The position numbers were made by a program, and so were the translations under genes. The notes beneath the pieces were generated by a model. That model had not been told where the DNA came from, did no database searches, and was given only the letters and a program-made list of their open reading frames with translations. This document shows, one piece after another, positions 1 to 51,835 of a stretch of 51,835 nucleotides of DNA (position 1 is the stretch's first letter; every line of letters starts with the position of its first letter). This DNA comes from a virus: the IMG/VR virus record IMGVR_UViG_3300029319_000079, positions 1 to 51,835 of that record; one strand, written 5' to 3'.

Positions 1-362
1 TGATATACTCTATCCTTAAATTTTGGATTTATAGTCCAACGATAAGGTATATCTGCGTGAATACCCATACCATATGGCCTATCAAACTTATAATGAAAAA
101 AATATTTGAAATTATGGAAGCGTCTCCATCTATCCCAAACTCTATCATTGTAAGTAATGTGAGTTGTAAAAAGTATTGGATACTTCTTATCTAACAACTT
201 AAACATTACTTTCTGTACCCATCTATATCTAAAATGAAATACAGGTATAAGTTCGTGTTGTCTATGAGTATTATCTTGCGAAATACCATAGTTACCAATC
301 ATCTTGCCGTTTCTATCTGTTTTATCGCCACAGTTAAGAAACTTTGCTATTGCTAATAACAT
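1..362 (-). CDS. Hypothetical protein, 3' end outside window
   Basis: An open frame reads leftward from the ATG at 362 to the window edge without a stop (about 120 codons). The product is rich in aromatic and basic residues, with several RYRW/RRF-type clusters. I do not recognise a family. It begins 2 nt after the stop of the upstream gene (365-544), so it is probably the next cistron of the same leftward operon. The C-terminus is not visible. Confidence 0.7.
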   Translation of the reverse strand, partial: MLLAIAKFLNCGDKTDRNGKMIGNYGISQDNTHRQHELIPVFHFRYRWVQKVMFKLLDKKYPILFTTHITYNDRVWDRWRRFHNFKYFFHYKFDRPYGMGIHADIPYRWTINPKFKDRVY

Positions 363-364
363 AT

Positions 365-544
365 TTATCCTCTTAGTTTCTTCTTCATATATAGATGCTT
401 TATCTTAAACAATATTCCTTGTACATCTGTACTCAACATTCTTGCTGGTCCTTCTTTCAACCTAGATAGATGACCGTCAATAACGAGTAGAATCTCATCT
501 AATTCGTCATCAGTATCATCTATCAAGGGGTCATCAAATATCAT
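365..544 (-). CDS. Small acidic hypothetical protein (59 aa)
   Basis: The N-terminal third is very acidic (DDPLIDDTDDELDE) and the C-terminus is basic (MKKKLRG). The start overlaps the stop of the gene at 544-891 as TAATG, so translation is probably coupled. The function is unknown. It is supported by the operon geometry and by the lack of any better frame in the interval. Confidence 0.6.
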   Translation of the reverse strand: MIFDDPLIDDTDDELDEILLVIDGHLSRLKEGPARMLSTDVQGILFKIKHLYMKKKLRG

Positions 545-891
545 TATGCAGTGCTAGGTGCTAGCATTCCTATCTGTCTATATGCTAAGTCAGATAATGC
601 ATAATATATTTCTTGTTGGAATCTATACTGTTCATATATGTGATAGCCTAGTTCTTCTAGTAAAGAATCAAGGTGTTCTTTGATTTCTTCATTAGACTTG
701 CCTTTCTCCTTCATATTTATAGCATCTAATACAGCGTGCTCGCAATAATCCATAAGTTTTGTATTACCTACAGGTACAGCTCCTACACCTCTTTCTGCTC
801 TTTCAGTATTCTCTTTACTGTGTATTATTCCTTGTTCAACTAAGTACCTCATTGTCTTAGGTCTAAGTTGTTTAATTACTCCTAAAGTCAT
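544..891 (-). CDS. Hypothetical protein (115 aa)
   Basis: A mostly alpha-helical protein with an amphipathic middle (residues about 45-90) and a hydrophobic, aromatic C-terminal helix. I do not recognise a family. It lies in the tightly packed leftward operon, 22 nt after gene 914-1093, with a GGGAAG Shine-Dalgarno-like stretch upstream of the ATG. Confidence 0.65.
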   Translation of the reverse strand: MTLGVIKQLRPKTMRYLVEQGIIHSKENTERAERGVGAVPVGNTKLMDYCEHAVLDAINMKEKGKSNEEIKEHLDSLLEELGYHIYEQYRFQQEIYYALSDLAYRQIGMLAPSTA

Positions 892-913
892 ATCTTAACT
901 TCCCTTTCTATTA

Positions 914-1093
914 TTATTCTTCTTCTTCAAAGATAAACTCAACCTCATTGGAATCACCTATGACAACTCCAACAATGTTTATCCCTCTTTCAGTCCATTT
1001 AGTAAAAGTCTCACCTAAATCAGTACGCACAAACATACCACCTTTGTAAGATTTAAACTCTCTGGCATCGTCACTCCAGAATGTTTTACTCAT
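914..1093 (-). CDS. Small hypothetical protein (59 aa)
   Basis: The product starts MSKTFWSDDAREFK and ends in a run of Glu. It has predicted beta strands in the second half (GINIVGVVIGD). The start overlaps the stop of the upstream gene as ATGA (positions 1090-1093), which supports translation. The function is unknown. Confidence 0.6.
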   Translation of the reverse strand: MSKTFWSDDAREFKSYKGGMFVRTDLGETFTKWTERGINIVGVVIGDSNEVEFIFEEEE

Positions 1094-1671
1094 ACTAAAA
1101 CCTCTTGTGGTTCTTCTAATTGTCCAACAAACAATGGAAGACTTTCTACTGTAAAGTATTCACCGTTTTTTGGAAACTTGAAAGAATCTTTGATATAGGA
1201 CCAAGAAGTATCTCCTCTTTCCATATCATAAGAACCTTCAAAGACAGACCAAGCTACATATGAAAACAATAAACTAGAAGGCTTACCATTCACATAAGCT
1301 TTATTGAACTTACTATCAATAGCATTCATAAGTCTTTGAATGTGTCGCAAAGTTTGTATTGTAACTTTACCACCTTGATTCTTTTGACTTCTTCTAAGTA
1401 AATCATCAACACTACCTACAAATTGTTTACCTTTTTTTACAGATACTCTTTTGTCTGTCATTTGAGCACCTTCTTGCAAAAGGATATCTAATTCGTGTGT
1501 AGCCTTCATCTTCAAATCAAGAGTCTCTCTGTCTACTTCCATAGAAACCCATACTTCTGCACCCTTAGGTGTGAAGCCTAGAAACCTTTTACCACCATAA
1601 GTTTCCGCTTTTGCAGCATTTTCCTTAGACATTTTTTGGTGACTTGTCTCACTGCTAATTACTTCTGTCAT
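1090..1671 (-). CDS. Hypothetical protein (193 aa), first gene behind an internal promoter
   Basis: This is a 193-aa soluble protein with a basic centre (about residues 70-110). I do not recognise a domain. It has a good ribosome site (AAGGAGAG, 5 nt before ATG) and is the first cistron downstream of the promoter at 1717-1745. It probably leads a sub-operon that also contains the three smaller genes to its left. Confidence 0.7.
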   Translation of the reverse strand: MTEVISSETSHQKMSKENAAKAETYGGKRFLGFTPKGAEVWVSMEVDRETLDLKMKATHELDILLQEGAQMTDKRVSVKKGKQFVGSVDDLLRRSQKNQGGKVTIQTLRHIQRLMNAIDSKFNKAYVNGKPSSLLFSYVAWSVFEGSYDMERGDTSWSYIKDSFKFPKNGEYFTVESLPLFVGQLEEPQEVLV

Positions 1672-1716
1672 ATCTCTCCTTATATGTAAAAGACCAGTGG
1701 TTACTGGCCTATTATT

Positions 1717-1745
1717 AATATATCACACCATTACGGATTTGTCAA
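1717..1745 (-). promoter_or_regulatory. Leftward sigma70-type promoter
   Basis: On the minus strand there is TTGACA (1740-1745), a 17-bp spacer and TATATT (1717-1722). It lies immediately downstream of the stop of gene 1747-2172. A CCAGT/ACTGG hairpin lies in the leader before the ribosome site of gene 1090-1671. Confidence 0.75.
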
Positions 1746-1746
1746 A

Positions 1747-2172
1747 TCATATGTCAGAAATTGTTATATTTTGTCTAAAAGCTTCAATATCTGTGGTATT
1801 TGTAAAGAAATCATAAGATAAATGATGATAAGTCGTTACTTTTGAGTGCATTCTATGGCCTTTGGGCAGTATATCGTAGTCTTCATAGACTATAACATCC
1901 CCACCAATTCGTGGATAACCGTTTCTCAATAGGTAAAAATAGTCTTTTAAACGTCTGAAACCTGCCTTAATTATCTCAGTTTCGTCTTCTGTTCCTATAT
2001 TCTTCTCTCTAAAACAGCCTCTGTTAAAACATTCGAAGACTAATTCTTCATCTGCTTTCTTACCTGCAACGCCTATAAACCTTTTATTGTGGTTTTTAAT
2101 CCTTCTTTGCAGCAATAAATGAGCCGTTTCTTTATTAATTACCTGCTTTACCATACTTTTTCCCGTCTTCAT
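1747..2172 (-). CDS. Hypothetical protein (up to 141 aa)
   Basis: A protein of unknown function with two cysteines in a CFNRGC arrangement and a basic N-terminus. The frame opens at 2172, inside the 3' end of the ParB-like gene. A second in-frame ATG at 2154, preceded by GGGAAAAAG, may be the true start. It is the last gene before the promoter at 1717-1745. Confidence 0.6.
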   Translation of the reverse strand: MKTGKSMVKQVINKETAHLLLQRRIKNHNKRFIGVAGKKADEELVFECFNRGCFREKNIGTEDETEIIKAGFRRLKDYFYLLRNGYPRIGGDVIVYEDYDILPKGHRMHSKVTTYHHLSYDFFTNTTDIEAFRQNITISDI

Positions 2173-2677
2173 ATGGGTACCAAGCTTTTGAATATTGCCA
2201 GTTATCTATATCTTTAATCTCAAATACTGTATCTGATAACAATAGTTCTACTTCTCTTGCACTCATACCAAGTTCTTTTCGCAGTGTTGCTGGTGTCATA
2301 CCGTAATCTTCTATAAGTTTCTTTGCTATTTTAGCCATTGATGAAGCCTCGTGAACACCTTTAGCTCTGTTCATTCTAATTGTAAGAAGCATAGCTTCTC
2401 TATCACTTATATCCATTACAACACACGGAACTCTTCCAGAATATTTTTTATATAATTCTTTTGAATCAATAGATAGTTTCCATCTATGAAAACCGTCAAT
2501 AATGATATTGTTTTTGTTAATAAGTATTGGTTGTATCCACCCAAACCTAACAATATTTAAGGCTAATAACTTGAACTCGTCAGTTAAAACTCTATTTGGA
2601 TTGTAATCATTTGGATTTAAATCTTTTGCAAGCATCCAAACAACTTTAGATATTGGCTGCTCATCAAAAACATTCAT
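2135..2677 (-). CDS. ParB/sulfiredoxin-fold protein
   Basis: The N-terminal half (residues about 10-110) fits the ParB/Srx-fold domain. It has a helical LALNIVRFGWIQPILI segment, the signature IIDGFHRWK (about 59-67) and NRAKGVH (about 103-109). Residues 115-160 look like a helix-turn-helix (YGMTPATLRKELGMSAREV). Phage proteins of this type bind DNA or act beside nucleotide-handling enzymes, and they are not necessarily partition proteins. It may act with the PP-loop enzyme at 3468-4595. The family call is good; the role is inferred. Confidence 0.8.
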   Translation of the reverse strand: MNVFDEQPISKVVWMLAKDLNPNDYNPNRVLTDEFKLLALNIVRFGWIQPILINKNNIIIDGFHRWKLSIDSKELYKKYSGRVPCVVMDISDREAMLLTIRMNRAKGVHEASSMAKIAKKLIEDYGMTPATLRKELGMSAREVELLLSDTVFEIKDIDNWQYSKAWYPYEDGKKYGKAGN

Positions 2678-3043
2678 CTATTCTTCTTCTAACATCTCAT
2701 ATCTTGAATCTAAATATGGTATATCTAAAAATATTGGTCTATCTTCTTCTTTACCTTCAGTATCATTAAATACTTTTTCAACATATGTTCTAACAGATTC
2801 TTCAACTACAGCTTGCGTAATTGCTTCTTCGTTGTCATCGTGCTGTTTTATTAAAAAATCCATAAACTTGTCATCTTGTAGTATGTCTTCAATGATAAGG
2901 CCTTGAATTACTTTTATATCGTAAACTGCTACTGGTTTCATACCAGCTCTATGAGCACTTCCTAAAAATGCTTCGCTATATTCATCCCAAACAATAGCTT
3001 GTGGATTATCTTCTAATAGTTGCCAATAAAAATCATTGCTCAT
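2678..3043 (-). CDS. Acidic hypothetical protein (121 aa)
   Basis: A strongly acidic protein ending in EEE with no recognised motif. It starts inside the last codons of the 47-aa gene 3033-3176 and ends directly before the ParB-like gene. It is probably co-translated with both. The function is unknown. Confidence 0.65.
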   Translation of the reverse strand: MSNDFYWQLLEDNPQAIVWDEYSEAFLGSAHRAGMKPVAVYDIKVIQGLIIEDILQDDKFMDFLIKQHDDNEEAITQAVVEESVRTYVEKVFNDTEGKEEDRPIFLDIPYLDSRYEMLEEE

Positions 3044-3176
3044 AATATCCTGTACCTTTTTCTCTTACATATGATTTAGCATCTTCATCCCAAGTCATAT
3101 TATTGTTTTTCATAATGTCATCAATTGCTTCTAATTGTTTTTTGAGAAACCAATCATTAAATTTATAATTACTCAT
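3033..3176 (-). CDS. Small hypothetical protein (47 aa)
   Basis: Too short for ordinary gene callers. Its start overlaps the stop of gene 3173-3268 as ATGA, and its 3' end overlaps the next start by 11 nt. It is Trp-, Asn- and Lys-rich with no recognised motif. The chain of overlaps is the main support. Confidence 0.6.
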   Translation of the reverse strand: MSNYKFNDWFLKKQLEAIDDIMKNNNMTWDEDAKSYVREKGTGYYEQ

Positions 3177-3268
3177 TTGTTTTTCTTCCCTCCATAAATT
3201 GGTAAATTGTGATTCCAGTCTATTTCATAAGTCCATTCGTGTTTAAATTTTTTAAACCTCTTCTTCAT
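3173..3268 (-). CDS. Basic mini-protein (31 aa)
   Basis: A Lys-rich 31-aa peptide (MKKRFKKFKHEW at the N-terminus). It overlaps both neighbours by ATGA and is preceded by AAGGAGGAA, a strong ribosome site. It could contact nucleic acid because of its charge, but that is only inference. Confidence 0.5.
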   Translation of the reverse strand: MKKRFKKFKHEWTYEIDWNHNLPIYGGKKNK

Positions 3269-3471
3269 TCTTCCTCCTTAAGTAACTCTTCTTTGAATAT
3301 CTTTCTTACACTTACTTGCATAGTTGGGTCTTCATTGTCAAAATCTGGTAGAAAAGCTTCAACACCATCACTATCTATTTTTATCTCGACTGAATAATCA
3401 CCCCAAGAACCAAAGACAATAACTTCATCTGTTTTGATAAATTCAAGTGAATGAAACATAAATCTATTCAT
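3265..3471 (-). CDS. Small hypothetical protein (68 aa)
   Basis: The product has predicted beta strands (EVIVFGSWGDYSVEIKI) followed by an acidic helical tail ending in EEE. The start at 3471 overlaps the 3' end of the PP-loop gene by 4 nt, and a GAGAAAG-like ribosome site lies in that gene's 3' end. The function is unknown. Confidence 0.6.
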   Translation of the reverse strand: MNRFMFHSLEFIKTDEVIVFGSWGDYSVEIKIDSDGVEAFLPDFDNEDPTMQVSVRKIFKEELLKEEE

Positions 3472-4595
3472 TTCTTTCTCCTGTTCTGATTAATCTTAGG
3501 TTTTTTCTTTTTACTTGCAGCTCTAACTTGTGCAGTAGTCTTTGGATATATATCTCCGTGTAATATTCTTCCATTTATAAAATGGCCTAATATCCATTCA
3601 GCATTTCCATTTACAAGATATCTTTCTGGATTTGACTTTGCAAGTTGGTCTAAGTTCTTCCATTTAGACATCATAGTTTTATATGTTGAGCTCTCTCTAT
3701 CTACAGTTGCCTGTATCCATTCTTTAACGCCGTTCATATCCCTACCATATTCTTTATACAAGTGCTTATCACTAATTGTACCCTTATATCTTTCGTGAGC
3801 ACGGACTTCTGGAAAAACTTGTGTTAATCTATCGTAAAACTCTGGGTCCATCAAAGCCCATTTTTCAATGGTCTTCATTGACTCAGCTATCAATGGAGAT
3901 GCAACTCTTAGTGCGTCACCACTCCACATCTGCTCTTCATACCAAGAAGAATATCTTAAATTATTATCTTTAAAATATTTAAAGACATCATTCATTTGCC
4001 AATCATATATCGGTTTACAAAGTGTCGCCCTAGGGCTGAAAGACTTCGCAATATAGTTTTCGGTAACTTTATTAACAACTGAACGATACCTAACAATGCT
4101 TTCATCAGCTCTAATACCATTTACTATTGCAACCTTTCCATTAGGATAGTTTTCTGCAACCATCTTATCAAAATCATCTTGTCCATATATTTTACTAGTA
4201 TTGTCTAAAGTTTCTGCCCATTCTGGTTTTTCTCTAACCCATTGCCTGTCACCAGAAGGGTCCCACTTTATTACCTCTTTGTTAAATCCTAAAACAAACA
4301 TAGTGCTGCTTCTAGGGATACAATACCAAGTCATATTTGTCCAATCTTGGTCAAAATAATATTTTATATTATCAAGTATTGGTTCTGGATTAAATTCTTC
4401 ATCTCTGTGATGACAATCTACAGAATCTATACCTCTTTCTGCTGATACCTCTTTTACTAAATTAAGAACTGCAGTAGAGTCTTTGCCACCAGAAAAAGCA
4501 ACATTTATGTGGTCGTGAGTATCCATAATATGTCTAATACGATTTTTAGACTCTTCATAAACATTTGTATCTATGAATCGTCTCTGTCTAGCCAT
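3468..4595 (-). CDS. PAPS-reductase-like PP-loop protein (IbrA-like)
   Basis: A 375-aa member of the adenine-nucleotide alpha-hydrolase (PP-loop) superfamily. The ATP pyrophosphate-binding motif SGGKDST is at residues 35-41. A downstream GIRADESIVR stretch (about 170) is typical of PAPS-reductase-like proteins such as IbrA and DndC-type enzymes. The C-terminus is very basic. It abuts a ParB-like gene (4595-5242), the same pairing as IbrA/IbrB. In phages such enzymes are suspected to work in nucleic-acid or sulfur chemistry or in gene control. The substrate is unknown, and there are no other dnd genes here, so DNA phosphorothioation is not supported. Confidence 0.85.
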   Translation of the reverse strand: MARQRRFIDTNVYEESKNRIRHIMDTHDHINVAFSGGKDSTAVLNLVKEVSAERGIDSVDCHHRDEEFNPEPILDNIKYYFDQDWTNMTWYCIPRSSTMFVLGFNKEVIKWDPSGDRQWVREKPEWAETLDNTSKIYGQDDFDKMVAENYPNGKVAIVNGIRADESIVRYRSVVNKVTENYIAKSFSPRATLCKPIYDWQMNDVFKYFKDNNLRYSSWYEEQMWSGDALRVASPLIAESMKTIEKWALMDPEFYDRLTQVFPEVRAHERYKGTISDKHLYKEYGRDMNGVKEWIQATVDRESSTYKTMMSKWKNLDQLAKSNPERYLVNGNAEWILGHFINGRILHGDIYPKTTAQVRAASKKKKPKINQNRRKK

Positions 4596-5242
4596 TAGTC
4601 ACCTAAGCATATTTCAATATGCTGATATAACCTTTCACCAACAGTTTCACCTTCATAATTTTTCTTTAACCAAGAAACAAACTCAAAGAACATAGCTTGT
4701 TGTGTTTCATCGTCAAATATAATTTCATATGATGGTTTACCAACTGGTAATCCTTTGTCAGAACCTTCAGATACTTTAGCTTCTAAGTCTTCATACATAG
4801 CTTGAATGTCTGCTTCATCAAATCCTGTGCCTTGCAAAGATGATTCTTCTGCTAACTTTTCTAATTCTTCAATCAAAGCATTGGTATCCCAGCCACCAAG
4901 TTCAACAAGTCTATTATCTGCTAATAGATAAGCTTGTGCTTCCTCATCAGTCTTAAAAGATACACCTCTTATAACTGGTACTAACCATTCTTTAGTTTCT
5001 TCATCTACCTGTATATTGGCTGGAGGACTTTCATTGAATTGTTTTTTCTGTTTAAGTGTTTCAATTCTGCCGTGTCCAGCAACTAATTTACCAGTTTTTT
5101 CATTCATTAATAAAGGACTTGTAAATCCAAATCTGTTCATAGATTCGTGTATTGAACCAATATCGTGGTCTTTTACATTTCTATCTGCCTCTTGTATTTC
5201 GGATAGTGGTGTAAAAACTATCTCTACTTTACTAATTTCCAT
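4595..5242 (-). CDS. ParB-like nuclease-fold protein (IbrB-like)
   Basis: The N-terminal ParB/Srx fold includes the signature LVAGHGRIETLK (about residues 48-59) and the family-typical ADNRLVELGGWD (about 107-118). An acidic C-terminal half follows. It overlaps the PP-loop gene by one base at its 3' end and gene 5232-5735 at its 5' end. The PP-loop plus ParB-like pairing recalls IbrA/IbrB. The exact biochemical role is not known. Confidence 0.85.
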   Translation of the reverse strand: MEISKVEIVFTPLSEIQEADRNVKDHDIGSIHESMNRFGFTSPLLMNEKTGKLVAGHGRIETLKQKKQFNESPPANIQVDEETKEWLVPVIRGVSFKTDEEAQAYLLADNRLVELGGWDTNALIEELEKLAEESSLQGTGFDEADIQAMYEDLEAKVSEGSDKGLPVGKPSYEIIFDDETQQAMFFEFVSWLKKNYEGETVGERLYQHIEICLGD

Positions 5243-5735
5243 TTGCTGCTCCTTTTACTACTACAGAATAAAACTGCCTATTGCTTATATCAAAATCTCC
5301 TAAAGAAGTGTTGTCCCAAGCATCAATAACCCAAGTTAGCTCACTAACTGCTAAAAATTTTATTGTTTTATCAAGAAGTGGTTTTACAATTTGTCTTTCA
5401 AACTGTGATTTTGTATAACCTAAAGCATTTACTAAAAAATCATAATCTTCGTGATGCTCTAACCATTCGATGCTATCTGAAGGTTCATAAACTTCTACGG
5501 TTTTTCTTAGATGCCTTTTATAAGGTTCGTGAGTATGAAAATATTCTTTGAAACCAACATCAGCTCTTTCAACCATACCATACTTAGGATTTGCTTTACC
5601 TTGTACAATAGATTGAGGATAAGCACCGCTAGTGCCCATAATTTCGCCTATATCTATCCATTTAAGGCCATCATTTTTCATTGCTTTGATAAAAATTACA
5701 TACGCTCCGGGATTGAGAAATGATTTTTTAATCAT
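5232..5735 (-). CDS. Hypothetical protein (167 aa)
   Basis: The N-terminal 55 residues could form a helix-turn-helix (LKWIDIGEIMGTSGAYPQSI). The rest is unrecognised. It starts within the 3' end of the small gene 5728-5865 and ends inside the start of the ParB-like gene, so it belongs to that module. DNA binding is a weak inference. Confidence 0.65.
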   Translation of the reverse strand: MIKKSFLNPGAYVIFIKAMKNDGLKWIDIGEIMGTSGAYPQSIVQGKANPKYGMVERADVGFKEYFHTHEPYKRHLRKTVEVYEPSDSIEWLEHHEDYDFLVNALGYTKSQFERQIVKPLLDKTIKFLAVSELTWVIDAWDNTSLGDFDISNRQFYSVVVKGAANGN

Positions 5736-5865
5736 TTTCTGCTGCGTATAAAGCTCTCATTTGTGCGTAAGCTTCGTCATCACTATCGTGACAACCCATC
5801 TCTTCTCCTGTAGGAGTTTTTTCAACGCAAAATTTATCATTACGCTCTACTACTCTATAAGGCAT
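5728..5865 (-). CDS. Small conserved phage-type protein (45 aa)
   Basis: The product starts MPYRVVERNDKFCVEK, then has GCHDS and ends with an AYAQMRALYAAE helix. This layout (beta hairpin, CHDS, then a helix with QMRALYA) is common in small phage proteins of unknown role. The ribosome site AAAGGAG precedes the ATG, and the gene overlaps both neighbours. Confidence 0.7.
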   Translation of the reverse strand: MPYRVVERNDKFCVEKTPTGEEMGCHDSDDEAYAQMRALYAAEND

Positions 5866-6100
5866 TGCTTCTCCTTTGTTTCCAATTTACTTCAAAGTCT
5901 ATAGGTAATTTACCTGTTTCCCCTGCCCATTCAATTATTGTTTCTCTTAACCAAACTTGTGTTTTACCAGCATTGATTAAAACGTCTGGTCTAGGCATTT
6001 TTTCTCTGTGTGCCCAAGTACTTATCAAGTTAGGTTTGACGTTAAGAAGTTCTGCAACTTCATTGACGCCCATAAGTTCATTTAGTATAGGATTATTCAT
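5855..6100 (-). CDS. Helix-turn-helix protein, AlpA/excisionase-like
   Basis: An 81-aa protein with a MerR/AlpA-like winged helix-turn-helix: GVNEVAELLNVKPNLISTWAHR, then PRPDVLINAGKTQVW, where the wing and the W-R-E-T-I helix match the HTH_17 layout. There is a strong ribosome site (AGGAGGAAG) right before the ATG. It is probably a small regulator or recombination directionality-type DNA-binding protein. No integrase is visible, so I do not call it excisionase. Confidence 0.75.
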   Translation of the reverse strand: MNNPILNELMGVNEVAELLNVKPNLISTWAHREKMPRPDVLINAGKTQVWLRETIIEWAGETGKLPIDFEVNWKQRRSNAL

Positions 6101-6123
6101 CTTCCTCCTAAGAACTGAAGTGC

Positions 6124-6609
6124 CTAAAAAGGCACTCCATTTTCTTCCATTGCTTCAGCAGCATTTGCTTTTGAGCTTTTTGGTGCTTCAATTTCAGATG
6201 CTTTTTTCATCTTGTTTAAAGCATTTGAGTTCATAGGATTACTAGCTTTGTTGATAGAACCAACATTGGCCCATCTCAAACTAACACCTAAATCTTCCAA
6301 ATAAACGCAAGTAGATTCTCTGGAAGTACCATTTGAATCTTCCCACTTTTCTGGAACAACTCTTCCAACAACAATTGCTCTAAAAGACTTACCACCTGCA
6401 TTTACAGTATTTTGGTATGTCTCAGCAATATTTTCTGCTAAATCACCCCAAGCTTTTAAATTAAACCAAAGGGTTTCCTTATCCTCACCATTAGCGTCTT
6501 TTCCTTGGCTAACAGCTAGGCTTCCTCTTATAAATGCTGAACCTGTGTTGTTAACACTCATCTCAACATTTGTAACATTGCCCATTAATTGGACTTGTGA
6601 TACTGGCAT
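6124..6609 (-). CDS. ssb: Single-stranded DNA-binding protein
   Basis: The OB-fold starts MPVSQVQLMGNV and carries the WFNLKAWGDLAENI segment typical of SSB (about 45-60). A flexible tail ends in the acidic tip EENGVPF, the place where SSB recruits partners. I chose the ATG at 6609 over the longer frame opening at 6645 because AGGAGAG lies 4-5 nt upstream. It acts in replication and recombination beside the Rad52-type annealase. Confidence 0.88.
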   Translation of the reverse strand: MPVSQVQLMGNVTNVEMSVNNTGSAFIRGSLAVSQGKDANGEDKETLWFNLKAWGDLAENIAETYQNTVNAGGKSFRAIVVGRVVPEKWEDSNGTSRESTCVYLEDLGVSLRWANVGSINKASNPMNSNALNKMKKASEIEAPKSSKANAAEAMEENGVPF

Positions 6610-6617
6610 TATCTCTC

Positions 6618-7163
6618 CTAATATTCTTCTTCTGGGTTTTCCCAATTACTTAAAATACCCTCTAAGACTTCTTTTATCTTAGAAAGTCGAAAGAGTACTA
6701 TGCCATCTGATTCTCCGTCTGGCATAGCAACCATCATAAATGGTTTGCCTCTTCCTCCAACAACATTCTTAACATTTTCCCAAGATTGAGCTTCTGCTTT
6801 GTTGAATCTTGTTGCTATAGGCCCTACTTGTTTGCCGGCTTTCACCTCAATGCGAACAGCAGAACGCCAATTTTCCTCGTGTGCATCAGCACCGTGAAAC
6901 TTTCTATCTGGAATACCTAATTTTTTTCTAACCATATTTTGTTTACGCTTACCTTTTGCTCTGTTCTTTCTATTAATACAAGTTCTACATCTACAAGTTC
7001 TTTTAGGTAAATCAGTTTCTGGACACATCCCTCTGGCATTTTTTTGGCTGTTAGCCATTCCTATTCCTTGTTGTCCACTAAATCTATTAGCTTTATATTC
7101 ATCCCAAGATTCTTTCTCTGGGTCCCAACCATTATTATTCTTAGGCTTAATATATCCGCTCAT
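6618..7163 (-). CDS. Probable PD-(D/E)XK nuclease / resolvase-like protein with Cys cluster
   Basis: The N-terminal part carries a Cys cluster (CPETDLPKRTCRCRTC) and basic residues. The C-terminal half has VRIEVKAGKQVGP followed by a helix and FMMVAMPDGESDGIVLF, which resembles the E-x-K core of VRR-NUC or Holliday-junction-resolvase-like nucleases. It sits between SSB and the winged-helix/annealase genes, a usual place for a recombination nuclease. The nuclease call is inferred from motif shape. Confidence 0.55.
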   Translation of the reverse strand: MSGYIKPKNNNGWDPEKESWDEYKANRFSGQQGIGMANSQKNARGMCPETDLPKRTCRCRTCINRKNRAKGKRKQNMVRKKLGIPDRKFHGADAHEENWRSAVRIEVKAGKQVGPIATRFNKAEAQSWENVKNVVGGRGKPFMMVAMPDGESDGIVLFRLSKIKEVLEGILSNWENPEEEY

Positions 7164-7184
7164 TGCAATATCATATTACCACAC

Positions 7185-7925
7185 CTATTCTGTATCTGTG
7201 GTCTTTAGACTTTCTAACTTATCAATTGTTCCAATAACTGAATCTGTTTCAGTTGCAATAAGCTGGGGAAAGTGTTTAGCTAATGCGTGAATAGTAAGAG
7301 TTGCACCTTTAGGCATAAACTGTGGGTACTTATCATAAGCAACTTTAATGTCATTTGCGTCATCAGTGTATTGCTTGATAGTTTGTATAGCAACAGCCCA
7401 CTGTTGTTTTAATTTTTTCTCTTTTGGATAGAAACCAAAACACTCAGCCATAACACCCCAGAAAGGGTCTTTTGCTACCTTCTTTTTGATTTCTTCACCT
7501 ACATCAAAACCACTATCAGCAACACTCTCTGCAACATCAAAACCTTTTTCTTCCGTTACTACAAGCTTTTTACCAATTACATTCTCAATAGGAAGTTCTG
7601 GTAAGTGATATAAATTAGAAGTGTTATAACCTTTATAAGTTCTTCTCTTCCAAGTTAAAGCACCCACTTCAAATAAAACTTGTAGGTATTTTGATACTGT
7701 GCCTCTAGACATACCAGTCATTTTTTCAAGTGTGTCATAACTTGGATAACAGTCACGCTCTTTGTTAGCGAAATACATTAAGCAGTTGTATAGATGAATA
7801 GCAGGAGACGGCAACGGCTCCTCATCAACTGTCATTTCTAACAGCCAATGTGGAACCATTACAAATCTGTATTCAGTAGTTACACCAAACTCTTTGTCGT
7901 CAAATAGCTCTATTCTATCTGACAT
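7185..7925 (-). CDS. Winged-helix protein, replication-initiator type
   Basis: The N-terminal domain (about residues 15-110) is a winged helix: CYPSYDTLEKMTGMSRGTVSKYLQVL, then a wing GALTWKRRTYKGYNTSNLY. This is like the helix-turn-helix of phage replication initiators and DnaD-type proteins. The C-terminal part is helical. The chosen ATG at 7925 overlaps the annealase stop by 11 nt; an upstream ATG at 7943 is possible. It may load replication proteins; the role is inferred. Confidence 0.7.
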   Translation of the reverse strand: MSDRIELFDDKEFGVTTEYRFVMVPHWLLEMTVDEEPLPSPAIHLYNCLMYFANKERDCYPSYDTLEKMTGMSRGTVSKYLQVLFEVGALTWKRRTYKGYNTSNLYHLPELPIENVIGKKLVVTEEKGFDVAESVADSGFDVGEEIKKKVAKDPFWGVMAECFGFYPKEKKLKQQWAVAIQTIKQYTDDANDIKVAYDKYPQFMPKGATLTIHALAKHFPQLIATETDSVIGTIDKLESLKTTDTE

Positions 7926-8343
7926 CTTCGGAGGCCACTTCATAGTCTTGCAACATCTGTGCGTATAAGAAGTATTGTTCTTGTGCCCACAAATGTAAAC
8001 CAACACCAAGTCTGGAAGCAGCTCTTTTAAGTGCGTCTGATTCCATTTCCTTAATTTGGTCTCCGATATCTTTATTATTGTTTTGGTCTGTACCTATACC
8101 AGTAACTTTGACTGGTTGACCGTCGACAGAAACAGTGATTGTTCCTTTAACAGCACAAGGTATATTATCAGAATAAATTACTTCTGTATCCCAATTAAAT
8201 GGTCCACAGACTTGCAAGATTCTCTGAGCAACCACAGAGTGATTTACATAATCTTCTGTATGTGTTCCCTTTTTAATTTGACTGACTAGTTTGTCGGGAA
8301 ACTTACGAGCAAGTCTAATCAGTTGCATTGGCTTGTCTGCCAT
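7915..8343 (-). CDS. Rad52/Sak-type single-strand annealing protein
   Basis: A 142-aa protein matching the compact Rad52/Rad22-like phage annealases: the YVNHSVVAQRILQVCGPFNWDTEV core, then KGTITVSVDG, then IKEMESDALKRAASRLGVGLHLW (about 95-115), a diagnostic segment. It anneals complementary ssDNA in phage recombination, with SSB in the same operon. The ATG at 8343 has GAGAGA upstream inside the previous gene. Confidence 0.85.
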   Translation of the reverse strand: MADKPMQLIRLARKFPDKLVSQIKKGTHTEDYVNHSVVAQRILQVCGPFNWDTEVIYSDNIPCAVKGTITVSVDGQPVKVTGIGTDQNNNKDIGDQIKEMESDALKRAASRLGVGLHLWAQEQYFLYAQMLQDYEVASEDVR

Positions 8344-8884
8344 TATCTCTCTCCTCTTTTTTATCAGTATATATATCTACAATTTTCTCATCTTCATCTA
8401 ATAAGTTTTGAATAAACTTTGGACTTCTATCTAATGGATTTACATCAAGTCCAGTGCCTTCAACCCTATCAAATAAAGATTCTATCACAACATTAGGATT
8501 CTGCCCTCTATCTTCAGCAATTTTCCTAATAGCTGTTGTTCTGAAGCTAGGCCTTACAGCTGACTTCCAGTCATCACCTAACCATTCGACAACTTTATCA
8601 GAATCATAAGGAACCATTTTAGTTTGATTCTTACCTCTGAATACTCTGTTACCAAACCTAAAAGCTTTACCTTCCAGTCTTCCACGAATCCTGTCATCTA
8701 AATATCTTTTAAGTAATCTGATATCAGCACTTAAGTTATCTATTTCATCTCTCAACAAAATAATATCTCTTGTATCAAGATTGTTTACTTCTTCAATATC
8801 AATATCTTCATTCTCTCCAAAGCTAAATCTTTGGTCTCTAACTTCATTAAGTTTGTTAATTAGATATACTCTATTGATTTTCAT
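8315..8884 (-). CDS. Hypothetical protein (189 aa)
   Basis: The N-terminal half has a heptad-like helical stretch (about residues 35-65). A basic RFGNRVFRGKNQTK segment and an acidic C-terminus follow. I do not recognise a family. It is located directly before the annealase and overlaps it by 29 nt. Confidence 0.65.
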   Translation of the reverse strand: MKINRVYLINKLNEVRDQRFSFGENEDIDIEEVNNLDTRDIILLRDEIDNLSADIRLLKRYLDDRIRGRLEGKAFRFGNRVFRGKNQTKMVPYDSDKVVEWLGDDWKSAVRPSFRTTAIRKIAEDRGQNPNVVIESLFDRVEGTGLDVNPLDRSPKFIQNLLDEDEKIVDIYTDKKEERDNGRQANATD

Positions 8885-9227
8885 TCGTTAACCTTGCAAG
8901 TAATCGTAGAGTGTGAGTATCAGCTTTAGACTCGCCTCTAACCATATATTCTAGATTAGAAATCTTGAAGCTGTGAATCTTGCTACTTTGATAAAAAGTG
9001 CTTCTCTTACTCATAATTGATTTTCTGTCTGCTTTGTCAAACTTTACTTCTTGTATGACAAACCACTTGTTTAAGTTATTCTTTAACAAGCTAAGTATCT
9101 CTGGAGTATAAACTGTGCTTTCTCTACCCTTAGATGACTTACGCATATCATCAATATCTACTTGATAAGGTCTGAAGTTATGATAGTGCCCTGTATGTAC
9201 AATATTTGTATTGTTCATATCAACCAT
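8871..9227 (-). CDS. Hypothetical protein (118 aa), first gene of the leftward operon
   Basis: A basic protein (RKSSKGRES, KFDKADRKSIMSKRS) of unknown function. It has a GAGGAGAA ribosome site. It is the promoter-proximal gene behind 9256-9284, so it may be among the earliest expressed. Confidence 0.65.
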   Translation of the reverse strand: MVDMNNTNIVHTGHYHNFRPYQVDIDDMRKSSKGRESTVYTPEILSLLKNNLNKWFVIQEVKFDKADRKSIMSKRSTFYQSSKIHSFKISNLEYMVRGESKADTHTLRLLARLTNENQ

Positions 9228-9255
9228 ATATTCTCCTCATTTATCGGTATACTCT

Positions 9256-9284
9256 ATTATGACATACCACCTTGCATAATGCAA
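9256..9284 (-). promoter_or_regulatory. Main leftward promoter
   Basis: The minus strand carries TTGCAT (9279-9284), 17 bp, and CATAAT (9256-9261) with an extended TATG. It is placed to drive the whole left arm. The same TTGCAN/CATAAT pair is used at 10571-10599. Confidence 0.7.
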
Positions 9285-9307
9285 ATCATAATTTATATTT
9301 TTTATAC

Positions 9308-9313
9308 TATAAT
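9308..9313 (+). promoter_or_regulatory. Rightward -10 box (divergent)
   Basis: TATAAT lies 6 nt before the ATG at 9320, with no ribosome site, so the transcript would be leaderless. No convincing -35 is visible. It is divergent from the leftward promoter. Confidence 0.5.
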
Positions 9314-9319
9314 TAATAT

Positions 9320-9832
9320 ATGTTTAATTCAGACGAGTTATTTAACGAAGTTTCAATCTGTGAGTTCTGCGGTGTAAATTTAGACGTACAGCACGAACAC
9401 ACAAAGGAGTGCCCAGTAAACTTTATTAACCCTTCTAATTATCAAAACATTGTAAATGCTCAATACGATATTGAAGAAGAACTATCACACTCTGGTGATA
9501 TACCTAGAGAGTTAGGAATGCAGCTTTTACTGGCAGTCGATACTATCTTAGAAGCACAAAGAAACTGGGCTCATAAATCACTAATGAGTAAATTTAATGA
9601 AGTTCTTAATAGATATACAGATTTAACTAATTTTGTAAAAGCTCTTTACAACTCTGGAGTTCTCAACTCAGCAGAAGATATAATTAATTTTCTTGAGTTA
9701 CCAGAAGAGTATGATGAACTATTTGCAGTCTGGATGGAACACGGTCAACCAACTAGCGAAGAAATAGATTCTTGGAATATTTTTCTTTCTAGTGTACAAT
9801 TGCGAGGATGGCAAAAGAAAAACAAATCCTAG
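9320..9832 (+). CDS. Hypothetical protein with N-terminal zinc-finger-like motif (170 aa)
   Basis: Residues 14-31 contain CEFCGVNLDVQHEHTKEC, a plausible C2HC zinc-binding unit. The remainder is acidic and helical. The start is taken at the ATG 6 nt after TATAAT. It overlaps the next gene by 25 nt. The function is unknown. Confidence 0.7.
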   Translation: MFNSDELFNEVSICEFCGVNLDVQHEHTKECPVNFINPSNYQNIVNAQYDIEEELSHSGDIPRELGMQLLLAVDTILEAQRNWAHKSLMSKFNEVLNRYTDLTNFVKALYNSGVLNSAEDIINFLELPEEYDELFAVWMEHGQPTSEEIDSWNIFLSSVQLRGWQKKNKS

Positions 9833-10371
9833 TATATAAAAACTCATACTGGTTATCAGAAATAGGTGCTTTGTTTTTTAAATATCAAGTTGGTTACGAA
9901 GTATATGATTATTCAGAAAACGCTTCAATGGTCGACGATGGAATAGACTTGATGGTTTTAAATTCACAAAACATACCTACAACTGTTTTATGTATGGGTA
10001 ATACTTTTCCTTGGGAAAAAATATTCTTTCCAATAATAGAAAATGGTGAACAGTCTAGATTAATGACAAGTAAAGCAGATTTTGTTTTCTTTTACGATAT
10101 AAATCAAGGTGGTGTTTCATTAATTGATTTACCTCTCTTGCAAGAAAAAATTAATTACAACTACACACAAGGTGCTTGGAAAGATTATAAGGTAGCAGAG
10201 AAAGGTAATTTAAAAGGAATACAAGTTTCTAAGGAAGATAAAATAATAAAAGAGGCTCTTACCACCTATCAGTTAAAACCAGATGTTTGGGATAAAGCAC
10301 TTAGAATAATTAAATGGCGTCAGAAACAAACAAAGATAAATGAATCAAAAGAAATGAGTATTACTCGTTAG
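9808..10371 (+). CDS. Hypothetical protein (187 aa)
   Basis: The product looks like an alpha/beta protein (strand ILVYKNSYW, DLMVLNS, ADFVFFYDI). I do not recognise a family. It is translated from within the previous gene (GCGAGG upstream). Its stop overlaps the stop of the convergent small gene at 10368-10511. Confidence 0.65.
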   Translation: MAKEKQILVYKNSYWLSEIGALFFKYQVGYEVYDYSENASMVDDGIDLMVLNSQNIPTTVLCMGNTFPWEKIFFPIIENGEQSRLMTSKADFVFFYDINQGGVSLIDLPLLQEKINYNYTQGAWKDYKVAEKGNLKGIQVSKEDKIIKEALTTYQLKPDVWDKALRIIKWRQKQTKINESKEMSITR

Positions 10372-10511
10372 GGTAAATCGTCTTCAGTAAGTGGTTCTAG
10401 GTCAATATATTCGTAGTTATATGTAAAGAAACTACCGTCTGCTAGGTCTTTGAGCGAAGTAATAAAAAACTTGCAAAAGTATCCAAATAAAAATCCTACT
10501 AAATAATCCAT
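10368..10511 (-). CDS. Small membrane protein (47 aa), convergent
   Basis: The frame has a hydrophobic N-terminus (YLVGFLFGYFCKFFI, one membrane span) and an acidic C-terminus. The stop overlaps the plus-strand stop by 4 nt (TTAG). It is placed alone on the minus strand. The length and neat convergence favour a real gene, but expression is unproven. Confidence 0.45.
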   Translation of the reverse strand: MDYLVGFLFGYFCKFFITSLKDLADGSFFTYNYEYIDLEPLTEDDLP

Positions 10512-10570
10512 AAATTATAAATATAGCATACATATTTGTCGTTGTTGTTTCAAGAATGTTAATTATAAAA

Positions 10571-10599
10571 TTGCAATCTTATTAGAAATGTGACATAAT
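10571..10599 (+). promoter_or_regulatory. Promoter for gene 10606-11388, leaderless
   Basis: TTGCAA (10571-10576), 17 bp, CATAAT (10594-10599). The expected start of transcription falls on the ATG at 10606, and there is no ribosome site. Confidence 0.65.
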
Positions 10600-10605
10600 A
10601 TAAAT

Positions 10606-11388
10606 ATGGCGAGGGTTAAAAGAACACATAAATTTGACGACAGTAATGAAAGTGGTAACGTAGGACATAAACTTGTTGCTGCTTTGTCTAACACTCATCT
10701 TATTGATGCTGAAGTAGAGATTACTGAAGGCGGTGGTGATGAAGATAAAAACAAAAAAATTGACGGTTATATACATACTTATAATGACAGTTATGATGAA
10801 GTAACACAGTCTTTACAAATTAAATTAGATTTTCAACACGCAATAAGTGGCTCAGTAGCACTCGAGTTAGCCGAAATGAATTTCTGGGGAGGTAGATTGT
10901 GTAATGCCAGAGATGGCAATTTATTACAACCTGCTTTAATGGAAGTAGATTACTTAGCATATATAATGCCGGGGCGAGGTATCTACTTCTGGAAACCCAG
11001 AGATTTAAATCGGCTAACTTGGTATCTACTCACAAATTACATACAAGAAGACCAATGGGACGAAGTCAGCAATACTTTTAGATTGGTAGTGGCTAATAAT
11101 CAAGAATGGCTTTCAATAAATTACTTAGTTCCATATCATATGCTTGTAGAACCAAATTACTTTAGGACAGATTATGACTGGGAAGCTAAGAAGTGGAACG
11201 GTACAAACATTCCTGTTGGGCCTGTAAAAGTAATTGATTGGATGGAAGCTCTCTCAACAGCACAGAGAAACGAACCAGAACTTTATACAGATATAACTAA
11301 TGGTGTAATTAAGTATGCAAACTTTTATGGTAACTACAAGAGGGACAAGATACTAGAGAGTTGGGGAATATCTCCAGAACAAATCTAG
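10606..11388 (+). CDS. Hypothetical protein (260 aa), possible nuclease
   Basis: Unrecognised. Residues about 95-135 (ELAEMNFWGGRLCNARDG, then MEVDYLAYIMPGRGIYFWKP) have spaced acidic residues and beta strands that could suit a PD-(D/E)XK core, but this is weak. It has its own leaderless promoter and is followed by a long non-coding stretch. It is highly acidic at residues 33-45. Confidence 0.65.
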   Translation: MARVKRTHKFDDSNESGNVGHKLVAALSNTHLIDAEVEITEGGGDEDKNKKIDGYIHTYNDSYDEVTQSLQIKLDFQHAISGSVALELAEMNFWGGRLCNARDGNLLQPALMEVDYLAYIMPGRGIYFWKPRDLNRLTWYLLTNYIQEDQWDEVSNTFRLVVANNQEWLSINYLVPYHMLVEPNYFRTDYDWEAKKWNGTNIPVGPVKVIDWMEALSTAQRNEPELYTDITNGVIKYANFYGNYKRDKILESWGISPEQI

Positions 11389-11416
11389 TCTGTACAAAAA
11401 TTATTTAAAAATAAAC

Positions 11417-11445
11417 TTGACAAAAGAATAGTTATATGGTATAGT
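11417..11445 (+). promoter_or_regulatory. Promoter of a non-coding transcript
   Basis: TTGACA (11417-11422), 17 bp, TATAGT (11440-11445). No ORF follows until 11824, so it probably makes an RNA. Confidence 0.7.
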
Positions 11446-11451
11446 TATACT

Positions 11452-11560
11452 ATACAAAACAATATAACACGTTTTGCCATATAGTTGGCGTAGGTTCGCT
11501 CCCTTCGATTGCGGCAGGGGAGGGGACCAAAAACAAAAGAAACCAAAAAAAATTTTAAAA
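11452..11560 (+). ncRNA. Candidate small RNA
   Basis: The sequence downstream of the promoter is locally GC-rich in an AT-rich setting and can fold GGT...CTCCC (from about 11492) with GGGAG...ACC. It has no credible ORF. The 3' end is unclear; an A-rich tract and then the CGGAGG repeats follow. Confidence 0.4.
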
Positions 11561-11581
11561 ACCCAAAGCCAAAATTTTTCT

Positions 11582-11670
11582 CGGAGGTTTTTTCGACCCT
11601 CATAATGCGTCTCCGGAGGTTTATTCAGCATCCATAATGCGTGACGGAGGTTTTTAGCAGCATCATAATG
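11582..11670 (+). repeat. Three tandem CGGAGG...AATG elements
   Basis: Copies start at 11582, 11614 and 11645 (period 31-32 nt). Each reads CGGAGGTTT, about 13 variable bases and T-AATG-CG, with 21 nt from the first G of GGAGG to AATG in all copies. Single or paired copies recur at 15935, 17558, 20440 and 20472. Confidence 0.85.
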
Positions 11671-11767
11671 CGTCCCATCATTATTTTGAAATACAACATT
11701 ACATATATATGTATATAGAGCTGTATAAATCTATAGTATTACTTTAGATAAAATTTGGATTAAATAT

Positions 11768-11796
11768 TTGACATAATTAAAAATGTGTGAGATGGT
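11768..11796 (+). promoter_or_regulatory. Promoter for gene 11824-12057
   Basis: TTGACA (11768-11773), 17 bp, GATGGT (11791-11796). The leader AACAAACAAGGAAGG supplies the ribosome site. Confidence 0.65.
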
Positions 11797-11823
11797 ATAT
11801 ATAACAAACAAGGAAGGATATTT

Positions 11824-12057
11824 ATGGATATAAATATTGCTAAACAATTACTAGGCAGACAGTTCGACAAAGAGAACGAACACGGTGAGTATGAGTTCGC
11901 TATGCATTTAGGGGAGCTACTTACTGAGCCAACAGGTGAGGATGACATCACTGCTGAGGCTTACGACTTTCCTATCTTCTTTGATAGAGAGGGTGATGCT
12001 TGGGCAAGTGTGGAATATATATTAAAAAATATTCAACATATATACTTGACAAAATAA
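11824..12057 (+). CDS. Acidic small protein (77 aa)
   Basis: The product starts MDINIAKQLLGRQFDKENEHG and is rich in Asp/Glu. I do not recognise a family. It has its own promoter and ribosome site. The next promoter (12046-12074) lies across its stop codon. Confidence 0.7.
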   Translation: MDINIAKQLLGRQFDKENEHGEYEFAMHLGELLTEPTGEDDITAEAYDFPIFFDREGDAWASVEYILKNIQHIYLTK

Positions 12058-12074
12058 AGATTATATGAGATAGT
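12046..12074 (+). promoter_or_regulatory. Promoter of the 12080-12560 RNA
   Basis: TTGACA (12046-12051), 17 bp, GATAGT (12069-12074), overlapping the end of the upstream gene. No ORF with a ribosome site follows for 500 nt. Confidence 0.75.
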
Positions 12075-12079
12075 ATATA

Positions 12080-12560
12080 TAACGGCTTTTTGACAACAGA
12101 ATAAAGATAGATGATTTGATTGAGGGTTACTACTGAGACCGTAAAGTGTTCAGAGTATCGAAAAGAAATCACTTGCTTCAGACACGATATAGACCACGAG
12201 GCTTCCTAGGATGCTGACTGAAGACTAGCGTCACTCGAAGTCCAATATGAGCTTATCGAAACTACCTGCACAGGTTTGTCCTCGAAAGGGGAAGTTGCAA
12301 CTAAATCGGTGGGAACGCTCAATCAAGTCATTTATCCAAAGGTTTAACTATCTAAGTAGTAGGGTGTGATTAGGGGCATTGGGATTGTTCAAATTAATTG
12401 CCTAGTTGAGTTAACTAAATACTAGGACAACCATACTAACGGTCATAGCAATCGGTCACTTAGACCGAGCCTTGAATATAACAGAGGTGTCGAAACCTCA
12501 AATAGCGAATGAGTAGGCGAAACGAAAATGTTGCGGTTATATTTGTATACTACTTGGATA
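12080..12560 (+). ncRNA. Candidate large structured RNA (about 480 nt)
   Basis: The sequence has no convincing gene but many local helices: TCCTC-GAAA-GGGGA (12279-12292), CCTAGT/ACTAGG (12401-12406 with 12421-12426), TCGGTC/GACCGA (12452-12468), GAGGT/ACCTC (12484-12499). A closing 8-bp stem AATATAAC/GTTATATT (12475-12482 with 12536-12543) encloses the last of these. It has a dedicated promoter. It could be a GOLLD/ROOL-like giant RNA or a new class; a group I intron was considered but its core is not evident. Confidence 0.6.
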
Positions 12561-12578
12561 CTTAAATCTTTGGAATGA

Positions 12579-12608
12579 TTTGACATTATTTCAATTATAT
12601 GAGATAAT
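12579..12608 (+). promoter_or_regulatory. Promoter for gene 12616-12774, leaderless
   Basis: TTGACA (12579-12584), 18 bp, GATAAT (12603-12608). The ATG at 12616 is at the expected transcription start. Confidence 0.7.
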
Positions 12609-12615
12609 TATATTA

Positions 12616-12774
12616 ATGGAAATGCAAACACTAAATAAATACGAGAGGGTTTACTCTTGGCTTATCAACGAGCTAGAGCTAAACAAAATCAATCATCCTT
12701 CAGAGGATGTGCGAGGCTGGTTGGCTATGCTTCAAGAGAGCCTTGAATACAACCTCTCAAAATTTGAGGACTAA
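12616..12774 (+). CDS. Small hypothetical protein (52 aa)
   Basis: A helical, amphipathic protein (NKYERVYSWLINELEL). The start was set at 12616 because the longer frame opening at 12580 would begin inside the -35 box. The function is unknown. Confidence 0.65.
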   Translation: MEMQTLNKYERVYSWLINELELNKINHPSEDVRGWLAMLQESLEYNLSKFED

Positions 12775-12834
12775 GGTCTTCGGGGTTTGTAAGCACCTGT
12801 CAACAGAAGCTTACAGCCGCAAGGCTACAAACAG
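12773..12834 (+). ncRNA. Intercistronic hairpin element, copy 1
   Basis: The layout is GTCTTCGGGG, then GTAAGC (12789-12794), AC, CTGTCAACAG (12797-12806), AA, GCTTAC (12809-12814). A second hairpin follows (AGCCGCAAGGCT), then ACAAACAGAAAGG. The same architecture with a different but complementary 6-bp stem is at 18354-18392. Confidence 0.65.
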
Positions 12835-12875
12835 AAAGGCAATATTATCAACTATTAACTAAGCCGAAAGGCAGA

Positions 12876-12959
12876 ATGGGGGTTAAGTTGCTCTTATTAC
12901 TTAAACTTCTTCTTGAAGGTCAAGAAGACGAACAGAGTAATGATTCTGACGAAAGTTAG
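12876..12959 (+). CDS. Very small protein (27 aa), Leu-rich then acidic
   Basis: The peptide is MGVKLLLLLKLLLEGQED followed by an acidic Ser/Asp/Glu tail. A short hydrophobic helix could associate with membrane. AAAGG lies upstream. Its position between a structured leader and the gene at 13016 is the only other support. Confidence 0.4.
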   Translation: MGVKLLLLLKLLLEGQEDEQSNDSDES

Positions 12960-13015
12960 AGTCAAGCCCTACAGAGATGTAGGGTAAGTAAATCAAAACA
13001 GATTGGGGAATGATT

Positions 13016-13363
13016 ATGTTTAGAATCTTAGAAGAAGACGAAAAGCATTTTGATGATACTGAAGGTGTGACTTGTATTTACGGCATCTTTATGTTCATTG
13101 ATAGCGAACAAGAATTATTAGAAGAAATATTTGAAGTTAAATCTGCAACTGAATTAAAAGACTTTAGTTTCAGAAGTAGGCTGTTTGTTTCTTTTGATGA
13201 AGCAAATAGTATATTCCAGACTTTTGATGCTGGTTCTGTGGAACAAGCTGAGGAATTTTTGTTGGAACATATTTTCTTAAAAGAAGATTACAACGACTTA
13301 AATGAAACTCAAAAGTTTTTATACAACAGCTTACAAGTAGAAGAAAGATTGGAGACAGTATGA
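13016..13363 (+). CDS. Acidic hypothetical protein (115 aa)
   Basis: I chose the ATG at 13016 because GGGGA is 6-7 nt upstream; an ATG at 13010 is in frame. The product is rich in Glu/Asp/Phe with no known motif. A CCCTAC/GTAGGG hairpin precedes it. It overlaps the next gene by 4 nt (ATGA), so the two are probably coupled. Confidence 0.65.
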   Translation: MFRILEEDEKHFDDTEGVTCIYGIFMFIDSEQELLEEIFEVKSATELKDFSFRSRLFVSFDEANSIFQTFDAGSVEQAEEFLLEHIFLKEDYNDLNETQKFLYNSLQVEERLETV

Positions 13364-13542
13364 GTGACTGGACAGTTGCAGAACTAGTTGATGCAATACA
13401 GTATATAAGCGATAAGAAAAGTGTAAATATTTATCTTATGCCCAAAGACCACGAGAAAGAATATGAGCGTTTAGACATACACGCTGTAGGACTTGGTGAG
13501 GTCACTGGGGACAGCTTAGATATATTTGTTGAAAAAGCTTGA
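13360..13542 (+). CDS. Small hypothetical protein (60 aa)
   Basis: A compact alpha/beta-looking product (MSDWTVAELVDAIQYI, then SVNIYLMP). Unknown family. It is coupled to the upstream gene by ATGA, and its end overlaps the -35 of the next promoter. Confidence 0.65.
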   Translation: MSDWTVAELVDAIQYISDKKSVNIYLMPKDHEKEYERLDIHAVGLGEVTGDSLDIFVEKA

Positions 13543-13567
13543 CAAATATCTAAGTATGTGAGATAAT
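13539..13567 (+). promoter_or_regulatory. Promoter
   Basis: TTGACA (13539-13544), 17 bp, GATAAT (13562-13567), with leader AACAAACAAACAGAAAGG. Confidence 0.8.
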
Positions 13568-13597
13568 AAATATAACAAACAAACAGAAAGGTATATT

Positions 13598-13762
13598 GTG
13601 AAAACAAAAATATATACAGTTGAAAATATTGGTTATTTCTATTACAACATAGAAGCAACTAGCGAACAAGAAGCTATTGATAAGCTTCAAGGCTCTATTT
13701 TAGACCACGACCAATTTGAAATGGACACTAATCCAACAGTGGTGGAGGTATGTGATGCGTAA
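13598..13762 (+). CDS. Small hypothetical protein (54 aa), GTG start
   Basis: GTG follows AGAAAGG at 10 nt. The product (KIYTVENIGYFYYNIEATSEQEAIDKLQ) has the beta-beta-alpha look of small phage proteins in which a SEQEAI-type helix follows two strands. The function is unknown. It overlaps the next start by 8 nt. Confidence 0.65.
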   Translation: MKTKIYTVENIGYFYYNIEATSEQEAIDKLQGSILDHDQFEMDTNPTVVEVCDA

Positions 13763-14069
13763 GGAATTATGGGACATAGCTTGTGATAGATGGGACGAAG
13801 ATGACGCTAAGGCGTTATACAAAGTCTTTTCAGACTATTATGACGATGAACACTGGGACGAATTCTGTTCTTTGGCGTTTATCGGCACAGATAGAGACGT
13901 TGATGACTTTATCTTCGATGAATTTATTGAAAGATATGAAGTCGATGAGAGTATTGAGTTCTACCTTGACAGAGACAGAATTGTCTCTGACTGGGGCATT
14001 GATTACAAAAGAGAAGAAGTCACTACAGACGAAGGCTACACAAGAACCGTCGTTTGTAGGGAATTTTAG
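13755..14069 (+). CDS. Very acidic hypothetical protein (104 aa)
   Basis: About a third of residues are Asp or Glu, as in DNA-mimic proteins, though no family is recognised. The start at 13755 was chosen for the GGTGGAGGT ribosome site 4 nt upstream; the longer frame from 13716 has none. An acidic anti-host or DNA-mimic role is speculation. Confidence 0.65.
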   Translation: MRKELWDIACDRWDEDDAKALYKVFSDYYDDEHWDEFCSLAFIGTDRDVDDFIFDEFIERYEVDESIEFYLDRDRIVSDWGIDYKREEVTTDEGYTRTVVCREF

Positions 14070-14081
14070 ATTGGGGGAACA

Positions 14082-14351
14082 ATGGAAGACATTACAGTAG
14101 ATTACGAGTTAAAAAACGCTCTTAGTTTTAATGACAAAGAGTATTTAGCAAGACAATGGGCAATTGTATTACTTGATGGTTATTACAAAGACCAGATTGA
14201 TATCTTTGCAGGTTATATTGCTGATGCTTGGTCTCACGAAGGCAGTGGCGTTGAAAGATTTGAAGAAGATGTCAATGACTTACTTGATGATGCAGAGATG
14301 GGTGAAACTATCTTAAACTTTCTTAAGTTTGCACTTGACAAAAATAAGTAA
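14082..14351 (+). CDS. Acidic hypothetical protein (89 aa)
   Basis: A helical, acidic product with GYYKDQIDIFAGYIADAW in the middle. Unknown family. GGGGG precedes the start by 3 nt. It is the third gene of the unit driven from 13539, and its 3' end contains the next promoter's -35. Confidence 0.65.
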   Translation: MEDITVDYELKNALSFNDKEYLARQWAIVLLDGYYKDQIDIFAGYIADAWSHEGSGVERFEEDVNDLLDDAEMGETILNFLKFALDKNK

Positions 14352-14363
14352 GCGTGGTATAGT
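14335..14363 (+). promoter_or_regulatory. Promoter for the Api92-like gene
   Basis: TTGACA (14335-14340), 17 bp, TATAGT (14358-14363), then AACAAACAGAAAGG. Confidence 0.8.
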
Positions 14364-14389
14364 TAATATAACAAACAGAAAGGAATATT

Positions 14390-15046
14390 ATGCCCAACTG
14401 GAGCAGAAATAGAATAACAATGTATGAAAATTATGAGCTTGATAGCACTGATTTTTATAAGAACAAAGAAGGCAAACACGCCATAACTGACATTTATGAG
14501 CAGTTTGTTAAGGACATTACAGTAGTAAATAAAGAAGGTAAGGAATATTACAACCTTATGGAAGTAAATCCTACACCAGAAATACTTAGTAAGGTTCACG
14601 CAAGTAGCCCACCATACCTTGTCAGAGACAGGAAAACAGGTGAGTTTGTTTCTCAAAGTGTATGGGATATGGAAACAGAGGACAGGAACTTGTTCTATGA
14701 TACCAATACTCACCCAAAGCTTGAGAAAGTAGAAATTGTGGAAGGCACAGACATCTACAACGAACTTATAGAAAAGTATGGATGCCTTTCTTGGTATGAC
14801 TGGAATGTCAAAAACTGGGGAACTAAGTGGGAAATTACACTAGACAAAAGTGAAATCTCATTTGATGAGTATAACTTACAGTTCTATTGTGATAGTGCTT
14901 GGTGTCCACCAGAAGTATTACTACAAGACATTGCTGACAAATACAATGTCAATGTAGAGTGCTTCTACGAGATAGAAGGATATGGTAATGATGGCGTAGG
15001 TAAAGATACTTACGAGCCAGCTTCTTCACTAGAAGTAGAAGTCTAA
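14390..15046 (+). CDS. Api92-like / DUF1281-type ferredoxin-like protein
   Basis: The N-terminus MPNWSRNRITMY resembles the PNWxxN start of Api92-like phage proteins. The family's other landmarks follow: NLMEVNPTPEIL (about 55-66), YDWNVKNWGTKW (about 137-148) and FYCDSAWCPPEVL (about 165-177). The family is widespread in phages and plasmids; its function is not established. It has its own promoter and a strong ribosome site. Confidence 0.85.
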   Translation: MPNWSRNRITMYENYELDSTDFYKNKEGKHAITDIYEQFVKDITVVNKEGKEYYNLMEVNPTPEILSKVHASSPPYLVRDRKTGEFVSQSVWDMETEDRNLFYDTNTHPKLEKVEIVEGTDIYNELIEKYGCLSWYDWNVKNWGTKWEITLDKSEISFDEYNLQFYCDSAWCPPEVLLQDIADKYNVNVECFYEIEGYGNDGVGKDTYEPASSLEVEV

Positions 15047-15049
15047 CAA

Positions 15050-15310
15050 TTGAATAAAGCTAATTACTGACCAGATATTGTGTAGTGATGCACAAGATAA
15101 TCGGATAATGTGGCCTAATTAACCACACCTTTGATGGAGGAAATAGAAACGCAACGGTTTCCATCACGCAGGTCGGTAGGTAGCTTGTAGCACATAGGTA
15201 AAATACGTTTGTAATCAGTCGCTCTGAGAAAACTTACTGTGTGCTACAAGCTATGTAGGGCTGGAGGCTTACGCCGAGGACTACCACGGGCTTGCCCGTT
15301 GCCCTTGATA
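15050..15310 (+). ncRNA. Structured 3' region or RNA (about 260 nt)
   Basis: No ORF. Helices include TGATGGA/TCCATCA (15132-15138 with 15160-15166) and a perfect 14-bp stem (15181-15194 with 15240-15253). There is also ACGGG-CTTG-CCCGT (15286-15299), a stable CUUG tetraloop hairpin. It is probably read from the 14335 promoter as a 3' UTR, or released as a separate RNA. Its class is unknown. Confidence 0.55.
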
Positions 15311-15332
15311 GCAAAATAATTTATAAATTGAC

Positions 15333-15360
15333 TTGACTTATATTAGTTATGTGATATAAT
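15333..15360 (+). promoter_or_regulatory. Promoter of the 15367-15880 RNA
   Basis: TTGACT (15333-15338), 16 bp, TATAAT (15355-15360) with extended TATGTGA. No coding start follows. Confidence 0.75.
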
Positions 15361-15366
15361 TAGTAT

Positions 15367-15880
15367 AAGAAAGGTTGAGATAGCAGTGTAAAGCTATCGA
15401 AGCACTCACTAGGTGAAGATGCAGTATGCAGCTGTAGTAGCAATCGATGGACTTAGTAAGGAAGAATTAGACTAGGACAGAATAACTGGGGGAATAATTC
15501 TTAGACCCAGCCGCAAGCTGGAATGCATCTAAGATATGGAGGAGCCTTTACCATCGGGTAGAGAAAAAGGCGGACCCGGCTAGGAGATGAAGCAGCAATG
15601 CTTGCCAGTGTAAACCAAGTGGACAGGTGAGAGCCCTTCCCGCAACCGTGAGGTTGTTGAACTTGCAATAAGAGTTCTATAAGAGGTAACTGGATTGTGA
15701 CCGCCACCGTTATCCTACGAGTTGACCGAAAATGGAAGTCTAAGTAAACACAGTGAACTTCTTCTGGGGTGTATCAGACGAGTATTCGTTGGGGGTAACG
15801 ATGTACCCAGCGTCGAAAGTTTGTTCGATAGTTTTACACTGTTATCAAGCAATGAAGCTGGACCAGTGGTTTTTTAAGTC
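15367..15880 (+). ncRNA. Candidate large structured RNA (about 510 nt) with its own promoter and terminator
   Basis: The sequence is gene-free and G-rich relative to its surroundings. Helices include GATAGC/GCTATC (15379-15398), CCAGC/GCTGG, GCCTTT/AAAGGC (15544-15571) and AAGCA-GCAA-TGCTT (15590-15603). Further ones are CAACC-GTGA-GGTTG (15643-15656), GGGTA/TACCC (15793-15808) and TCGAA/TTCGA. It ends at CACTG/CAGTG plus a T6 run (15837-15875), a plausible terminator. GNRA loops and repeated junctions suggest an ornate RNA such as GOLLD or ROOL, or something new. Confidence 0.65.
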
Positions 15881-15934
15881 GCTGCTTCTGCAGCTGCCTT
15901 TCTTGTTTGGGCTGCTGGTACAGCACAGAATCGT

Positions 15935-15960
15935 CGGAGGTTTTTACAGACATCATAATG
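15935..15960 (+). repeat. CGGAGG...AATG element, copy 4
   Basis: The spacing is identical to the 11582 copies. Here GGAGGT can also pair with ACCTCC just after AATG. Confidence 0.8.
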
Positions 15961-16023
15961 ACCTCCCAATATTTCACGGACAAAATCTAAACCAAAACTC
16001 TAGATATTTTTTTATTATTTGAC

Positions 16024-16052
16024 TTGCTTTTTTTTATATGATGTGATATAGT
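16024..16052 (+). promoter_or_regulatory. Promoter for gene 16087-16290
   Basis: TTGCTT (16024-16029), 17 bp, TATAGT (16047-16052), then CAAACAAACACAGAAAGG. Confidence 0.65.
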
Positions 16053-16086
16053 ATATATATCAAACAAACACAGAAAGGTTAAAAAA

Positions 16087-16290
16087 ATGGCTGATTGGAA
16101 AATTGAATTAGCTGGTAAAGAATACCAACTACATTATCTAAATGACTTGGCTGATAGTCAAGCAACTGAACTCTATGAGTTGTTAAAAGAACTTATAGAG
16201 ACAGATTGGAATAACTATGCAATGCAGGACAATTACAGATTATATATCTGTGAAGTAGAAAGAGTTCTGGGTTCTAGAGGATTGTTGTAA
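16087..16290 (+). CDS. Small hypothetical protein (67 aa)
   Basis: MADWKIELAGKEYQLHYL, then an acidic helix. Unknown family. It is a monocistronic unit between two promoters with a good ribosome site. Confidence 0.65.
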   Translation: MADWKIELAGKEYQLHYLNDLADSQATELYELLKELIETDWNNYAMQDNYRLYICEVERVLGSRGLL

Positions 16291-16308
16291 AAAAACCTAT
16301 ATCATAAT

Positions 16309-16336
16309 TTGACAAATATAAAAGCTGTGATATAAT
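16309..16336 (+). promoter_or_regulatory. Promoter
   Basis: TTGACA (16309-16314), 16 bp, TATAAT (16331-16336), leader ACAAGAAAGGAAG. Confidence 0.8.
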
Positions 16337-16359
16337 GTATATATACAAGAAAGGAAGTT

Positions 16360-16680
16360 ATGCAACTATTAACTAAAGAGATACTAAATAAAACACCAGA
16401 CATTAGCGATGGTGAAACTAAACCAGAGCAGGTTAAAATTACGGCTAAGTTTTTTGACCCGACAGGTTCATTTACTTGGTATCTAACTGAAATTGATAAA
16501 AGTAATAACGATACTTGTTTTGGATTTGTGACAAGCGAATTTTGTCCAGATGGTGAACTTGGTTACTTTACAATAAGTGAGCTAGAGGAGACTAAAGGAC
16601 GTTTTGGCTTGGGTATAGAACGAGACAAGTTCTGGACTAGCAAAACATTAAAAGAAGTTATGGATAGTGTGGGTTATTAA
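16360..16680 (+). CDS. Hypothetical protein (106 aa)
   Basis: The central KFFDPTGSFTWYLTEIDK and FGFVTSEFCPDGELGYFTISEL segments resemble the DUF2958-type phage/plasmid fold (FDP-G-WTWY, then G-ELGYF-L-EL). This is a recognisable small family of unknown function found with antirestriction-type genes. It is the first of three coupled genes. Confidence 0.75.
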   Translation: MQLLTKEILNKTPDISDGETKPEQVKITAKFFDPTGSFTWYLTEIDKSNNDTCFGFVTSEFCPDGELGYFTISELEETKGRFGLGIERDKFWTSKTLKEVMDSVGY

Positions 16681-16709
16681 CCCACACACCATACAAAATT
16701 GGAGGAATA

Positions 16710-16883
16710 ATGGAAATTGTTGATAAAGAACATATTGAGGCATTAATGTCTAGAGTTAAAACTCTAAATGAAGAACTTGATTATTTGAGAAAAGTAAATG
16801 AGATTTTGTGGTCTTATCTACCTGAAAGTGATTATGAAATTAATGAAAGAATATCTAAAGAGATAGATGAGGTGGAGGAATAA
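16710..16883 (+). CDS. Coiled-coil mini-protein (57 aa)
   Basis: Heptad-like Leu/Ile spacing over residues 8-35 suggests a short coiled coil, with an acidic tail. The GGAGGA ribosome site is 4 nt before the ATG, and the stop overlaps the next start as TAATG. The function is unknown. Confidence 0.65.
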   Translation: MEIVDKEHIEALMSRVKTLNEELDYLRKVNEILWSYLPESDYEINERISKEIDEVEE

Positions 16884-17170
16884 TGAAACTAAAAGAATTA
16901 ATAGCAGAGTTAGAACATTTTAATAATAATGGACACTTTGATGAGATAGATGACATAGGAGATTTAGAGTTGTCATTTAAATTAATGGTTAAAAATACGG
17001 ATTTACAAGATGATGATATATGGGATATTGACTTGTCTAAACCAGAGATTATCTGTTCAACAGGAAATTTCTTTGTTGAATTTGGTATGACAGCAGAAAG
17101 CAACATACCTAATAAAAGTGATTATGTATATTACTTTAAAGATGTTCACCCAAATGAATTTGATAAATAG
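16883..17170 (+). CDS. Acidic hypothetical protein (95 aa)
   Basis: Starts MKLKELIAELEHFNNNGHFD, then an Asp-rich middle. Unknown family. It is translated from GGTGGAGG in the end of the previous gene. Confidence 0.65.
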   Translation: MKLKELIAELEHFNNNGHFDEIDDIGDLELSFKLMVKNTDLQDDDIWDIDLSKPEIICSTGNFFVEFGMTAESNIPNKSDYVYYFKDVHPNEFDK

Positions 17171-17172
17171 AT

Positions 17173-17201
17173 TTGACAAGATAAGAAAGGTATGATATAG
17201 T
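17173..17201 (+). promoter_or_regulatory. Promoter for the KTSC gene
   Basis: TTGACA (17173-17178), 17 bp, TATAGT (17196-17201). Confidence 0.8.
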
Positions 17202-17230
17202 TATAACATACCAAACAAAAAGGAGGTAAT

Positions 17231-17506
17231 GTGAAAGCATTATTTACAATAAACAAAGTAGCTAGAACAAACAGTTCTATGATTGCTTTTATAAAATATA
17301 ACAAGATTACTAAAAGATTAGTAGTTTGCTTTAGTCAAGGGGCTATGTATTCATATACAAATGTTCCTAGACAATATGCGAATATGTTGTTTATGGCTAA
17401 TAAAAACGGCTTATCTGTAGGTAAAGTCTTTATAGCTTTGATAAAAGACAATAAGGATATTCCTTATATGGCTTTAGGACAAGCTGAATTAGAATATAAA
17501 ATTTAA
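17231..17506 (+). CDS. KTSC-domain protein (91 aa), GTG start
   Basis: The sequence fits the KTSC fold: SSMIAFIKYN (about 15-24), then LVVCFSQGAMYSYTNVP (about 31-47), ending with SVGKVFIALIKD. The domain is common at the ends of lysyl-tRNA synthetases and in small phage proteins and is thought to bind RNA or nucleic acid, though proof is limited. AAAGGAGG precedes GTG. Confidence 0.8.
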   Translation: MKALFTINKVARTNSSMIAFIKYNKITKRLVVCFSQGAMYSYTNVPRQYANMLFMANKNGLSVGKVFIALIKDNKDIPYMALGQAELEYKI

Positions 17507-17511
17507 TCATC

Positions 17512-17547
17512 GGCCATAAGGGTTTTGGTAATTTTTACCTTATGGCC
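17512..17547 (+). terminator. Hairpin after the KTSC gene
   Basis: A perfect 10-bp stem GGCCATAAGG/CCTTATGGCC with a 16-nt loop. Only a weak T stretch follows, so it may be a terminator or a 3' stabiliser. Confidence 0.6.
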
Positions 17548-17557
17548 TTAGATTTAA

Positions 17558-17583
17558 CGGAGGTTTTTCGTGGTCTCTTAATG
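17558..17583 (+). repeat. CGGAGG...AATG element, copy 5
   Basis: Same 25-nt geometry. In this copy the variable part forms CGTGGTCTC/GAGGCCACG around AATG. Confidence 0.8.
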
Positions 17584-17607
17584 AGGCCACGGAGCCAACG
17601 GAGAAAG

Positions 17608-17691
17608 TATTTTGTAGCATATAACACTTATTGCAATAAGTAAAAAACAGTAACCTTAATGGCTAAGTTGTATGTTACAAAATATTTTTTT
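17608..17691 (+). terminator. Large-loop terminator-like structure
   Basis: TATTTTGTA (17608-17616) pairs with TACAAAATA (17676-17684), followed by a T7 run. An inner hairpin ACTTAT-TGCA-ATAAGT lies in the loop. It could end the KTSC transcript. Confidence 0.55.
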
Positions 17692-17701
17692 AAAAATAAG
17701 C

Positions 17702-17730
17702 TTGACAAAGTTTTAAAAGTATGAGATACT
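17702..17730 (+). promoter_or_regulatory. Promoter of a long structured leader
   Basis: TTGACA (17702-17707), 17 bp, GATACT (17725-17730). Confidence 0.75.
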
Positions 17731-17736
17731 TATATT

Positions 17737-18051
17737 AACAACAAAGAAAGAAGGATTTGAGAGTAAAGTTCCACAATGAGTAATGACTTATAAATGGATA
17801 CTCGCTCTACTCTCAAAGTTTGGGCTAACTGTGGTCTTTAAAGTTTCGAAACCTGTCGCACAGGGAAGAACGCTTGCAGTTAGCTACAAACAAAAGCTAC
17901 CGACAGGGAGCAGGGATTAACGGAGCCGTGTAAGTATCTGGAGAGGTGGGATAACGAACCCATAACTTATAAACCTCTTAATAACCAGAGGATAAACGGA
18001 AAGTTAATTTATCGGACTCCCAAAGTAGCTTACAAACAACAGGGAGAAAAA
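17737..18051 (+). ncRNA. Structured leader or RNA (about 315 nt)
   Basis: No ORF with a ribosome site. Helices: TTGAGAGTA/TACTCTCAA (17757-17765 with 17808-17816) enclosing GAGTA/TACTC, and GCTAACTG/CAGTTAGC (17824-17831 with 17877-17884) enclosing CCTGT-CGC-ACAGG. AGAGGT/ACCTCT and TGGG/CCCA follow. It runs into the ribosome site of the gene at 18052, so it could be a 5' regulatory RNA or a separate RNA. Confidence 0.55.
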
Positions 18052-18180
18052 ATGGAAAATATAAATTATGAATTAATCGGAGCTATATTTATCTCTATTA
18101 TGGCCGTAAGGTTTGCTTGGGATTTTATGCTTTGGGTTGAAAAATGGATTGATAAGTTTTCAAAAATATTTAATAAATAA
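18052..18180 (+). CDS. Small membrane protein (42 aa)
   Basis: One hydrophobic span (LIGAIFISIMAVRFAWDFML) is followed by a basic amphipathic tail. GGGAG precedes the ATG by 5 nt. It is preceded by the 315-nt structured leader. A holin-like or membrane-signal role is possible but unsupported. Confidence 0.6.
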   Translation: MENINYELIGAIFISIMAVRFAWDFMLWVEKWIDKFSKIFNK

Positions 18181-18182
18181 AC

Positions 18183-18211
18183 TTGACAAACTTTCAAACA
18201 TATGAGATACT
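18183..18211 (+). promoter_or_regulatory. Promoter, leaderless
   Basis: TTGACA (18183-18188), 17 bp, GATACT (18206-18211). The ATG at 18218 coincides with the expected +1, and no ribosome site exists. Confidence 0.75.
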
Positions 18212-18217
18212 AATATT

Positions 18218-18349
18218 ATGAAAACAAAAAATACACAAGGGGTTCTAGTACAAGAATTCACTAATACTAAAGTGGCTTGTACTTGTGGCCGTGGTAACAC
18301 ACACTTCCACAATAGTGGTAAGGGAGTTATCATAACACCTTTAGCTTAG
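18218..18349 (+). CDS. Small Cys/His protein (43 aa)
   Basis: CTCGRGNTHFH (residues 21-31) offers Cys and His ligands for one metal ion. The rest is unrecognised. The transcript is predicted to be leaderless from 18183-18211. Confidence 0.6.
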   Translation: MKTKNTQGVLVQEFTNTKVACTCGRGNTHFHNSGKGVIITPLA

Positions 18350-18353
18350 AATA

Positions 18354-18392
18354 AGTCTCGGGCTCCGTGGGTAGCTGTCAACAGAAACCCAC
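18354..18392 (+). ncRNA. Intercistronic hairpin element, copy 2
   Basis: The layout is GTCTCGGGCTCC, then GTGGGT (18367-18372), AG, CTGTCAACAG (18375-18384), AA, ACCCAC (18387-18392), ACAAACA. The core is identical to copy 1 at 12789-12814, while all mismatched stem positions are compensated. A TCGATA/TATCGA hairpin follows just before the next ribosome site. Confidence 0.65.
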
Positions 18393-18445
18393 AAACAACC
18401 TTCGATAAAAAAAACGGATGAAGAGAAACTATCGAAAGGTTAAAA

Positions 18446-18601
18446 ATGTTAGATACTACATTTAACAAATTCAATACTTGTCCTTATTGTGAAGAACAAT
18501 TAGACAAGCATTACAACAACAAAAAAATATTCTCACCAATTTACAACTCTATCGTAAATGTTTGCGAATTTTGTTGGTCAAATATGGATTTAGAGGATTA
18601 A
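18446..18601 (+). CDS. Zinc-ribbon mini-protein (51 aa)
   Basis: Two knuckles, CPYC (12-15) and CEFC (40-43), 24 residues apart, make a treble-clef or zinc-ribbon likely. GAAAGG precedes the start. It may bind nucleic acid or host protein; the target is unknown. Confidence 0.65.
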   Translation: MLDTTFNKFNTCPYCEEQLDKHYNNKKIFSPIYNSIVNVCEFCWSNMDLED

Positions 18602-18717
18602 ACCTCTAAGTCCGTATTCGAACATATGTTCGATAAATCGGAGAAGCTCCCACGGAGAAGTTGCTCCCACGGAGAAGTCCGACGGAGCGGCTACCCACTA
18701 TATCTAGTGGGCTCCGT

Positions 18718-18861
18718 TCAAACAACTATATATAGTTGGTTATTTTTTTCTAGTAGTTCCAAATCGGTGATATGTCCGAGAAAATCTCTCATCTCATCAT
18801 CTCCGTAAACATTCTCCGTTTCTTTATCTACTTTTGTATCTTTTGTATTTATTAATTTCAT
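18718..18861 (-). CDS. Small acidic protein (47 aa), antisense orientation, leaderless
   Basis: The minus-strand ORF MKLINTKDTKVDKETEN...DFLGHITDLELLEKNN starts 6 nt from its own GATAAT box. Its 3' end overlaps the plus-strand hairpin at 18723-18738. It is the only minus gene in this part. Unknown family. Confidence 0.5.
   Translation of the reverse strand: MKLINTKDTKVDKETENVYGDDEMRDFLGHITDLELLEKNNQLYIVV
18723..18749 (+). terminator. Palindromic hairpin with T-run
   Basis: A 16-nt perfect palindrome (CAACTATA and its complement) is followed within 5 nt by T7. It probably terminates the rightward unit ending at 18601. A second hairpin CCCACTA/TAGTGGG lies just upstream. Confidence 0.65.
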
Positions 18862-18867
18862 ATAAGT

Positions 18868-18895
18868 ATTATCTCACATTATTTATATTTGTCAA
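18868..18895 (-). promoter_or_regulatory. Leftward promoter, leaderless
   Basis: On the minus strand TTGACA (18890-18895), 16 bp, GATAAT (18868-18873). The ATG at 18861 is at +1. Confidence 0.7.
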
Positions 18896-18927
18896 GGAAT
18901 AAAATAAAAAATTATTTATAAATAAGC

Positions 18928-18956
18928 TTGACATAATTTCTATATAGTGATATAGT
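18928..18956 (+). promoter_or_regulatory. Promoter of the ArdC unit
   Basis: TTGACA (18928-18933), 17 bp, TATAGT (18951-18956). The first ATG (18963) lies 6 nt downstream. Confidence 0.75.
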
Positions 18957-18962
18957 AATAAT

Positions 18963-19040
18963 ATGATAAGAACAAACAAAGAACTAGACAAAAAAACCAG
19001 AAGGCTAGATGCCTTCGCTACAAACAAGAAGGGAAAATAA
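18963..19040 (+). CDS. Leaderless 25-aa leader peptide before ArdC
   Basis: MIRTNKELDKKTRRLDAFATNKKGK, a basic peptide that begins at the predicted +1 and ends 1 nt before the ArdC ATG. Its 3' half contains a GAAGGC/GCCTTC hairpin and the ArdC ribosome site. It could couple ribosome entry to ArdC translation. Confidence 0.45.
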   Translation: MIRTNKELDKKTRRLDAFATNKKGK

Positions 19041-19041
19041 T

Positions 19042-19944
19042 ATGAATAAAGATAGAGTTCAAGACTTAACAAACTTGATTGATGAAAAAATCGAAGCTTT
19101 GATTAATTCAAATGACTGGAAAGAATATCTAAAATTTGCTTCGGCACAATATAGATACAGTTGGAATAATCAATTTTTGATTTGGTTTCAATCTTCTGTA
19201 AGGGGTTTTGAAGCTACATATGTGCGTGGTTACAAGCAATGGGAAGCTATAGACAGAACAGTCAAAGCTGGTGAAAAAGCTATGTATGTTTTAGCACCGA
19301 TGTTGGCTCACAGATGTATTGAAAAAGATTGTAAAGCTAGAGCAAAATATTTTCGTGATGGTAAATATTATATTTGCGAAAAAGATAGCAATCACAAAGT
19401 TGGTAAATTCTTAACTGGGTTTAAAGATGTACCAGTCTTTGATATCTCACAAACAGAAGGCGAAGACATTCCACAAATTACTTTAAAGGATAAGTGCGAA
19501 AATGCTAAGCCAGAAATTTGGGATGCGTTGGTCTCACTAGCCGAAAGTTATGATTTCAAAGTTATTATTGGTAATGCAAAAGGTGCCGAAGGGTATTGTT
19601 CACACGATAAAAAAGAAATTGTTATTAGTAGAAATGCAGACTTTGGTTATCAAGTGAAAATATTAGCTCACGAAGTTGGTCATCTATTAATGCACAAAGA
19701 CATTACAGACTACCAACAACAAAGGGCAAGATATGAAACCGAAGCCGAAGGCGTGGCGTGGGTTGTATGTGAAGCCCTAGGCGTTCATAGTGCCGAAGAT
19801 AACTACAGCTTTGGTTACATTGCAACGTGGGGTAAAGATAACACTAAAGCATTAGTGAAGCAATCATTACAAACCATTACTAAGACCAGCCAAACAATTT
19901 TAGATTTTGTTGAAGCTAGGGTGGATGGGTTGGTCAAGGCGTAA
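19042..19944 (+). CDS. ardC: ArdC-like antirestriction protein with zincin metallopeptidase
   Basis: The N-terminal ArdC ssDNA-binding domain (about residues 1-130) includes YSWNNQFLIWFQ and VRGYKQWEAIDRTVKAGEKA. The C-terminal zincin domain has HEVGH at about residue 214 and a downstream glutamate in ETEAEGVAWVV. ArdC proteins protect incoming DNA from host restriction. I set the start at 19042 (AAGAAGGG upstream) and not 19009. Host defence evasion early in infection is the likely role. Confidence 0.9.
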   Translation: MNKDRVQDLTNLIDEKIEALINSNDWKEYLKFASAQYRYSWNNQFLIWFQSSVRGFEATYVRGYKQWEAIDRTVKAGEKAMYVLAPMLAHRCIEKDCKARAKYFRDGKYYICEKDSNHKVGKFLTGFKDVPVFDISQTEGEDIPQITLKDKCENAKPEIWDALVSLAESYDFKVIIGNAKGAEGYCSHDKKEIVISRNADFGYQVKILAHEVGHLLMHKDITDYQQQRARYETEAEGVAWVVCEALGVHSAEDNYSFGYIATWGKDNTKALVKQSLQTITKTSQTILDFVEARVDGLVKA

Positions 19945-19983
19945 AGCCTTGACTAGCTCAAGAAAAAAAACTTTATTTTTGAC

Positions 19984-20012
19984 TTGACAAGATTTAAAAG
20001 AGATGGTAATAT
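19984..20012 (+). promoter_or_regulatory. Promoter, leaderless
   Basis: TTGACA (19984-19989), 17 bp, TAATAT (20007-20012). The ATG at 20019 is at +1. Confidence 0.7.
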
Positions 20013-20018
20013 TATAGT

Positions 20019-20144
20019 ATGAGAAAATGCAAATGCAGAAAAATATTCTGGTCTCCGATGGGAGCACCACTCTGCGGAGAGTGCCTACGGAGAGAGCTCT
20101 ACGGAGCTCCGGCCGGAGAAAGGAAAGAAGCTTATGCAAAATAA
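20019..20144 (+). CDS. Cys-rich mini-protein (41 aa)
   Basis: MRKCKCRKIFWSPMGAPLCGECLRREL gives a CxC...CxxC zinc-ribbon-like unit. Codons are unusually GC-rich and contain repeated CGGAG/CTCCG blocks. It overlaps the next gene by 11 nt. A metal-binding regulator is possible. Confidence 0.55.
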   Translation: MRKCKCRKIFWSPMGAPLCGECLRRELYGAPAGERKEAYAK

Positions 20145-20412
20145 TTTAGTAAAATTGTGGAACCAAGTTCCACTAAATTTAAGAGACAGACTTGATATGG
20201 GTAGGAAGGTCAACGGTGACTATTCTGTTCATAAGGGTGGATATAGGCCTCTTAGGAAGATTGGTAAGTTCGTTAAGAACCATATCCCAATGGAACTAAG
20301 AGACGAGTTCATCCAAGAGTTCGTCACTAAAGATTTAGATTATTTTAACTCTAAATATAAAGAAGGTAGAAGGGGCAAGAGCAACAATCGTGATTGGTTC
20401 GGCCCAATCTAA
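20134..20412 (+). CDS. Basic hypothetical protein (92 aa)
   Basis: A basic protein (GRKVNGDYSVHKGGYRPLRKIGKFVKNH) of unknown function, with AGAAAGGAAAG upstream inside the previous ORF. It is probably co-translated with the Cys-rich mini-protein. Confidence 0.65.
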   Translation: MQNNLVKLWNQVPLNLRDRLDMGRKVNGDYSVHKGGYRPLRKIGKFVKNHIPMELRDEFIQEFVTKDLDYFNSKYKEGRRGKSNNRDWFGPI

Positions 20413-20439
20413 ACCTAAACTTTAGATGTAGATTTCCTT

Positions 20440-20497
20440 CGGAGGTTTTTAGGCCAAGCCTAATGAACCTTCGGAGGTTTTCTTATGTTGTCTAATG
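20440..20497 (+). repeat. CGGAGG...AATG elements, copies 6 and 7
   Basis: Two copies in tandem (20440 and 20472, period 32) with the same internal spacing as the others. They follow the stop of gene 20134-20412. Confidence 0.85.
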
Positions 20498-20504
20498 AGG
20501 CCAA

Positions 20505-20690
20505 AAACTTTTATCTAGAGTTTTACTTTAGATTTTAAAATTAGAACATTTGTTCGATTTGTGAAAATTTTCACAAGCGGAGTATCGGACTTCCCCATAT
20601 GTGCATATGAGCAATTTACAAATCTAAACAATTACTTTAGATTTTCTAAGACGTTCTCCGCACATTTTGAAAGCTTTGTCAAGTATATAA
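20505..20690. other. Non-coding stretch with palindromes and CTTTAGATTT repeats
   Basis: Contains GAACATTTGTTC (20544-20555), an 18-nt perfect palindrome TTGTGAAAA/TTTTCACAA (20559-20576) and CATATG repeated across TG. Repeated ACTTTAGATTT words occur near 20526 and 20632. No ORF. It is a candidate operator or protein-binding region. Confidence 0.5.
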
Positions 20691-20723
20691 ATATATTCTT
20701 TCATTAATTGTTTACTTAGTCAA

Positions 20724-20935
20724 AGAGTTCTGCTTTAATTAATAGTAAGAACTCTGAAGGTTAATTAAAAACAGTGTTTCGTCAATACTCAGCTCGGTTC
20801 AATGTGGTAGCCAGTCTATCGGTTAGCATCAAAGTTTTTCTAGTTAACAACTAACTAAAAACTAGAACTCTGTTTATAGAGTGTAAGACATACTCAGTGT
20901 GGCTTACATAGTATAAACAAATTACAGAAAGGATT
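20724..20935 (+). ncRNA. Structured leader of gene 20942-21301
   Basis: AGAGTTCT/AGAACTCT (20724-20731 with 20748-20755), TTCTAGTT/AACTAGAA (20838-20867), and GTTTATA/TATAAAC (20872-20918) enclosing GTAAG/CTTAC. It ends at the ribosome site CAGAAAGG. It may be a regulatory 5' UTR; no separate promoter is obvious. Confidence 0.5.
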
Positions 20936-20941
20936 TTTCAA

Positions 20942-21301
20942 ATGAGAAATCAAAACGAAACAATACACAATGGCTCAGTTATTTTTAAGCCAACTGTGAC
21001 TAAAAAAGATGCTGTTCCAGTATCTAAATCAAATATACAAGCACAGACACCACAAGCTAAGAAGAGCACTTATGAGCTATTCTTAAGCCCACTGTCTGAT
21101 AAAGCTGGGTATATTAAAGAGTGGAAAAAACAGCCACCAGTTTATAGAAAGCAAAGCAAAGCTCAAATCAAAGCTGGTGCAAAAAAATCTGTTCTTTATC
21201 CAGCTAGTTGGTATATTTCATATACACCAATTTCTAAATACAAAAAAGCTCAGCAAACCGCTGAGCTTTTTCTAAAGGAAATGGAAATACAGAACAGCTG
21301 A
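20942..21301 (+). CDS. Basic hypothetical protein (119 aa)
   Basis: Low-complexity, Lys/Gln/Pro-rich N-terminus, then a basic segment KAQIKAGAKKSVLYPASWYISYTP. Unknown family. It is preceded by a 200-nt structured leader, and a terminator-like hairpin lies inside its last codons. Confidence 0.65.
   Translation: MRNQNETIHNGSVIFKPTVTKKDAVPVSKSNIQAQTPQAKKSTYELFLSPLSDKAGYIKEWKKQPPVYRKQSKAQIKAGAKKSVLYPASWYISYTPISKYKKAQQTAELFLKEMEIQNS
21245..21271 (+). terminator. Terminator-like hairpin inside a coding sequence
   Basis: A perfect 10-bp stem AAAGCTCAGC/GCTGAGCTTT with a 5-nt loop and T5 at its 3' edge, about 30 nt before the stop of gene 20942-21301. Confidence 0.6.
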
Positions 21302-21373
21302 GCTGATAGCTTAGAGCCAATTCAAATTGAGTTGGCTCAAAGGTATTAGACAAACGAGAAAGGAATACCAAAG

Positions 21374-21526
21374 ATGATTACAGATTATCAAAAATTTTCG
21401 GAGCCTTTGTTAATTGGTAAATGGAAAAATAATATTCCAAATCAATTTCCAAAGACTTCTGAAATTGGCTTAAGATTAAGCGATAATAAAAAGCACGAAG
21501 TTAAAATTATTCAGCTTAAAAAATAA
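21374..21526 (+). CDS. Small hypothetical protein (50 aa)
   Basis: MITDYQKFSEPLLIGKWKNN..., unknown. AGAAAGGAA lies 9 nt upstream. A GAGCCAA/TTGGCTC hairpin separates it from the preceding gene, and a GCCCCAC/GTGGGGC hairpin follows it. Confidence 0.55.
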   Translation: MITDYQKFSEPLLIGKWKNNIPNQFPKTSEIGLRLSDNKKHEVKIIQLKK

Positions 21527-21543
21527 AGCTTAGAATTTTATCA

Positions 21544-21566
21544 GCCCCACATAATCAAAGTGGGGC
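21544..21566 (+). terminator. Hairpin after gene 21374-21526
   Basis: GCCCCAC (21544-21550) pairs with GTGGGGC (21560-21566). No T-run, so termination is uncertain. Confidence 0.45.
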
Positions 21567-21784
21567 AGGTAAAAAATCGCTAAGCAAGAAGCAAATGGGC
21601 GGCAGCGGAGCATCACGCAAAAATGTTAATTTTTCGGTTTTTTCTTAAAAACTCTTACAGTCTTATTTATATAGGGTAGGGGCCTATTTTCTTAGATTTT
21701 TGACTTTTTCACATAAATACAACTTTGTGAAATTTTTTTTGACAAAAAATATCTAAAACGCAACCATTTGCAAAAGCGTCTGCA

Positions 21785-21898
21785 TCAGTTGCAACATTCG
21801 TCGCACTCGTGTGCAATAACACACTCATTACATACTTGATTATCGATTATTTCTAATAGACTGCGTAGCTCGGCACCGCATAATTTGCATTTGTACAT
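21785..21898 (-). CDS. Cys-rich zinc-binding mini-protein (37 aa)
   Basis: CKLC (4-7) and CNEC (23-26) plus a terminal ECDECC give a classic zinc-ribbon layout in 37 residues. It stands alone on the minus strand, with a TATATA-containing stretch before the ATG. The Cys pattern is the main evidence. Confidence 0.55.
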   Translation of the reverse strand: MYKCKLCGAELRSLLEIIDNQVCNECVIAHECDECCN

Positions 21899-22025
21899 AC
21901 TGTATATATAGAGCAAGAGTTTCTCAAAACTACCCCTTATTGACCCTTTTTTTTGTAAAAATCTGTGGTTTTTTGCAGGGCAATATTGACAGATGACATT
22001 TTAAAATCGTTGCAAAAGTATATGC

Positions 22026-22031
22026 TAGAAT
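22026..22031 (+). promoter_or_regulatory. Extended -10 of the terminase small subunit
   Basis: TATGC-TAGAAT (-10 at 22026-22031). The ATG at 22040 is near +1 and lacks a ribosome site. Confidence 0.5.
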
Positions 22032-22039
22032 ATTACTAT

Positions 22040-22438
22040 ATGAGTGAAATGGGAAGACCATCAAAGCTAAATGCTGAGCTAATCAAGAATATACAGAATT
22101 GGCTCAGAATGGGCTATTTTGTTGAGGATGCAGCAAGAATGGCTGGTGTAAATAAGGTAACTTTATACCGTTGGCTTGATAAAGGAAGAGAAGATAGAGA
22201 GCAGGAAATAGACAGTTTATACGCTGACTTTTGCAACGCTATGGAGCGTGCTAGAGCAGAAGCAGAGGGTATGTTTATCAACTCAATTCAGACTGCTGCA
22301 AAGCGTGGTCAATGGCAGGCTGCAGCTTGGTGGCTAGAGCGTTCTTTTGATAAATGGTCAAAACCTTCTAAGCTACAGATATCTGGAGATGAGGAAGAAC
22401 CTGTTAATATCAAAATCAAATATTCTGGAGATAAATAG
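22040..22438 (+). CDS. terS: Terminase small subunit-like protein
   Basis: MSEMGRPSKLNAELIKNI, then a helix-turn-helix (FVEDAARMAGVNKVTLYRWL, about residues 27-46), a coiled-coil-like RARAEAEG segment and an oligomer-type C-terminus. This is the layout of small terminase subunits and related DNA-binding phage proteins. I set the start at 22040 from the -10 box; 22049 is possible. It would recognise the packaging site. The large subunit is 5.7 kb downstream, unusually far. Confidence 0.75.
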   Translation: MSEMGRPSKLNAELIKNIQNWLRMGYFVEDAARMAGVNKVTLYRWLDKGREDREQEIDSLYADFCNAMERARAEAEGMFINSIQTAAKRGQWQAAAWWLERSFDKWSKPSKLQISGDEEEPVNIKIKYSGDK

Positions 22439-22754
22439 GCGTAGAGTTGGATTCCCCGCCGCTCCTAATGTTTTCGTTGTAATCTCATCTGTCATCACCT
22501 TTTTATTGATTGGTAAAAATTGGTAATTTTAGAAAAAATACTCTTTTGGTTGTTTTTAGGCTCTGCCTTCTTACTACACCTTTACTTGTTATTCAGTAAG
22601 GGGTTGTTGGAGAGGTTTTAAAGCCGAGCTTTTCCAAAAAATTTCGACGCCTCTGGGCTTTATATGATAAGGGTATATTGATTCCCCCGCCGGCCTTTCC
22701 GGGCACCCCAAAACCGTTAGGCTTTAGGGTACATACCGACAGAAAGGAGGCTAA
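22439..22754. other. Non-coding stretch with GC-rich direct repeats (cos/pac candidate)
   Basis: Two tracts share GATTCCCC(C)GCCG (22450 and 22680) and are the most GC-rich in the region. The second continues into CCGG-CCTTT-CCGG. No supported ORF. The position right after terS suits a packaging site, but this is inference. Confidence 0.4.
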
Positions 22755-22814
22755 ATGTTGTTTGTGATAAACAACTGTTTTAGCTTACTTTTATTCTACC
22801 ACCACTATATGTAG
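22755..22814 (+). CDS. Possible 19-aa leader peptide
   Basis: MLFVINNCFSLLLFYHHYM with an excellent ribosome site (AGAAAGGAGG, 4 nt). It overlaps a TTGTTT/AAACAA hairpin and ends inside the first iteron. It could be a real micro-peptide or an attenuator leader. Confidence 0.35.
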   Translation: MLFVINNCFSLLLFYHHYM

Positions 22815-22960
22815 TAGTACACTATTTATACTACCTATATCTGGTAGTTCGTTATTTATACTACTATATGTTGCGTAGTTCAAGAGATATACTACGGTAG
22901 TTCATTAAATAGACTACGGTAGTTCAAATCGTATACCACCGTAGTTCACCAGTTATACTA
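22796..22960. repeat. Iteron-like array of dyad repeats
   Basis: Units pair ATACTAC with GTAGTTC. Starts lie at 22828, 22858, 22889, 22911, 22933 and 22955 (spacing 30, 31, 22, 22, 22), with a related dyad at 22796. The 22-bp units have half-sites almost touching (ACTACGGTAGT); the longer units have an 8-9 bp insert. The regularity suits a replication origin, partition site or packaging-protein site. Confidence 0.8.
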
Positions 22961-23030
22961 AAACTATAAGCATTAACTATACCTATTAACTAAAAGCATA
23001 TAACTAAAGAAAGAGAGTATGATTTAAAAT

Positions 23031-23204
23031 ATGAAGGATAAATTTTTAGAATGGGAAGATAGAATATTCACAGCTCCATACAAGTGGCTAGTAACAAAAG
23101 GTTATATAGCGGCCAAAAAAATATATTTGAGTATGGAAGATTTGTATGAAAGAACTATCTACGATGAATACAGAGGAAACCCAAACTGGGCAGGAGATGA
23201 TTGA
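23031..23204 (+). CDS. Small hypothetical protein (57 aa)
   Basis: MKDKFLEWEDRIFTAPYKWLV..., aromatic-rich, probably helical. Unknown. Its stop shares a base with the next start (TGATG). It follows the iteron array. Confidence 0.6.
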   Translation: MKDKFLEWEDRIFTAPYKWLVTKGYIAAKKIYLSMEDLYERTIYDEYRGNPNWAGDD

Positions 23205-23284
23205 TGACTGCTGAATTTGTTATTGTTGCAGCATTAGGAACTGGTTTAGTTTTTGGATATATGTTAGCACTTCTTTTCAAATGA
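23204..23284 (+). CDS. Single-span membrane mini-protein (26 aa)
   Basis: Almost the whole peptide is one hydrophobic helix (FVIVAALGTGLVFGYMLALLF). It is coupled to the upstream gene through TGATG with AGGAGAT in that gene's end. Direct repeats of TCAAATGAGGTTA follow its stop. Confidence 0.55.
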   Translation: MTAEFVIVAALGTGLVFGYMLALLFK

Positions 23285-23363
23285 GGTTATCAAATGAGGT
23301 TATCATTTGAGTTGATGACTTTTCATTCAAAGTATGGTAGCTTCCAGTAAAGGAGGTGAAGAA

Positions 23364-23666
23364 ATGGATGAAATTAGAAAAGAAGAAGGATTCTATATTT
23401 ACGACGTAATTATAGAAAAACCAGAAGACGACGAAAAACTTGATAATGCTTACAGATGTAGATTTCCATCAAAAATAACTATTAAGATGCAAACTCCAGT
23501 TGGAATTGTTTGCCAGACAATAGACGAGTATGGAAGAACATTTGAAGACCTTGAGTTGATAAACGGAAGTCACAAACTTACAAAAGAATATGATGAATGT
23601 TGTATTGGTAAAGTAAATAGAATAATTAAAGACGGCAAGAACGAAGAAATTATCCCTATTGGTTAA
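23364..23666 (+). CDS. Hypothetical protein (100 aa)
   Basis: A beta-rich, charged protein of unknown function. The start was set at 23364 because AAAGGAGGTG lies 6 nt upstream; the longer frame from 23334 would include the ribosome site. Confidence 0.65.
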   Translation: MDEIRKEEGFYIYDVIIEKPEDDEKLDNAYRCRFPSKITIKMQTPVGIVCQTIDEYGRTFEDLELINGSHKLTKEYDECCIGKVNRIIKDGKNEEIIPIG

Positions 23667-23668
23667 AA

Positions 23669-23698
23669 TTTGACAAAGCTAGACACATAGTCTATAAT
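23669..23698 (+). promoter_or_regulatory. Promoter
   Basis: TTGACA (23669-23674), 18 bp, TATAAT (23693-23698). Confidence 0.75.
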
Positions 23699-23728
23699 TG
23701 ATTTATCGACAATTGAAGAGGAGAGATT

Positions 23729-24439
23729 ATGGATAATCCATACGATGATTCTAATCTGGTACCTTTAGGGGACACTCTCAACACGATAGATACAGGAAAA
23801 TCAGAACTTGAAAAAGTAATTGAGAAAACAGGGATTGGTTTATCTTGGAACGAATGGGTTGAATGTGTCCAATGGTTATCAGTTAGATTTACAAAAGGTG
23901 ATGATGCACCTTCAGAATGGTCAGAGACATACATCAAAGCTATGTTTGCTGATTTACAATACTACACATATGATGATATTCAGAAAGCACTAATTAAGCT
24001 TCACGGTGAAGGTAGGTCTTACGCACCCAACTCTTCACAGATTATTGGAATGTGTAATAAGCTTGGCTTTGTACAAGTCATTAGCAGTGCTCAAGCAGAT
24101 AGAGCGGCCAAAGGTCAATATGATAATTGCGGTAACGGTGCAAACTGTAACTGGCAAGATTGGGGTTGGCAATATGATGAAATTGGTAATCCAGTTTTTA
24201 TTGAATGGTGTCTTTACAAAGCAAATTTAAATCAAGAGCCTTGTTATAAAGAAAGAGAAAAGTCAGAGTCTTTACTTAATGACTATCAGAGGAATACGAA
24301 ACCTCAACCTATGACAAGAGAAAGATTTATTTGGACTATGGAAAAAATGAAACTTCCTAAAAAGCAACAAGATGAACTATTACAATATAGGAATAAGTTG
24401 CAAACCAATAAAGATATAGGATTAGGTGAAGAAGAATGA
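23729..24439 (+). CDS. Possible replicative helicase loader-type protein (236 aa)
   Basis: Residues about 38-110 (WNEWVECVQWLSVRF, then YDDIQKALIKLHGEGRSYAPNSSQIIGMC) resemble the helical domain of helicase-loader proteins such as the loader/inhibitor of G40P, which ends in a P-x-x-x-x-I motif. The middle holds several Cys/Trp and the end is helical and basic. It overlaps the next gene by ATGA. The replication role is inferred; it is near the iteron array. Confidence 0.5.
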   Translation: MDNPYDDSNLVPLGDTLNTIDTGKSELEKVIEKTGIGLSWNEWVECVQWLSVRFTKGDDAPSEWSETYIKAMFADLQYYTYDDIQKALIKLHGEGRSYAPNSSQIIGMCNKLGFVQVISSAQADRAAKGQYDNCGNGANCNWQDWGWQYDEIGNPVFIEWCLYKANLNQEPCYKEREKSESLLNDYQRNTKPQPMTRERFIWTMEKMKLPKKQQDELLQYRNKLQTNKDIGLGEEE

Positions 24440-25122
24440 GATGGTCTTTGATAAATGACGTTGCCGGTAAAAAGTATGACAGTACTTTTGAAGCAATGCA
24501 ATTTTTTGCGAATCTTAAATCAAGAGATTATTCAGTTAAATTTTTACATATTCTTGTTGATAATGTTTACTTACTACAAGAAGACAGTCAGATGCTTTTG
24601 GTACAACCAAAACTTGACTATGTACAAATTTGTCCAGCTGCGTTCAGTGATTATTTACAAGTATGTCAAGGCAAAGCAATTTTGGAATTAGAAAAAACTA
24701 TTCCGAAACATATTAAAAACGATTTGTCTAATAAAGAGATATCTTCAATAATTCAAGATTTGTACCAACAGCCAAATTTTGACTTTTGGTCTTTGAGCGA
24801 ACCAAAAAGAGAAGCATTAATCAAAAGCACAATATGGTGTTATGACGATGAGTTGTTAGCAATACAAACAGCTATAAAAGCTGTGCTGATGGAACTAGTG
24901 GCTTACCATTTTCATATTCAAAAAGAAACTGGTGTTATAACAGTTTCTTCTATTGCAACTTTCTTAGAAGAAATGATTGAGGCACAAAAAGAATCATCTA
25001 TGCCTACAAGAATGGATGAAGCACCAGAAATGACTGAAGAAACTTTAGACCTTATATCTACTTCCTTGTGGCAGGGAGAAGACAAATATGTTGGTTTAGT
25101 TATTGACTATATTTTAAAATAA
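24436..25122 (+). CDS. Hypothetical protein (228 aa)
   Basis: A mainly helical, acidic protein of unknown function (SLSEPKREALIKSTIWCYDDE in the middle). It is coupled to the helicase-loader-like gene and may act with it. Its 3' end contains the promoter at 25103-25130. Confidence 0.65.
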   Translation: MRWSLINDVAGKKYDSTFEAMQFFANLKSRDYSVKFLHILVDNVYLLQEDSQMLLVQPKLDYVQICPAAFSDYLQVCQGKAILELEKTIPKHIKNDLSNKEISSIIQDLYQQPNFDFWSLSEPKREALIKSTIWCYDDELLAIQTAIKAVLMELVAYHFHIQKETGVITVSSIATFLEEMIEAQKESSMPTRMDEAPEMTEETLDLISTSLWQGEDKYVGLVIDYILK

Positions 25123-25130
25123 GGTATAAT
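25103..25130 (+). promoter_or_regulatory. Promoter of a structured leader/sRNA
   Basis: TTGACT (25103-25108), 16 bp, TATAAT (25125-25130) across the stop of the upstream gene. Confidence 0.65.
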
Positions 25131-25134
25131 ACTA

Positions 25135-25214
25135 GGTAGTAGGTAATTATGGATTACTCGGTTGTCATTTCAACCCTGTATCGCTAACCGATGGGAGCGA
25201 AACCCACTACTACC
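25135..25214 (+). ncRNA. Structured RNA element, member 1 of a pair
   Basis: GGTAGTAG (25135-25142) pairs with CTACTACC (25207-25214), enclosing TCGGTTGT (25158-25165) and CGCTAACCGAT (25182-25192), which can pair CGGTT/AACCG. The same two conserved words, separated by another hairpin, occur at 26170-26207. It ends just before the ribosome site of gene 25236-25454. Confidence 0.6.
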
Positions 25215-25235
25215 ACTTAAGACAGAAGGAGAGAT

Positions 25236-25454
25236 ATGAAATTAAATAAATGGAACATACAGTTCTTAGGTCAGAGGCAATACATTGCTCCAGATTTGGA
25301 TACAGCAAGAAAAATGGCCACTGAAGATATTAAATTTGCTCCACCACAAATGGGGCTATCTATTAACGGTTATATGGATTTAGGTCCAGTTGGCGAAGTA
25401 GATTTAGACTTAGCTAATGATGAACAGCAACTTAAAGAACTTGAGGAAGAATAA
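25236..25454 (+). CDS. Acidic hypothetical protein (72 aa)
   Basis: MKLNKWNIQFLGQRQYIAPDLDTARKMA..., a strand-strand-helix start like small phage proteins, with an acidic tail. Unknown. AGAAGGAGA lies upstream. It is coupled to the next gene by TAATG. Confidence 0.65.
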   Translation: MKLNKWNIQFLGQRQYIAPDLDTARKMATEDIKFAPPQMGLSINGYMDLGPVGEVDLDLANDEQQLKELEEE

Positions 25455-25720
25455 TGGCTGACCCAAGAGTAATAAAAGTAACTTTTGCTATTACTGGTGA
25501 AATAGAAATACACGACCACGGTGATGACTATGTTACTTTTCGTAACCAAGATGAGATGAAACGTTATGACAAGAAACACGCTAAGCGTATTATTGAAAGA
25601 AATATCAAGAACAAAGGTTTAGAAGCTTATGAGTACAGAATTCAGACAAAGTCTAGAGATATGACTGAAGAAGACTTTCCTCAAATTAAAGAACCTGTTT
25701 CTAACGAACCACCTTTTTAG
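25454..25720 (+). CDS. Hypothetical protein (88 aa)
   Basis: Strands (VIKVTFAITGEIEI) are followed by a basic helix (MKRYDKKHAKRIIERN). Unknown family. Translation is coupled to the upstream gene. Confidence 0.65.
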   Translation: MADPRVIKVTFAITGEIEIHDHGDDYVTFRNQDEMKRYDKKHAKRIIERNIKNKGLEAYEYRIQTKSRDMTEEDFPQIKEPVSNEPPF

Positions 25721-25727
25721 TGTTATA

Positions 25728-25799
25728 ATGTCAAATGTATGTGAACAGCACGAATTACAATATGTTCTCAGCTGTATCTATTGTGAAAAGGAAGAATAA
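25728..25799 (+). CDS. Zinc-binding mini-protein (23 aa)
   Basis: MSNVCEQHELQYVLSCIYCEKEE carries CxxH and CxxC. The stop overlaps the next ATG as TAATG, and AAAGGAAG within it is the next gene's ribosome site. It may be a true micro-protein or mainly a coupling frame. Confidence 0.4.
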   Translation: MSNVCEQHELQYVLSCIYCEKEE

Positions 25800-26080
25800 T
25801 GGAATATAAAGTATTAGGTGGTAATTGGGATAAAAGCGACCAACCAACTAAAGAAGAATTAATTCTTATGAAAATATACGAATTAGAAAGTTTGCATTTT
25901 ATAAATAAAATAGGTGAGCCTTCAAAATTAAAACATCCAAATGAACACGCTCAATGGAAAATGCAACACGATACAATTGAAGAGACATTAAGAGTTTTTC
26001 AAATAAATTTAGACAATATGGATATTGTCTTAGATGAAATCATAGAGACCTACGTTACTTTTGAATCCGAAGAAGGATAA
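25799..26080 (+). CDS. Hypothetical protein (93 aa)
   Basis: Acidic, helical (ELILMKIYELESLHFINKIGE). Unknown family. It is the last gene of the 25103 unit; structured RNA follows its stop. Confidence 0.65.
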   Translation: MEYKVLGGNWDKSDQPTKEELILMKIYELESLHFINKIGEPSKLKHPNEHAQWKMQHDTIEETLRVFQINLDNMDIVLDEIIETYVTFESEEG

Positions 26081-26084
26081 TCTT

Positions 26085-26240
26085 TAGGCCGTGTTGCGGG
26101 ACAGGGCCTATACTCACTGACAGGCAACTGTCAATGGGGACGATATGAGAGGGTATAATACATAGTATGTCGGTTGTGATTGAGGCAACTCATTCACGCT
26201 CACCGATACCCTCCCATCGTCGACTCTCTTCGGAGAGTCG
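26085..26240 (+). ncRNA. Structured RNA region, member 2 of a pair
   Basis: Four successive hairpins: TAGGCC/GGCCTA (26085-26110) and TGACAG-GCAA-CTGTCA (26118-26133). A long stem follows, GACGAT plus GAGGGTAT with ATACCCTC plus ATCGTC (26139-26156 with 26206-26221), enclosing TCGGTTGT...CGCTCACCGAT. The last is CGACTCTC-TTCG-GAGAGTCG (26221-26240). TATAAT at 26154-26159 could also be a -10. Confidence 0.6.
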
Positions 26241-26265
26241 TATCCAAAATAATTCTTAATTAAAT

Positions 26266-26294
26266 TTGACAAATAAATCATTATATGGGATAAT
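26266..26294 (+). promoter_or_regulatory. Promoter
   Basis: TTGACA (26266-26271), 17 bp, GATAAT (26289-26294), leader AACAAACAGAAAGG. Confidence 0.8.
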
Positions 26295-26319
26295 AATATT
26301 AACAAACAGAAAGGCATTT

Positions 26320-26574
26320 ATGTATAAAGAAGAAATGATGATTTTTGAATTCGATATAGTAAAGAATTCAAGAAATGATATTGCACCTTACTATCACACT
26401 CAAGAAGTTGTTGGTAGAGACAGTGTAGAGCTAAACGTATTTGGATATAACAATCCTTATGAAGTTTATTGGAAATGGGCAGCTAAAGCTCAAAGAGAAT
26501 ATACAAAAGCAAATGCAACAGACGCTAGAGATAGTTTTATATTTAGAGAGTGGTCTGTTGGTGAAGAAGAATAA
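26320..26574 (+). CDS. Hypothetical protein (84 aa)
   Basis: The start is set by GAAAGG 6 nt before the ATG; the frame opening at 26266 begins within the promoter. It has a strand-rich N-terminus and the helix PYEVYWKWAAKAQREY. Unknown family. Confidence 0.65.
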   Translation: MYKEEMMIFEFDIVKNSRNDIAPYYHTQEVVGRDSVELNVFGYNNPYEVYWKWAAKAQREYTKANATDARDSFIFREWSVGEEE

Positions 26575-26586
26575 TTATAAATAAAC

Positions 26587-26614
26587 TTGACAAATAATTC
26601 AAGTATGGTATAAT
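26587..26614 (+). promoter_or_regulatory. Promoter
   Basis: TTGACA (26587-26592), 16 bp, TATAAT (26609-26614). The leader contains AAACAC/GTGTTT before the ribosome site. Confidence 0.8.
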
Positions 26615-26671
26615 TATATTATAAAGATAAACACAAAAGGTGTTTGTCGTAATTACAGAAGGAGTTTTCAA

Positions 26672-27085
26672 ATGAGACGAAAACCAAAAGTATATAAAAA
26701 TCAATACAAAGTAAAAGTAATAGAGCATAAGATTGTGACAGTTGAAGCTGATTCAGAGCAAGATGTAATAGATTACTTTACACCAAGCAATGGTCTTTAC
26801 CCAAGAATTAGAACTAGAGTTCGAAACTCTACGGGAGATATCATTGGTGACAAGCTTATCAAGAAATCTGCAAAAGTGATTTCAGAAGAGCTAACCCAAG
26901 GTGAAGCTGACAAAAGAGCTAAAGCTAAAGAGACTAGACTTAGAGGTCAAATAGTTTGTGAAGTTTGTGACCAGCCTAGAACAGCCCATCAATATTATGG
27001 TGAGTATTGGAGTCGTCCTTGTCCAGATTGGGATGGCGACTACAGACCTAAATATACTCTAGATGAGTGGTTAGCTAAAAAATAA
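26672..27085 (+). CDS. Basic hypothetical protein with CxxC (137 aa)
   Basis: The N-terminal part is basic with a strand-rich YKVKVIEHKIVTVEADSEQDVIDYF. CEVCDQP and a later Cys, near residues 105-128, could bind zinc. Unknown family. AGAAGGAG precedes the ATG. Confidence 0.65.
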   Translation: MRRKPKVYKNQYKVKVIEHKIVTVEADSEQDVIDYFTPSNGLYPRIRTRVRNSTGDIIGDKLIKKSAKVISEELTQGEADKRAKAKETRLRGQIVCEVCDQPRTAHQYYGEYWSRPCPDWDGDYRPKYTLDEWLAKK

Positions 27086-27087
27086 AC

Positions 27088-27116
27088 TTGACAATTTCTG
27101 GATAGTATGATATAGT
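27088..27116 (+). promoter_or_regulatory. Promoter upstream of an attenuator
   Basis: TTGACA (27088-27093), 17 bp, TATAGT (27111-27116). Confidence 0.75.
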
Positions 27117-27139
27117 TATATTATCCACGAAAAAGGGAG

Positions 27140-27180
27140 AACTAGCCAAAAGCAGCCCCATTTGCTGAGGCTAGTTTTTT
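27140..27180 (+). terminator. Intrinsic terminator between promoter and gene (attenuator)
   Basis: AACTAGCC (27140-27147) pairs with GGCTAGTT (27169-27176), with inner AGCA/TGCT, then a T6 run ending at 27180. It lies only about 20 nt after the predicted +1, so most transcripts would be about 60-nt RNAs. Confidence 0.75.
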
Positions 27181-27192
27181 CTAAGGAGATTT

Positions 27193-27348
27193 ATGTTTTA
27201 CTTAAAAAAACAACAATGGTTAGACGAGGATACTCTGAAACTCATTAAGAGAAGAGAAAGAATAATGAATGAGTTAGAGGATATAGAGATGAAATTGAAT
27301 ATTATAAAGGAGGCACCTTGTCAGCCAAATATACAGACAAACAATTAA
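27193..27348 (+). CDS. Basic helical mini-protein (51 aa)
   Basis: MFYLKKQQWLDEDTLKLIKRRERIMNELED, a charged helix probably forming a short coiled coil. TAAGGAGA precedes the ATG. It overlaps the next gene by 31 nt. Confidence 0.6.
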   Translation: MFYLKKQQWLDEDTLKLIKRRERIMNELEDIEMKLNIIKEAPCQPNIQTNN

Positions 27349-27998
27349 AGCTATATAGCCAATGTGCTATTACTAAATGCAGTAGACCTATGCAACCTAA
27401 CAATGAGGGCGGTTTAGACCTCACAGCTAGCGGCGGCTACGGCGACTTCACTGATTCATTTGGTGAAGATATTAATACATTTAGATTGTGTCACAAGCAC
27501 TCTCATCAATTTGCTAACTGGTTAAATAACCCAGAAGTACTTTCAATGTACTGGGGCCATAGCCACGCAGGTTATGAGCCGGGCTTTTGGTTCGGTCATC
27601 CAAGCTGGGAACAGCGTACTTGGTTATCTTACCTAGTTATATTTTTTCATAGTTGGTATAAGCAAGGCTGGAAAACAGCTAAATATTATCTAAGGGAACA
27701 ATTGCGTTCTCACAAAAACTGGTCAAGGGTCGATATTAACGACCACAGTACTAAAGTCCAATGGGGCAAGTACATTAGCCAATTTTTCTTTTTAGATAAT
27801 CATAGTAAAGGTTTCTTTGTTGGACTTTATCGTAAATTTCAAAGTAAACTTTATAATTTTGCTAAAAACTATTATCGCAAGCAAACTTCGTTATACAGCG
27901 AAATTTGGTCTAAAGCTCTTAATGATGGCTTTTCTGAATCAGAAAAAGCATATCTAAGAGACCTAGGTCTTGCAATAGCTGCTTCTGAAGAGGAGTAG
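27318..27998 (+). CDS. Hypothetical protein with N-terminal zinc/HNH-like motif (226 aa), TTG start
   Basis: The N-terminal 75 residues contain C-x4-C spacing (CAITKCSRP) and LCHKHSHQFANWL, which together could bind zinc, somewhat like HNH or treble-clef units. The rest is aromatic and basic. TTG follows AAAGGAGG at good spacing. Nuclease function is not shown. Confidence 0.6.
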   Translation: MSAKYTDKQLKLYSQCAITKCSRPMQPNNEGGLDLTASGGYGDFTDSFGEDINTFRLCHKHSHQFANWLNNPEVLSMYWGHSHAGYEPGFWFGHPSWEQRTWLSYLVIFFHSWYKQGWKTAKYYLREQLRSHKNWSRVDINDHSTKVQWGKYISQFFFLDNHSKGFFVGLYRKFQSKLYNFAKNYYRKQTSLYSEIWSKALNDGFSESEKAYLRDLGLAIAASEEE

Positions 27999-28006
27999 AA
28001 AGCAAG

Positions 28007-28040
28007 AAAGACCTTTGGGCTTGTTTGTTCAAAGGTCTTT
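28007..28040 (+). terminator. Strong hairpin before the structural genes
   Basis: A perfect 11-bp stem AAAGACCTTTG/CAAAGGTCTTT with a 12-nt loop. The T-tract is short. It separates the accessory and structural units. Confidence 0.6.
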
Positions 28041-28106
28041 CATAGCCACATAAAAAAAGAGAGATTCTTTTATATATGCAATATATTATAGTGCTATTCT
28101 ATTGGT

Positions 28107-29366
28107 ATGCCAAGAGACATTCTTGAAGACGTCGCTGAAGTACAAGAAAAAGTATTTGTAATTGACTTTCCAGATTTACACGAAGCACAACAAGTAGTAA
28201 GAGATGACCCGTCACGATGGAAAATATTATGTGCTGGACGTAGGTTTGGTAAATCTAGACTTGGTGTACAGCTATGCATTGAACAAGCTTTAGAAGGTGG
28301 TAGAGTTTGGTGGGTTGCACCTACTTTCTCTATTGCAAGAGTTGGTTGGCGTGATGTTGTTGCCGCTGCATCGGTTTTTCCTAAAGAATCTGGTGTTGAT
28401 GTAAAAGTCGGCGATATGACTGTTACATTTCCGGGTGGTGGTTCAATATCAGTAAAATCTGCAGATAACCCTCAAAGACTTCGTGGTGAAGGTCTAAATT
28501 TTCTTGTTATGGATGAGGCAGCTTTTGTTAGAGAAGAAACGTGGACAGAAGTCCTTAGGCCTACACTTACAGAAAATAAAGGTTCTGCATTATTTATTTC
28601 TACACCAATTGGTATGGACAACTGGTTTTATAGATTATGGGAAAAAGCAGAAGTAACAGAAGAGTGGGCAAGGTTTCAATATCCAACAATAGCAAATCCT
28701 ATTATTGACCCACAAGAAGTTGAATCAGCTAGAGAGGAACTAGGAGAACTAGTTTTTGCTCAAGAGTATCTTGCAGAGTTTATATCTGAAGGTGCTCAAA
28801 TGTTTAGAAGCCATTGGTTTAATTATTACAAACTAGGTGTAGGAAGTATTTGGGTTGATGGAGAGAAACTTGACATAAACAAAGATTTAGTAAAGTTTGC
28901 AACAGTTGACCTAGCAGCATCTACTAAAGAATCTGCAGACTACACAGTTATATCGGTTTTTGGCCATCACTTAGAATCAGACAGAATGTTTATGTTAGAT
29001 ATGCACAGACAAAGATTAGAAGCACCAGATATTGTTCCTGCTATAAAAAGAATGATTGGTATTCATAATTTAGAATGGGTTGGTATTGAAAAAACAGGTT
29101 ATCAATTAGCTATAGTACAATTTGCAAGAAGAGAAGGTTTGAGAATTAAAGAATTAAGAGCTGATAAAGACAAGCGTTCACGAGCACTTCCTTTGTCTGC
29201 TAAGATGGAAAGAGGACTTGTGTACTTTCCTAAAGACCAAGAATGGGTCAGTGAAGTCGAAAGAGAACTTTTGACTTTTCCGGTTGGTGTTCACGATGAT
29301 ATCGTAGACACCTTGGCGTATGCTTGTCTGGAAAGTGCAACTAAGAGAAAATGGGAAGCTTATTAA
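28107..29366 (+). CDS. terL: Terminase large subunit
   Basis: Packaging ATPase/nuclease. The Walker A motif is GRRFGKS (residues 44-50), Walker B is FLVMDEAAF, and SALFISTPIG is coupling motif III. The nuclease half has TVDLAASTKESADYT and the final acidic HDDIVDTLAYA. The full length (419 aa) suits the family. The extended -10 TGCTATTCT ends 6 nt before the ATG, so the mRNA is probably leaderless. The 3' end abuts the portal gene without a gap. Confidence 0.95.
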   Translation: MPRDILEDVAEVQEKVFVIDFPDLHEAQQVVRDDPSRWKILCAGRRFGKSRLGVQLCIEQALEGGRVWWVAPTFSIARVGWRDVVAAASVFPKESGVDVKVGDMTVTFPGGGSISVKSADNPQRLRGEGLNFLVMDEAAFVREETWTEVLRPTLTENKGSALFISTPIGMDNWFYRLWEKAEVTEEWARFQYPTIANPIIDPQEVESAREELGELVFAQEYLAEFISEGAQMFRSHWFNYYKLGVGSIWVDGEKLDINKDLVKFATVDLAASTKESADYTVISVFGHHLESDRMFMLDMHRQRLEAPDIVPAIKRMIGIHNLEWVGIEKTGYQLAIVQFARREGLRIKELRADKDKRSRALPLSAKMERGLVYFPKDQEWVSEVERELLTFPVGVHDDIVDTLAYACLESATKRKWEAY

Positions 29367-31829
29367 ATGGCTGAAGAAAAAAGTTTTTATAGAAGAGCTG
29401 TAGATTATCTACAGAAACCACCCGAAAGATTACAAGTTAAAAGAGGACCTCTAGATAAGTACGAACAAGTACAAGGTTCTGTATTTGGTTACAATACACA
29501 ATCCGGATATTTCCCTAATAAACTAATTGAAGATATGGGAGATGGCCTAGGCAATTCTGCTGTTGTGGCCTGTCTAAATGTTTTGGCAACTTCATTTGCT
29601 GAAGCACCACTTAAAGTTTACGAAAAAACAGAAAATGGTAGAAGAGAAATTATTAACCATCCAATGGAAATTCTTATGCAAAGGCCTAATGAATTTATAT
29701 CTGGTTCTGTTCTTTCACATTATTTAGTTACATCACTGTCAGCTCACGGAGATGCATTTTTATTAAAAGTAAAAAATCAAAGCGGACAAGTTGTTCAATT
29801 AATACCTTTGATGCCAAGTTATGTAAAAGTAAGAGGTAATTCTAAAGAATTAATTACACACTATGAATACTACGCAGTGCAACAAAAGAATTCATTAAAT
29901 CCAGATTATGTCGAATTACCAAGAGAAAATGTAGTTCACATTCGTCAAGGTATGGACCCAGACGACCATAGAAGAGGTTTTTCACCACTACGTTCTGTTA
30001 TGAGAGAATTAGCTGGTGATGAAGCAGCAGGACAATTTGCTGTTGCGTTGTTGCACAATATGGCTGTACCCGGAGTTATCTTGAGTCCAAAAGATGACTC
30101 TATGGGTGGGCCTTCAAGAGAAGAGGCAGAAGCAATAGCTCAAGCATTTAAAAATAAATTTTCTGGTGCTAATAGAGGTGCACCAATGATTATGACTGGA
30201 GCAATGGATGTTGATGTCTTATCCTTTACACCAGAACAATTAAATCTAAAAGCATTAAGAAGACTTCCAGAAGAAAGAGTATCTTCTGTATTAGGTGTGC
30301 CAGCCATACTTGCTGGATTAGGAGCTGGTCTTGATGCTGCTACTTACAACAATACTAGAGAACTTAGAGAATTTTTTACTGAACAAAAAATGATACCTCT
30401 TTGGAGTGCTGTGGCTTCTGAATTAACTCATCAACTACTTCACGAAGATTTTGAAAATGATAACTACAATATTTCAGCTAATTATGACTTAGATATGGTT
30501 AGGGCTCTTTCTTCAGACAGGCAAGATTTAATTAAAACAATGAACTCTGGAGTTCAAGGTGGTTTTGTTACAATAGGAGAAGCTAGACAATCATTAGGTT
30601 TGGATGCTACTGATTCACACAATGTTTATTTACGACCTTTGAATATGGTTGCTGTTGCAGAAGGTGATACAGGAATTGTTGTTCCAGAGACTCAAGAGGA
30701 AGAAAAAGCATCTCTCAATACTACAAGATTCCAACCAGAAGTTCGTAGAACTAGAAGAGTTATAGGAAAAAGACCTAAGAAAAAGAAAAGCATTATTGAT
30801 GTAAGTATGGAGTTCAAATCAGCAGAAATACCATTTGATTTTGAGCTTGGTGAAAAATCAGCTATTTCAGCTAAAGTTAAAAAAGTTTTACAGAAAAAAG
30901 TAAAAGACCACAATGCTAAAAATCCAAAGTACAGAGCTACTTATGGAATGCTAGCTGCCGTATTTAGAAGAGGTGTTGGTGCTTACAGAACATCTCCGGG
31001 TTCAGTAAGAGGTAATGTTACCTCAGCTACCCAGTGGGGCGTGGCCAGAGTTAATGCCTTTATAAAAGGATTGAAAGGCCGTTTCCCTAGAAGTGCATTT
31101 GATAGAGACTTGCTTCCATCTGGACATCCACTTAGTTCTAAAAAATCCGCAACTAAAGCTACTTCAGTTAAAGTTGGTGATGCTGTTTCTTGGTCAATAA
31201 ATAAAGACCCAGACCCACCATCAGTAGTTCACGGCATAGTTTCATCAGTCAACACTACTAAAAAAGAAGCAACTATGAGAGTTTGGGCAATTATGCCTAA
31301 TGGTTCTCACCAAAGAACAGACAGAGATGTTACAATGCCTTTTTCAAGATTAAGAAAAATTAAAGACTGGAGAGATTCAAAAGCTCCAAAAGATATAACT
31401 AATTTTCCGGGAAGTGGTGACAATCAAAAAATAACACTATCTAATTCTAAATTTCCTCAATTTCCAGATTTTGATTATGTAAAAGACTTAAAAGAAAACT
31501 ACCCAAAGATATGGAGAAGAGCTGGTACAGGCGGTAATCCTCCAACATCTTTTACAGGTAATGACGCTTTTAGGAACTGGACTAAATACAAAGGCGGAGA
31601 TAGAAGTGGTTCAGTATTATCTTGGGTAAAACGCAGGGAAAGATTTATGAATCGTCATCAAGGTAATACAAGATTAAACGGAACAATAGCAGTTATGAAA
31701 TGGGGTGGCGTTACTAAGTCTGGTGTTTCAGCAATGAAAAAGATTGTCAATGAGCAAAAGAAAAAAGAGGATGCTAGAAATAAGAAGGTATCTGAACTTA
31801 TCGCTCATAAGGACAATTTGACAAGCTAA
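29367..31829 (+). CDS. Portal protein with long C-terminal extension (820 aa)
   Basis: Residues about 1-430 are an HK97-type portal (NSAVVACLNVLATSFAEAPL, then HIRQGMDPDDHRRGFSPL, then VLGVPAILAGLGAGLDAATY). About 390 extra residues follow. The first added segment, from about residue 495, resembles a DUF5824-like domain (YGMLAAVFRRGVGAYR...QWGVARVNAFIKG). It is followed by an SH3/Tudor-like stretch (VKVGDAVSWSIN) and a basic helical end. Typical portals are 380-520 aa, so this is a fusion. The role of the extension in the procapsid is unknown. Confidence 0.9.
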   Translation: MAEEKSFYRRAVDYLQKPPERLQVKRGPLDKYEQVQGSVFGYNTQSGYFPNKLIEDMGDGLGNSAVVACLNVLATSFAEAPLKVYEKTENGRREIINHPMEILMQRPNEFISGSVLSHYLVTSLSAHGDAFLLKVKNQSGQVVQLIPLMPSYVKVRGNSKELITHYEYYAVQQKNSLNPDYVELPRENVVHIRQGMDPDDHRRGFSPLRSVMRELAGDEAAGQFAVALLHNMAVPGVILSPKDDSMGGPSREEAEAIAQAFKNKFSGANRGAPMIMTGAMDVDVLSFTPEQLNLKALRRLPEERVSSVLGVPAILAGLGAGLDAATYNNTRELREFFTEQKMIPLWSAVASELTHQLLHEDFENDNYNISANYDLDMVRALSSDRQDLIKTMNSGVQGGFVTIGEARQSLGLDATDSHNVYLRPLNMVAVAEGDTGIVVPETQEEEKASLNTTRFQPEVRRTRRVIGKRPKKKKSIIDVSMEFKSAEIPFDFELGEKSAISAKVKKVLQKKVKDHNAKNPKYRATYGMLAAVFRRGVGAYRTSPGSVRGNVTSATQWGVARVNAFIKGLKGRFPRSAFDRDLLPSGHPLSSKKSATKATSVKVGDAVSWSINKDPDPPSVVHGIVSSVNTTKKEATMRVWAIMPNGSHQRTDRDVTMPFSRLRKIKDWRDSKAPKDITNFPGSGDNQKITLSNSKFPQFPDFDYVKDLKENYPKIWRRAGTGGNPPTSFTGNDAFRNWTKYKGGDRSGSVLSWVKRRERFMNRHQGNTRLNGTIAVMKWGGVTKSGVSAMKKIVNEQKKKEDARNKKVSELIAHKDNLTS

Positions 31830-31866
31830 AATATATAATGATATATGAAAGAGGATATAGATAGTA

Positions 31867-33147
31867 ATGAGTGAAAATCACAAAGTAAACAAATCTATAG
31901 AGTTTAAAACTGTAGATGATGAGAAAGGTGCAGTAGAAGCTGTCTTCTCAGTATATAACAATTTAGATAGCGATGGAGATGTTGTAATTCCCGGAGCTAT
32001 AAAATCTGGATTTAAAGATAATCAAGTACCGATGGTCTTTGCCCACAAGTGGGACCAGCCAATTGGAAAAGGCGTCATAGAAACAGATGACGATAAAGCT
32101 ATATTTAAAGGAAGTTTCTTTATGGGAACTGAGGCTGGCAAGGAGGCTTACAATCTAGCCAAAGAAATGGGTGACTTACAAGAATGGTCATTTGGTTTTA
32201 GAATCAATGATTACGAAGTTGCACCATTTACTAAAGATGGTTCAGATGAAGTAGATGCAAGATATTTGAAAGACTTAGAGGTCTTTGAAGTATCTCCAGT
32301 TTTAGTCGGTGCTAATAGAGAAACTTATACACTAGCTATTAAATCTGGTGAGGAAGCTATCTATGAAAGCTCTAATGTTGATGAAGTAAAAGAAGCATTA
32401 GGAAAAGATATTTTTGACAATCCGGGTGAAGCTATGGAAAGGTCAAAAGAATTATCTTGTGATATTGGAGTCCACACTCAAGAAATGGACGGAAAAAATG
32501 TTTTTATGCCTTGTAAAACTCACGCAGAATATGAGGAGGCAATAAAAGAAGATATGAAAAGTTTAGACCCAGAGGAAGAAGAAAAAACTGACGGTTGCTG
32601 TGGTGGTGGCTGTAAAGAATCTTCTGACGAAGGGGAAGAAAAGGTTTCAGAAGAAGAGTCCCTGCCTACAGGGAAGCGTTTTTCTGAGGAGGTCAAAGAT
32701 GTGCTTGCAGCGTTGGAAAGCCTCATTGTGAGAGCAAAAGCTATTGAAGTTTTACGCTCTAAAGATGGAAGGACATTATCGGAAAGAGCTAGTTCTGCTT
32801 TAAGAGCAGTACAAGAAGACCTTAATGACGCTTGGACTGAAATAGATGATATTTTAGTAGAAGCTTCTAAACCAGAAGCAGAAGTAGAAACTTCAGAAGC
32901 AACAGAAACTGTTGAGGAAACTCAAGAAGAAGAAGTTGTAGAAGAAATTTCTGAAGATGCTGAAATTGCAGAAGCTGAAGTTGAAGTAGTTGAAGTTGAA
33001 GAAGAAGAAGTTGTTGAGGAAGAAGAAGCTGAGACTGAAGAAGTCGTACTTGAAGAAGTAGATGAAGAGATAGAAGCATTATTTGCAGAGTCTCAAGGTC
33101 TTATAGCAGATTCTATTCTTGTAGAACTAGACGACGAAGAAGTATAA
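31867..33147 (+). CDS. Prohead protease (HK97/U35-type) with acidic scaffold-like tail
   Basis: Residues 1-160 are the protease fold, with VPMVFAHKWDQPIG supplying His and LQEWSFGFRI supplying Ser. A Cys-containing insert follows (SCDIGVHTQEMDGKNVFMPC and CCGGGCKES). Residues about 330-426 are a very Glu/Val-rich tail. The tail probably serves as a scaffold, the job of a separate protein in other phages. A TTGACA at 31818-31823 may give a weak internal promoter. Confidence 0.9.
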   Translation: MSENHKVNKSIEFKTVDDEKGAVEAVFSVYNNLDSDGDVVIPGAIKSGFKDNQVPMVFAHKWDQPIGKGVIETDDDKAIFKGSFFMGTEAGKEAYNLAKEMGDLQEWSFGFRINDYEVAPFTKDGSDEVDARYLKDLEVFEVSPVLVGANRETYTLAIKSGEEAIYESSNVDEVKEALGKDIFDNPGEAMERSKELSCDIGVHTQEMDGKNVFMPCKTHAEYEEAIKEDMKSLDPEEEEKTDGCCGGGCKESSDEGEEKVSEEESLPTGKRFSEEVKDVLAALESLIVRAKAIEVLRSKDGRTLSERASSALRAVQEDLNDAWTEIDDILVEASKPEAEVETSEATETVEETQEEEVVEEISEDAEIAEAEVEVVEVEEEEVVEEEEAETEEVVLEEVDEEIEALFAESQGLIADSILVELDDEEV

Positions 33148-33169
33148 GCAAAATTATTTTGGAGACATA

Positions 33170-34405
33170 ATGGATAACATTAGTGAAACACTTCAAAAGA
33201 AAAGGGCTGAGTTAAAAGAAGTCTTTGATAATCCTGCAGAGGAAGGTGGAAAATATTCCGCTGAGCAAAAAAATGCTATCAATGGACTTAATACTGAGCT
33301 TGCTGAGTTAGTTGATGAAGCTAATAATGCTAAAGCCAAAGCTAAGAATGAAAAAGCTATGGAAGAAGCAGTATATGCAGCTGAAGAAGCAGATAACACA
33401 CCAAAAACAATTGGTGAATCTTTTATCAACACTGACGCTTACAAAGGCTATCAAGAAGCCGGTGTAAAAGGTCTTGACTCAACAGTTAAGTTCTCACCAA
33501 TGGGCTATAAAGCAACATTAGGTGCAGGTTTATCTCAGAACTTCCCACCAGAAGTGTTAAGACAACCGGGAATCTTAGAGTCCGCTCTTAGAGACCCAGA
33601 TGCAATCATTGGTCTTTTTGACCAGATTGAAACCGACCAAAACTCCTTTGCATATATGGAAGAAACTACATTCACAAATGCTGCTGCTGAGCAAGCAGAA
33701 GAGGCAACAACTGCTGAAGCTACATTAGACTTCACAGAAAAAACAGCATCAATTAGAAAAATTGGTGTTTTCTTGCCAGTGACTGAAGAACTTCTTGCAG
33801 ATGTAAACGGAATTCAAGGTTATGTCAACTCAAGACTTGGAACAATGATAAAGCTAAGACTTGACGGACAAATTATGGATGGTGACGGTAGTGCTCCTAA
33901 TCTAGACGGATTATTAAATACATCTGGAATTAACTCATTTCAATATGGGTCATATTCTGGTGAATTAGGAAGATTAGGACAAATTTACCAAGCCATTACA
34001 GAAATTAGAAAAGATGCATTTGTAGAACCAGATGCAATCATTATGCACCCATCAGATTGGTACGACATCATAACATCAGTTACTGATGTAGCTACTACAA
34101 CATCTGGTGCTGCTGCTAAGAATCCACTATTTGTGGTTGCTGGTGGCTTTGGTGATGGTGTAGCCCCAAGACTTTGGGGTCTTCCAGTCGTTACAAGTTC
34201 CGCAGTTAATGCAGGAACACAAATGGTTGGAAAGTTTGGCGGCGGAGAAGCTGCTCATCTTGTAATGCGACAAGGTCTCGACCTTGCTGTATCTGACTCA
34301 CATAGTGACTTTTTCTTAAAAGGAAAACTTGCTATTAGAGCAACAATGAGAGTAGGTCTCGTAGTCTATAGACCAACTGCATTCTGTAAATTAACACAAA
34401 TGTAA
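33170..34405 (+). CDS. Major capsid protein, HK97 fold
   Basis: The N-terminal 85 residues are a coiled-coil delta-domain-like scaffold. The HK97-type body follows (NFPPEVLRQPGILESALRDPDAI, then FLPVTEELLADVNGIQGYV, then IIMHPSDWYDI, ending KLAIRATMRVGLVVYRPTAF). GGAGA precedes the ATG. The order after portal and protease is canonical. Confidence 0.95.
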   Translation: MDNISETLQKKRAELKEVFDNPAEEGGKYSAEQKNAINGLNTELAELVDEANNAKAKAKNEKAMEEAVYAAEEADNTPKTIGESFINTDAYKGYQEAGVKGLDSTVKFSPMGYKATLGAGLSQNFPPEVLRQPGILESALRDPDAIIGLFDQIETDQNSFAYMEETTFTNAAAEQAEEATTAEATLDFTEKTASIRKIGVFLPVTEELLADVNGIQGYVNSRLGTMIKLRLDGQIMDGDGSAPNLDGLLNTSGINSFQYGSYSGELGRLGQIYQAITEIRKDAFVEPDAIIMHPSDWYDIITSVTDVATTTSGAAAKNPLFVVAGGFGDGVAPRLWGLPVVTSSAVNAGTQMVGKFGGGEAAHLVMRQGLDLAVSDSHSDFFLKGKLAIRATMRVGLVVYRPTAFCKLTQM

Positions 34406-34430
34406 TAACATTTGTTGTTATAAAGATTAG

Positions 34431-34456
34431 TAATGGGGGATTAACTTCCCCCATTA
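34431..34456 (+). terminator. Hairpin after the capsid gene
   Basis: A perfect 9-bp stem TAATGGGGG/CCCCCATTA with an 8-nt loop and no T-run. It is probably a partial terminator or mRNA-processing/stabilising element that raises capsid mRNA levels. Confidence 0.6.
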
Positions 34457-34482
34457 CAAAAAGTAAAAAGGATAAATTTTAA

Positions 34483-34722
34483 ATGAGTTTTATAAAAGTC
34501 GAAAAAGACATCTGGAAATTAAAAGATGGTTCTTTATGGGAAGGAAATGTAAATGAGTGCCCAGAAAGCAACCCAGATAATATAGCCCACGCAGGTAAAG
34601 AGTATCAAGAAGATTATTTGAAACTTCACGGCTGGGGTAAGAAAAAAGCTGCTCCTAAGAAAAAGGCCGCTCCTAAGAAAGCTCCAGAAACTAAAGCACA
34701 AAAACCAGCTGAAGACAAGTAG
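34483..34722 (+). CDS. Small head protein with Lys/Ala/Pro repeat tail (79 aa)
   Basis: The N-terminal 50 residues are structured and the tail repeats KKKAAPKK-type units. It sits between the capsid and connector genes. It could be a head decoration or connector accessory that contacts DNA; unproven. Confidence 0.65.
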   Translation: MSFIKVEKDIWKLKDGSLWEGNVNECPESNPDNIAHAGKEYQEDYLKLHGWGKKKAAPKKKAAPKKAPETKAQKPAEDK

Positions 34723-34732
34723 GATTTAGCCA

Positions 34733-35419
34733 ATGGCACTAAGTACTGTCTCAGATGTTAAAAGTGTTATTGGCGTTGATATGTCCTCAACCGACGAAAC
34801 GGCAGTAACAAATATATTTATAAAAGCAGCAGATGCTGCAATTAAAAACTACGTTGGATATGAATTAGAATACGCAACAGGTATCGTTGATACATTTGAC
34901 GGTAACAATCAAGAAGAATTATTTACATCTGTTGCACCTATTGTTTCTGTAACTTCTGTTGTTGAAGATGCAGTAACTCTTACTGAAGGTAATCAAGAAC
35001 ATTTTGTTGTATATAAACCACTAGGAAAAATTAAAAAAACAGGAGACAAACAATTTTCAAATATAAGATTGCAAAATGTTGTTGTAACTTATGTAGCAGG
35101 GTATTCAGATTCAGAATCTTCAGCAGAAGATATTCCTATGGATATAAAATTGATTAGTGCAAGGGCTGCAGGTAAAATGTTTGTAGCTGCTGCAGCTTTA
35201 GGGTCTCAACAAAGCACAGGCCAAGTGGGAACTCACGCAGCAGACACAACAAACGATTCACAATTTCAATTAGTTAGGTCAGAGTCACTAGGAGATTATT
35301 CAGCTACTTACGAATCTGTAACTGAGCTTATGGATAATGAAATACTTACTGATAAAGACAAAGCTACATTATCAAAATATAAACGTCAATACTTCACATC
35401 AGCACATATTTTAGACTAG
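34733..35419 (+). CDS. Head-tail connector (gp6/gp15-like)
   Basis: A helical N-terminus (TVSDVKSVIGVDMSSTDETAVTNIFI), then strands around residues 40-100, typical of the phage gp6-like adaptor that sits under the portal. The position after the capsid gene supports this. Confidence 0.7.
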   Translation: MALSTVSDVKSVIGVDMSSTDETAVTNIFIKAADAAIKNYVGYELEYATGIVDTFDGNNQEELFTSVAPIVSVTSVVEDAVTLTEGNQEHFVVYKPLGKIKKTGDKQFSNIRLQNVVVTYVAGYSDSESSAEDIPMDIKLISARAAGKMFVAAAALGSQQSTGQVGTHAADTTNDSQFQLVRSESLGDYSATYESVTELMDNEILTDKDKATLSKYKRQYFTSAHILD

Positions 35420-35428
35420 AATAAAAAT

Positions 35429-35638
35429 ATGTCAGATAATTTAGAATTCAATAAATCACAGCGTAAAGCTTGGTTGTCGGGATTAGATTTTGAAGTATTT
35501 GCAGAGGCTGTTATTGAGCAAATGAATAGTCTTAGAATGCAAAAAGTTAACTTAGTTCAAGATATGGACGATATCGTTAACGATTATATGCAAGTATGTA
35601 AAAAATATCCTATCAAAGCAAAAAAGTCAAAAAAATAA
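35429..35638 (+). CDS. Small hypothetical protein (69 aa)
   Basis: A helical protein with a basic C-terminus (KKYPIKAKKSKK). It is placed between connector and FmdB-like genes. Unknown. Confidence 0.6.
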   Translation: MSDNLEFNKSQRKAWLSGLDFEVFAEAVIEQMNSLRMQKVNLVQDMDDIVNDYMQVCKKYPIKAKKSKK

Positions 35639-35641
35639 ATA

Positions 35642-35881
35642 ATGGCTCGCTATGATTACAAATGTCGTAGCTGTTCGCATACTTTTGAAGTTACTCACTC
35701 CATTCAAGAAGACCCTAAAATTAAGTGTGAAAAGTGTAAAAAACTATGTGAGAGACAGTTACCTAATAGGGTATATTTATATGGAACTGTTGGTGTTGAT
35801 TGGAATACTGACCCTAGCAAAGTATCTGATTCTATGAAGGCCAAAGCCAAAAAAGCTTCTAAACGGAAAGTTTCTTTTTAA
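35642..35881 (+). CDS. FmdB-type zinc-ribbon protein (79 aa)
   Basis: MARYDYKCRSCSHTFEV, then KCEKCKKLC: the two CxxC knuckles of FmdB/putative regulatory zinc ribbons. The C-terminus is basic. Such genes recur in phage head modules; their role there is unknown. The 3' end overlaps the convergent SET gene by 23 nt. Confidence 0.8.
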   Translation: MARYDYKCRSCSHTFEVTHSIQEDPKIKCEKCKKLCERQLPNRVYLYGTVGVDWNTDPSKVSDSMKAKAKKASKRKVSF

Positions 35882-36182
35882 CTTCGTAAAGAGTATATTT
35901 TAAAGTCAATTCTTCTTCTGGCATTATGTCATAAGAAGCTATCAAATAGTAATAAGGACCTATTTTAATTAATTCACAATTCGGTACTTCACTATGATTT
36001 ATCCAACCACCAAGTGGTGTTCTTATTCTATCATTTGGAAAATCAGTATTATAAACGTGGCTACATCCTAAATTAGTACCAACTTTAATAGCAGAAACTG
36101 CAAAAAGACCATAACCTTCAATTGGAGAGTCTTTTATTGTTACTTCTGGCGGTAAAGGTCTATATGTTTTATCTTCTTCCAT
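35859..36182 (-). CDS. SET-domain protein (107 aa)
   Basis: A compact SET domain: IKDSPIEGYGLFAVSAI (about 16-32), then GGWINHSEVPNCEL (pseudo-knot NHS-NC motif), then ASYDIMPEEELTLKYTLYE. SET enzymes methylate protein lysines. At 107 aa it is close to the minimal viral SET size. The target could be a host or virion protein; this is inference. Confidence 0.85.
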   Translation of the reverse strand: MEEDKTYRPLPPEVTIKDSPIEGYGLFAVSAIKVGTNLGCSHVYNTDFPNDRIRTPLGGWINHSEVPNCELIKIGPYYYLIASYDIMPEEELTLKYTLYEVKKKLSV

Positions 36183-36228
36183 TTTCGTAATCCTCTAAAG
36201 ATTGTAACATATCATCATCAAGTTCCAT
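36169..36228 (-). CDS. Possible 19-aa coupling peptide
   Basis: MELDDDMLQSLEDYENGRR starts 1 nt after the stop of the zinc protein and overlaps the SET start. It contains the SET ribosome site (AGAGGA). It may serve translational coupling. Confidence 0.35.
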   Translation of the reverse strand: MELDDDMLQSLEDYENGRR

Positions 36229-36229
36229 A

Positions 36230-36436
36230 TTACTTTTTCTTCCTACCATCTATTAATTCGTGCCCTCTTACTCTAGGAATACGCTTAGGTGCGTGTTGAA
36301 AGCATTTATCATTATGGTTATATTTACTCATAATTTGTTCACAACCTTCTTGTGCACAAACTCTATTTTCACCATAAGTCTTACTTTTCCTGCGATTACC
36401 AGTTACTTTCTGAGCTTTCATATATAAATCTGACAT
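36230..36436 (-). CDS. Zinc-finger-like protein of actinobacterial type (68 aa)
   Basis: NRVCAQEGCEQIMSKYNHND then KCFQHAP gives a C-x4-C...C-x2-H pattern with a central (L/M)S-x-YN, widely seen in actinobacterial and actinophage small proteins. I set the start at 36436 (TAATG overlap with the lysin stop and AGAGGGA upstream); the longer frame to 36457 is unlikely. Confidence 0.75.
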   Translation of the reverse strand: MSDLYMKAQKVTGNRRKSKTYGENRVCAQEGCEQIMSKYNHNDKCFQHAPKRIPRVRGHELIDGRKKK

Positions 36437-36981
36437 TAATATCCCTCTTGTCTCCATCTTTTTTCAAAGTATTTTGGATTTTCCCAACACCATTTGCTAG
36501 AGTTCCAGTCTCTAAAATCTTTTTTTGTATAAATATCTTCAGCTAAATGTGAAGCCATTTTTATATTTATATAAGGCACATACTGTGCTTTTTGAAATTT
36601 AAAACCTTCAGCAACAAAAGGACCATCGTGTAATTGATATGGAACACCTTGATAAGTAAGTATTCTATCATCCCATAAAGGCATACTAAATTTTTCTGCT
36701 ACCCAATTCCAAGTATTTGGAATAAACTGCATCAAACCACTGTCATTGTCTTCTTTTCTAAAAGCATTTGGATTACCTCTGGATTCACACCAACTAATAC
36801 GCATAGCTTTGTAATAGTGTTTTTCATCAAAATGCTCAACTATATAAGGTACATATTCAAGCATTGTTGAAGGTATTAACTGTGTACATTTGTGAGTTTC
36901 TTGAATTATTTCTGGGTTTTCAATTACAGGCACATCTGGAGTGCCGAAACTAGCCAAAAATATCATACAACTTGTTATCAT
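36436..36981 (-). CDS. Lytic transglycosylase-type lysin
   Basis: A short hydrophobic N-terminus (MITSCMIFLASFG) is a likely signal or anchor. Residues about 55-105 match the SLT/lysozyme-like domain: MRISWCESRGNPNAF with the catalytic Glu, then DSGLMQFIPNTW. It would cleave peptidoglycan at lysis or in entry. No clear holin is next to it. Confidence 0.8.
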   Translation of the reverse strand: MITSCMIFLASFGTPDVPVIENPEIIQETHKCTQLIPSTMLEYVPYIVEHFDEKHYYKAMRISWCESRGNPNAFRKEDNDSGLMQFIPNTWNWVAEKFSMPLWDDRILTYQGVPYQLHDGPFVAEGFKFQKAQYVPYINIKMASHLAEDIYTKKDFRDWNSSKWCWENPKYFEKRWRQEGY

Positions 36982-37029
36982 AAATTTCCTTTATTCATAA
37001 CCTAATTGTACACTATGAATTGGTTTTTG

Positions 37030-37263
37030 TCAAGAATCTATTGATACATTTATTGCATTTTGTATAGTCTCTTGTTCTGAATTACCAGTTACTGATGTAA
37101 AGTAATGGTTCACAAAACGACCGTATTTATCTTGAGTTTGTATAAATATCTCTGCTTCCCAGCAGTTTGTATACTTATTCCAAGATAAATGGAGAGTTTT
37201 ATCGCCAATTTTCATTAGCTTTTGTTGCTCGTCCACAGCAATTATTTCGGGTTCTGCTACCAA
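37030..37263 (-). CDS. Hypothetical protein (77 aa), probable TTG start
   Basis: The upstream part of the open frame reads through the promoter. AAAGGAGG lies 10 nt before a TTG at 37263, which I take as the start. The product has strands around TLHLSWNKYTNCWEAEIFI. Unknown. It is the first gene of the leftward cluster with the lysin. Confidence 0.55.
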   Translation of the reverse strand: MVAEPEIIAVDEQQKLMKIGDKTLHLSWNKYTNCWEAEIFIQTQDKYGRFVNHYFTSVTGNSEQETIQNAINVSIDS

Positions 37264-37294
37264 AATAGCTTCTCCTCCTTTGTTACACACTATT

Positions 37295-37322
37295 AGTATA
37301 GCAGATTTTGACAAAAATACAA
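37295..37322 (-). promoter_or_regulatory. Leftward promoter of the lysin/SET cluster
   Basis: Minus strand TTGTAT (37317-37322), 16 bp, TATACT (37295-37300). Back-to-back with the rightward promoter at 37339. Confidence 0.6.
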
Positions 37323-37338
37323 AAAAATACAAAAAATA

Positions 37339-37368
37339 TTTGACAAAATACTCATTCTGTGGAATACT
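37339..37368 (+). promoter_or_regulatory. Rightward promoter
   Basis: TTGACA (37339-37344), about 18 bp, AATACT (37363-37368), then AGAGGAGGA. Confidence 0.65.
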
Positions 37369-37396
37369 GAGTGTAATGATGAAAGAGGAGGAATAA

Positions 37397-38119
37397 GTGA
37401 AACCGACGCTAGAACAAGCAGAGTTTTTATTCAAACGCTTCCCAAAGAAAACCCTTAGAGATTGGGCAGAAGATTGGGATATGTCTCACGAAAATGTGAG
37501 ATTAATGAAGATTAAGTTAGGCCTACCTACTACTAAAAAGGTAGCTTACAATCCAGATATAGCACGACAAATAGTTGAATATATCAGAGAGGGCAAAGGT
37601 ACTCTCAATACAGCAAGAACATATGAACACTATGATTTTGGTAAAGTAACATTCAAGAACTGGATGAAAGAGAATCCATCACTTGCAAATGAAGTGGAAA
37701 TAGCTATTAAGCAAGCACAAGATAGAAAGCTTAATCCTACACACAAAAGATGTGCAACTACAGGGGAATGGCTTCCAGTATCAGAGTTTTACAAAGACAA
37801 GAACACCTTAGATGGTTATTCTGTTAGAAGTAAAAAAGTAGTCAAAGAGATGGCTCGTAAGTATTACTATGACAGAAATGTAACAGAACCAACTGTAGAT
37901 ACAAAAATATGTTCTGGTGTTCCAGAGTTAGGCCCATTACCAAATGAGTATTTTGCAAGAAATACTAGAAGTGCAACAGGCCTACAAACATATTCAAAGA
38001 AATTTCAAGGCTTATATCAGAAGTACCTTAGACAAGGTTTTGACAATGCTTTTGATATGGCTAAGGAAGAGACACTTACTTATTTTAACGAACTAGGATT
38101 TTCCCCTAAGCAGTACTAA
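37397..38119 (+). CDS. Putative DNA-binding protein (240 aa), GTG start
   Basis: Residues about 10-45 look like a helix-turn-helix (LRDWAEDWDMSHENVRLMKIKLG), and 60-110 resemble a second helical DNA-binding region. Residues 115-150 (KRCATTGEWLPVSEFYKDKNTLDGY) resemble a degenerate zinc knuckle seen near HNH proteins. It could be a late regulator or a homing-type relic. It has its own promoter and terminator. Confidence 0.6.
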   Translation: MKPTLEQAEFLFKRFPKKTLRDWAEDWDMSHENVRLMKIKLGLPTTKKVAYNPDIARQIVEYIREGKGTLNTARTYEHYDFGKVTFKNWMKENPSLANEVEIAIKQAQDRKLNPTHKRCATTGEWLPVSEFYKDKNTLDGYSVRSKKVVKEMARKYYYDRNVTEPTVDTKICSGVPELGPLPNEYFARNTRSATGLQTYSKKFQGLYQKYLRQGFDNAFDMAKEETLTYFNELGFSPKQY

Positions 38120-38144
38120 TATGTAATAAGGAGTGACGCAAAAG

Positions 38145-38171
38145 CCCCCTCTTCGGAGGGGGTTTTTTTTT
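38145..38171 (+). terminator. Strong intrinsic terminator
   Basis: CCCCCTC-TTCG-GAGGGGG followed by T9. It ends the 37397-38119 unit. Confidence 0.92.
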
Positions 38172-38173
38172 GT

Positions 38174-38179
38174 TATAAT
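38174..38179 (+). promoter_or_regulatory. Extended -10 of the tail operon, leaderless
   Basis: TGT-TATAAT starts 2 nt after the terminator T-run. The ATG at 38186 is at +1 and has no ribosome site. Confidence 0.6.
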
Positions 38180-38185
38180 ATCAGT

Positions 38186-38527
38186 ATGCCTAAAGTACCA
38201 ACATCGTTATTAAATGAAACAATATCAATACAAAGCCTTACTGGTAGTGACGTAGACGATAGAGGACTATCTACAGCAAGTTTTGGTTCTGGAACTTCAG
38301 TTCAAGCAAAGTTAATTGAACTAGGTGGTTCTATTGAAAGTGAAACAGAAGGAAGAATTGAAAGAAACGAAGAGTTTAAAGTTATTATTCCCGCCTCAAC
38401 AACAGTAAGTCTTGCAGATAGAGTTGTTTTCAATTCAACAAATTACAACATTAGAAATGTAAAATCTATTAAAGATAGATTTGGAAATGAATTCTATAAA
38501 GAACTTCGTATAGACTCTGGATTCTAA
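38186..38527 (+). CDS. Head-tail joining (head closure) protein
   Basis: The small beta-barrel layout of head-tail adaptors: LLNETISIQSLTG, then SVQAKLIELGG, then IERNEEFKVIIP, then YNIRNVKSIKD and FYKELRID. Length (113 aa) and position suit gp16-like adaptors. It overlaps the next start by one base. Confidence 0.75.
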   Translation: MPKVPTSLLNETISIQSLTGSDVDDRGLSTASFGSGTSVQAKLIELGGSIESETEGRIERNEEFKVIIPASTTVSLADRVVFNSTNYNIRNVKSIKDRFGNEFYKELRIDSGF

Positions 38528-39525
38528 TGGCATCCAAAGCTGTGCTCAAAATGAGTAGGTCTTTAAGGACAGGTAGAAAAGGCGTTTCTAGTCCAAGATT
38601 TAATTTTAAAGAAATTAAAAAACTATCAGATTTAAGAAGTTTCTTTTACGAATATTCTATATTTGTTGGAGACCTTACTTCACTTCCGGGTGTTCCTTCT
38701 TTACAGATAACAAATAAGTTAAGAAATGGTTTTTTGAAAACTGGCAGAATTATGGGTGACTTGAGTGCTGCTGCAAATACTATGAAAAAATTAGCTGATG
38801 GTGTTCAGATGTCAGACTTTGAAGGTGCAGGAGAAAGAGCATTTAGAAGATTCGGTGGAAGAACTACTGGTAAAGTTTTAATGGCGATACCCGGCAGTGA
38901 TGTTTTTTCTCGTGGTGCTCGTTCTATAGTTGGTGCTAATATGCAAAAAGAATTTGACTCTTTAACAAAAAAATTATTTAGAACTAATCAACCAGATAAT
39001 ACTCCTCTAACAAAAGCAGTAGGCAGGATTGATTTTAATTCATTAAGTAGGAATGCAAAAGTACAAAAAGTTATTGAAGCAGTTACTGAGGATATTGTAA
39101 GACAAGCCCATAATTTTACACCAGTTAAAACTGGAAAGCTAAGGGGTTCTTTAAGGACAGAGTTGAAACACGAACCAGTTAAAGGTGGTTCTATACCGGT
39201 TGGTAAAGCAAAAATCGGTGGTGGTGATATTGATTATGCTTTGAAAATAGAGTTTGGTGAAGGTAAAGGATTTAATGTAGGAGCTTCTGCAACAAAAAGA
39301 TTATTTCCTAATATACCACCAGCTGCTCAAGCCTTAAGAGGAAACAAAGCAAACAGAAGAGCTGTAAATAAAGCTACAGGTAAAGGTGCTATGATGAGAA
39401 GAGGTGCAACTGTTGCTCATAACAATTTAGCAAGCAGTGGATTACTTGGTAAAGTTACAGGCAAGCAAGATGATGTAAATAAAATAATATCTGATGCTAT
39501 AGGCCTCAAATTAGGATTAAGATAA
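38527..39525 (+). CDS. HK97-gp10-like tail completion protein (332 aa)
   Basis: The recognised part is residues about 185-260: EDIVRQAHNFTPVKTGKLRGSL, then DIDYALKIEFGEG, the usual HK97-gp10 signature. The N-terminal 180 residues and the basic C-terminus are extra compared with the usual 120-150 aa. It may join head and tail. Confidence 0.75.
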   Translation: MASKAVLKMSRSLRTGRKGVSSPRFNFKEIKKLSDLRSFFYEYSIFVGDLTSLPGVPSLQITNKLRNGFLKTGRIMGDLSAAANTMKKLADGVQMSDFEGAGERAFRRFGGRTTGKVLMAIPGSDVFSRGARSIVGANMQKEFDSLTKKLFRTNQPDNTPLTKAVGRIDFNSLSRNAKVQKVIEAVTEDIVRQAHNFTPVKTGKLRGSLRTELKHEPVKGGSIPVGKAKIGGGDIDYALKIEFGEGKGFNVGASATKRLFPNIPPAAQALRGNKANRRAVNKATGKGAMMRRGATVAHNNLASSGLLGKVTGKQDDVNKIISDAIGLKLGLR

Positions 39526-39977
39526 TGGTACAACAATTACCAGACGCAGAAGTTATGTTTAGAACTTGGGCTTTGGCTCAATCAGAAATATCTTCTTTAG
39601 TAGGTACAAGAATAGCAACAAGATTACCTAATGGTGGTACTTTACCATTTTTGACAGTTTCTCAATTAGGTGGTGCTCCAAGTGCAGACGAAGCTCTTAT
39701 TTATGAAGCCAATTTATTTATTGATGCTTACGGTGGTAAATACGGAAGTACAGGTTCAAAAGGTCAACCAGATTATGCACAAGCTTATGATTTAGCTTCT
39801 AAGACAATAGCTAACTGTTTTGATACAACACCAAAAAAATACACAAGCACTGGTGGTGAAGTTGCAACAATACACGGTTTTAATAACATTACTGGTCCAT
39901 CAAGGATAGAAGAACCAGAGCTCGGTTTAGCACGCTATAATATAGAAGTAGTAATGATATATGGAGCGAGTTCATAA
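39525..39977 (+). CDS. Tail terminator-like protein (150 aa)
   Basis: PDAEVMFRTWALAQSEISSLVGTRIATRLPNG, then LPFLTVSQLGG and NLFIDAYGG match the pattern of tail terminator proteins that cap the tail tube. The position before the major tail protein supports it. Confidence 0.65.
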   Translation: MVQQLPDAEVMFRTWALAQSEISSLVGTRIATRLPNGGTLPFLTVSQLGGAPSADEALIYEANLFIDAYGGKYGSTGSKGQPDYAQAYDLASKTIANCFDTTPKKYTSTGGEVATIHGFNNITGPSRIEEPELGLARYNIEVVMIYGASS

Positions 39978-40255
39978 TGAAAAATATTAAGTTAAATCCA
40001 TTTATAAGGGATTTCGACTCAATAAGAGACGAAAAACTTGATGTCATTATTGGAAAAGGATGGATAGAAGTTAAAGAATCTGATTGGAAGAGGCTTAAAG
40101 AAGCTACAACCAAACAGGGTGATGTCTTGATTCCAACATTCGTTTCTGAAGATGAAGGAATGGGAGAGATTAAAAATATAGTTTCTGAAAAAGAAACTAT
40201 AAAAAACGATGAAGAGTGGTACGGTGCTGACGAACAAGTAGAAGAAGAAGAGTGA
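39977..40255 (+). CDS. Acidic hypothetical protein (92 aa)
   Basis: The N-terminal 50 residues contain IGKGWIEVKESDWKRLKEA; the C-terminus is very acidic. Unknown. It lies between the tail terminator and the major tail protein. Confidence 0.6.
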   Translation: MKNIKLNPFIRDFDSIRDEKLDVIIGKGWIEVKESDWKRLKEATTKQGDVLIPTFVSEDEGMGEIKNIVSEKETIKNDEEWYGADEQVEEEE

Positions 40256-40289
40256 CAAACTCTTTATAAGCATAGGTAGGTATAAGTAA

Positions 40290-40889
40290 ATGGCACAAAG
40301 TATTACAGAAGTAATCTTGGGAACAGGTAACTTGTTTGTGGCTAGTGAAACGGATATAAATGCAGGAACTGCAACATTTCCAACTAACCCATCAACAACA
40401 CCAAGTGCATCTTATTGGGATAACGTAGGTTTCTCAGAAGGTGGATTTTCCTTAGAGTACGATAAGACTTTTGAAGACGTAATGGTAGCAGAAGAAGTTG
40501 ACCCTATTAAGACAATTAAAACTGCCCAAGAAGTCAGAATTACTGGAGAGCTAGCACAAGCATCTTTAAGAAGTTTAAAGTTTGCAATGGCTGGTGGTAC
40601 CACAACAGCTGATGCACCATCATCTGGGTACACAACATTAGTTCCACCAACAACAGACTCTTTCGAAGAAAAGTCATTGTTGTTAAGAGTTAATGCTCCG
40701 GGACACGACGAAGCTGGAACTGCAAAAGTTAGAGACATTCAAGTCCCTAGAGCAGTCAATGTGGGTGCATTCTCAATGACACACGCAAAGGCACCACAAA
40801 AGGTAACAATAACTATTGAATATAAAGTATTGAAGCCAAATAGTGATGCTCCATTCGCAAATATATTTAAAATTATTGACACAGTTTAA
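40290..40889 (+). CDS. Major tail protein (tube)
   Basis: MAQSITEVILGTGNLFVASE, then DNVGFSEGGFSLEYDKTFEDVMVAEEVDPI, then AQEVRITGELAQ: the tube-protein type seen in many siphoviruses. Size (199 aa) and position directly before the chaperones fit. Confidence 0.85.
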   Translation: MAQSITEVILGTGNLFVASETDINAGTATFPTNPSTTPSASYWDNVGFSEGGFSLEYDKTFEDVMVAEEVDPIKTIKTAQEVRITGELAQASLRSLKFAMAGGTTTADAPSSGYTTLVPPTTDSFEEKSLLLRVNAPGHDEAGTAKVRDIQVPRAVNVGAFSMTHAKAPQKVTITIEYKVLKPNSDAPFANIFKIIDTV

Positions 40890-40914
40890 TAATTAATACG
40901 ATTAGGAGGTATTG

Positions 40915-41253
40915 ATGTCAGAATTTATTGATTTTGACGAAGCGGTTGAAGAAGCCGACGACAAGAAATTAACTTTCAAGGTAGCTGGTAAAGTGTACGA
41001 AGCACCAAGTCAGCTACCAGCGAAAGTGGTGTTAGCCCAATTAAAGTTAACAAATGAACAAGGTGGCATTGAGCAAAAAAATCTTGGAGAATGGCTTACA
41101 GCCTTAATTGGCGAAGAAATTTTCAACGATATGCTCGATAACGGTGTTAGTTGGCCTCAATTAGAAAAGGTCCTTAACTACTTGTTAGTTGAATATGGGG
41201 TTATTCCGAAGGCTGAAGAAGTCGAAGGGGGAGAAGAAGAAGACCCAAAATAA
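40915..41253 (+). CDS. Tail assembly chaperone, short form
   Basis: An acidic protein with LPAKVVLAQLKLTNEQ, typical of the first chaperone gene. I set the start at ATG 40915 (AGGAGG upstream); the frame opens at a TTG 3 nt earlier. It ends right after the slippery CCCAAAA. Confidence 0.85.
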   Translation: MSEFIDFDEAVEEADDKKLTFKVAGKVYEAPSQLPAKVVLAQLKLTNEQGGIEQKNLGEWLTALIGEEIFNDMLDNGVSWPQLEKVLNYLLVEYGVIPKAEEVEGGEEEDPK

Positions 41254-41513
41254 ATATTACCTACAGTGATATTTTAAAAAGATGGCCTGCTGTTGAAGCA
41301 GACTTTCATAGGTTTTTTAACTTAGCTCCATTCGATTGTTCTTGGAGAAAATTCAAGAATTTAATATTCAGTCTAGTATCTGAAGAATCCTCTTTTTATG
41401 CCCCTTACTTAAAACAAATGTATGAAGAGATTAGAGAAAGTTCAGAATCAAGTGATACTCCAAAAGTACAGATTTCTCTTGAAGATGCAATGAAAGACTT
41501 AGGTATAGATTGA
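41223..41513 (+). CDS. Tail assembly chaperone, frameshifted C-terminal part
   Basis: The -1 frame continues from CCC AAA at 41244-41250 into INITYSDILKRWPAVEADFHRFF and ends at 41511-41513. It is made as a fusion with the short form (expected about 199 aa). There is no ribosome site for independent translation. Zero-frame CCA AAA is followed at once by TAA. Confidence 0.8.
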   Translation, partial: RRGRRRRPKINITYSDILKRWPAVEADFHRFFNLAPFDCSWRKFKNLIFSLVSEESSFYAPYLKQMYEEIRESSESSDTPKVQISLEDAMKDLGID

Positions 41514-44500
41514 ATTCAATAATTATAGATGTAGTCCCTAGGCTGTTAGGTGATAAACTTGGTGGTCAAGCAATAAAAATGGGACAACAAGCATCCCAAG
41601 CAATTGCCAAACCAATGAATGCTGCAGTAAATGCTACTGGTTTAGCAGTTCTAGCTGGTCTTGCAGTTGCACTTACAGCAGGTGCTAAAGCAGCTGTTGA
41701 GTTTGAAGACGCATTTGCAATGGTTAAGAAAACTATGGCTGATGTTAAAGACCCAGAAGTTTTCAAAGAAATTGAAAAAGATTTACTTAACTTAGCAACT
41801 CAAATTCCAATATCAGCTAATGAATTAGCTGGTGTAGCTTCTGTCGCTGGTCAATTAGGAGTAGCAGCTGATGATATTGCTGTATTTACAGAAGTAACAG
41901 CAAAACTTGGTGTTGCTACAAATATGACAGCTACTCAAGCAGCAACAGGCCTTGCAAGATTTCTTAATGTTACAGGTGAATCAACAGATTCTGTTGGAAA
42001 GTTCGGTTCTGTTTTAGTTCAATTAGGTAACAATGTAGCAGCACAAGAATCGGAAATATTATTATTAGCACAAAACTTTGGTGCTACTGGTAATGTAGCT
42101 GGTTTAGCAACAGAAGATATATTAGCTTTTTCTGCTGCAACAAGAGCAGCTGGTGTTCAAGCAGCAGCAGGTTCTACTGCTTTAGGTAAATTATTTATGA
42201 ACATAAGTAATGCAGTAAAAGAAAACGATTTAGAAAGACTATCAGTAGCAAGTAGATTGATTGGAAGAGATTTTAAAACAGCTTTTGAACAAGATGGTGC
42301 TATGGCTGTTCAAGAATTATTAACTGGTTTATCAGCATTAGCACAAGAAGGACAATCAGTTACACCTATTTTACAAACATTAGGTCTTAATAATGTTAGA
42401 ACATCAAGAGCTGTTTTAGCTTTAGCAAACAATAATAAAGGTTTGGCTGCTGCTATAAAACTTGCAAGAACTGAAGCAGTAGTTAGTAACGCTCTAAACA
42501 ATGAGGTTGCTACAAGGATGGATACAGTATCTTCAAAAGTTCAACAACTTAAAACAGCTTTTAATGCTCTACTTATTCCTTTAGGAAATGTATTTATACC
42601 AGTATTTAAAACAATTCTTGATTTTGCAATAAATATAGTGAACGGATTTTTAGCATTACAAAGAGTCTTTAGTGAACTTACGGATAGCGTTAAAGGTTTT
42701 CTTACATCAATAGGAGCTTTGGCTGCTATTGAAACAGCTACAAAACTTTTTGGTAGATTTACAAATCAAGTTGGAAAAAGTGGTAAAGTAATGGAATTCC
42801 TTTCAACGGTATTTCAAAAAGTTGGTCCATTTATCAAAAAAGCATTAGGTCCTCTTATTGCAGTTCTTTCTGCGTTAAATGCATTAGGAAAGCAAGAAAG
42901 AAAAATTAGAGATTTTGAAAAGCAAGTAGAAAGTATGGCTGGTACCTTTGAAGACCTAACTATAGATGGTACAGCTTTTTCCGAAGCTTTTACAGAAGAA
43001 ATATTCTTAGGCATTGTAGAAGGACTTCCAGAAGCAATGAGAGAAGGAGTGCAGCAAGGAGTTAAGCAAGGTACTTTAACAGAACAAGGTTTGGAAGCAT
43101 CTCAAGCTTTAGCTGATGGCCTTACTCAAGGTTTAGTTGATGAATTAAGAAATGTTGCTGATGTAGGTAATTTAGTTTTTAGTAATGTAAATTTTGACGA
43201 AATAATAGAAACTTTAGAAGCTGAAGGATTAACAGAGAATAGTGAGATATTTAAATTAGTAGAAAAAATAAAAGAAGAAAAAGCCAAAGGTGCTCAAAAA
43301 GATAAAGAAATGGTCGAATCTTTACAGCAACAACTTCAAACTCATTTATTAATTATCGAAGCTGAAAGGAATGCTCTTAACTTTGCTGAGCAACTACAAG
43401 AACTTGTAGTAGCAGAATTAGAAGCTCAAGGCAGGTTAGCTGATGCAGCTACTTTAAGACACGCAAGTGATAGAACTGTACTTTCAGTAGCTAAAGACTT
43501 AAAAGGTGTTAATGAGGATATATTAGCATTGTTAGTACAGCAAGGTATTGTTCAAGCAGCAAACTTAGAATTAACACCTTTCCAAAAAATGATTGAAGAA
43601 GCAGGTACTCTCAAAGCACAAATAGAAAGTATATTCTTAGGAGCTGACTTAGATTTTGCAGCTCAGTTTGCTGAAATGGATTTAGCTGAAGCTAAACAAG
43701 AACAGATAGATTTACAACAAGAAGAAGTAGACCTTAAAGCTGAACAGATTGAATTAGCTGAAGAATTATTAGATTTAGAAAAAGAACAAATTGTTACTGC
43801 TGAAGAGCTCAAAGAACAGCAAGATTTAATTAATGAAGCTTTAGAAATTGAAGAAAGAATTCGTACTGGTTTTTCTTTAACAGCTAATCAACAACTTCGT
43901 AGAGAAAAACTGCGTAAAGAGAGAAGAAGAGTTGAACTAGCTGCTGCTCAAGGCTCTTTAGAATTTGCTGACCTAGAACTTAAAAATATTGATGAGCAAA
44001 TTGCTGCAATAGAAGATAAAGCTGTTACAGAAGAAGACGCTCAAAAACTTAGGAATGAGGCTGCTGAGATTACTCAAAAAGCTCAAATTAGAAGAGAACA
44101 AGAGATTGAAGATATTAAAAATAGACAAGTTGCTATTGCTGAAAGGTTGGTTGAATTACCTCGTGAACAATTAGAAGCACAAAAAGCAATCCACGATGCT
44201 CAGAAAGAAACACTATTAACAAACTTAGAAATTATTGCTTCTATGGAAAAATTGCAAGAAGTAAGCGTTACATCAGCACAAGCAATGGCAAGGGCCTTAA
44301 AATTACCTACAGTTGCAAAGGAAGCTCTAGTTGGAGGTGCTACTACTTCTGGTGTTTCAGTTAGCGGTTTTAGAAGTCAATTTGGAGTAGAAGAAAAATT
44401 AGGTGATTTTAGAACATTTCAAGGTATTGCAAATTCAAGAGCTGGAAGTAATAAATCATTGCCAGAAATGTTAACTGCTGATGACGCAGCTGCTTTTAGG

Positions 44501-44650
44501 AACTCTGGAAGTTCTATGTTGAATAACATAACTATAAATGGTGCTGGAGTTCCTGCTGACCCAATGCAAGCCAAAAAATTTGCAAAAGATATAAATAGAG
44601 AGTTAGTAAAACTACAAACAGGAACTGGAAGAAGTGGTGCAATTAGATAA
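41510..44650 (+). CDS. Tape measure protein (1046 aa), TTG start
   Basis: The longest tail gene in this position. An N-terminal TP901-type region (AAVEFEDAFAMVKKTMADVKD) is followed by hydrophobic segments (about 345-470). Then comes a Glu/Gln-rich coiled coil (about 610-920). The TTG at 41510 overlaps the chaperone stop. It sets tail length and may aid DNA entry. Confidence 0.9.
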   Translation: MNSIIIDVVPRLLGDKLGGQAIKMGQQASQAIAKPMNAAVNATGLAVLAGLAVALTAGAKAAVEFEDAFAMVKKTMADVKDPEVFKEIEKDLLNLATQIPISANELAGVASVAGQLGVAADDIAVFTEVTAKLGVATNMTATQAATGLARFLNVTGESTDSVGKFGSVLVQLGNNVAAQESEILLLAQNFGATGNVAGLATEDILAFSAATRAAGVQAAAGSTALGKLFMNISNAVKENDLERLSVASRLIGRDFKTAFEQDGAMAVQELLTGLSALAQEGQSVTPILQTLGLNNVRTSRAVLALANNNKGLAAAIKLARTEAVVSNALNNEVATRMDTVSSKVQQLKTAFNALLIPLGNVFIPVFKTILDFAINIVNGFLALQRVFSELTDSVKGFLTSIGALAAIETATKLFGRFTNQVGKSGKVMEFLSTVFQKVGPFIKKALGPLIAVLSALNALGKQERKIRDFEKQVESMAGTFEDLTIDGTAFSEAFTEEIFLGIVEGLPEAMREGVQQGVKQGTLTEQGLEASQALADGLTQGLVDELRNVADVGNLVFSNVNFDEIIETLEAEGLTENSEIFKLVEKIKEEKAKGAQKDKEMVESLQQQLQTHLLIIEAERNALNFAEQLQELVVAELEAQGRLADAATLRHASDRTVLSVAKDLKGVNEDILALLVQQGIVQAANLELTPFQKMIEEAGTLKAQIESIFLGADLDFAAQFAEMDLAEAKQEQIDLQQEEVDLKAEQIELAEELLDLEKEQIVTAEELKEQQDLINEALEIEERIRTGFSLTANQQLRREKLRKERRRVELAAAQGSLEFADLELKNIDEQIAAIEDKAVTEEDAQKLRNEAAEITQKAQIRREQEIEDIKNRQVAIAERLVELPREQLEAQKAIHDAQKETLLTNLEIIASMEKLQEVSVTSAQAMARALKLPTVAKEALVGGATTSGVSVSGFRSQFGVEEKLGDFRTFQGIANSRAGSNKSLPEMLTADDAAAFRNSGSSMLNNITINGAGVPADPMQAKKFAKDINRELVKLQTGTGRSGAIR

Positions 44651-44733
44651 TGTTGTATTCACACGCAAATTTTCATATTCACAGAGCTACACACGACAAT
44701 GAATGGGTTGACTGGAATGAGGAAGAAGAATGA
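44650..44733 (+). CDS. Mini-protein (27 aa) in the tail operon
   Basis: MLYSHANFHIHRATHDNEWVDWNEEEE, His/Trp-rich with an acidic end. Start and stop overlap both neighbours (TAATG, ATGA), which argues for real translation. Unknown. Confidence 0.5.
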   Translation: MLYSHANFHIHRATHDNEWVDWNEEEE

Positions 44734-44852
44734 TTGACAATAAAGATTCAACAATTTTAAAAGCTTGTCAATCAGATTTTAATTGTGGTAATTATTTTTA
44801 TCACACTAAATATAGATATTGTGAAATATGTAGAACTAAGGACTGGTGCTAA
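44730..44852 (+). CDS. Cys-rich mini-protein (40 aa) in the tail operon
   Basis: C-x5-C (13-19) and CEIC (31-34) with a final Cys give a zinc-binding layout. It overlaps both neighbours. Unknown role; uncommon inside a tail module. Confidence 0.55.
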   Translation: MIDNKDSTILKACQSDFNCGNYFYHTKYRYCEICRTKDWC

Positions 44853-46108
44853 TGGCAAATACAATAACAGTAGGAAGAATGACATTTACATCACCGGAAT
44901 CAATTGATATATCTTCAGTGATTCAAGGTAATAGAAACTCATTAGATAGAAGCGTTTCTTTGAAAGGTCAATTTGTTGCTGATACAGTTGCGGCAGCAAA
45001 AGTTCTTAGAGATGAATTGATATCTATGGGTAACTCTTCATTACTTCTACCTTTTACTTATACAGGTGATGATAAGTTTGAAGGATACTGCGAAATAGAT
45101 TCAGCAGGTGTTGATGCTTCAAAATTAGCAACTGGATTGTTTGAATACAACTTAGATATAACAATAAAAGGAAGAGTTTCAGAGATGTTGTTTGAAAGCA
45201 ATATGTCTGGTTCTCTTTTGACTAACAGTCATTCTGTGACAACAGGGACTACTACCTATGCTCCTTGGCACGCAGTTCCGACTGGAACTTTCAATTACAA
45301 TCACGAAAAAGCACCTATTGATGCAGTAAGAGCATCATCTGAAGGCAATGTAGCGTTTTTTTATGACCCAGACTTAAGAGATGCAGCAGCACAATGGGTT
45401 GTAGACCCAGCAAATTATTACAAAGGTGCAGCGAGAGTTATTGTAAATAATACAACAAGAACTGGATATTTGACAGAAAATAACCCAACAGGGCTTACTT
45501 TATCAAATGGTATTATACAATTGACTTCTGGTTCCAATGCAAATCAATCAAGATTCACAATAAAATTTTATGACAATGGTAGTTTCGTAAGTGAAAGAAC
45601 TATTGCAATAACTTCTGGTTCATCGGGAACAGAATATAAAGTTTGGAAAACTGCTCAAATACTAAGAAATGAACCTCACGAATGTGCTGTTCGTTTTACT
45701 ACCTATTCAGATACTAATGGAGATGGGCGTCTCACTGTTGACGCCACCGTTAAGAGAGGTGCTCATCACATTGGTCTGAATATTCAACAGGGGCCAACTG
45801 CAGATAGAGCTGCAAATTCAAGAGTTAATTTAGATGCAGTATCTGGTGCAGGAGCATTGAGTGCAGCTACAGGATACTTAATTGAATCCTCTGTAGATGA
45901 CCAAGGACAAAAATTTATGTTTGGTAGTCCTCAAGGATTTACTGGTGATACAACAAATAAACTTATTCATCTTACAAATCCAAACTTTAAAACATTTGTA
46001 GGTTATGTTTACAATGCTGCAAACCCACAAAGCATAGACGCAGCCGATGCAGTAAGAGACCAATACTTAGAAAGTATGTACGAAAATGTTCGTCTAGTAA
46101 GAGCTTAA
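44852..46108 (+). CDS. Distal tail-type protein (418 aa)
   Basis: The first gene after tape measure and the Cys mini-protein. The N-terminal 120 residues look like a tail-tip fold (MTFTSPESIDISSVIQ, then AKVLRDELISMGN), and the rest is beta-rich and could hold a carbohydrate-binding unit. I set the start at 44852 (TAATG); the frame also opens at a GTG 6 nt earlier. Confidence 0.65.
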   Translation: MANTITVGRMTFTSPESIDISSVIQGNRNSLDRSVSLKGQFVADTVAAAKVLRDELISMGNSSLLLPFTYTGDDKFEGYCEIDSAGVDASKLATGLFEYNLDITIKGRVSEMLFESNMSGSLLTNSHSVTTGTTTYAPWHAVPTGTFNYNHEKAPIDAVRASSEGNVAFFYDPDLRDAAAQWVVDPANYYKGAARVIVNNTTRTGYLTENNPTGLTLSNGIIQLTSGSNANQSRFTIKFYDNGSFVSERTIAITSGSSGTEYKVWKTAQILRNEPHECAVRFTTYSDTNGDGRLTVDATVKRGAHHIGLNIQQGPTADRAANSRVNLDAVSGAGALSAATGYLIESSVDDQGQKFMFGSPQGFTGDTTNKLIHLTNPNFKTFVGYVYNAANPQSIDAADAVRDQYLESMYENVRLVRA

Positions 46109-46109
46109 T

Positions 46110-49100
46110 ATGCCAGTAACAGAAAGACATATGGGTGGAGGGAACTTCCAAGTACAGTTCAATCAAGAATTTACACCAACAGCAATAATCGAAGCAGTCA
46201 CAGAGTGGGGTCATATAATTATTACCCCTCAAGAAATAGACATAAAAACTCTAACTGACTCAGAAATAAAAAACCTTTCTTCATATACAGGAATAGTTTT
46301 AAACAGAGTATTAGAAGAGGGTGTTATAAGTATTGCTGGTGCAAGTCTAGAACTTTATTTAGGTGACGGTGCTGGTAAAGGTATGGTCATAGCAGAATCT
46401 AACAATGTTGGTAAAGTAAGGCATTACACAGGTACTACACTTGCAGAGACATTATTTAACTCCACTGCTCAAACAAATAAACCTTTAGGAATTATGAGAG
46501 ATGAAGCAGGTAATACACAGGCCATCACGCAAGGTACAATATCTGAGCCAGCCTCTACATATACTGGTTCTCATTTCGTAGAGACTGCAGGTTCTGCTTT
46601 AAAATTTATATCAGAAACTTTAGGAACAGAATATAGAGTAAATCCAAATGGAACTATAGATGCAGGCCCAGCTGCAAATCTATTTGAAGGCGTTGGAACA
46701 GCTACACCAAAAGCTATAGTTGTAAAAACTGCATATGGTCAAGACCCTTCAATGGAAGGTGTTGTTCCTCAAGGTCTTAAAACAGAATTCGATGCACAAG
46801 ATTTTGTATCAAGAGTAGATTTTACAGGTGAAGTAGGATTTTTTGATATAGCTACAGATGTTGCAGGAGAAGCAAATATATCCTCTAACCCTTATAAAGA
46901 TTTACACGGCAATGCTTTAAAAAGAGTTGCTTTAGTACAAGAACCAGATATTGCAGCAGACCAACTCAATGCAAGAGCACAAACTTTACTTAACGAACTA
47001 TCAAGAGTTAAAAAAGTATTGAATTTAGATTTAGAGCAATATGAAGTATCCGGAGATATGAAAGTTGGAGACTTTATATTTGCTTTTGACCCAGATATAG
47101 AATTTGTTGATACTGCTGCTGATGCTACTGCAGAGTCTAGAAGTTTGAATGAAATTACATTTAGAGGTCAAGATATCAATCCTGTAAAGGTTCGTGTAAA
47201 AGGTATTACATATCCAATAAGAACAGGTATGGGTGTTTACTTCAGAGACAAAGATGGTAACTATACAGACCTAAGTCAATACGCTCTTTTTGAGCAAGGT
47301 GGTGCACAGATAGAACTTGGTGACACTATGAGAAGCATACAAGACGATTTAAGATTTAGTGAGTTTTCTCTTACAAGTAAAACTGCAGGTGCTTTCTCTA
47401 TTCCAGATTTACCTAGCACACCAACATTGCAAGCAGGTAGCTATCTTGATGGTACAGGTATATCAAAAGGTTTCATTAGAGTTGTTGTCTCAAAACCAAC
47501 CAATGAAGATGGTTCACAGATAACAGATGGTCAAAGCTATGGTGTTAGATACAAGAAAACTACTGATAGTCAATATTCTTATGCTTTTTTCCCTTATACA
47601 GGAGTAGCTACAGAGAGTTTGTTGATACAAGATTTAACTATTGGTGCAACCTATCAAGTAGGTGTAAATGTAATAGATAAATCTGGTTTCAAGAAAATGT
47701 CTGCTTATGACGGTTCTGGAGAGGATTTATATACTGACTCATCTAGTGTTAATGCAAACTTTGCTACAAATGCAAGAATAGAAATATCTAAAGATGCCCA
47801 AGCACCATCTAAACCTAAGCAAGCAACTTCTATTGCGTCTGGTCCTCTTAAAGTTCAAATTACACATCATCTTGGTAAAGATGGAACTGATGGTAACGGT
47901 AATCCATTTGGAAACTTCACACTAGAAGGTGATATAGATTACTTGGCTATTCACGCAGTAACACAGTCTGGTAATTCACAAAATTTTACAGTTTCAACTT
48001 CTAACAAAATTGGTGAAATAAGAGTAACAGCAGGAAACTTATTACAGCAGATACCATTAGTCGGTAGTGCAGATTTAGCAGATTCTTCTGGGCATTATTT
48101 TAGATTTGTAGCTGTAGATAAATCTGGTAACGCTTCTGACCCTTCTGATGGACAAACAGCTTCTGCAGATTTAATAGAAGAATCACACATTGCTGACGCA
48201 ACTATAACTACAGCAAAGATTGGTACTGCACAAATTACAAATGCATTGATAGCCGATGCAACTATTGATAGTGCAAAAATAGCTAATCTAAATGCTGGAA
48301 AAATAAATGCAGGAACAATAAGTGCAGATAGGATTGCATCTGGAAGTATTAGCACTTCAAAACTTAACTTTACTCCTACAGATAGCAGTAATGTAGTAGC
48401 AAGTATTAACGCATCGTCAGAAGGCATTTCTATTAATGCAAACAAACTTTCATTAAGTGGACTTTTACAAGTTGGTGGTGCTGCAGGGGATATTAATAGT
48501 AACTCAACAACAATCAGTGGTGGCAAAATTACTGCTGGAACTTTATCTGTTACTAATGCAGAAATTTCTGGTACATTAGATTTTTCAAAAATAACTCAAA
48601 GCTCTGTAAATATTATAGAAAATATGATGGCTTCTAACTCTGTAAATTCAAGTGCAATAAAAAATGGCAATGTAACTACTAATGAGCTAGTTACTTCTAG
48701 CTCTAGAGGAACATTTGGCACAAATGGAAATGATGTATTTTGTAGTTTTATTGGTGCAAACTCAGCGACTTTAAGTAATAGATTATCTACAGATAGTAGT
48801 GGTGTTACTATCACAGGTGTAGTAACAATAGCTCCAACTTCTGGAAGTATAGGTAATGGAAATACAAGCGGTTCTTTTAGCAGTGTATCTAGTCCAAGTA
48901 TTGCTAATGGTTCAACTGCAATAAATTTATCTTCAAGTGGTGATATGCAATTTAACAGAGCTGGTTCTCAAAAATTTAAGATAATAAGTTTTGAAAACCA
49001 AACTTCTGATGATATTAGACCATCCACTGATAATGCTTTTGATTTAGGACAGAGTAATAGAAGGTTTGATGATGTTTTTGCAACAAACGGAACTATTAAT

Positions 49101-49493
49101 ACTTCAGATATTACATTAAAAGATAATGTTGTTACTACTGATTTAGGTTTAGATTTTCTTAACGATTTAACACCTATAGAATTTACTTGGAAAGATGGTG
49201 GTGTTAGAACACACTTAGGTTTCTCTGCACAAGACATAAAAGAAAAATTAATTACTCATAAAGGTGCAGACCAAAATATGGCTGTATATACACAAGGTTC
49301 TTATGAAACATATTATGAAAAAGTAAATGAAGATGAGTATGGTGGCTTTGATTTAGTAGAAGTAGAAGAACACGATTTTGAAAGATTTGGTTTACGACAT
49401 AACGAACTTATACCTGTACTTACAAAAGCTATACAAGAACTAAGCACTAAAGTCGATTCTTTAACTGCTAGAATAGAAGTACTGGAAGGATAA
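46110..49493 (+). CDS. Tail tip/spike protein with C-terminal S74 intramolecular chaperone
   Basis: Residues 1-430 look like a tail-tip hub, then fibronectin-like strands and a repeated SADRIASGSISTSKL-type low-complexity beta region. The C-terminal about 130 residues match the S74 chaperone (DITLKDNVVTTDLGLDFLND, then FTWKDGG, HLGFSAQDI), which trimerises the fibre and cleaves itself. A terminal coiled coil follows. This is a host-recognition protein. Confidence 0.85.
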   Translation: MPVTERHMGGGNFQVQFNQEFTPTAIIEAVTEWGHIIITPQEIDIKTLTDSEIKNLSSYTGIVLNRVLEEGVISIAGASLELYLGDGAGKGMVIAESNNVGKVRHYTGTTLAETLFNSTAQTNKPLGIMRDEAGNTQAITQGTISEPASTYTGSHFVETAGSALKFISETLGTEYRVNPNGTIDAGPAANLFEGVGTATPKAIVVKTAYGQDPSMEGVVPQGLKTEFDAQDFVSRVDFTGEVGFFDIATDVAGEANISSNPYKDLHGNALKRVALVQEPDIAADQLNARAQTLLNELSRVKKVLNLDLEQYEVSGDMKVGDFIFAFDPDIEFVDTAADATAESRSLNEITFRGQDINPVKVRVKGITYPIRTGMGVYFRDKDGNYTDLSQYALFEQGGAQIELGDTMRSIQDDLRFSEFSLTSKTAGAFSIPDLPSTPTLQAGSYLDGTGISKGFIRVVVSKPTNEDGSQITDGQSYGVRYKKTTDSQYSYAFFPYTGVATESLLIQDLTIGATYQVGVNVIDKSGFKKMSAYDGSGEDLYTDSSSVNANFATNARIEISKDAQAPSKPKQATSIASGPLKVQITHHLGKDGTDGNGNPFGNFTLEGDIDYLAIHAVTQSGNSQNFTVSTSNKIGEIRVTAGNLLQQIPLVGSADLADSSGHYFRFVAVDKSGNASDPSDGQTASADLIEESHIADATITTAKIGTAQITNALIADATIDSAKIANLNAGKINAGTISADRIASGSISTSKLNFTPTDSSNVVASINASSEGISINANKLSLSGLLQVGGAAGDINSNSTTISGGKITAGTLSVTNAEISGTLDFSKITQSSVNIIENMMASNSVNSSAIKNGNVTTNELVTSSSRGTFGTNGNDVFCSFIGANSATLSNRLSTDSSGVTITGVVTIAPTSGSIGNGNTSGSFSSVSSPSIANGSTAINLSSSGDMQFNRAGSQKFKIISFENQTSDDIRPSTDNAFDLGQSNRRFDDVFATNGTINTSDITLKDNVVTTDLGLDFLNDLTPIEFTWKDGGVRTHLGFSAQDIKEKLITHKGADQNMAVYTQGSYETYYEKVNEDEYGGFDLVEVEEHDFERFGLRHNELIPVLTKAIQELSTKVDSLTARIEVLEG

Positions 49494-49494
49494 T

Positions 49495-50739
49495 ATGGCC
49501 GATATTATTAATGAGGGTGATTCAAAAGTAGAAGTAATAGATTCCGGTGCGGCAGGTGACGCACAGATTACTGCAGTTCTAAATAATGTTGAACGAGCAG
49601 ATATTACTTCAACTCTTATAAGTTTCTATAATCCTTCAGACCAAATGGAAACTGGTAATGCAACAGATGATAATTCTGGTGCAGCAACAACATTCAATGG
49701 TTTTCAAGTAAATGACGCAACAATCAGAATACAATCTGGTGCATCCTCGGGTTCTGTACCGCTAAGTAATTTATATATAGATGGTAAATCAATTATTTCT
49801 GACAAAACATTATCCATTGGTACAACAGGACAAAAAGAATTAAGACTTGGAACAAACGGTACATCAAGATTTAAAATTACTGAAAGTGGCTATGTTGACT
49901 TTACAAAAATGGAAATCAATGGTCAGCAAGGTACAGCAGGTCAATACATAAGAAACACTGGTAATGGTGGTATTGAGTGGGCAACATTAGATAGTAGAAA
50001 TGCTTTTGGTACAGTAACTGTTGGTGGTACAAGTATGAACGCAGGAAGCGTTGGGGATACTTTTACAATAGCTGGCGGTTCTAATATAACTTTGACACCA
50101 GATAACAGTAATAACACTTTAACTATTGCAGCCACACAACCTAATGTATTTCAAAATGTAGCTGTATCTGGGCAATCCACAATAGCAGCAGATGCAACTT
50201 CAGATACTTTCAATATTGCAGCAGGTACAGGAATACAGATTACTACTGATGCTTCAACAGATACTTTAACAATAACCAATACAGTAACAGCGGCAGCTGC
50301 AGCTGATGCGGTCTTTAAAACATTAGCTGTTACAGGACAAGCAGATGTTATTGCAACATCATCAACAGATACTCTAAATCTTGCTGCAGGTGATGGTATG
50401 GAAATAACAACTAATGATGGTTCATCAGCAATTACATTTAGAAATGAAGCACTAGAAAGACTTTCAAAAGAAGGATTTTTAGTATTTACAAAAGCAGATG
50501 GAACATCTGACAAAATGCCTCTAAGAAACTTCTTTATAAATCAAAGTACAACAGAAGCTGTTAATGGTGGTGGTTCTAACGTCGGTACATCCACACGAGC
50601 TTTGAGGATGCTAAAATCAGATGGTAGCACATTTAAATTTATGATAATGCCAGCTAACTCAGATGGGGAAAGTTTGGTATTCACCTACACAAAGCAAGAT
50701 GGTTCAACAGTGACAAAAGATATAACAATGGCGGCTTAA
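49495..50739 (+). CDS. Tail fibre-like protein (414 aa)
   Basis: Repeated beta units (SGQSTIAADATSDTFNIAAG, TGQADVIATSSTDTLNLAAG) about 50 residues apart indicate a fibrous repeat. The start follows the spike stop by one base. No catalytic motif. Confidence 0.75.
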   Translation: MADIINEGDSKVEVIDSGAAGDAQITAVLNNVERADITSTLISFYNPSDQMETGNATDDNSGAATTFNGFQVNDATIRIQSGASSGSVPLSNLYIDGKSIISDKTLSIGTTGQKELRLGTNGTSRFKITESGYVDFTKMEINGQQGTAGQYIRNTGNGGIEWATLDSRNAFGTVTVGGTSMNAGSVGDTFTIAGGSNITLTPDNSNNTLTIAATQPNVFQNVAVSGQSTIAADATSDTFNIAAGTGIQITTDASTDTLTITNTVTAAAAADAVFKTLAVTGQADVIATSSTDTLNLAAGDGMEITTNDGSSAITFRNEALERLSKEGFLVFTKADGTSDKMPLRNFFINQSTTEAVNGGGSNVGTSTRALRMLKSDGSTFKFMIMPANSDGESLVFTYTKQDGSTVTKDITMAA

Positions 50740-50740
50740 T

Positions 50741-51835
50741 ATGGCAGTAAAAACACCAGTAAGAGGTGATTTCAATAATTCCGGTGATTTAACCGGTCTT
50801 TCTGAGTTTCAAGCTTCAGATTTTATAGGTATTAGCGATGGTGGTACAGGTGCAATTACTGCAGCAGGTGCAAGGTCAAACCTTGGTCTTGTCATTGGCA
50901 CTAATGTTCAAGCATTCGATGCACAACTTACTGATGTAGCTGGTTTAGCTGTTACTGATGGTGGTTTCATAGTTGGTGACGGTTCTAACTTTGTTTTAGA
51001 GACAGGTAATACTGCTAGAGCTTCTCTAGGTCTTGGAACTTCAGACTCTCCTACTTTCAATGGATTAACTCTTAGTGGCGATTTAGTAATAAATGGTACA
51101 ACTACAACAATTAATTCAACAGTAGTCACAGTTGATGACCCTATATTTACTTTAGGTGGAGATACTGCACCGAGTTCTGATGATAATAAAGACAGAGGTA
51201 TTGAATTTAGATATCACACTGGTTCTGCTGCAAAAGTTGGTTTCTTTGGTTTCGATGACAGTAGCGGTAAATTTACCTTCATTCCAGATGCTACAAATAC
51301 TTCTGAAGTATTCAGTGGTACTGCTGGAACTATAGTTGCAAACTTAGAAGGTAATGTTACCGGTACAGTTTCAAGTTTGTCTGGACTAGATACAGATAAT
51401 CTAACTGAAGGTTCAAGTAATCTATATTTTACAAACGAAAGAGTTGACGACAGAGTTGGTGCATTACTAATAGACTCAGCAACTTCTGGTATTGATATAA
51501 ATTATGATGATGCGAACAACCAATTAACAATATCAGCTGACTTAAGTGAAATAACAACAGACTTAAATGAAAGAGTTGATGATAGAGTTGATTCTTTACT
51601 CACAGCTGGTTCTAATGTTTCTTTAACATATGACGATGCTGCTGGAACCTTAACAATAGCTTCTACTGATACCAACACTCAGTTAACAACAGAAGAAGTT
51701 CAAGACATTGTTGGAGGTATGGTTGATGGGGGTACAGAAACAAATGTAGCAGTCACTTACGATGATACAGCAGGAAAACTTAACTTTGTTGTATCTCAAC
51801 TTACATCAGAACAAGTTCAAGACATCATTGGACCA
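50741..51835 (+). CDS. Tail fibre protein, 3' end outside window
   Basis: The frame is open for 365 codons to the window edge. The N-terminus has GISDGGTGAITAAGARSNLGL, a very common fibre segment. Then come repeats SSNLYFTNERVDDRV and TEEVQDIVGGMV. It is part of the adsorption apparatus with the two upstream genes. Confidence 0.85.
   Translation, partial: MAVKTPVRGDFNNSGDLTGLSEFQASDFIGISDGGTGAITAAGARSNLGLVIGTNVQAFDAQLTDVAGLAVTDGGFIVGDGSNFVLETGNTARASLGLGTSDSPTFNGLTLSGDLVINGTTTTINSTVVTVDDPIFTLGGDTAPSSDDNKDRGIEFRYHTGSAAKVGFFGFDDSSGKFTFIPDATNTSEVFSGTAGTIVANLEGNVTGTVSSLSGLDTDNLTEGSSNLYFTNERVDDRVGALLIDSATSGIDINYDDANNQLTISADLSEITTDLNERVDDRVDSLLTAGSNVSLTYDDAAGTLTIASTDTNTQLTTEEVQDIVGGMVDGGTETNVAVTYDDTAGKLNFVVSQLTSEQVQDIIGP

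Follow-up and report, generated by a model that had tools for sequence, protein, structure and literature searches.

A two-block repeat with constant spacing near the ends of transcription units in a tailed phage and its relatives

The window analysed here is the whole of a 51,835-nt (51.8-kb) IMG/VR virus record, a tailed-phage sequence. Terminase, portal, capsid protease and capsid are encoded at 28-34 kb, and the minus strand of the left part carries replication and SSB-like genes. Between 11.4 and 21 kb lie many short transcription units that combine small genes with large non-coding stretches, each unit having a strong TTGACA-N17-TATAAT promoter. Seven copies of a two-part repeat, E1 to E7, are found in this region (Table 1).

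Table 1. Repeat copies and neighbouring features of the window
Feature	Position	Strand	Description and basis
Short non-coding transcription unit	11417..11760	+	Holds E1-E3; promoter and sequence reading
Parts of this unit	promoter 11417-11445; G-rich 5' domain near 11495-11533		Followed by an A-rich linker and E1-E3
E1	11582..11607	+	CGGAGGTTT-N12-TAATG; exact pattern match
E2	11614..11639	+	Exact pattern match
E3	11645..11670	+	Exact pattern match
Terminator-like hairpin of the E1-E3 unit	11727-11756	+	
Transcription unit of large structured ncRNA	15333..16010	+	RNA at ~15380-15850, ends in E4
E4	15935..15960	+	At the end of the structured-ncRNA unit; pattern match
Terminator-like hairpin after E4	15982-16006	+	
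E5	17558..17583	+	3' UTR of KTSC-domain gene (17231-17506); pattern match
Predicted 9-bp hairpin	17569..17591	+	CGUGGUCUC-UUAAU-GAGGCCACG over the variable part of E5; folding
92-aa basic protein	20134..20412	+	No function assigned by searches
Predicted 10-bp stem	20436..20477	+	CCUUCGGAGG / CCUUCGGAGG with G.U pairs, heads of E6 and E7; z -3.96
E6	20440..20465	+	3' UTR of the 92-aa ORF; pattern match
E7	20472..20497	+	Tandem with E6; pattern match

The conserved part of the element consists of CGGAGGTTT and TAATG separated by 12 variable bases, and this pattern matches exactly seven times in the whole window, always on the plus strand. Its looser form, CGGAGGTTT-N13-AATG, gave no match in 100 dinucleotide-preserving shuffles, and all seven of its real matches extend to TAATG; every occurrence of CGGAGGTT in the 51.8 kb is likewise part of a copy. 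When all CGGAGG-to-AATG distances up to 60 nt in the window are counted, seven equal 22 and four, which are chance cases, scatter at 53-59 nt. This clustering means that the spacing is fixed, not free. The first-pass annotation had described seven copies of a 25-nt, AATG-ending element with fixed spacing, and had asked for a scan of the chance expectation; the copies, their starts and the spacing all stood up to these scans, while the length had to be corrected to 26 nt and the end to TAATG in all seven. E1 to E3 form a tandem array with a period of 31-32 nt.

The elements were also said to lie at the ends of transcription units, and the sequence bears this out. Sigma-70-type promoters at 11417, 15333, 17173 and 19984 precede them, and the order in each case is promoter, gene or ncRNA, element, and an AT-rich hairpin or terminator-like stretch, beyond which a new promoter follows for all elements except the last pair, E6-E7. 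The short ncRNA unit that carries E1-E3 has a counterpart with two element units in the related phage G042 (L265:1530-1800). In this short own-promoter ncRNA, conserved between the two, the elements are the repeats that make up the 3' half. RNAs similar to the large structured ncRNA can be read in L246, L260 and L265. No Rfam family scored above its gathering threshold in the window, L246, L260, L261, L213 or L214; exact scans with two segments taken from nearby ncRNAs hit G001 only, and a search with the ArdC protein found no relatives. The protein encoded upstream of E6-E7 has no Pfam, PHROG, PDB or BFVD match, and fold searches with its AlphaFold model (pLDDT 87) gave nothing significant. 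Homologs of this 92-aa ORF in G001, G036, G037 and G042 also precede the element, giving this order in all five phages with a clear ORF, the window included. No element follows the weakly similar homolog in G038 (E 2.6e-4); G041 and G027 have the element, and the ORF is absent from the records at hand.

The check for conservation in relatives that had been proposed for the element was run, and units were found; neither of the two outcomes named beforehand as refuting, free spacing or absence from relatives, was seen. The relatives are IMG/VR records, presumed marine because of the sample series to which they belong. G001 (71.8 kb) has one exact copy, at L246:2111 after its homolog of the 92-aa ORF, and a diverged tandem pair at L246:13493 and 13526 that adjoins a palindromic stretch (AGAACATTTGTTC, TTTGTGAAA..TTTCACAA) also present 3' of E6-E7 in the window. 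Five further records contain diverged units of the form YGGAGTAT-N-TAATG, a search whose reversed control pattern had no match; GGAGTAT replaces GGAGGTT in G036, G037, G041 and G042, and G027 has a single copy of the G036 type. Leaving out the G027 copy, which repeats unit G36_b, we collected 29 units from six phages, with 7-9 sites per phage. All 29 are in transcription sense, either 3' of a stop codon or towards the far end of an ncRNA. The GGAG-to-AATG offset is 21 throughout the window (seven units) and in two of G001's three units; it is 19 for every one of the ten units of G036, G037 and G041, and 18 for eight of the nine in G042. The spacer is nearly unconstrained in sequence and, with two exceptions among the 29 units, constant in length within each phage. 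Nothing else about the element is as unusual as this sequence-free spacer, whose length is constant but differs from phage to phage. One unit, G42_5, has AATA in place of AATG. Local hypervariability of the spacer between orthologs (G037 versus G041) looks likely. A sequence HMM built on the 29 units added no convincing ones when run on the other relatives available, and a capsid search of genome contigs found no relative. The exact 14-base pattern gave 102 single, scattered matches over viral contigs, which we treated as chance, keeping only multi-copy or syntenic ones; a tandem-pattern match in an archaeal MAG among genome contigs was likewise set aside as likely chance. The two-part tag is real and conserved, and it is apparently undescribed.

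Folding predictions bear on whether the element is read as RNA or as DNA. The 101 nt around the E5 hairpin have a folding z of -6.0. The predicted hairpins fall into two modes: in one, GGAG pairs with a later CUCC (E4, E6 with E7, G36_a, G42_3), as in E4, where GGAGGT can pair with ACCTCC directly past AATG; in the other, the spacer pairs with the sequence after UAAU (9 bp in E5, 7 bp in G42_9). In many units the predicted fold has GGAG paired, and several of the stems depend on G.U pairs. Swapping 3' flanks between units weakens the predicted folding (mean -8.5 for the real units versus -6.9, sd 0.42); without the left flank none of 5000 permutations was as low as the real arrangement (p<0.001) and with it p was 0.013, a signal that rests on few units (E4, E5, E6, G42_1, G42_3 and G42_9). 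Co-variation is partial. Between G036 and G037, changes upstream of the first unit in the 3' UTR of the 92-aa ORF (CTTCAG to CTCTAG) keep the 10-bp stem. Sense strands fold better than antisense strands at 18 loci (mean z -1.9 versus -1.2, p 0.018); these comparisons were made among element-bearing loci, and 3' regions fold well in general. No folding excess over shuffles was found for E1-E3, E4, both G001 loci and the G036 and G037 b units. Structure is therefore not universal, several units including the triple array being unstructured, and this counts against an RNA reading. The predicted folding leans to RNA and is not decisive, and an exact spacing that leaves the spacer sequence free would be more readily explained by rigid double-stranded DNA.

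The strongest competitor to recognition as RNA is a DNA site, at which a phage regulator would bind the asymmetric two-block sequence within short gaps between genes and stop elongating RNA polymerase. Among described sequences, stoperators and the Cluster K repeats treated below come closest to the element. The model here is the stoperator of Cluster A mycobacteriophages (L5 and relatives), a short asymmetric intergenic repeat, oriented with transcription and dispersed over one genome (PMC9283540, PMC6550527), where a monomer reads the site with two domains and site orientation matches transcription (PMC9283540). A polymerase stopped by a bound site would explain why orientation follows transcription, and the units resemble stoperators in that all 29 are asymmetric, in sense, and intergenic or non-coding; the exact spacing within each phage and the 29-33 nt period of tandem copies, close to three helical turns, also fit. 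Stoperators, however, are contiguous 13-bp sites, more than 20 per genome, bound by the immunity repressor and found at promoters too, whereas the element consists of two blocks 12-16 variable bases apart, with its few sites per phage all near transcription-unit ends and none found at promoters. Spacing differences of 1-3 bp between phages would rotate the blocks on the helix, the sense-strand folding bias and G.U-containing stems speak for RNA, and no repressor was recognised among the window genes scanned. We consider a DNA site of this type unlikely. Promoters recognised by ECF-type sigma factors have short blocks at constant spacing and a T-rich spacer start, a resemblance that could make GGAGGTTT a -35 and TAATG a -10 element for an alternative or phage sigma factor. 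We regard this as very unlikely: spacing varies between phages, the elements lie 3' within units that already have promoters, further sigma-70-type promoters stand 3' of most elements past the terminator-like hairpins, and Sigma70_r2 (sigma-70 region 2) had no match in the six phage records while the control genomes were positive. An integron-type attC or integrase site finds no partner in cis either, since the tyrosine integrase/recombinase family PF00589 is absent from the six records, which may be fragments, with controls positive.

Among readings at the RNA level, the first-pass annotation had offered a decoy, a launch site for tiny ORFs and a protein or RNA binding site. GGAGG is a strong anti-Shine-Dalgarno complement with AUG downstream, and tags in non-coding transcripts could capture 30S subunits without productive initiation; but relatives reduce the motif to GGAG (GGAGT, CTGGAGT), GGAG is so often predicted to be paired, and a decoy needs no strictly conserved TAATG at a constant distance, so that we hold such a role to be improbable. 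TAATG might instead be an overlapping stop and start of a tiny-ORF or reinitiation region, as the in-frame 10-codon ORFs from E1 to E2 and from E6 to E7, each ending in the next TAA, would suggest. This idea fares badly: frames differ between phages and are not maintained from E2 to E3 or across half the tandem pairs elsewhere, ORFs past AATG share neither sequence nor length, differences in an overlapping frame between the close relatives G036 and G037 (L260:1423-1578 versus L261:10398-10553) are mostly non-synonymous, and G42_5 lacks the AUG altogether. A functional ribosome-binding site would place its Shine-Dalgarno sequence 5-9 nt before the start of a conserved ORF, and here GGAG and AATG stand 18-21 nt apart. 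Judged from these features, the element does not appear to launch small proteins, and we consider a start-region function highly improbable. In-frame reading of CGG AGG TTT NNN4 TAA gives RRFxxxx-stop in all seven window copies, a peptide that was ruled out since codon 4 of the G001 copy is an in-frame TAA and frames in other phages differ. Like the SAS/ESAS repeats of Cluster K mycobacteriophages, the elements are oriented, dispersed phage repeats with a Shine-Dalgarno-like core, AGGAG in SAS (PMC3203893). SAS, however, is a 13-bp GGGATAGGAGCCC-like repeat placed 3-7 bp ahead of the genuine start codon of a conserved gene (PMC3203893), while the elements differ in sequence, come after genes and lead to no conserved ORF.

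The RNAs of type III toxin-antitoxin systems have tandem-repeat features, and the ~30-nt tandem units in a short own-promoter ncRNA recall ToxI and CptI, so that the array might bind and neutralise an endoribonuclease. We find this extremely doubtful, as unit interiors differ completely instead of being near-identical repeats, single units also tag unrelated mRNAs, and no adjacent RNase toxin was found, the search for ToxN-like PF13958 being without match in the six records and likewise silent in the control genomes. CsrA binds GGA in hairpin loops, and RNAs that sequester CsrA/Rsm proteins similarly carry several GGA-containing motifs in one ncRNA; here GGAG often lies in a stem rather than a loop and is joined by a second block, UAAUG, at constant distance, and no CsrA was found in the phage records, the phage side being the one searched, with controls positive. 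Variable segments of W_E3, G36_a and G42_3 have 10-11 nt complementary matches elsewhere (nominal p 0.00-0.03, 29 units). These were not taken as a sign of an antisense guide role. The two G041 matches were the units' own sites, a product of how strands were treated, and the remaining units did not rise above chance.

The explanation that we prefer, tentatively and at somewhat less than an even chance, is that the element is a distal untranslated binding site for a putative factor and acts as RNA; of the three earlier suggestions, a binding site is the best that remains. In this model, a bipartite oriented signal would mark selected phage transcripts, in the 3' UTR where these come from small early genes and at the 3' end where they are ncRNAs; its use on both mRNA and ncRNA and in a dedicated ncRNA array is observed. 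The contacted parts would be GGAG(G) with the U-rich stretch and UAAUG, while the variable segment would set the separation of the two blocks and often fold into a hairpin. We infer that RNA rather than DNA is recognised and that the reader is a protein, a putative factor of fixed reach. As each phage has its own spacing, this factor is probably encoded by the phages and has diverged among them. Once bound, it may control the fate of the RNA through stability, 3'-end processing or co-localisation.

We speculate, with less confidence still, that the elements represent a new class of RNA tag at the 3' ends of phage transcripts, in which two blocks at a separation constant within a phage and different between phages are read by a co-evolving phage factor that marks early mRNAs and structured ncRNAs for a common fate; on present evidence this wider proposal is itself unlikely. 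Dispersed, oriented, genome-specific phage repeats such as stoperators and SAS have pointed to unusual regulatory proteins, and here the tag stands at transcript 3' ends, on mRNAs and large structured ncRNAs alike. If its reader were found, it would provide a handle on how these phages coordinate their unusually RNA-rich early region.

Across the non-coding region (11.4-23.8 kb of the window), the + strand carries CGGAG 22 times against 5.6 expected from base composition. This strong enrichment was noted for 17558-20120, and clusters of the word at 18639-18687 and 20075-20118 are not part of the GGAG-spacer-TAATG elements.

Two large RNAs with counterparts in related phages lie in the same region (table). 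The first, which has no Rfam match, shares with its counterparts the conserved blocks GTAAAGTGTTCAGAGTATCGAAAAGAAA and CTTATCGAAACTACCTGCACAG, retained although the rest of the sequence has diverged between the phages. The second and its counterparts are closed by a long terminal stem, appear to carry compensatory changes in their internal stems, and usually have the ORF of the basic 92-aa protein directly downstream.

Positions given for features in the window and in sequences of related phages
Feature	Window	L246	L260	L265	L262
Large non-coding RNA, first	12080-12560	2460-2690	2080-2360	7220-7500	4640-4430 (minus strand)
Large structured RNA, second	15380-15850	1290-1735	660-1110	5460-5900	
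Small tRNA-Ala-like or tmRNA tRNA-like domains		7212-7292	3674-3752	8761-8840	
LexA-like palindromes (CGAACATATGTTCG, AGAACATTTGTTCG)	18617-18634 and 20541-20558				
Tandem array, 22-nt palindromic (GTAGTTC..ACTAC)	22800-22970				

The small domains of the relatives that resemble tRNA-Ala or the tRNA-like part of tmRNA combine GGGGCUG..CAGCUCCAC, a G3-U70 type pair and the T-arm GGGGTTCRACTCCCC; an ARAGORN scan of L246 and L260 did not call those located there. Within the window, alpha_tmRNA (RF01849) matched below threshold at 12653-12817 and 18273-18395 because of a hairpin with loop ACCTGTCAACAGAA / AGCTGTCAACAGAA, and similar hairpins are present in L260, L262 and L265.

LexA-like palindromes, found also in L213, L214, L246, L260, L261 and L265, recur 30-80 nt 3' of the elements or share their 3' regions. 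Finally, the palindromic array precedes the terminase region, and many relatives have a similar sequence.

Follow-up and report, generated by a model that had tools for sequence, protein, structure and literature searches.

A large structured RNA with a covariation-backed fold in marine siphophages, probably outside the known Rfam families

The phage DNA analysed here (hereafter the window, the 51,835 nucleotides of the IMG/VR record IMGVR_UViG_3300029319_000079) contains at positions 15379-15846 a large structured RNA with six other distinct relatives, all of them in marine phage contigs (L184, L300, L279, L170, L172, and L209). The comparison of these relatives shows that the predicted fold, with a long end-closing helix and at least two conserved domains, has been kept by compensatory changes. 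By the tests described below, the RNA probably represents a new family, absent from Rfam. The idea of a large, ornate, non-coding phage RNA, put forward in a preliminary description of this DNA, is therefore upheld.

Locus and architecture of the RNA

The RNA is located in an interval (15047-16086) without any gene of credible size, between a gene of 218 amino acids (14390-15046) and one of 67 amino acids (16087-16290). It begins about 19 nt 3' of an extended -10 promoter (15333-15360), which scores 11 of 12 against the consensus, as befits the strong promoter initially proposed there, and which shares its type with most promoters of this genome region. Matches to the promoter consensus are not in excess in this AT-rich region (4 found, 4.1 expected from shuffles). 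The promoter call relies instead on its own quality and on its positional conservation, as the relatives display a promoter-like sequence at the same place, just 5' of the closing helix. Transcription would start near 15367. The limits first given for the element, 15367-15880, were thus close, the RNA proper extending from 15379 to 15846. In the window, L300, and L279, a ribosome-binding-site-like AAAGG lies between the promoter and the closing helix P1.

The absence of a gene within the element, also part of the preliminary description, was confirmed. Over 15379-15846, the longest ORF starting with ATG has 18 codons, considering either strand, there are 8-12 stops per forward frame, and no ORF common to the RNAs of the relatives was found. 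A coding explanation was dropped on these grounds. The features of the locus, all on the + strand, are the following (the evidence is given in parentheses).

15333-15360, +: promoter TTGACT-16-TATAAT with extended -10, TGaTATAAT (consensus score)
15379-15846, +: structured RNA, delimited by the two strands of P1 (shuffles, profiles, covariation, ORF check)
15379-15401, +: closing helix P1, 5' strand, pairing with 15824-15846; 23 bp, of which 21 Watson-Crick and 2 GU
15471-15583, +: conserved core with P4, P5, P6, and P6a (covariance model built without the window; covariation)
15489-15495, +: conserved single-stranded block GGGGAAU (alignment)
15499-15505, +: P4, 5' strand UCUUAGA, pairing with UCUAAGA at 15528-15534 (covariation, hand map)
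15507-15521, +: P5 hairpin CCAGC-CGCAA-GCUGG (covariation, hand map)
15528-15534, +: P4, 3' strand (hand map)
15536-15544, +: conserved block AUGGAGGAG, between P4 and P6 (alignment)
15544-15571, +: P6, GCCUUU/AAAGGC, with an A-rich internal loop (covariation, hand map)
15550-15559, +: P6a hairpin ACC/GGU inside P6 (covariation, hand map)
15590-15603, +: variable hairpin with a perfect GNRA loop, AAGCA-GCAA-UGCUU (shuffle test)
15605-15693, +: second domain, closed by P7 (15605-15609/15689-15693) (hand map)
15643-15656, +: P8 hairpin CAACC-GUGA-GGUUG, perfect GNRA loop (shuffle test, hand map)
15659-15677, +: P9 hairpin GAACU...AGUUC (hand map)
15697-15707, +: P10 hairpin GUG-ACCGC-CAC (hand map)
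15715-15732, +: block CUACGAGUU-GA-CCGAAAA, one of the best-conserved sequences in the family (alignment)
15824-15846, +: P1, 3' strand (shuffle test, hand map)
15870-15875, +: T6 run, possible but weak terminator or 3' end (sequence)

The RNA measures 468 nt in the window and 422-468 nt across the family. Its closing helix P1 is uninterrupted over its 23 bp, exceeding all 60 of 60 shuffles (best shuffle 16), and is rebuilt from different sequence in L170, L172, L184, and L279. The window RNA has two perfect GNRA hairpins, the variable one at 15590-15603 and P8, a count matched by 15 of 1000 shuffles (p ~0.015), and a third hairpin, P5, has the loop CGCAA. The folding of the single sequence compared with shuffles is modest (z=-2.3), so that folding alone would not settle the structure. 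With P1 above every shuffle, these two hairpins, and the strong covariation in homologues, the many helices and GNRA loops of the preliminary description were found again, whereas the terminator of its own (a terminal hairpin followed by a T-run) fared poorly. The T6 run is real, and the hairpin before it has 5 bp, a long loop, and about -10 kcal/mol, borrows the 3' strand of P1 and therefore competes with the closing helix, and was not called in the terminator scan.

Relatives and covariation of the fold

Several searches retrieved no relative of the RNA. Using the window and three homologous regions, blastn against the INPHARED phages gave AT-rich promoter-like matches and nothing else, and no homologue was obtained by blastn in 49 phage records encoding related proteins, by a covariance search of those 49 records (most of which are fragments), by a back-translation scan of a spurious ORF, or by an exact 19-mer search. 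The entry route was a conserved hairpin upstream of the RNA (15176-15257), whose arm TAGCTTGTAGCACATA is found in at least 120 IMG/VR stretches. The contigs with this arm included homologues of another RNA of the window (12083-12345, hereafter the companion RNA), and the DNA around those homologues contained RNAs with the blocks of our candidate, in the corresponding position after a promoter. A profile of the window, L184, and L172 independently retrieved L170 (4e-17) as well as L209, a near copy of L172. L279 was brought in by a search with one companion-RNA block and L300 by the block CUACGAGUU-CCGAAA, and a five-member profile recovers them at 7e-69 and 1e-80, respectively. A final pattern scan gave no further member, and a weak model match in L276 was discarded as noise. 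The RNAs of the relatives are about 44% identical to that of the window, and the seven members correspond to about four lineages (the window; L184/L300/L279; L170; L172/L209).

A covariance model of the core (P4-P5-P6), built from L184, L300, and L279 with the window left out, has a single match in the window (15471-15583, 49 bits, E=7.8e-11) and also recovers L170, L172, and L209. In the core alignment of seven distinct sequences, 96.3% of the cells are paired and 19 of the 24 base pairs show compensatory changes on both sides, counts that overstate independence because the alignment had been adjusted to the structure and its seven sequences come from about four lineages. The covariation score of the core reaches 0.81, against 0.31 for shuffled and 0.05-0.13 for slid partners. 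The four lineages have quite different sequences for nearly every helix, and a map traced by hand for P1, P4, P5, P6, P6a, P7, P8, P9, and P10 gives standard pairs in 431 of 438 cases over the seven distinct members, each helix showing four to six distinct 5' strands; being made by hand, this map is supportive and does not amount to a blind test. A model of the 3' domain recovers L170 well (E=2e-8) and gives 18 bits in the window (E=0.1), with L172 and L209 likewise weak (E about 0.1). Therefore, the 3' domain of the window, L172, and L209 rests on the hand map. Overall, compensatory changes are found across independent lineages, and the covariation of the viral homologues is of the helix type and not of the protein type, in agreement with the preliminary description.

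A compact version of about 330 nt is found in nine further contigs, located between genes of apparently one operon. It keeps P1, P5, P6, and P10 and lacks P4, so that four of the nine hand-traced helices are present, together with the CUACGAGUU-CCGAAAA block. It matches the profile of the large RNA in the 3' part only (E about 1e-4), with no match in some contigs. The compact version likely belongs with the large RNA, less firmly than the other members.

Four RNA-bearing records also contain terL. Their TerL is 81-86% identical to that of the window, and the RNA lies 12-19 kb upstream of terL on the same strand. The RNA is thus a feature of one marine siphophage clade and evolves much faster than the terminase. 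Its presence is not universal, as no match was found in records with a 60-96% identical capsid protein, many of which are partial; neither the neighbouring hairpin nor the capsid protein had a match in GTDB genomes. One 23-kb contig (L172, L287) contains the RNA twice, inverted and with equal score (G051:C1:3680-3793 on the - strand and 19590-19703 on the + strand), possibly an inverted-repeat assembly artefact.

Known RNA families and possible roles

No Rfam family matches the RNA when the whole window is scanned at the gathering score, and Rfam scans of the homologues gave no family match either. The candidate families named in the preliminary description (GOLLD, ROOL, HEARO, and introns) were not recovered, as cmscan of 15000-16100 with E up to 10 retrieved no Rfam family at all, GOLLD, ROOL, HEARO, and group I/II introns included. 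A text search of open-access papers returned no description of this RNA.

We lean towards reading 15379-15846 as a stand-alone structural RNA that acts in trans in a marine siphophage and comes from a family outside Rfam, in view of its closed ends and by analogy with the companion RNA. The RNA would be made early, as it is part of a series of short transcription units driven by promoters, next to an ArdC-type anti-restriction gene, and its paired ends would shield it from nucleases. It may act in trans, alone or with protein or ribosome partners, and perhaps together with the companion RNA. Against this stand the gene of about 86 amino acids that directly follows in four of the seven members, as it would after a leader, the intergenic position of the compact version, and the weakness of the terminator in the window. 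The main rival, which we consider conceivable though doubtful, is a very large 5' leader regulating in cis the transcript of its own promoter. In this leader, the outer part of P1 would switch with a downstream copy of the same strand, turning the next gene on or off; the partners would be GUACC...GGUAC, just 5' of the ribosome-binding site, in four relatives and CACUG...CAGUG-U6 in the window. Like riboswitch-type 5' leaders, the RNA begins at the predicted +1 of a promoter and is closed by P1, and in L184, L300, L279, and L170 it runs without terminator into the Shine-Dalgarno sequence and ATG of the same ~86-aa gene. Other structured elements of the region also sit before small genes, and in every member the 3' strand of P1 could be paired instead with sequence lying downstream. 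However, this pairing is not significant in any single member (p 0.08-0.28), the ~86-aa gene was not found in the window by tblastn, and in the window and L172/L209 the stretch between the RNA and the next promoter contains no gene that has a start of its own; the next gene of the window has its own promoter-like site around 16024-16054. The RNA lies in the 5' untranslated region of a gene in four members and not in the window, L172, and L209, and leading the ~86-aa gene therefore cannot be its common function, a leader role being possible in some phages. In addition, known riboswitch aptamers are far smaller than 470 nt, and the window RNA, several times larger, matches no Rfam riboswitch.

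The remaining explanations appear much less probable. It would be very surprising if the RNA were a highly divergent GOLLD or ROOL member forming an RNA-only cage. GOLLD and ROOL are phage RNAs that form such cages without protein partners, often near tRNAs; the solved ROOL has 659 nt and many GOLLD RNAs exceed 800 nt (PMC12286853). The likeness is one of kind, and to this extent the comparison made in the preliminary description stands: the window RNA is, like both, phage-borne, large, elaborate, and without assigned function, it contains GNRA loops and, as in GOLLD, its parts are unequally conserved. The absence of protein partners in GOLLD and ROOL (PMC12286853) is also compatible. The comparison fails in the model match, since neither the window, with E up to 10, nor the homologues, at the thresholds applied to them, gave one, and in the vicinity of tRNAs, since ARAGORN finds none in the window and the RNA has neither an adjoining tRNA nor a tRNA island; with 422-468 nt, it is also shorter than ROOL and about half the size of GOLLD. 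A mobile or catalytic RNA, such as a divergent group I/II intron or another ribozyme beside genes, is similarly hard to credit. Its size, closed shape, and multi-helix fold would be compatible, and the AAAGG before P1 in three members could suggest insertion of the RNA after an ordinary gene leader. Nevertheless, neither the window (E up to 10) nor the homologues match an Rfam intron or ribozyme, no exons, split gene, endonuclease, or reverse transcriptase were seen near the window RNA, and its position relative to terL is similar in the records holding both. Regarding HEARO/OMEGA RNA, no neighbouring ORF is long enough for an IsrB/TnpB-type gene, and the neighbouring ORFs that were scanned matched other families or none. 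Finally, there is little to expect from a structured mRNA stretch serving only as a processing substrate, for example for RNase III at P1, with no role after cleavage. P1 and the neighbouring conserved hairpins do form long helices of the type targeted by RNase III, and the compact version is intercistronic, but a stem alone would suffice for processing, and the interior (P4-P10 and the invariant loops) would not stay conserved.

The companion RNA and its surroundings

The companion RNA is the first domain (12083-12345) of a second structured RNA of the window, whose whole extent (12083-12580) folds with z=-5.6. This domain forms its own family in about ten other contigs (nhmmer), with the blocks CGUAAAGUGUYC..UCGAAAAGAAA and GAAACUACCUGCACAG..AGUUGCAACUAAA, and has no Rfam match. 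It accompanies the 15379-15846 RNA in every phage bearing the latter. In L276, L278, and L281, the companion RNA stands alone with its own promoter and closing helix and, in L278, it has a strong terminator (-19.3 kcal/mol) and opposite-strand genes around it. These stand-alone forms make it probable that RNAs acting in trans are encoded in this gene block. Homology between the 15379-15846 RNA and the other long structured RNAs of the window was rejected, as they have only 9- to 10-mers in common. In L172 (reverse complement, 6270-6740), about 470 nt of apparently structured non-coding DNA, including GGAACCGUGAAGGACACACGACUGUGCGGUUCC, come right after the companion RNA.

Other RNA elements are observed in this region. 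The hairpin at 15176-15257 is a cassette, with a variant at 17604-17688 and further copies in L154-L273, composed of the constant arms UAGGUAGCUUGUAGCACAUA and UGUGUGYUACAAGCUAUCUA around a hypervariable middle (median 62 nt). In the at least 120 IMG/VR stretches that contain it, the cassette often occurs in runs of two or more copies and is frequently located directly before a gene. For 119 of the 134 distinct first arms, the second arm lies no more than 200 nt away; the cassette has no Rfam match and a 21-nt form of it is absent from GTDB genomes. A third structured element (17735-18052, z=-5.3) is located upstream of a small membrane-protein-like gene and has blastn homologues in L172 and L184 (reverse complement, 3890-4060). 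Sub-threshold matches to alphaproteobacterial tmRNA (window 12653-12817 and 18273-18395; L172 1823-1968; L184 10512-10788) seemingly represent one motif (stem-ACCUGUCAACAGAA-stem) that recurs in several phages of the clade. An element of about 80 nt resembling tRNA or tmRNA is found in L184 (9995-10075, - strand), L279 (4258-4339, + strand), and L283 (about 2000-2085, + strand) and is absent from the window. It has an acceptor-type stem GGGRCUG/CAGYUCC and a T-arm GGGGUUCAACUCCCC, without tag region; the tmRNA model gives it 32-39 bits, under the cut-off, and ARAGORN makes no call in L184. Lastly, a repeat of about 27-31 nt, CGGAGGUUUUU...UCAUAAUG(CG), forms GGAGGU/ACCUCC hairpins between transcription units (window 11581-11670, 15934-15966, 17557-17583, and 20439-20480), and similar ones are present in L170 and L184.

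To our knowledge, few large structured phage RNAs have been described so far, and for those studied in most depth no function has been established. The family reported here, from marine phages without near relative in the cultured-phage collection searched (INPHARED), enlarges this set by an RNA whose fold is backed by covariation, which probably also exists in a compact version, and which is constantly accompanied by a second RNA. Its sequences and helices offer concrete material for synthesis, probing, and imaging. Undescribed conserved RNAs thus appear unusually abundant in the early region of these phages. It is tempting, though speculative and on balance rather improbable, to see in them a multi-RNA module of the clade working together in early infection, with RNA rather than protein carrying out the takeover, and comprising the RNAs at 15379-15846, about 12083-12345, and about 17740-18050, the hairpin cassettes, and the tmRNA/tRNA-like pieces. 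If true, such a module could act, for example, on host ribosomes or on trans-translation.

Follow-up and report, generated by a model that had tools for sequence, protein, structure and literature searches.

A dyad array joined to AT-rich 13-mers as a candidate iteron-type replication origin at the inner end of a probable long inverted repeat in tailed phages

The origin of phage lambda is built from dyad iterons, spaced at steps of approximately 20 to 24 bp, beside an AT-rich region, and is found inside the gene for its initiator, O. Iteron theta origins, i.e., those of RK2, R6K, pPS10, F, and P1, combine tandem sites of about 17 to 22 bp that lie in helical phase with an adjoining AT-rich unwinding element containing tandem 13-mers, and with a winged-helix initiator that is supplied in cis. 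Iterons are described as 17 to 22 bp in length, and the RK2 unwinding element as having four 13-mers (PMC4980987). At the level of whole genomes, both chloroplasts and herpes simplex virus (HSV) possess two unique regions which are split by a long inverted repeat and which occur in both orientations, with HSV in addition carrying a functional repeat element, the a sequence, at its repeat/unique boundary. Phages Mu and P1 (Gin/Cin) similarly have a segment, of 3 to 4 kb, that is seen in both orientations between inverted repeats.

Considered here is a dyad array from what will be called the window, that is, the whole of a 51.8-kb phage record from IMG/VR (IMGVR_UViG_3300029319_000079; 51,835 nt). 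The array is housed in a non-coding stretch of approximately 600 bp that follows the gene for the terminase small subunit (TerS), and lies some 360 bp downstream of that gene. GTAGT half-sites start at positions 22814, 22844, 22875, 22897, 22919, and 22941, i.e., at the steps of 30, 31, 22, 22, and 22 bp which a first-pass annotation had described. Partner ACTAC half-sites alternate with these, beginning at 22830, 22860, 22891, and 22913, with right arms then degenerating to ACCAC at 22935 and to ACTAA at 22957. Four perfect GTAGT-N11-ACTAC dyads lie inside about 105 bp, and no further such dyad is found elsewhere in the window, even allowing one mismatch. Upon dinucleotide-preserving shuffling of the whole 51.8 kb, counting dyads of any 5-nt-arm sequence with gaps of 0 to 14, none of 100 shuffles gave more than two dyads of the same kind within 200 bp, versus the four observed. 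Tandem Repeats Finder independently detects 22804-22869 (period 30) and 22875-22960 (period 22). The array, that is, is confirmed as real, far exceeding chance. Its signal resides in identical repeated half-sites; base autocorrelation and the total count of short palindromes in the region are both indistinguishable from shuffles. The + strand RNA of the region folds only mildly better than do shuffles (z -2.0), and Rfam yields nothing above threshold for it. Strict constant-step chains of perfect dyads were tried as well, and these are too short due to the two degenerate right arms.

Two types of dyad can be distinguished, described here as A and B. The 8-9 bp by which the longer units had been said to exceed the shorter ones turn out to represent a second dyad type, A (ACYACTATATGTAGT), which has a TATAT centre and is conserved in relatives. 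B-type dyads, starting at 22875, 22897, 22919, and 22941, follow one another as tandem short sites in helical phase (22, 22, and 22 bp), with the degenerate right arms being those of the third and fourth. This spacing is kept in relatives that employ other letters, and the B-type dyads may represent initiator sites.

Directly abutting the dyads is an element that the first-pass annotation had overlooked, which Tandem Repeats Finder reports at 22962-23006 with a period of 13 and 3.4 copies. These AT-rich 13/14-mers, present in all lineages, join short tandem repetition with low duplex stability: the least stable 100-bp stretch here, which starts at 22952, ranks within the bottom four of the window for stability and is exceeded in instability by only 0.24% of windows, with equal instability seen in other AT-rich intergenic stretches of the window. 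On the other side of the dyads is a conserved leader that also holds either a short hairpin or a tiny, non-conserved ORF. Coordinates are collected in Table 1.

Table 1. Features of the window that bear on the dyad array and its setting
Feature	Position	Strand	Basis or remark
Predicted inverted-repeat arm X, ~11.6 kb	11388..23006	+	left edge by homology to the G010 fork; second arm outside the window
Single-stranded DNA binding protein (SSB)	6124..6645	-	phrog_44, E 4e-14
O/DnaD-like replication initiator, winged helix, 274 aa	7185..8009	-	phrog_270/391/186; HTH_36; predicted model
Rad52/Erf-type single-strand annealing protein	7915..8343	-	Pfam PF04098, E 2e-5; phrog_3290, E 1e-13
TerS, terminase small subunit	22040..22438	+	phrog_4102, E 1.3e-37; upstream of the array in every run-through contig
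Conserved block directly 3' of TerS (TTCCCCGCCG..CCTAATG..TGTAATCTCATCTGTCAT)	22440..22500	+	alignment
Conserved leader: CCCYAAA..TTTAGGG dyad, ACCGACAGAAAGGAGG with Shine-Dalgarno-like run	22713..22790	+	alignment, fold
A-type dyad 1 (ACCACTATATGTAGTAGT)	22801..22818	+	core ACTATATNT, 1-4 copies, identically placed in each lineage examined
A-type dyad 2 / long unit (ACTACCTATATCTGGTAGT)	22830..22848	+	inverted repeat with 6-bp arms; matched in alignment to A-type sites in relatives
A-type dyad 3 / long unit (ACTACTATATGTTGCGTAGT)	22860..22879	+	alignment with relatives
Four B-type dyads, 22-bp steps (GTAGT-N11-ACTAC + 1 nt)	22875..22961	+	proposed initiator iterons
AT-rich 13/14-mer direct repeats (AACTATAAGCATT / AACTATACCTATT / AACTAAAAGCATAT / AACTAA..)	22962..23006	+	proposed DNA unwinding element

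Relatives were gathered by searching with TerS, with the ORF that starts at 23729, with the dyad pattern, and with the terminase large subunit (TerL). Conservation, which had been put forward as a main check on the array, is strong across these relatives. In alignment, close relatives all keep TerS, the conserved block, the CCCYAAA/TTTAGGG dyad, an ACCGACA(G)AAAGGAG leader, A dyads, B dyads, and 13-mers, in that order. The core of this arrangement, i.e., A dyads followed by B dyads at 22-24-bp steps and then by 13/14-mers, persists even at approximately 40% TerS identity. What changes is the lettering of the dyads, which shifts as a set from lineage to lineage. B dyads thus are GTAGT/ACTAC in the window and in G001, G004, G006, and G007; GAACTAC/GGGGTTC in L012-L015; TGAAC/GTTCA in L016-L019; CGACAG/CTGTCG in L267 and L258; and CCTAGG, at steps of about 24 bp, in G014, L277, L279, L285, and their relatives. 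The 13-mers, AACTATACCTATT / AACTATACC, meanwhile are nearly constant. A concerted change of letters with constant spacing is what would be expected of sites for one protein. As half-site drift parallels TerS divergence and initiator divergence alike, however, this co-variation cannot name the binder.

Less related contigs, as recruited via the protein encoded at 6618-7163, offer no 13-mer block for comparison. Contig L038, which matches the bare dyad pattern, is not a relative, though it carries a similar GTAGT/ACTAC dyad array at approximately 1360-1520. Among GTDB genomes there is no relative by TerS, and by TerL the sole match is an Ignavibacterium MAG at 24%. Named phages include no close relative, with every match below 60% identity. 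Two proteins from the late region of G001 (L042, 7755-10517 and 3584-3838), one of 920 aa containing TTTTTTTTLP stretches and the other ferredoxin-like, together hint, from sequence alone, at an actinobacterial host.

All of the records are metagenome contigs, and it is how these contigs start, end, and fork that provides a view of the genome as a whole. The array forms the inner end of a region, X, which carries TerS and which parts an 11-14-kb replication region, E (~1-11.4 kb in the window), from a late region, L, of 50-55 kb. X spans 11,567 bp between both forks in G010. In addition to TerS and the array, X contains the boundary with E, small early genes, and an anti-restriction gene. In the 71.8-kb contig G001, the array is found at 16085-16269, after TerS, and a second, inverted copy closes the far end of L at 71621-71806; these copies, 99.5% identical over 186 bp, flank 55 kb of L. 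Contigs G009 and G010, which derive from two samples, agree at 99.93% identity along 17,567 bp that take in TerS and the array, past which G009 enters the start of L (a 236-aa ORF, then TerL) and G010 the end of L. Exact splits at the array are seen with the pairs L007/L016 (107 nt), L096/L017 (127 nt), L098/L019 (149 nt), and L040/L043 (126 nt). Within a single sample, 3300006916, L241 and G010 have 103 nt in common, beyond which they diverge into L-start versus L-end, i.e., both isomers are present in one population. Both ends of L, that is, join identical TerS-array sequence, and both ends of E join the opposite end of X.

Evidence from the E side is of the same kind. G012 consists of E bounded by 123-nt inverted ends, and at the start of G010, G013, and G014 the E/X border is repeated in inverted form over 80-99 nt. 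G011 has the form X'-E-X, with 5,709-bp arms that are 99.98% identical around a 12-kb E. Those arms end symmetrically and differ at one base, a symmetry that could reflect an assembler having joined one X contig twice. A long inverted repeat about a unique region is found in both G011 and G001, each an assembly rather than a single molecule. What G011 directly shows twice on one contig is a 5.7-kb stretch of X, and nowhere is the full 11.6 kb so repeated. Where 126-127 nt are shared, this is the overlap to be expected from an assembly with k=127, and by our own reading the splits are forks in the assembly graph, which also explain the approximately 20 contigs that begin inside of the array.

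TerS is upstream in all 13 of the run-through contigs selected by TerL as well as in three L-end contigs (16/16). With every run-through contig leading to TerS, and with no recombinase found in the families searched, the simplest reading is a genome of the form E-X-L-X'. This inverted-repeat architecture we hold to be very likely. Two oppositely oriented arrays would then be expected in each genome, which should flip between isomers. A competing possibility, that a site-specific system inverts L at the array in a genome with but one X, is very improbable: the array is indeed located at the inversion junction, but a one-X genome predicts that about half of run-through contigs should lack TerS upstream, E bears its own, different inverted ends, fork positions vary by lineage, and there is no recombinase beside the inverting segment or otherwise among proteins searched (that is, in the families searched, with not every small ORF covered).

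The X arm has other elements of its own. A CGGAGGTTT(TT)-n-TAATG element is present in seven copies, all on the + strand and all within X, at 11582-11674, 15935, 17558, 20440, and 20472, three of these copies being in tandem, at 31-32-bp steps, at the start of X, where relatives carry similar TAATG-ending repeats. Possibly this is a transcript-end or regulatory element. Near-identical, promoter-like CTTGACAAA boxes precede tiny X-arm genes (e.g., at 11415, 12044, 13538, 14333, 17701, and 18181), some then followed by a ACAGAAAGG leader, as though each cassette along the arm were transcribed on its own. Two long, ORF-poor, and comparatively G+C-rich stretches, 12090-12550 and 15050-15450, have no Rfam match and could be structured RNAs or introns. 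The anti-restriction-like protein (19009-19944; phrog_7245) probably is present in two copies per genome.

Genes to the right of the array had been taken to be of a replication type. The ORFs in question (23334-23666, 23729-24439, and 24436-25122) have no Pfam match, however, and at most marginal matches to PHROGs, these being families of unknown function. Replication genes instead sit at 6.1-8.3 kb, where genes for an SSB and a Rad52-type annealing protein neighbour that of an O/DnaD-like initiator with an HTH_36 domain. A low-confidence model of this initiator has a winged helix and a helical C-terminal domain, and Foldseek matches it weakly to DnaD and to 5kbj, a Rep-DNA complex. The recognition helix of the initiator varies between lineages that differ in their dyads. 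This protein is the best candidate for binding the array. No iteron series is found in or beside its gene (7100-9400 scanned). With no polymerase among proteins searched, the phage likely makes use of the host's replication machinery.

Of the three functions suggested in the first-pass annotation, i.e., origin, partition site, or terminase-binding site, it is origin that the anatomy fits best, and we give about an even chance to the array and 13-mers together being an iteron-type replication origin module. Dyads at two-helical-turn steps with three to four abutting AT-rich 13/14-mers amount to iteron-origin anatomy, as with RK2, and the phage resembles iteron theta replicons also in encoding a winged-helix initiator. 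Resemblance to lambda is in dyad iterons by an AT-rich region and an O-like initiator. The single dyad array of the window, none being near the initiator gene, and the encoding of initiator, SSB, and annealing protein are further consistent with this origin reading. By this mechanism, the O/DnaD-like protein would bind the 22-bp dyads as iterons, with that binding melting the neighbouring AT-rich 13-mers, where host helicase would be loaded. There is no GC-skew switch at the array (22.8 kb), skew here being confounded by transcription; the skew minimum is at about 9.2 kb, a site of diverging transcription, and skew computed at fourfold sites is likewise without a clear signal.

Small-terminase sites are frequently in or near terS, and the array invariably follows terS closely. 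TerS, whose N-terminus is HTH-like and whose drift is paralleled by that of the dyads, might be imagined to bind the dyads as a pac site beside its own gene, so that packaging could begin at one or the other inverted copy and proceed into L. That possibility we nevertheless consider unlikely, as it leaves strictly conserved AT-rich 13-mers without a reason, as there is no pile-up of contig ends between TerS and the array such as a cos cut would give, and as those contig ends which do occur at the array are accounted for by assembly forks. The 13-mers go equally unexplained if the dyads instead are operators, at which a phage regulator would control transcription units starting at both ends of L. 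The TATA-centred A-type dyads are operator-like, a conserved leader is immediately upstream, and several lineages have a TTGACA-type promoter and ribosome site after the 13-mers and within the repeat. In G001, however, the repeat stops at the 13-mers and so includes no downstream promoter, and the window lacks the second dyad copy that a regulator with multiple targets would predict, leaving an operator role doubtful.

Partition finds little in its favor. Two ParB-like proteins are encoded, which could bind the array as a centromere, but these are small, match ParB-like/nuclease families rather than canonical ParB, and adjoin a PAPS reductase; one (2135-2677) is 80% identical between lineages with wholly different dyads, and there is no ParA ATPase among proteins searched (not every ORF being covered). 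A partition site thus is hardly probable at all. The PAPS-reductase-like protein and the two ParB-like/nuclease proteins that flank it (2135-5242) are themselves 65-80% conserved in relatives.

Returning to the origin reading, the module as the inner end of X would be present twice, with the two copies opposed, at both ends of L, in a genome that would be circular or circularly permuted, quadripartite (E-X-L-X'), and approximately 85-100 kb. Recombination between X arms, perhaps aided by the Rad52-type protein, which suits such a role, would yield isomers with L (and E) in either orientation. That there exists a widespread group of tailed phages with quadripartite genomes, inverted repeats of ~11.6 kb placing TerS and an origin at each end of L, two opposed origins, and recombination-driven flipping of L and E we put forward tentatively, its chance of being correct in full falling somewhat short of even.

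Differences from the described systems are in part of position. Unlike iteron theta origins, this one repeats a dyad, is remote from the gene for its presumed initiator, and would be found twice, opposed, at the ends of an inverted repeat. As its iterons are outside of the initiator gene, i.e., approximately 15 kb away and after terS, the array is not a lambda-type origin in the strict sense, that of lambda being inside of O. Versus chloroplasts and HSV, these are tailed phages with HK97-type genes, and no relationship is implied. Versus the invertible segments of Mu and P1, what flips is the whole of a late region of about 50-55 kb, the repeat is ~11.6 kb, and no recombinase was found among proteins searched. 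The unusual part is the setting, in which a tailed phage would have two opposed copies of the array, each terminating an arm of a long inverted repeat, and for which no precedent was met in a literature searched mostly as open access, so that absence is not thereby proven.

Forking of assemblies at each end of X, one of these being the array, means that such phages are recovered as broken contigs, with no complete genome among the relatives gathered. If two inverted origins do end L, then replication forks would collide head-on. Recombination furthermore would constantly flip the genome, and headful or cos packaging must then handle the resulting isomers. These phages, if so constituted, would follow a genome plan for which chloroplasts and herpesviruses are the other known cases, and would provide a natural test of how replication, recombination, and packaging are linked in phages.
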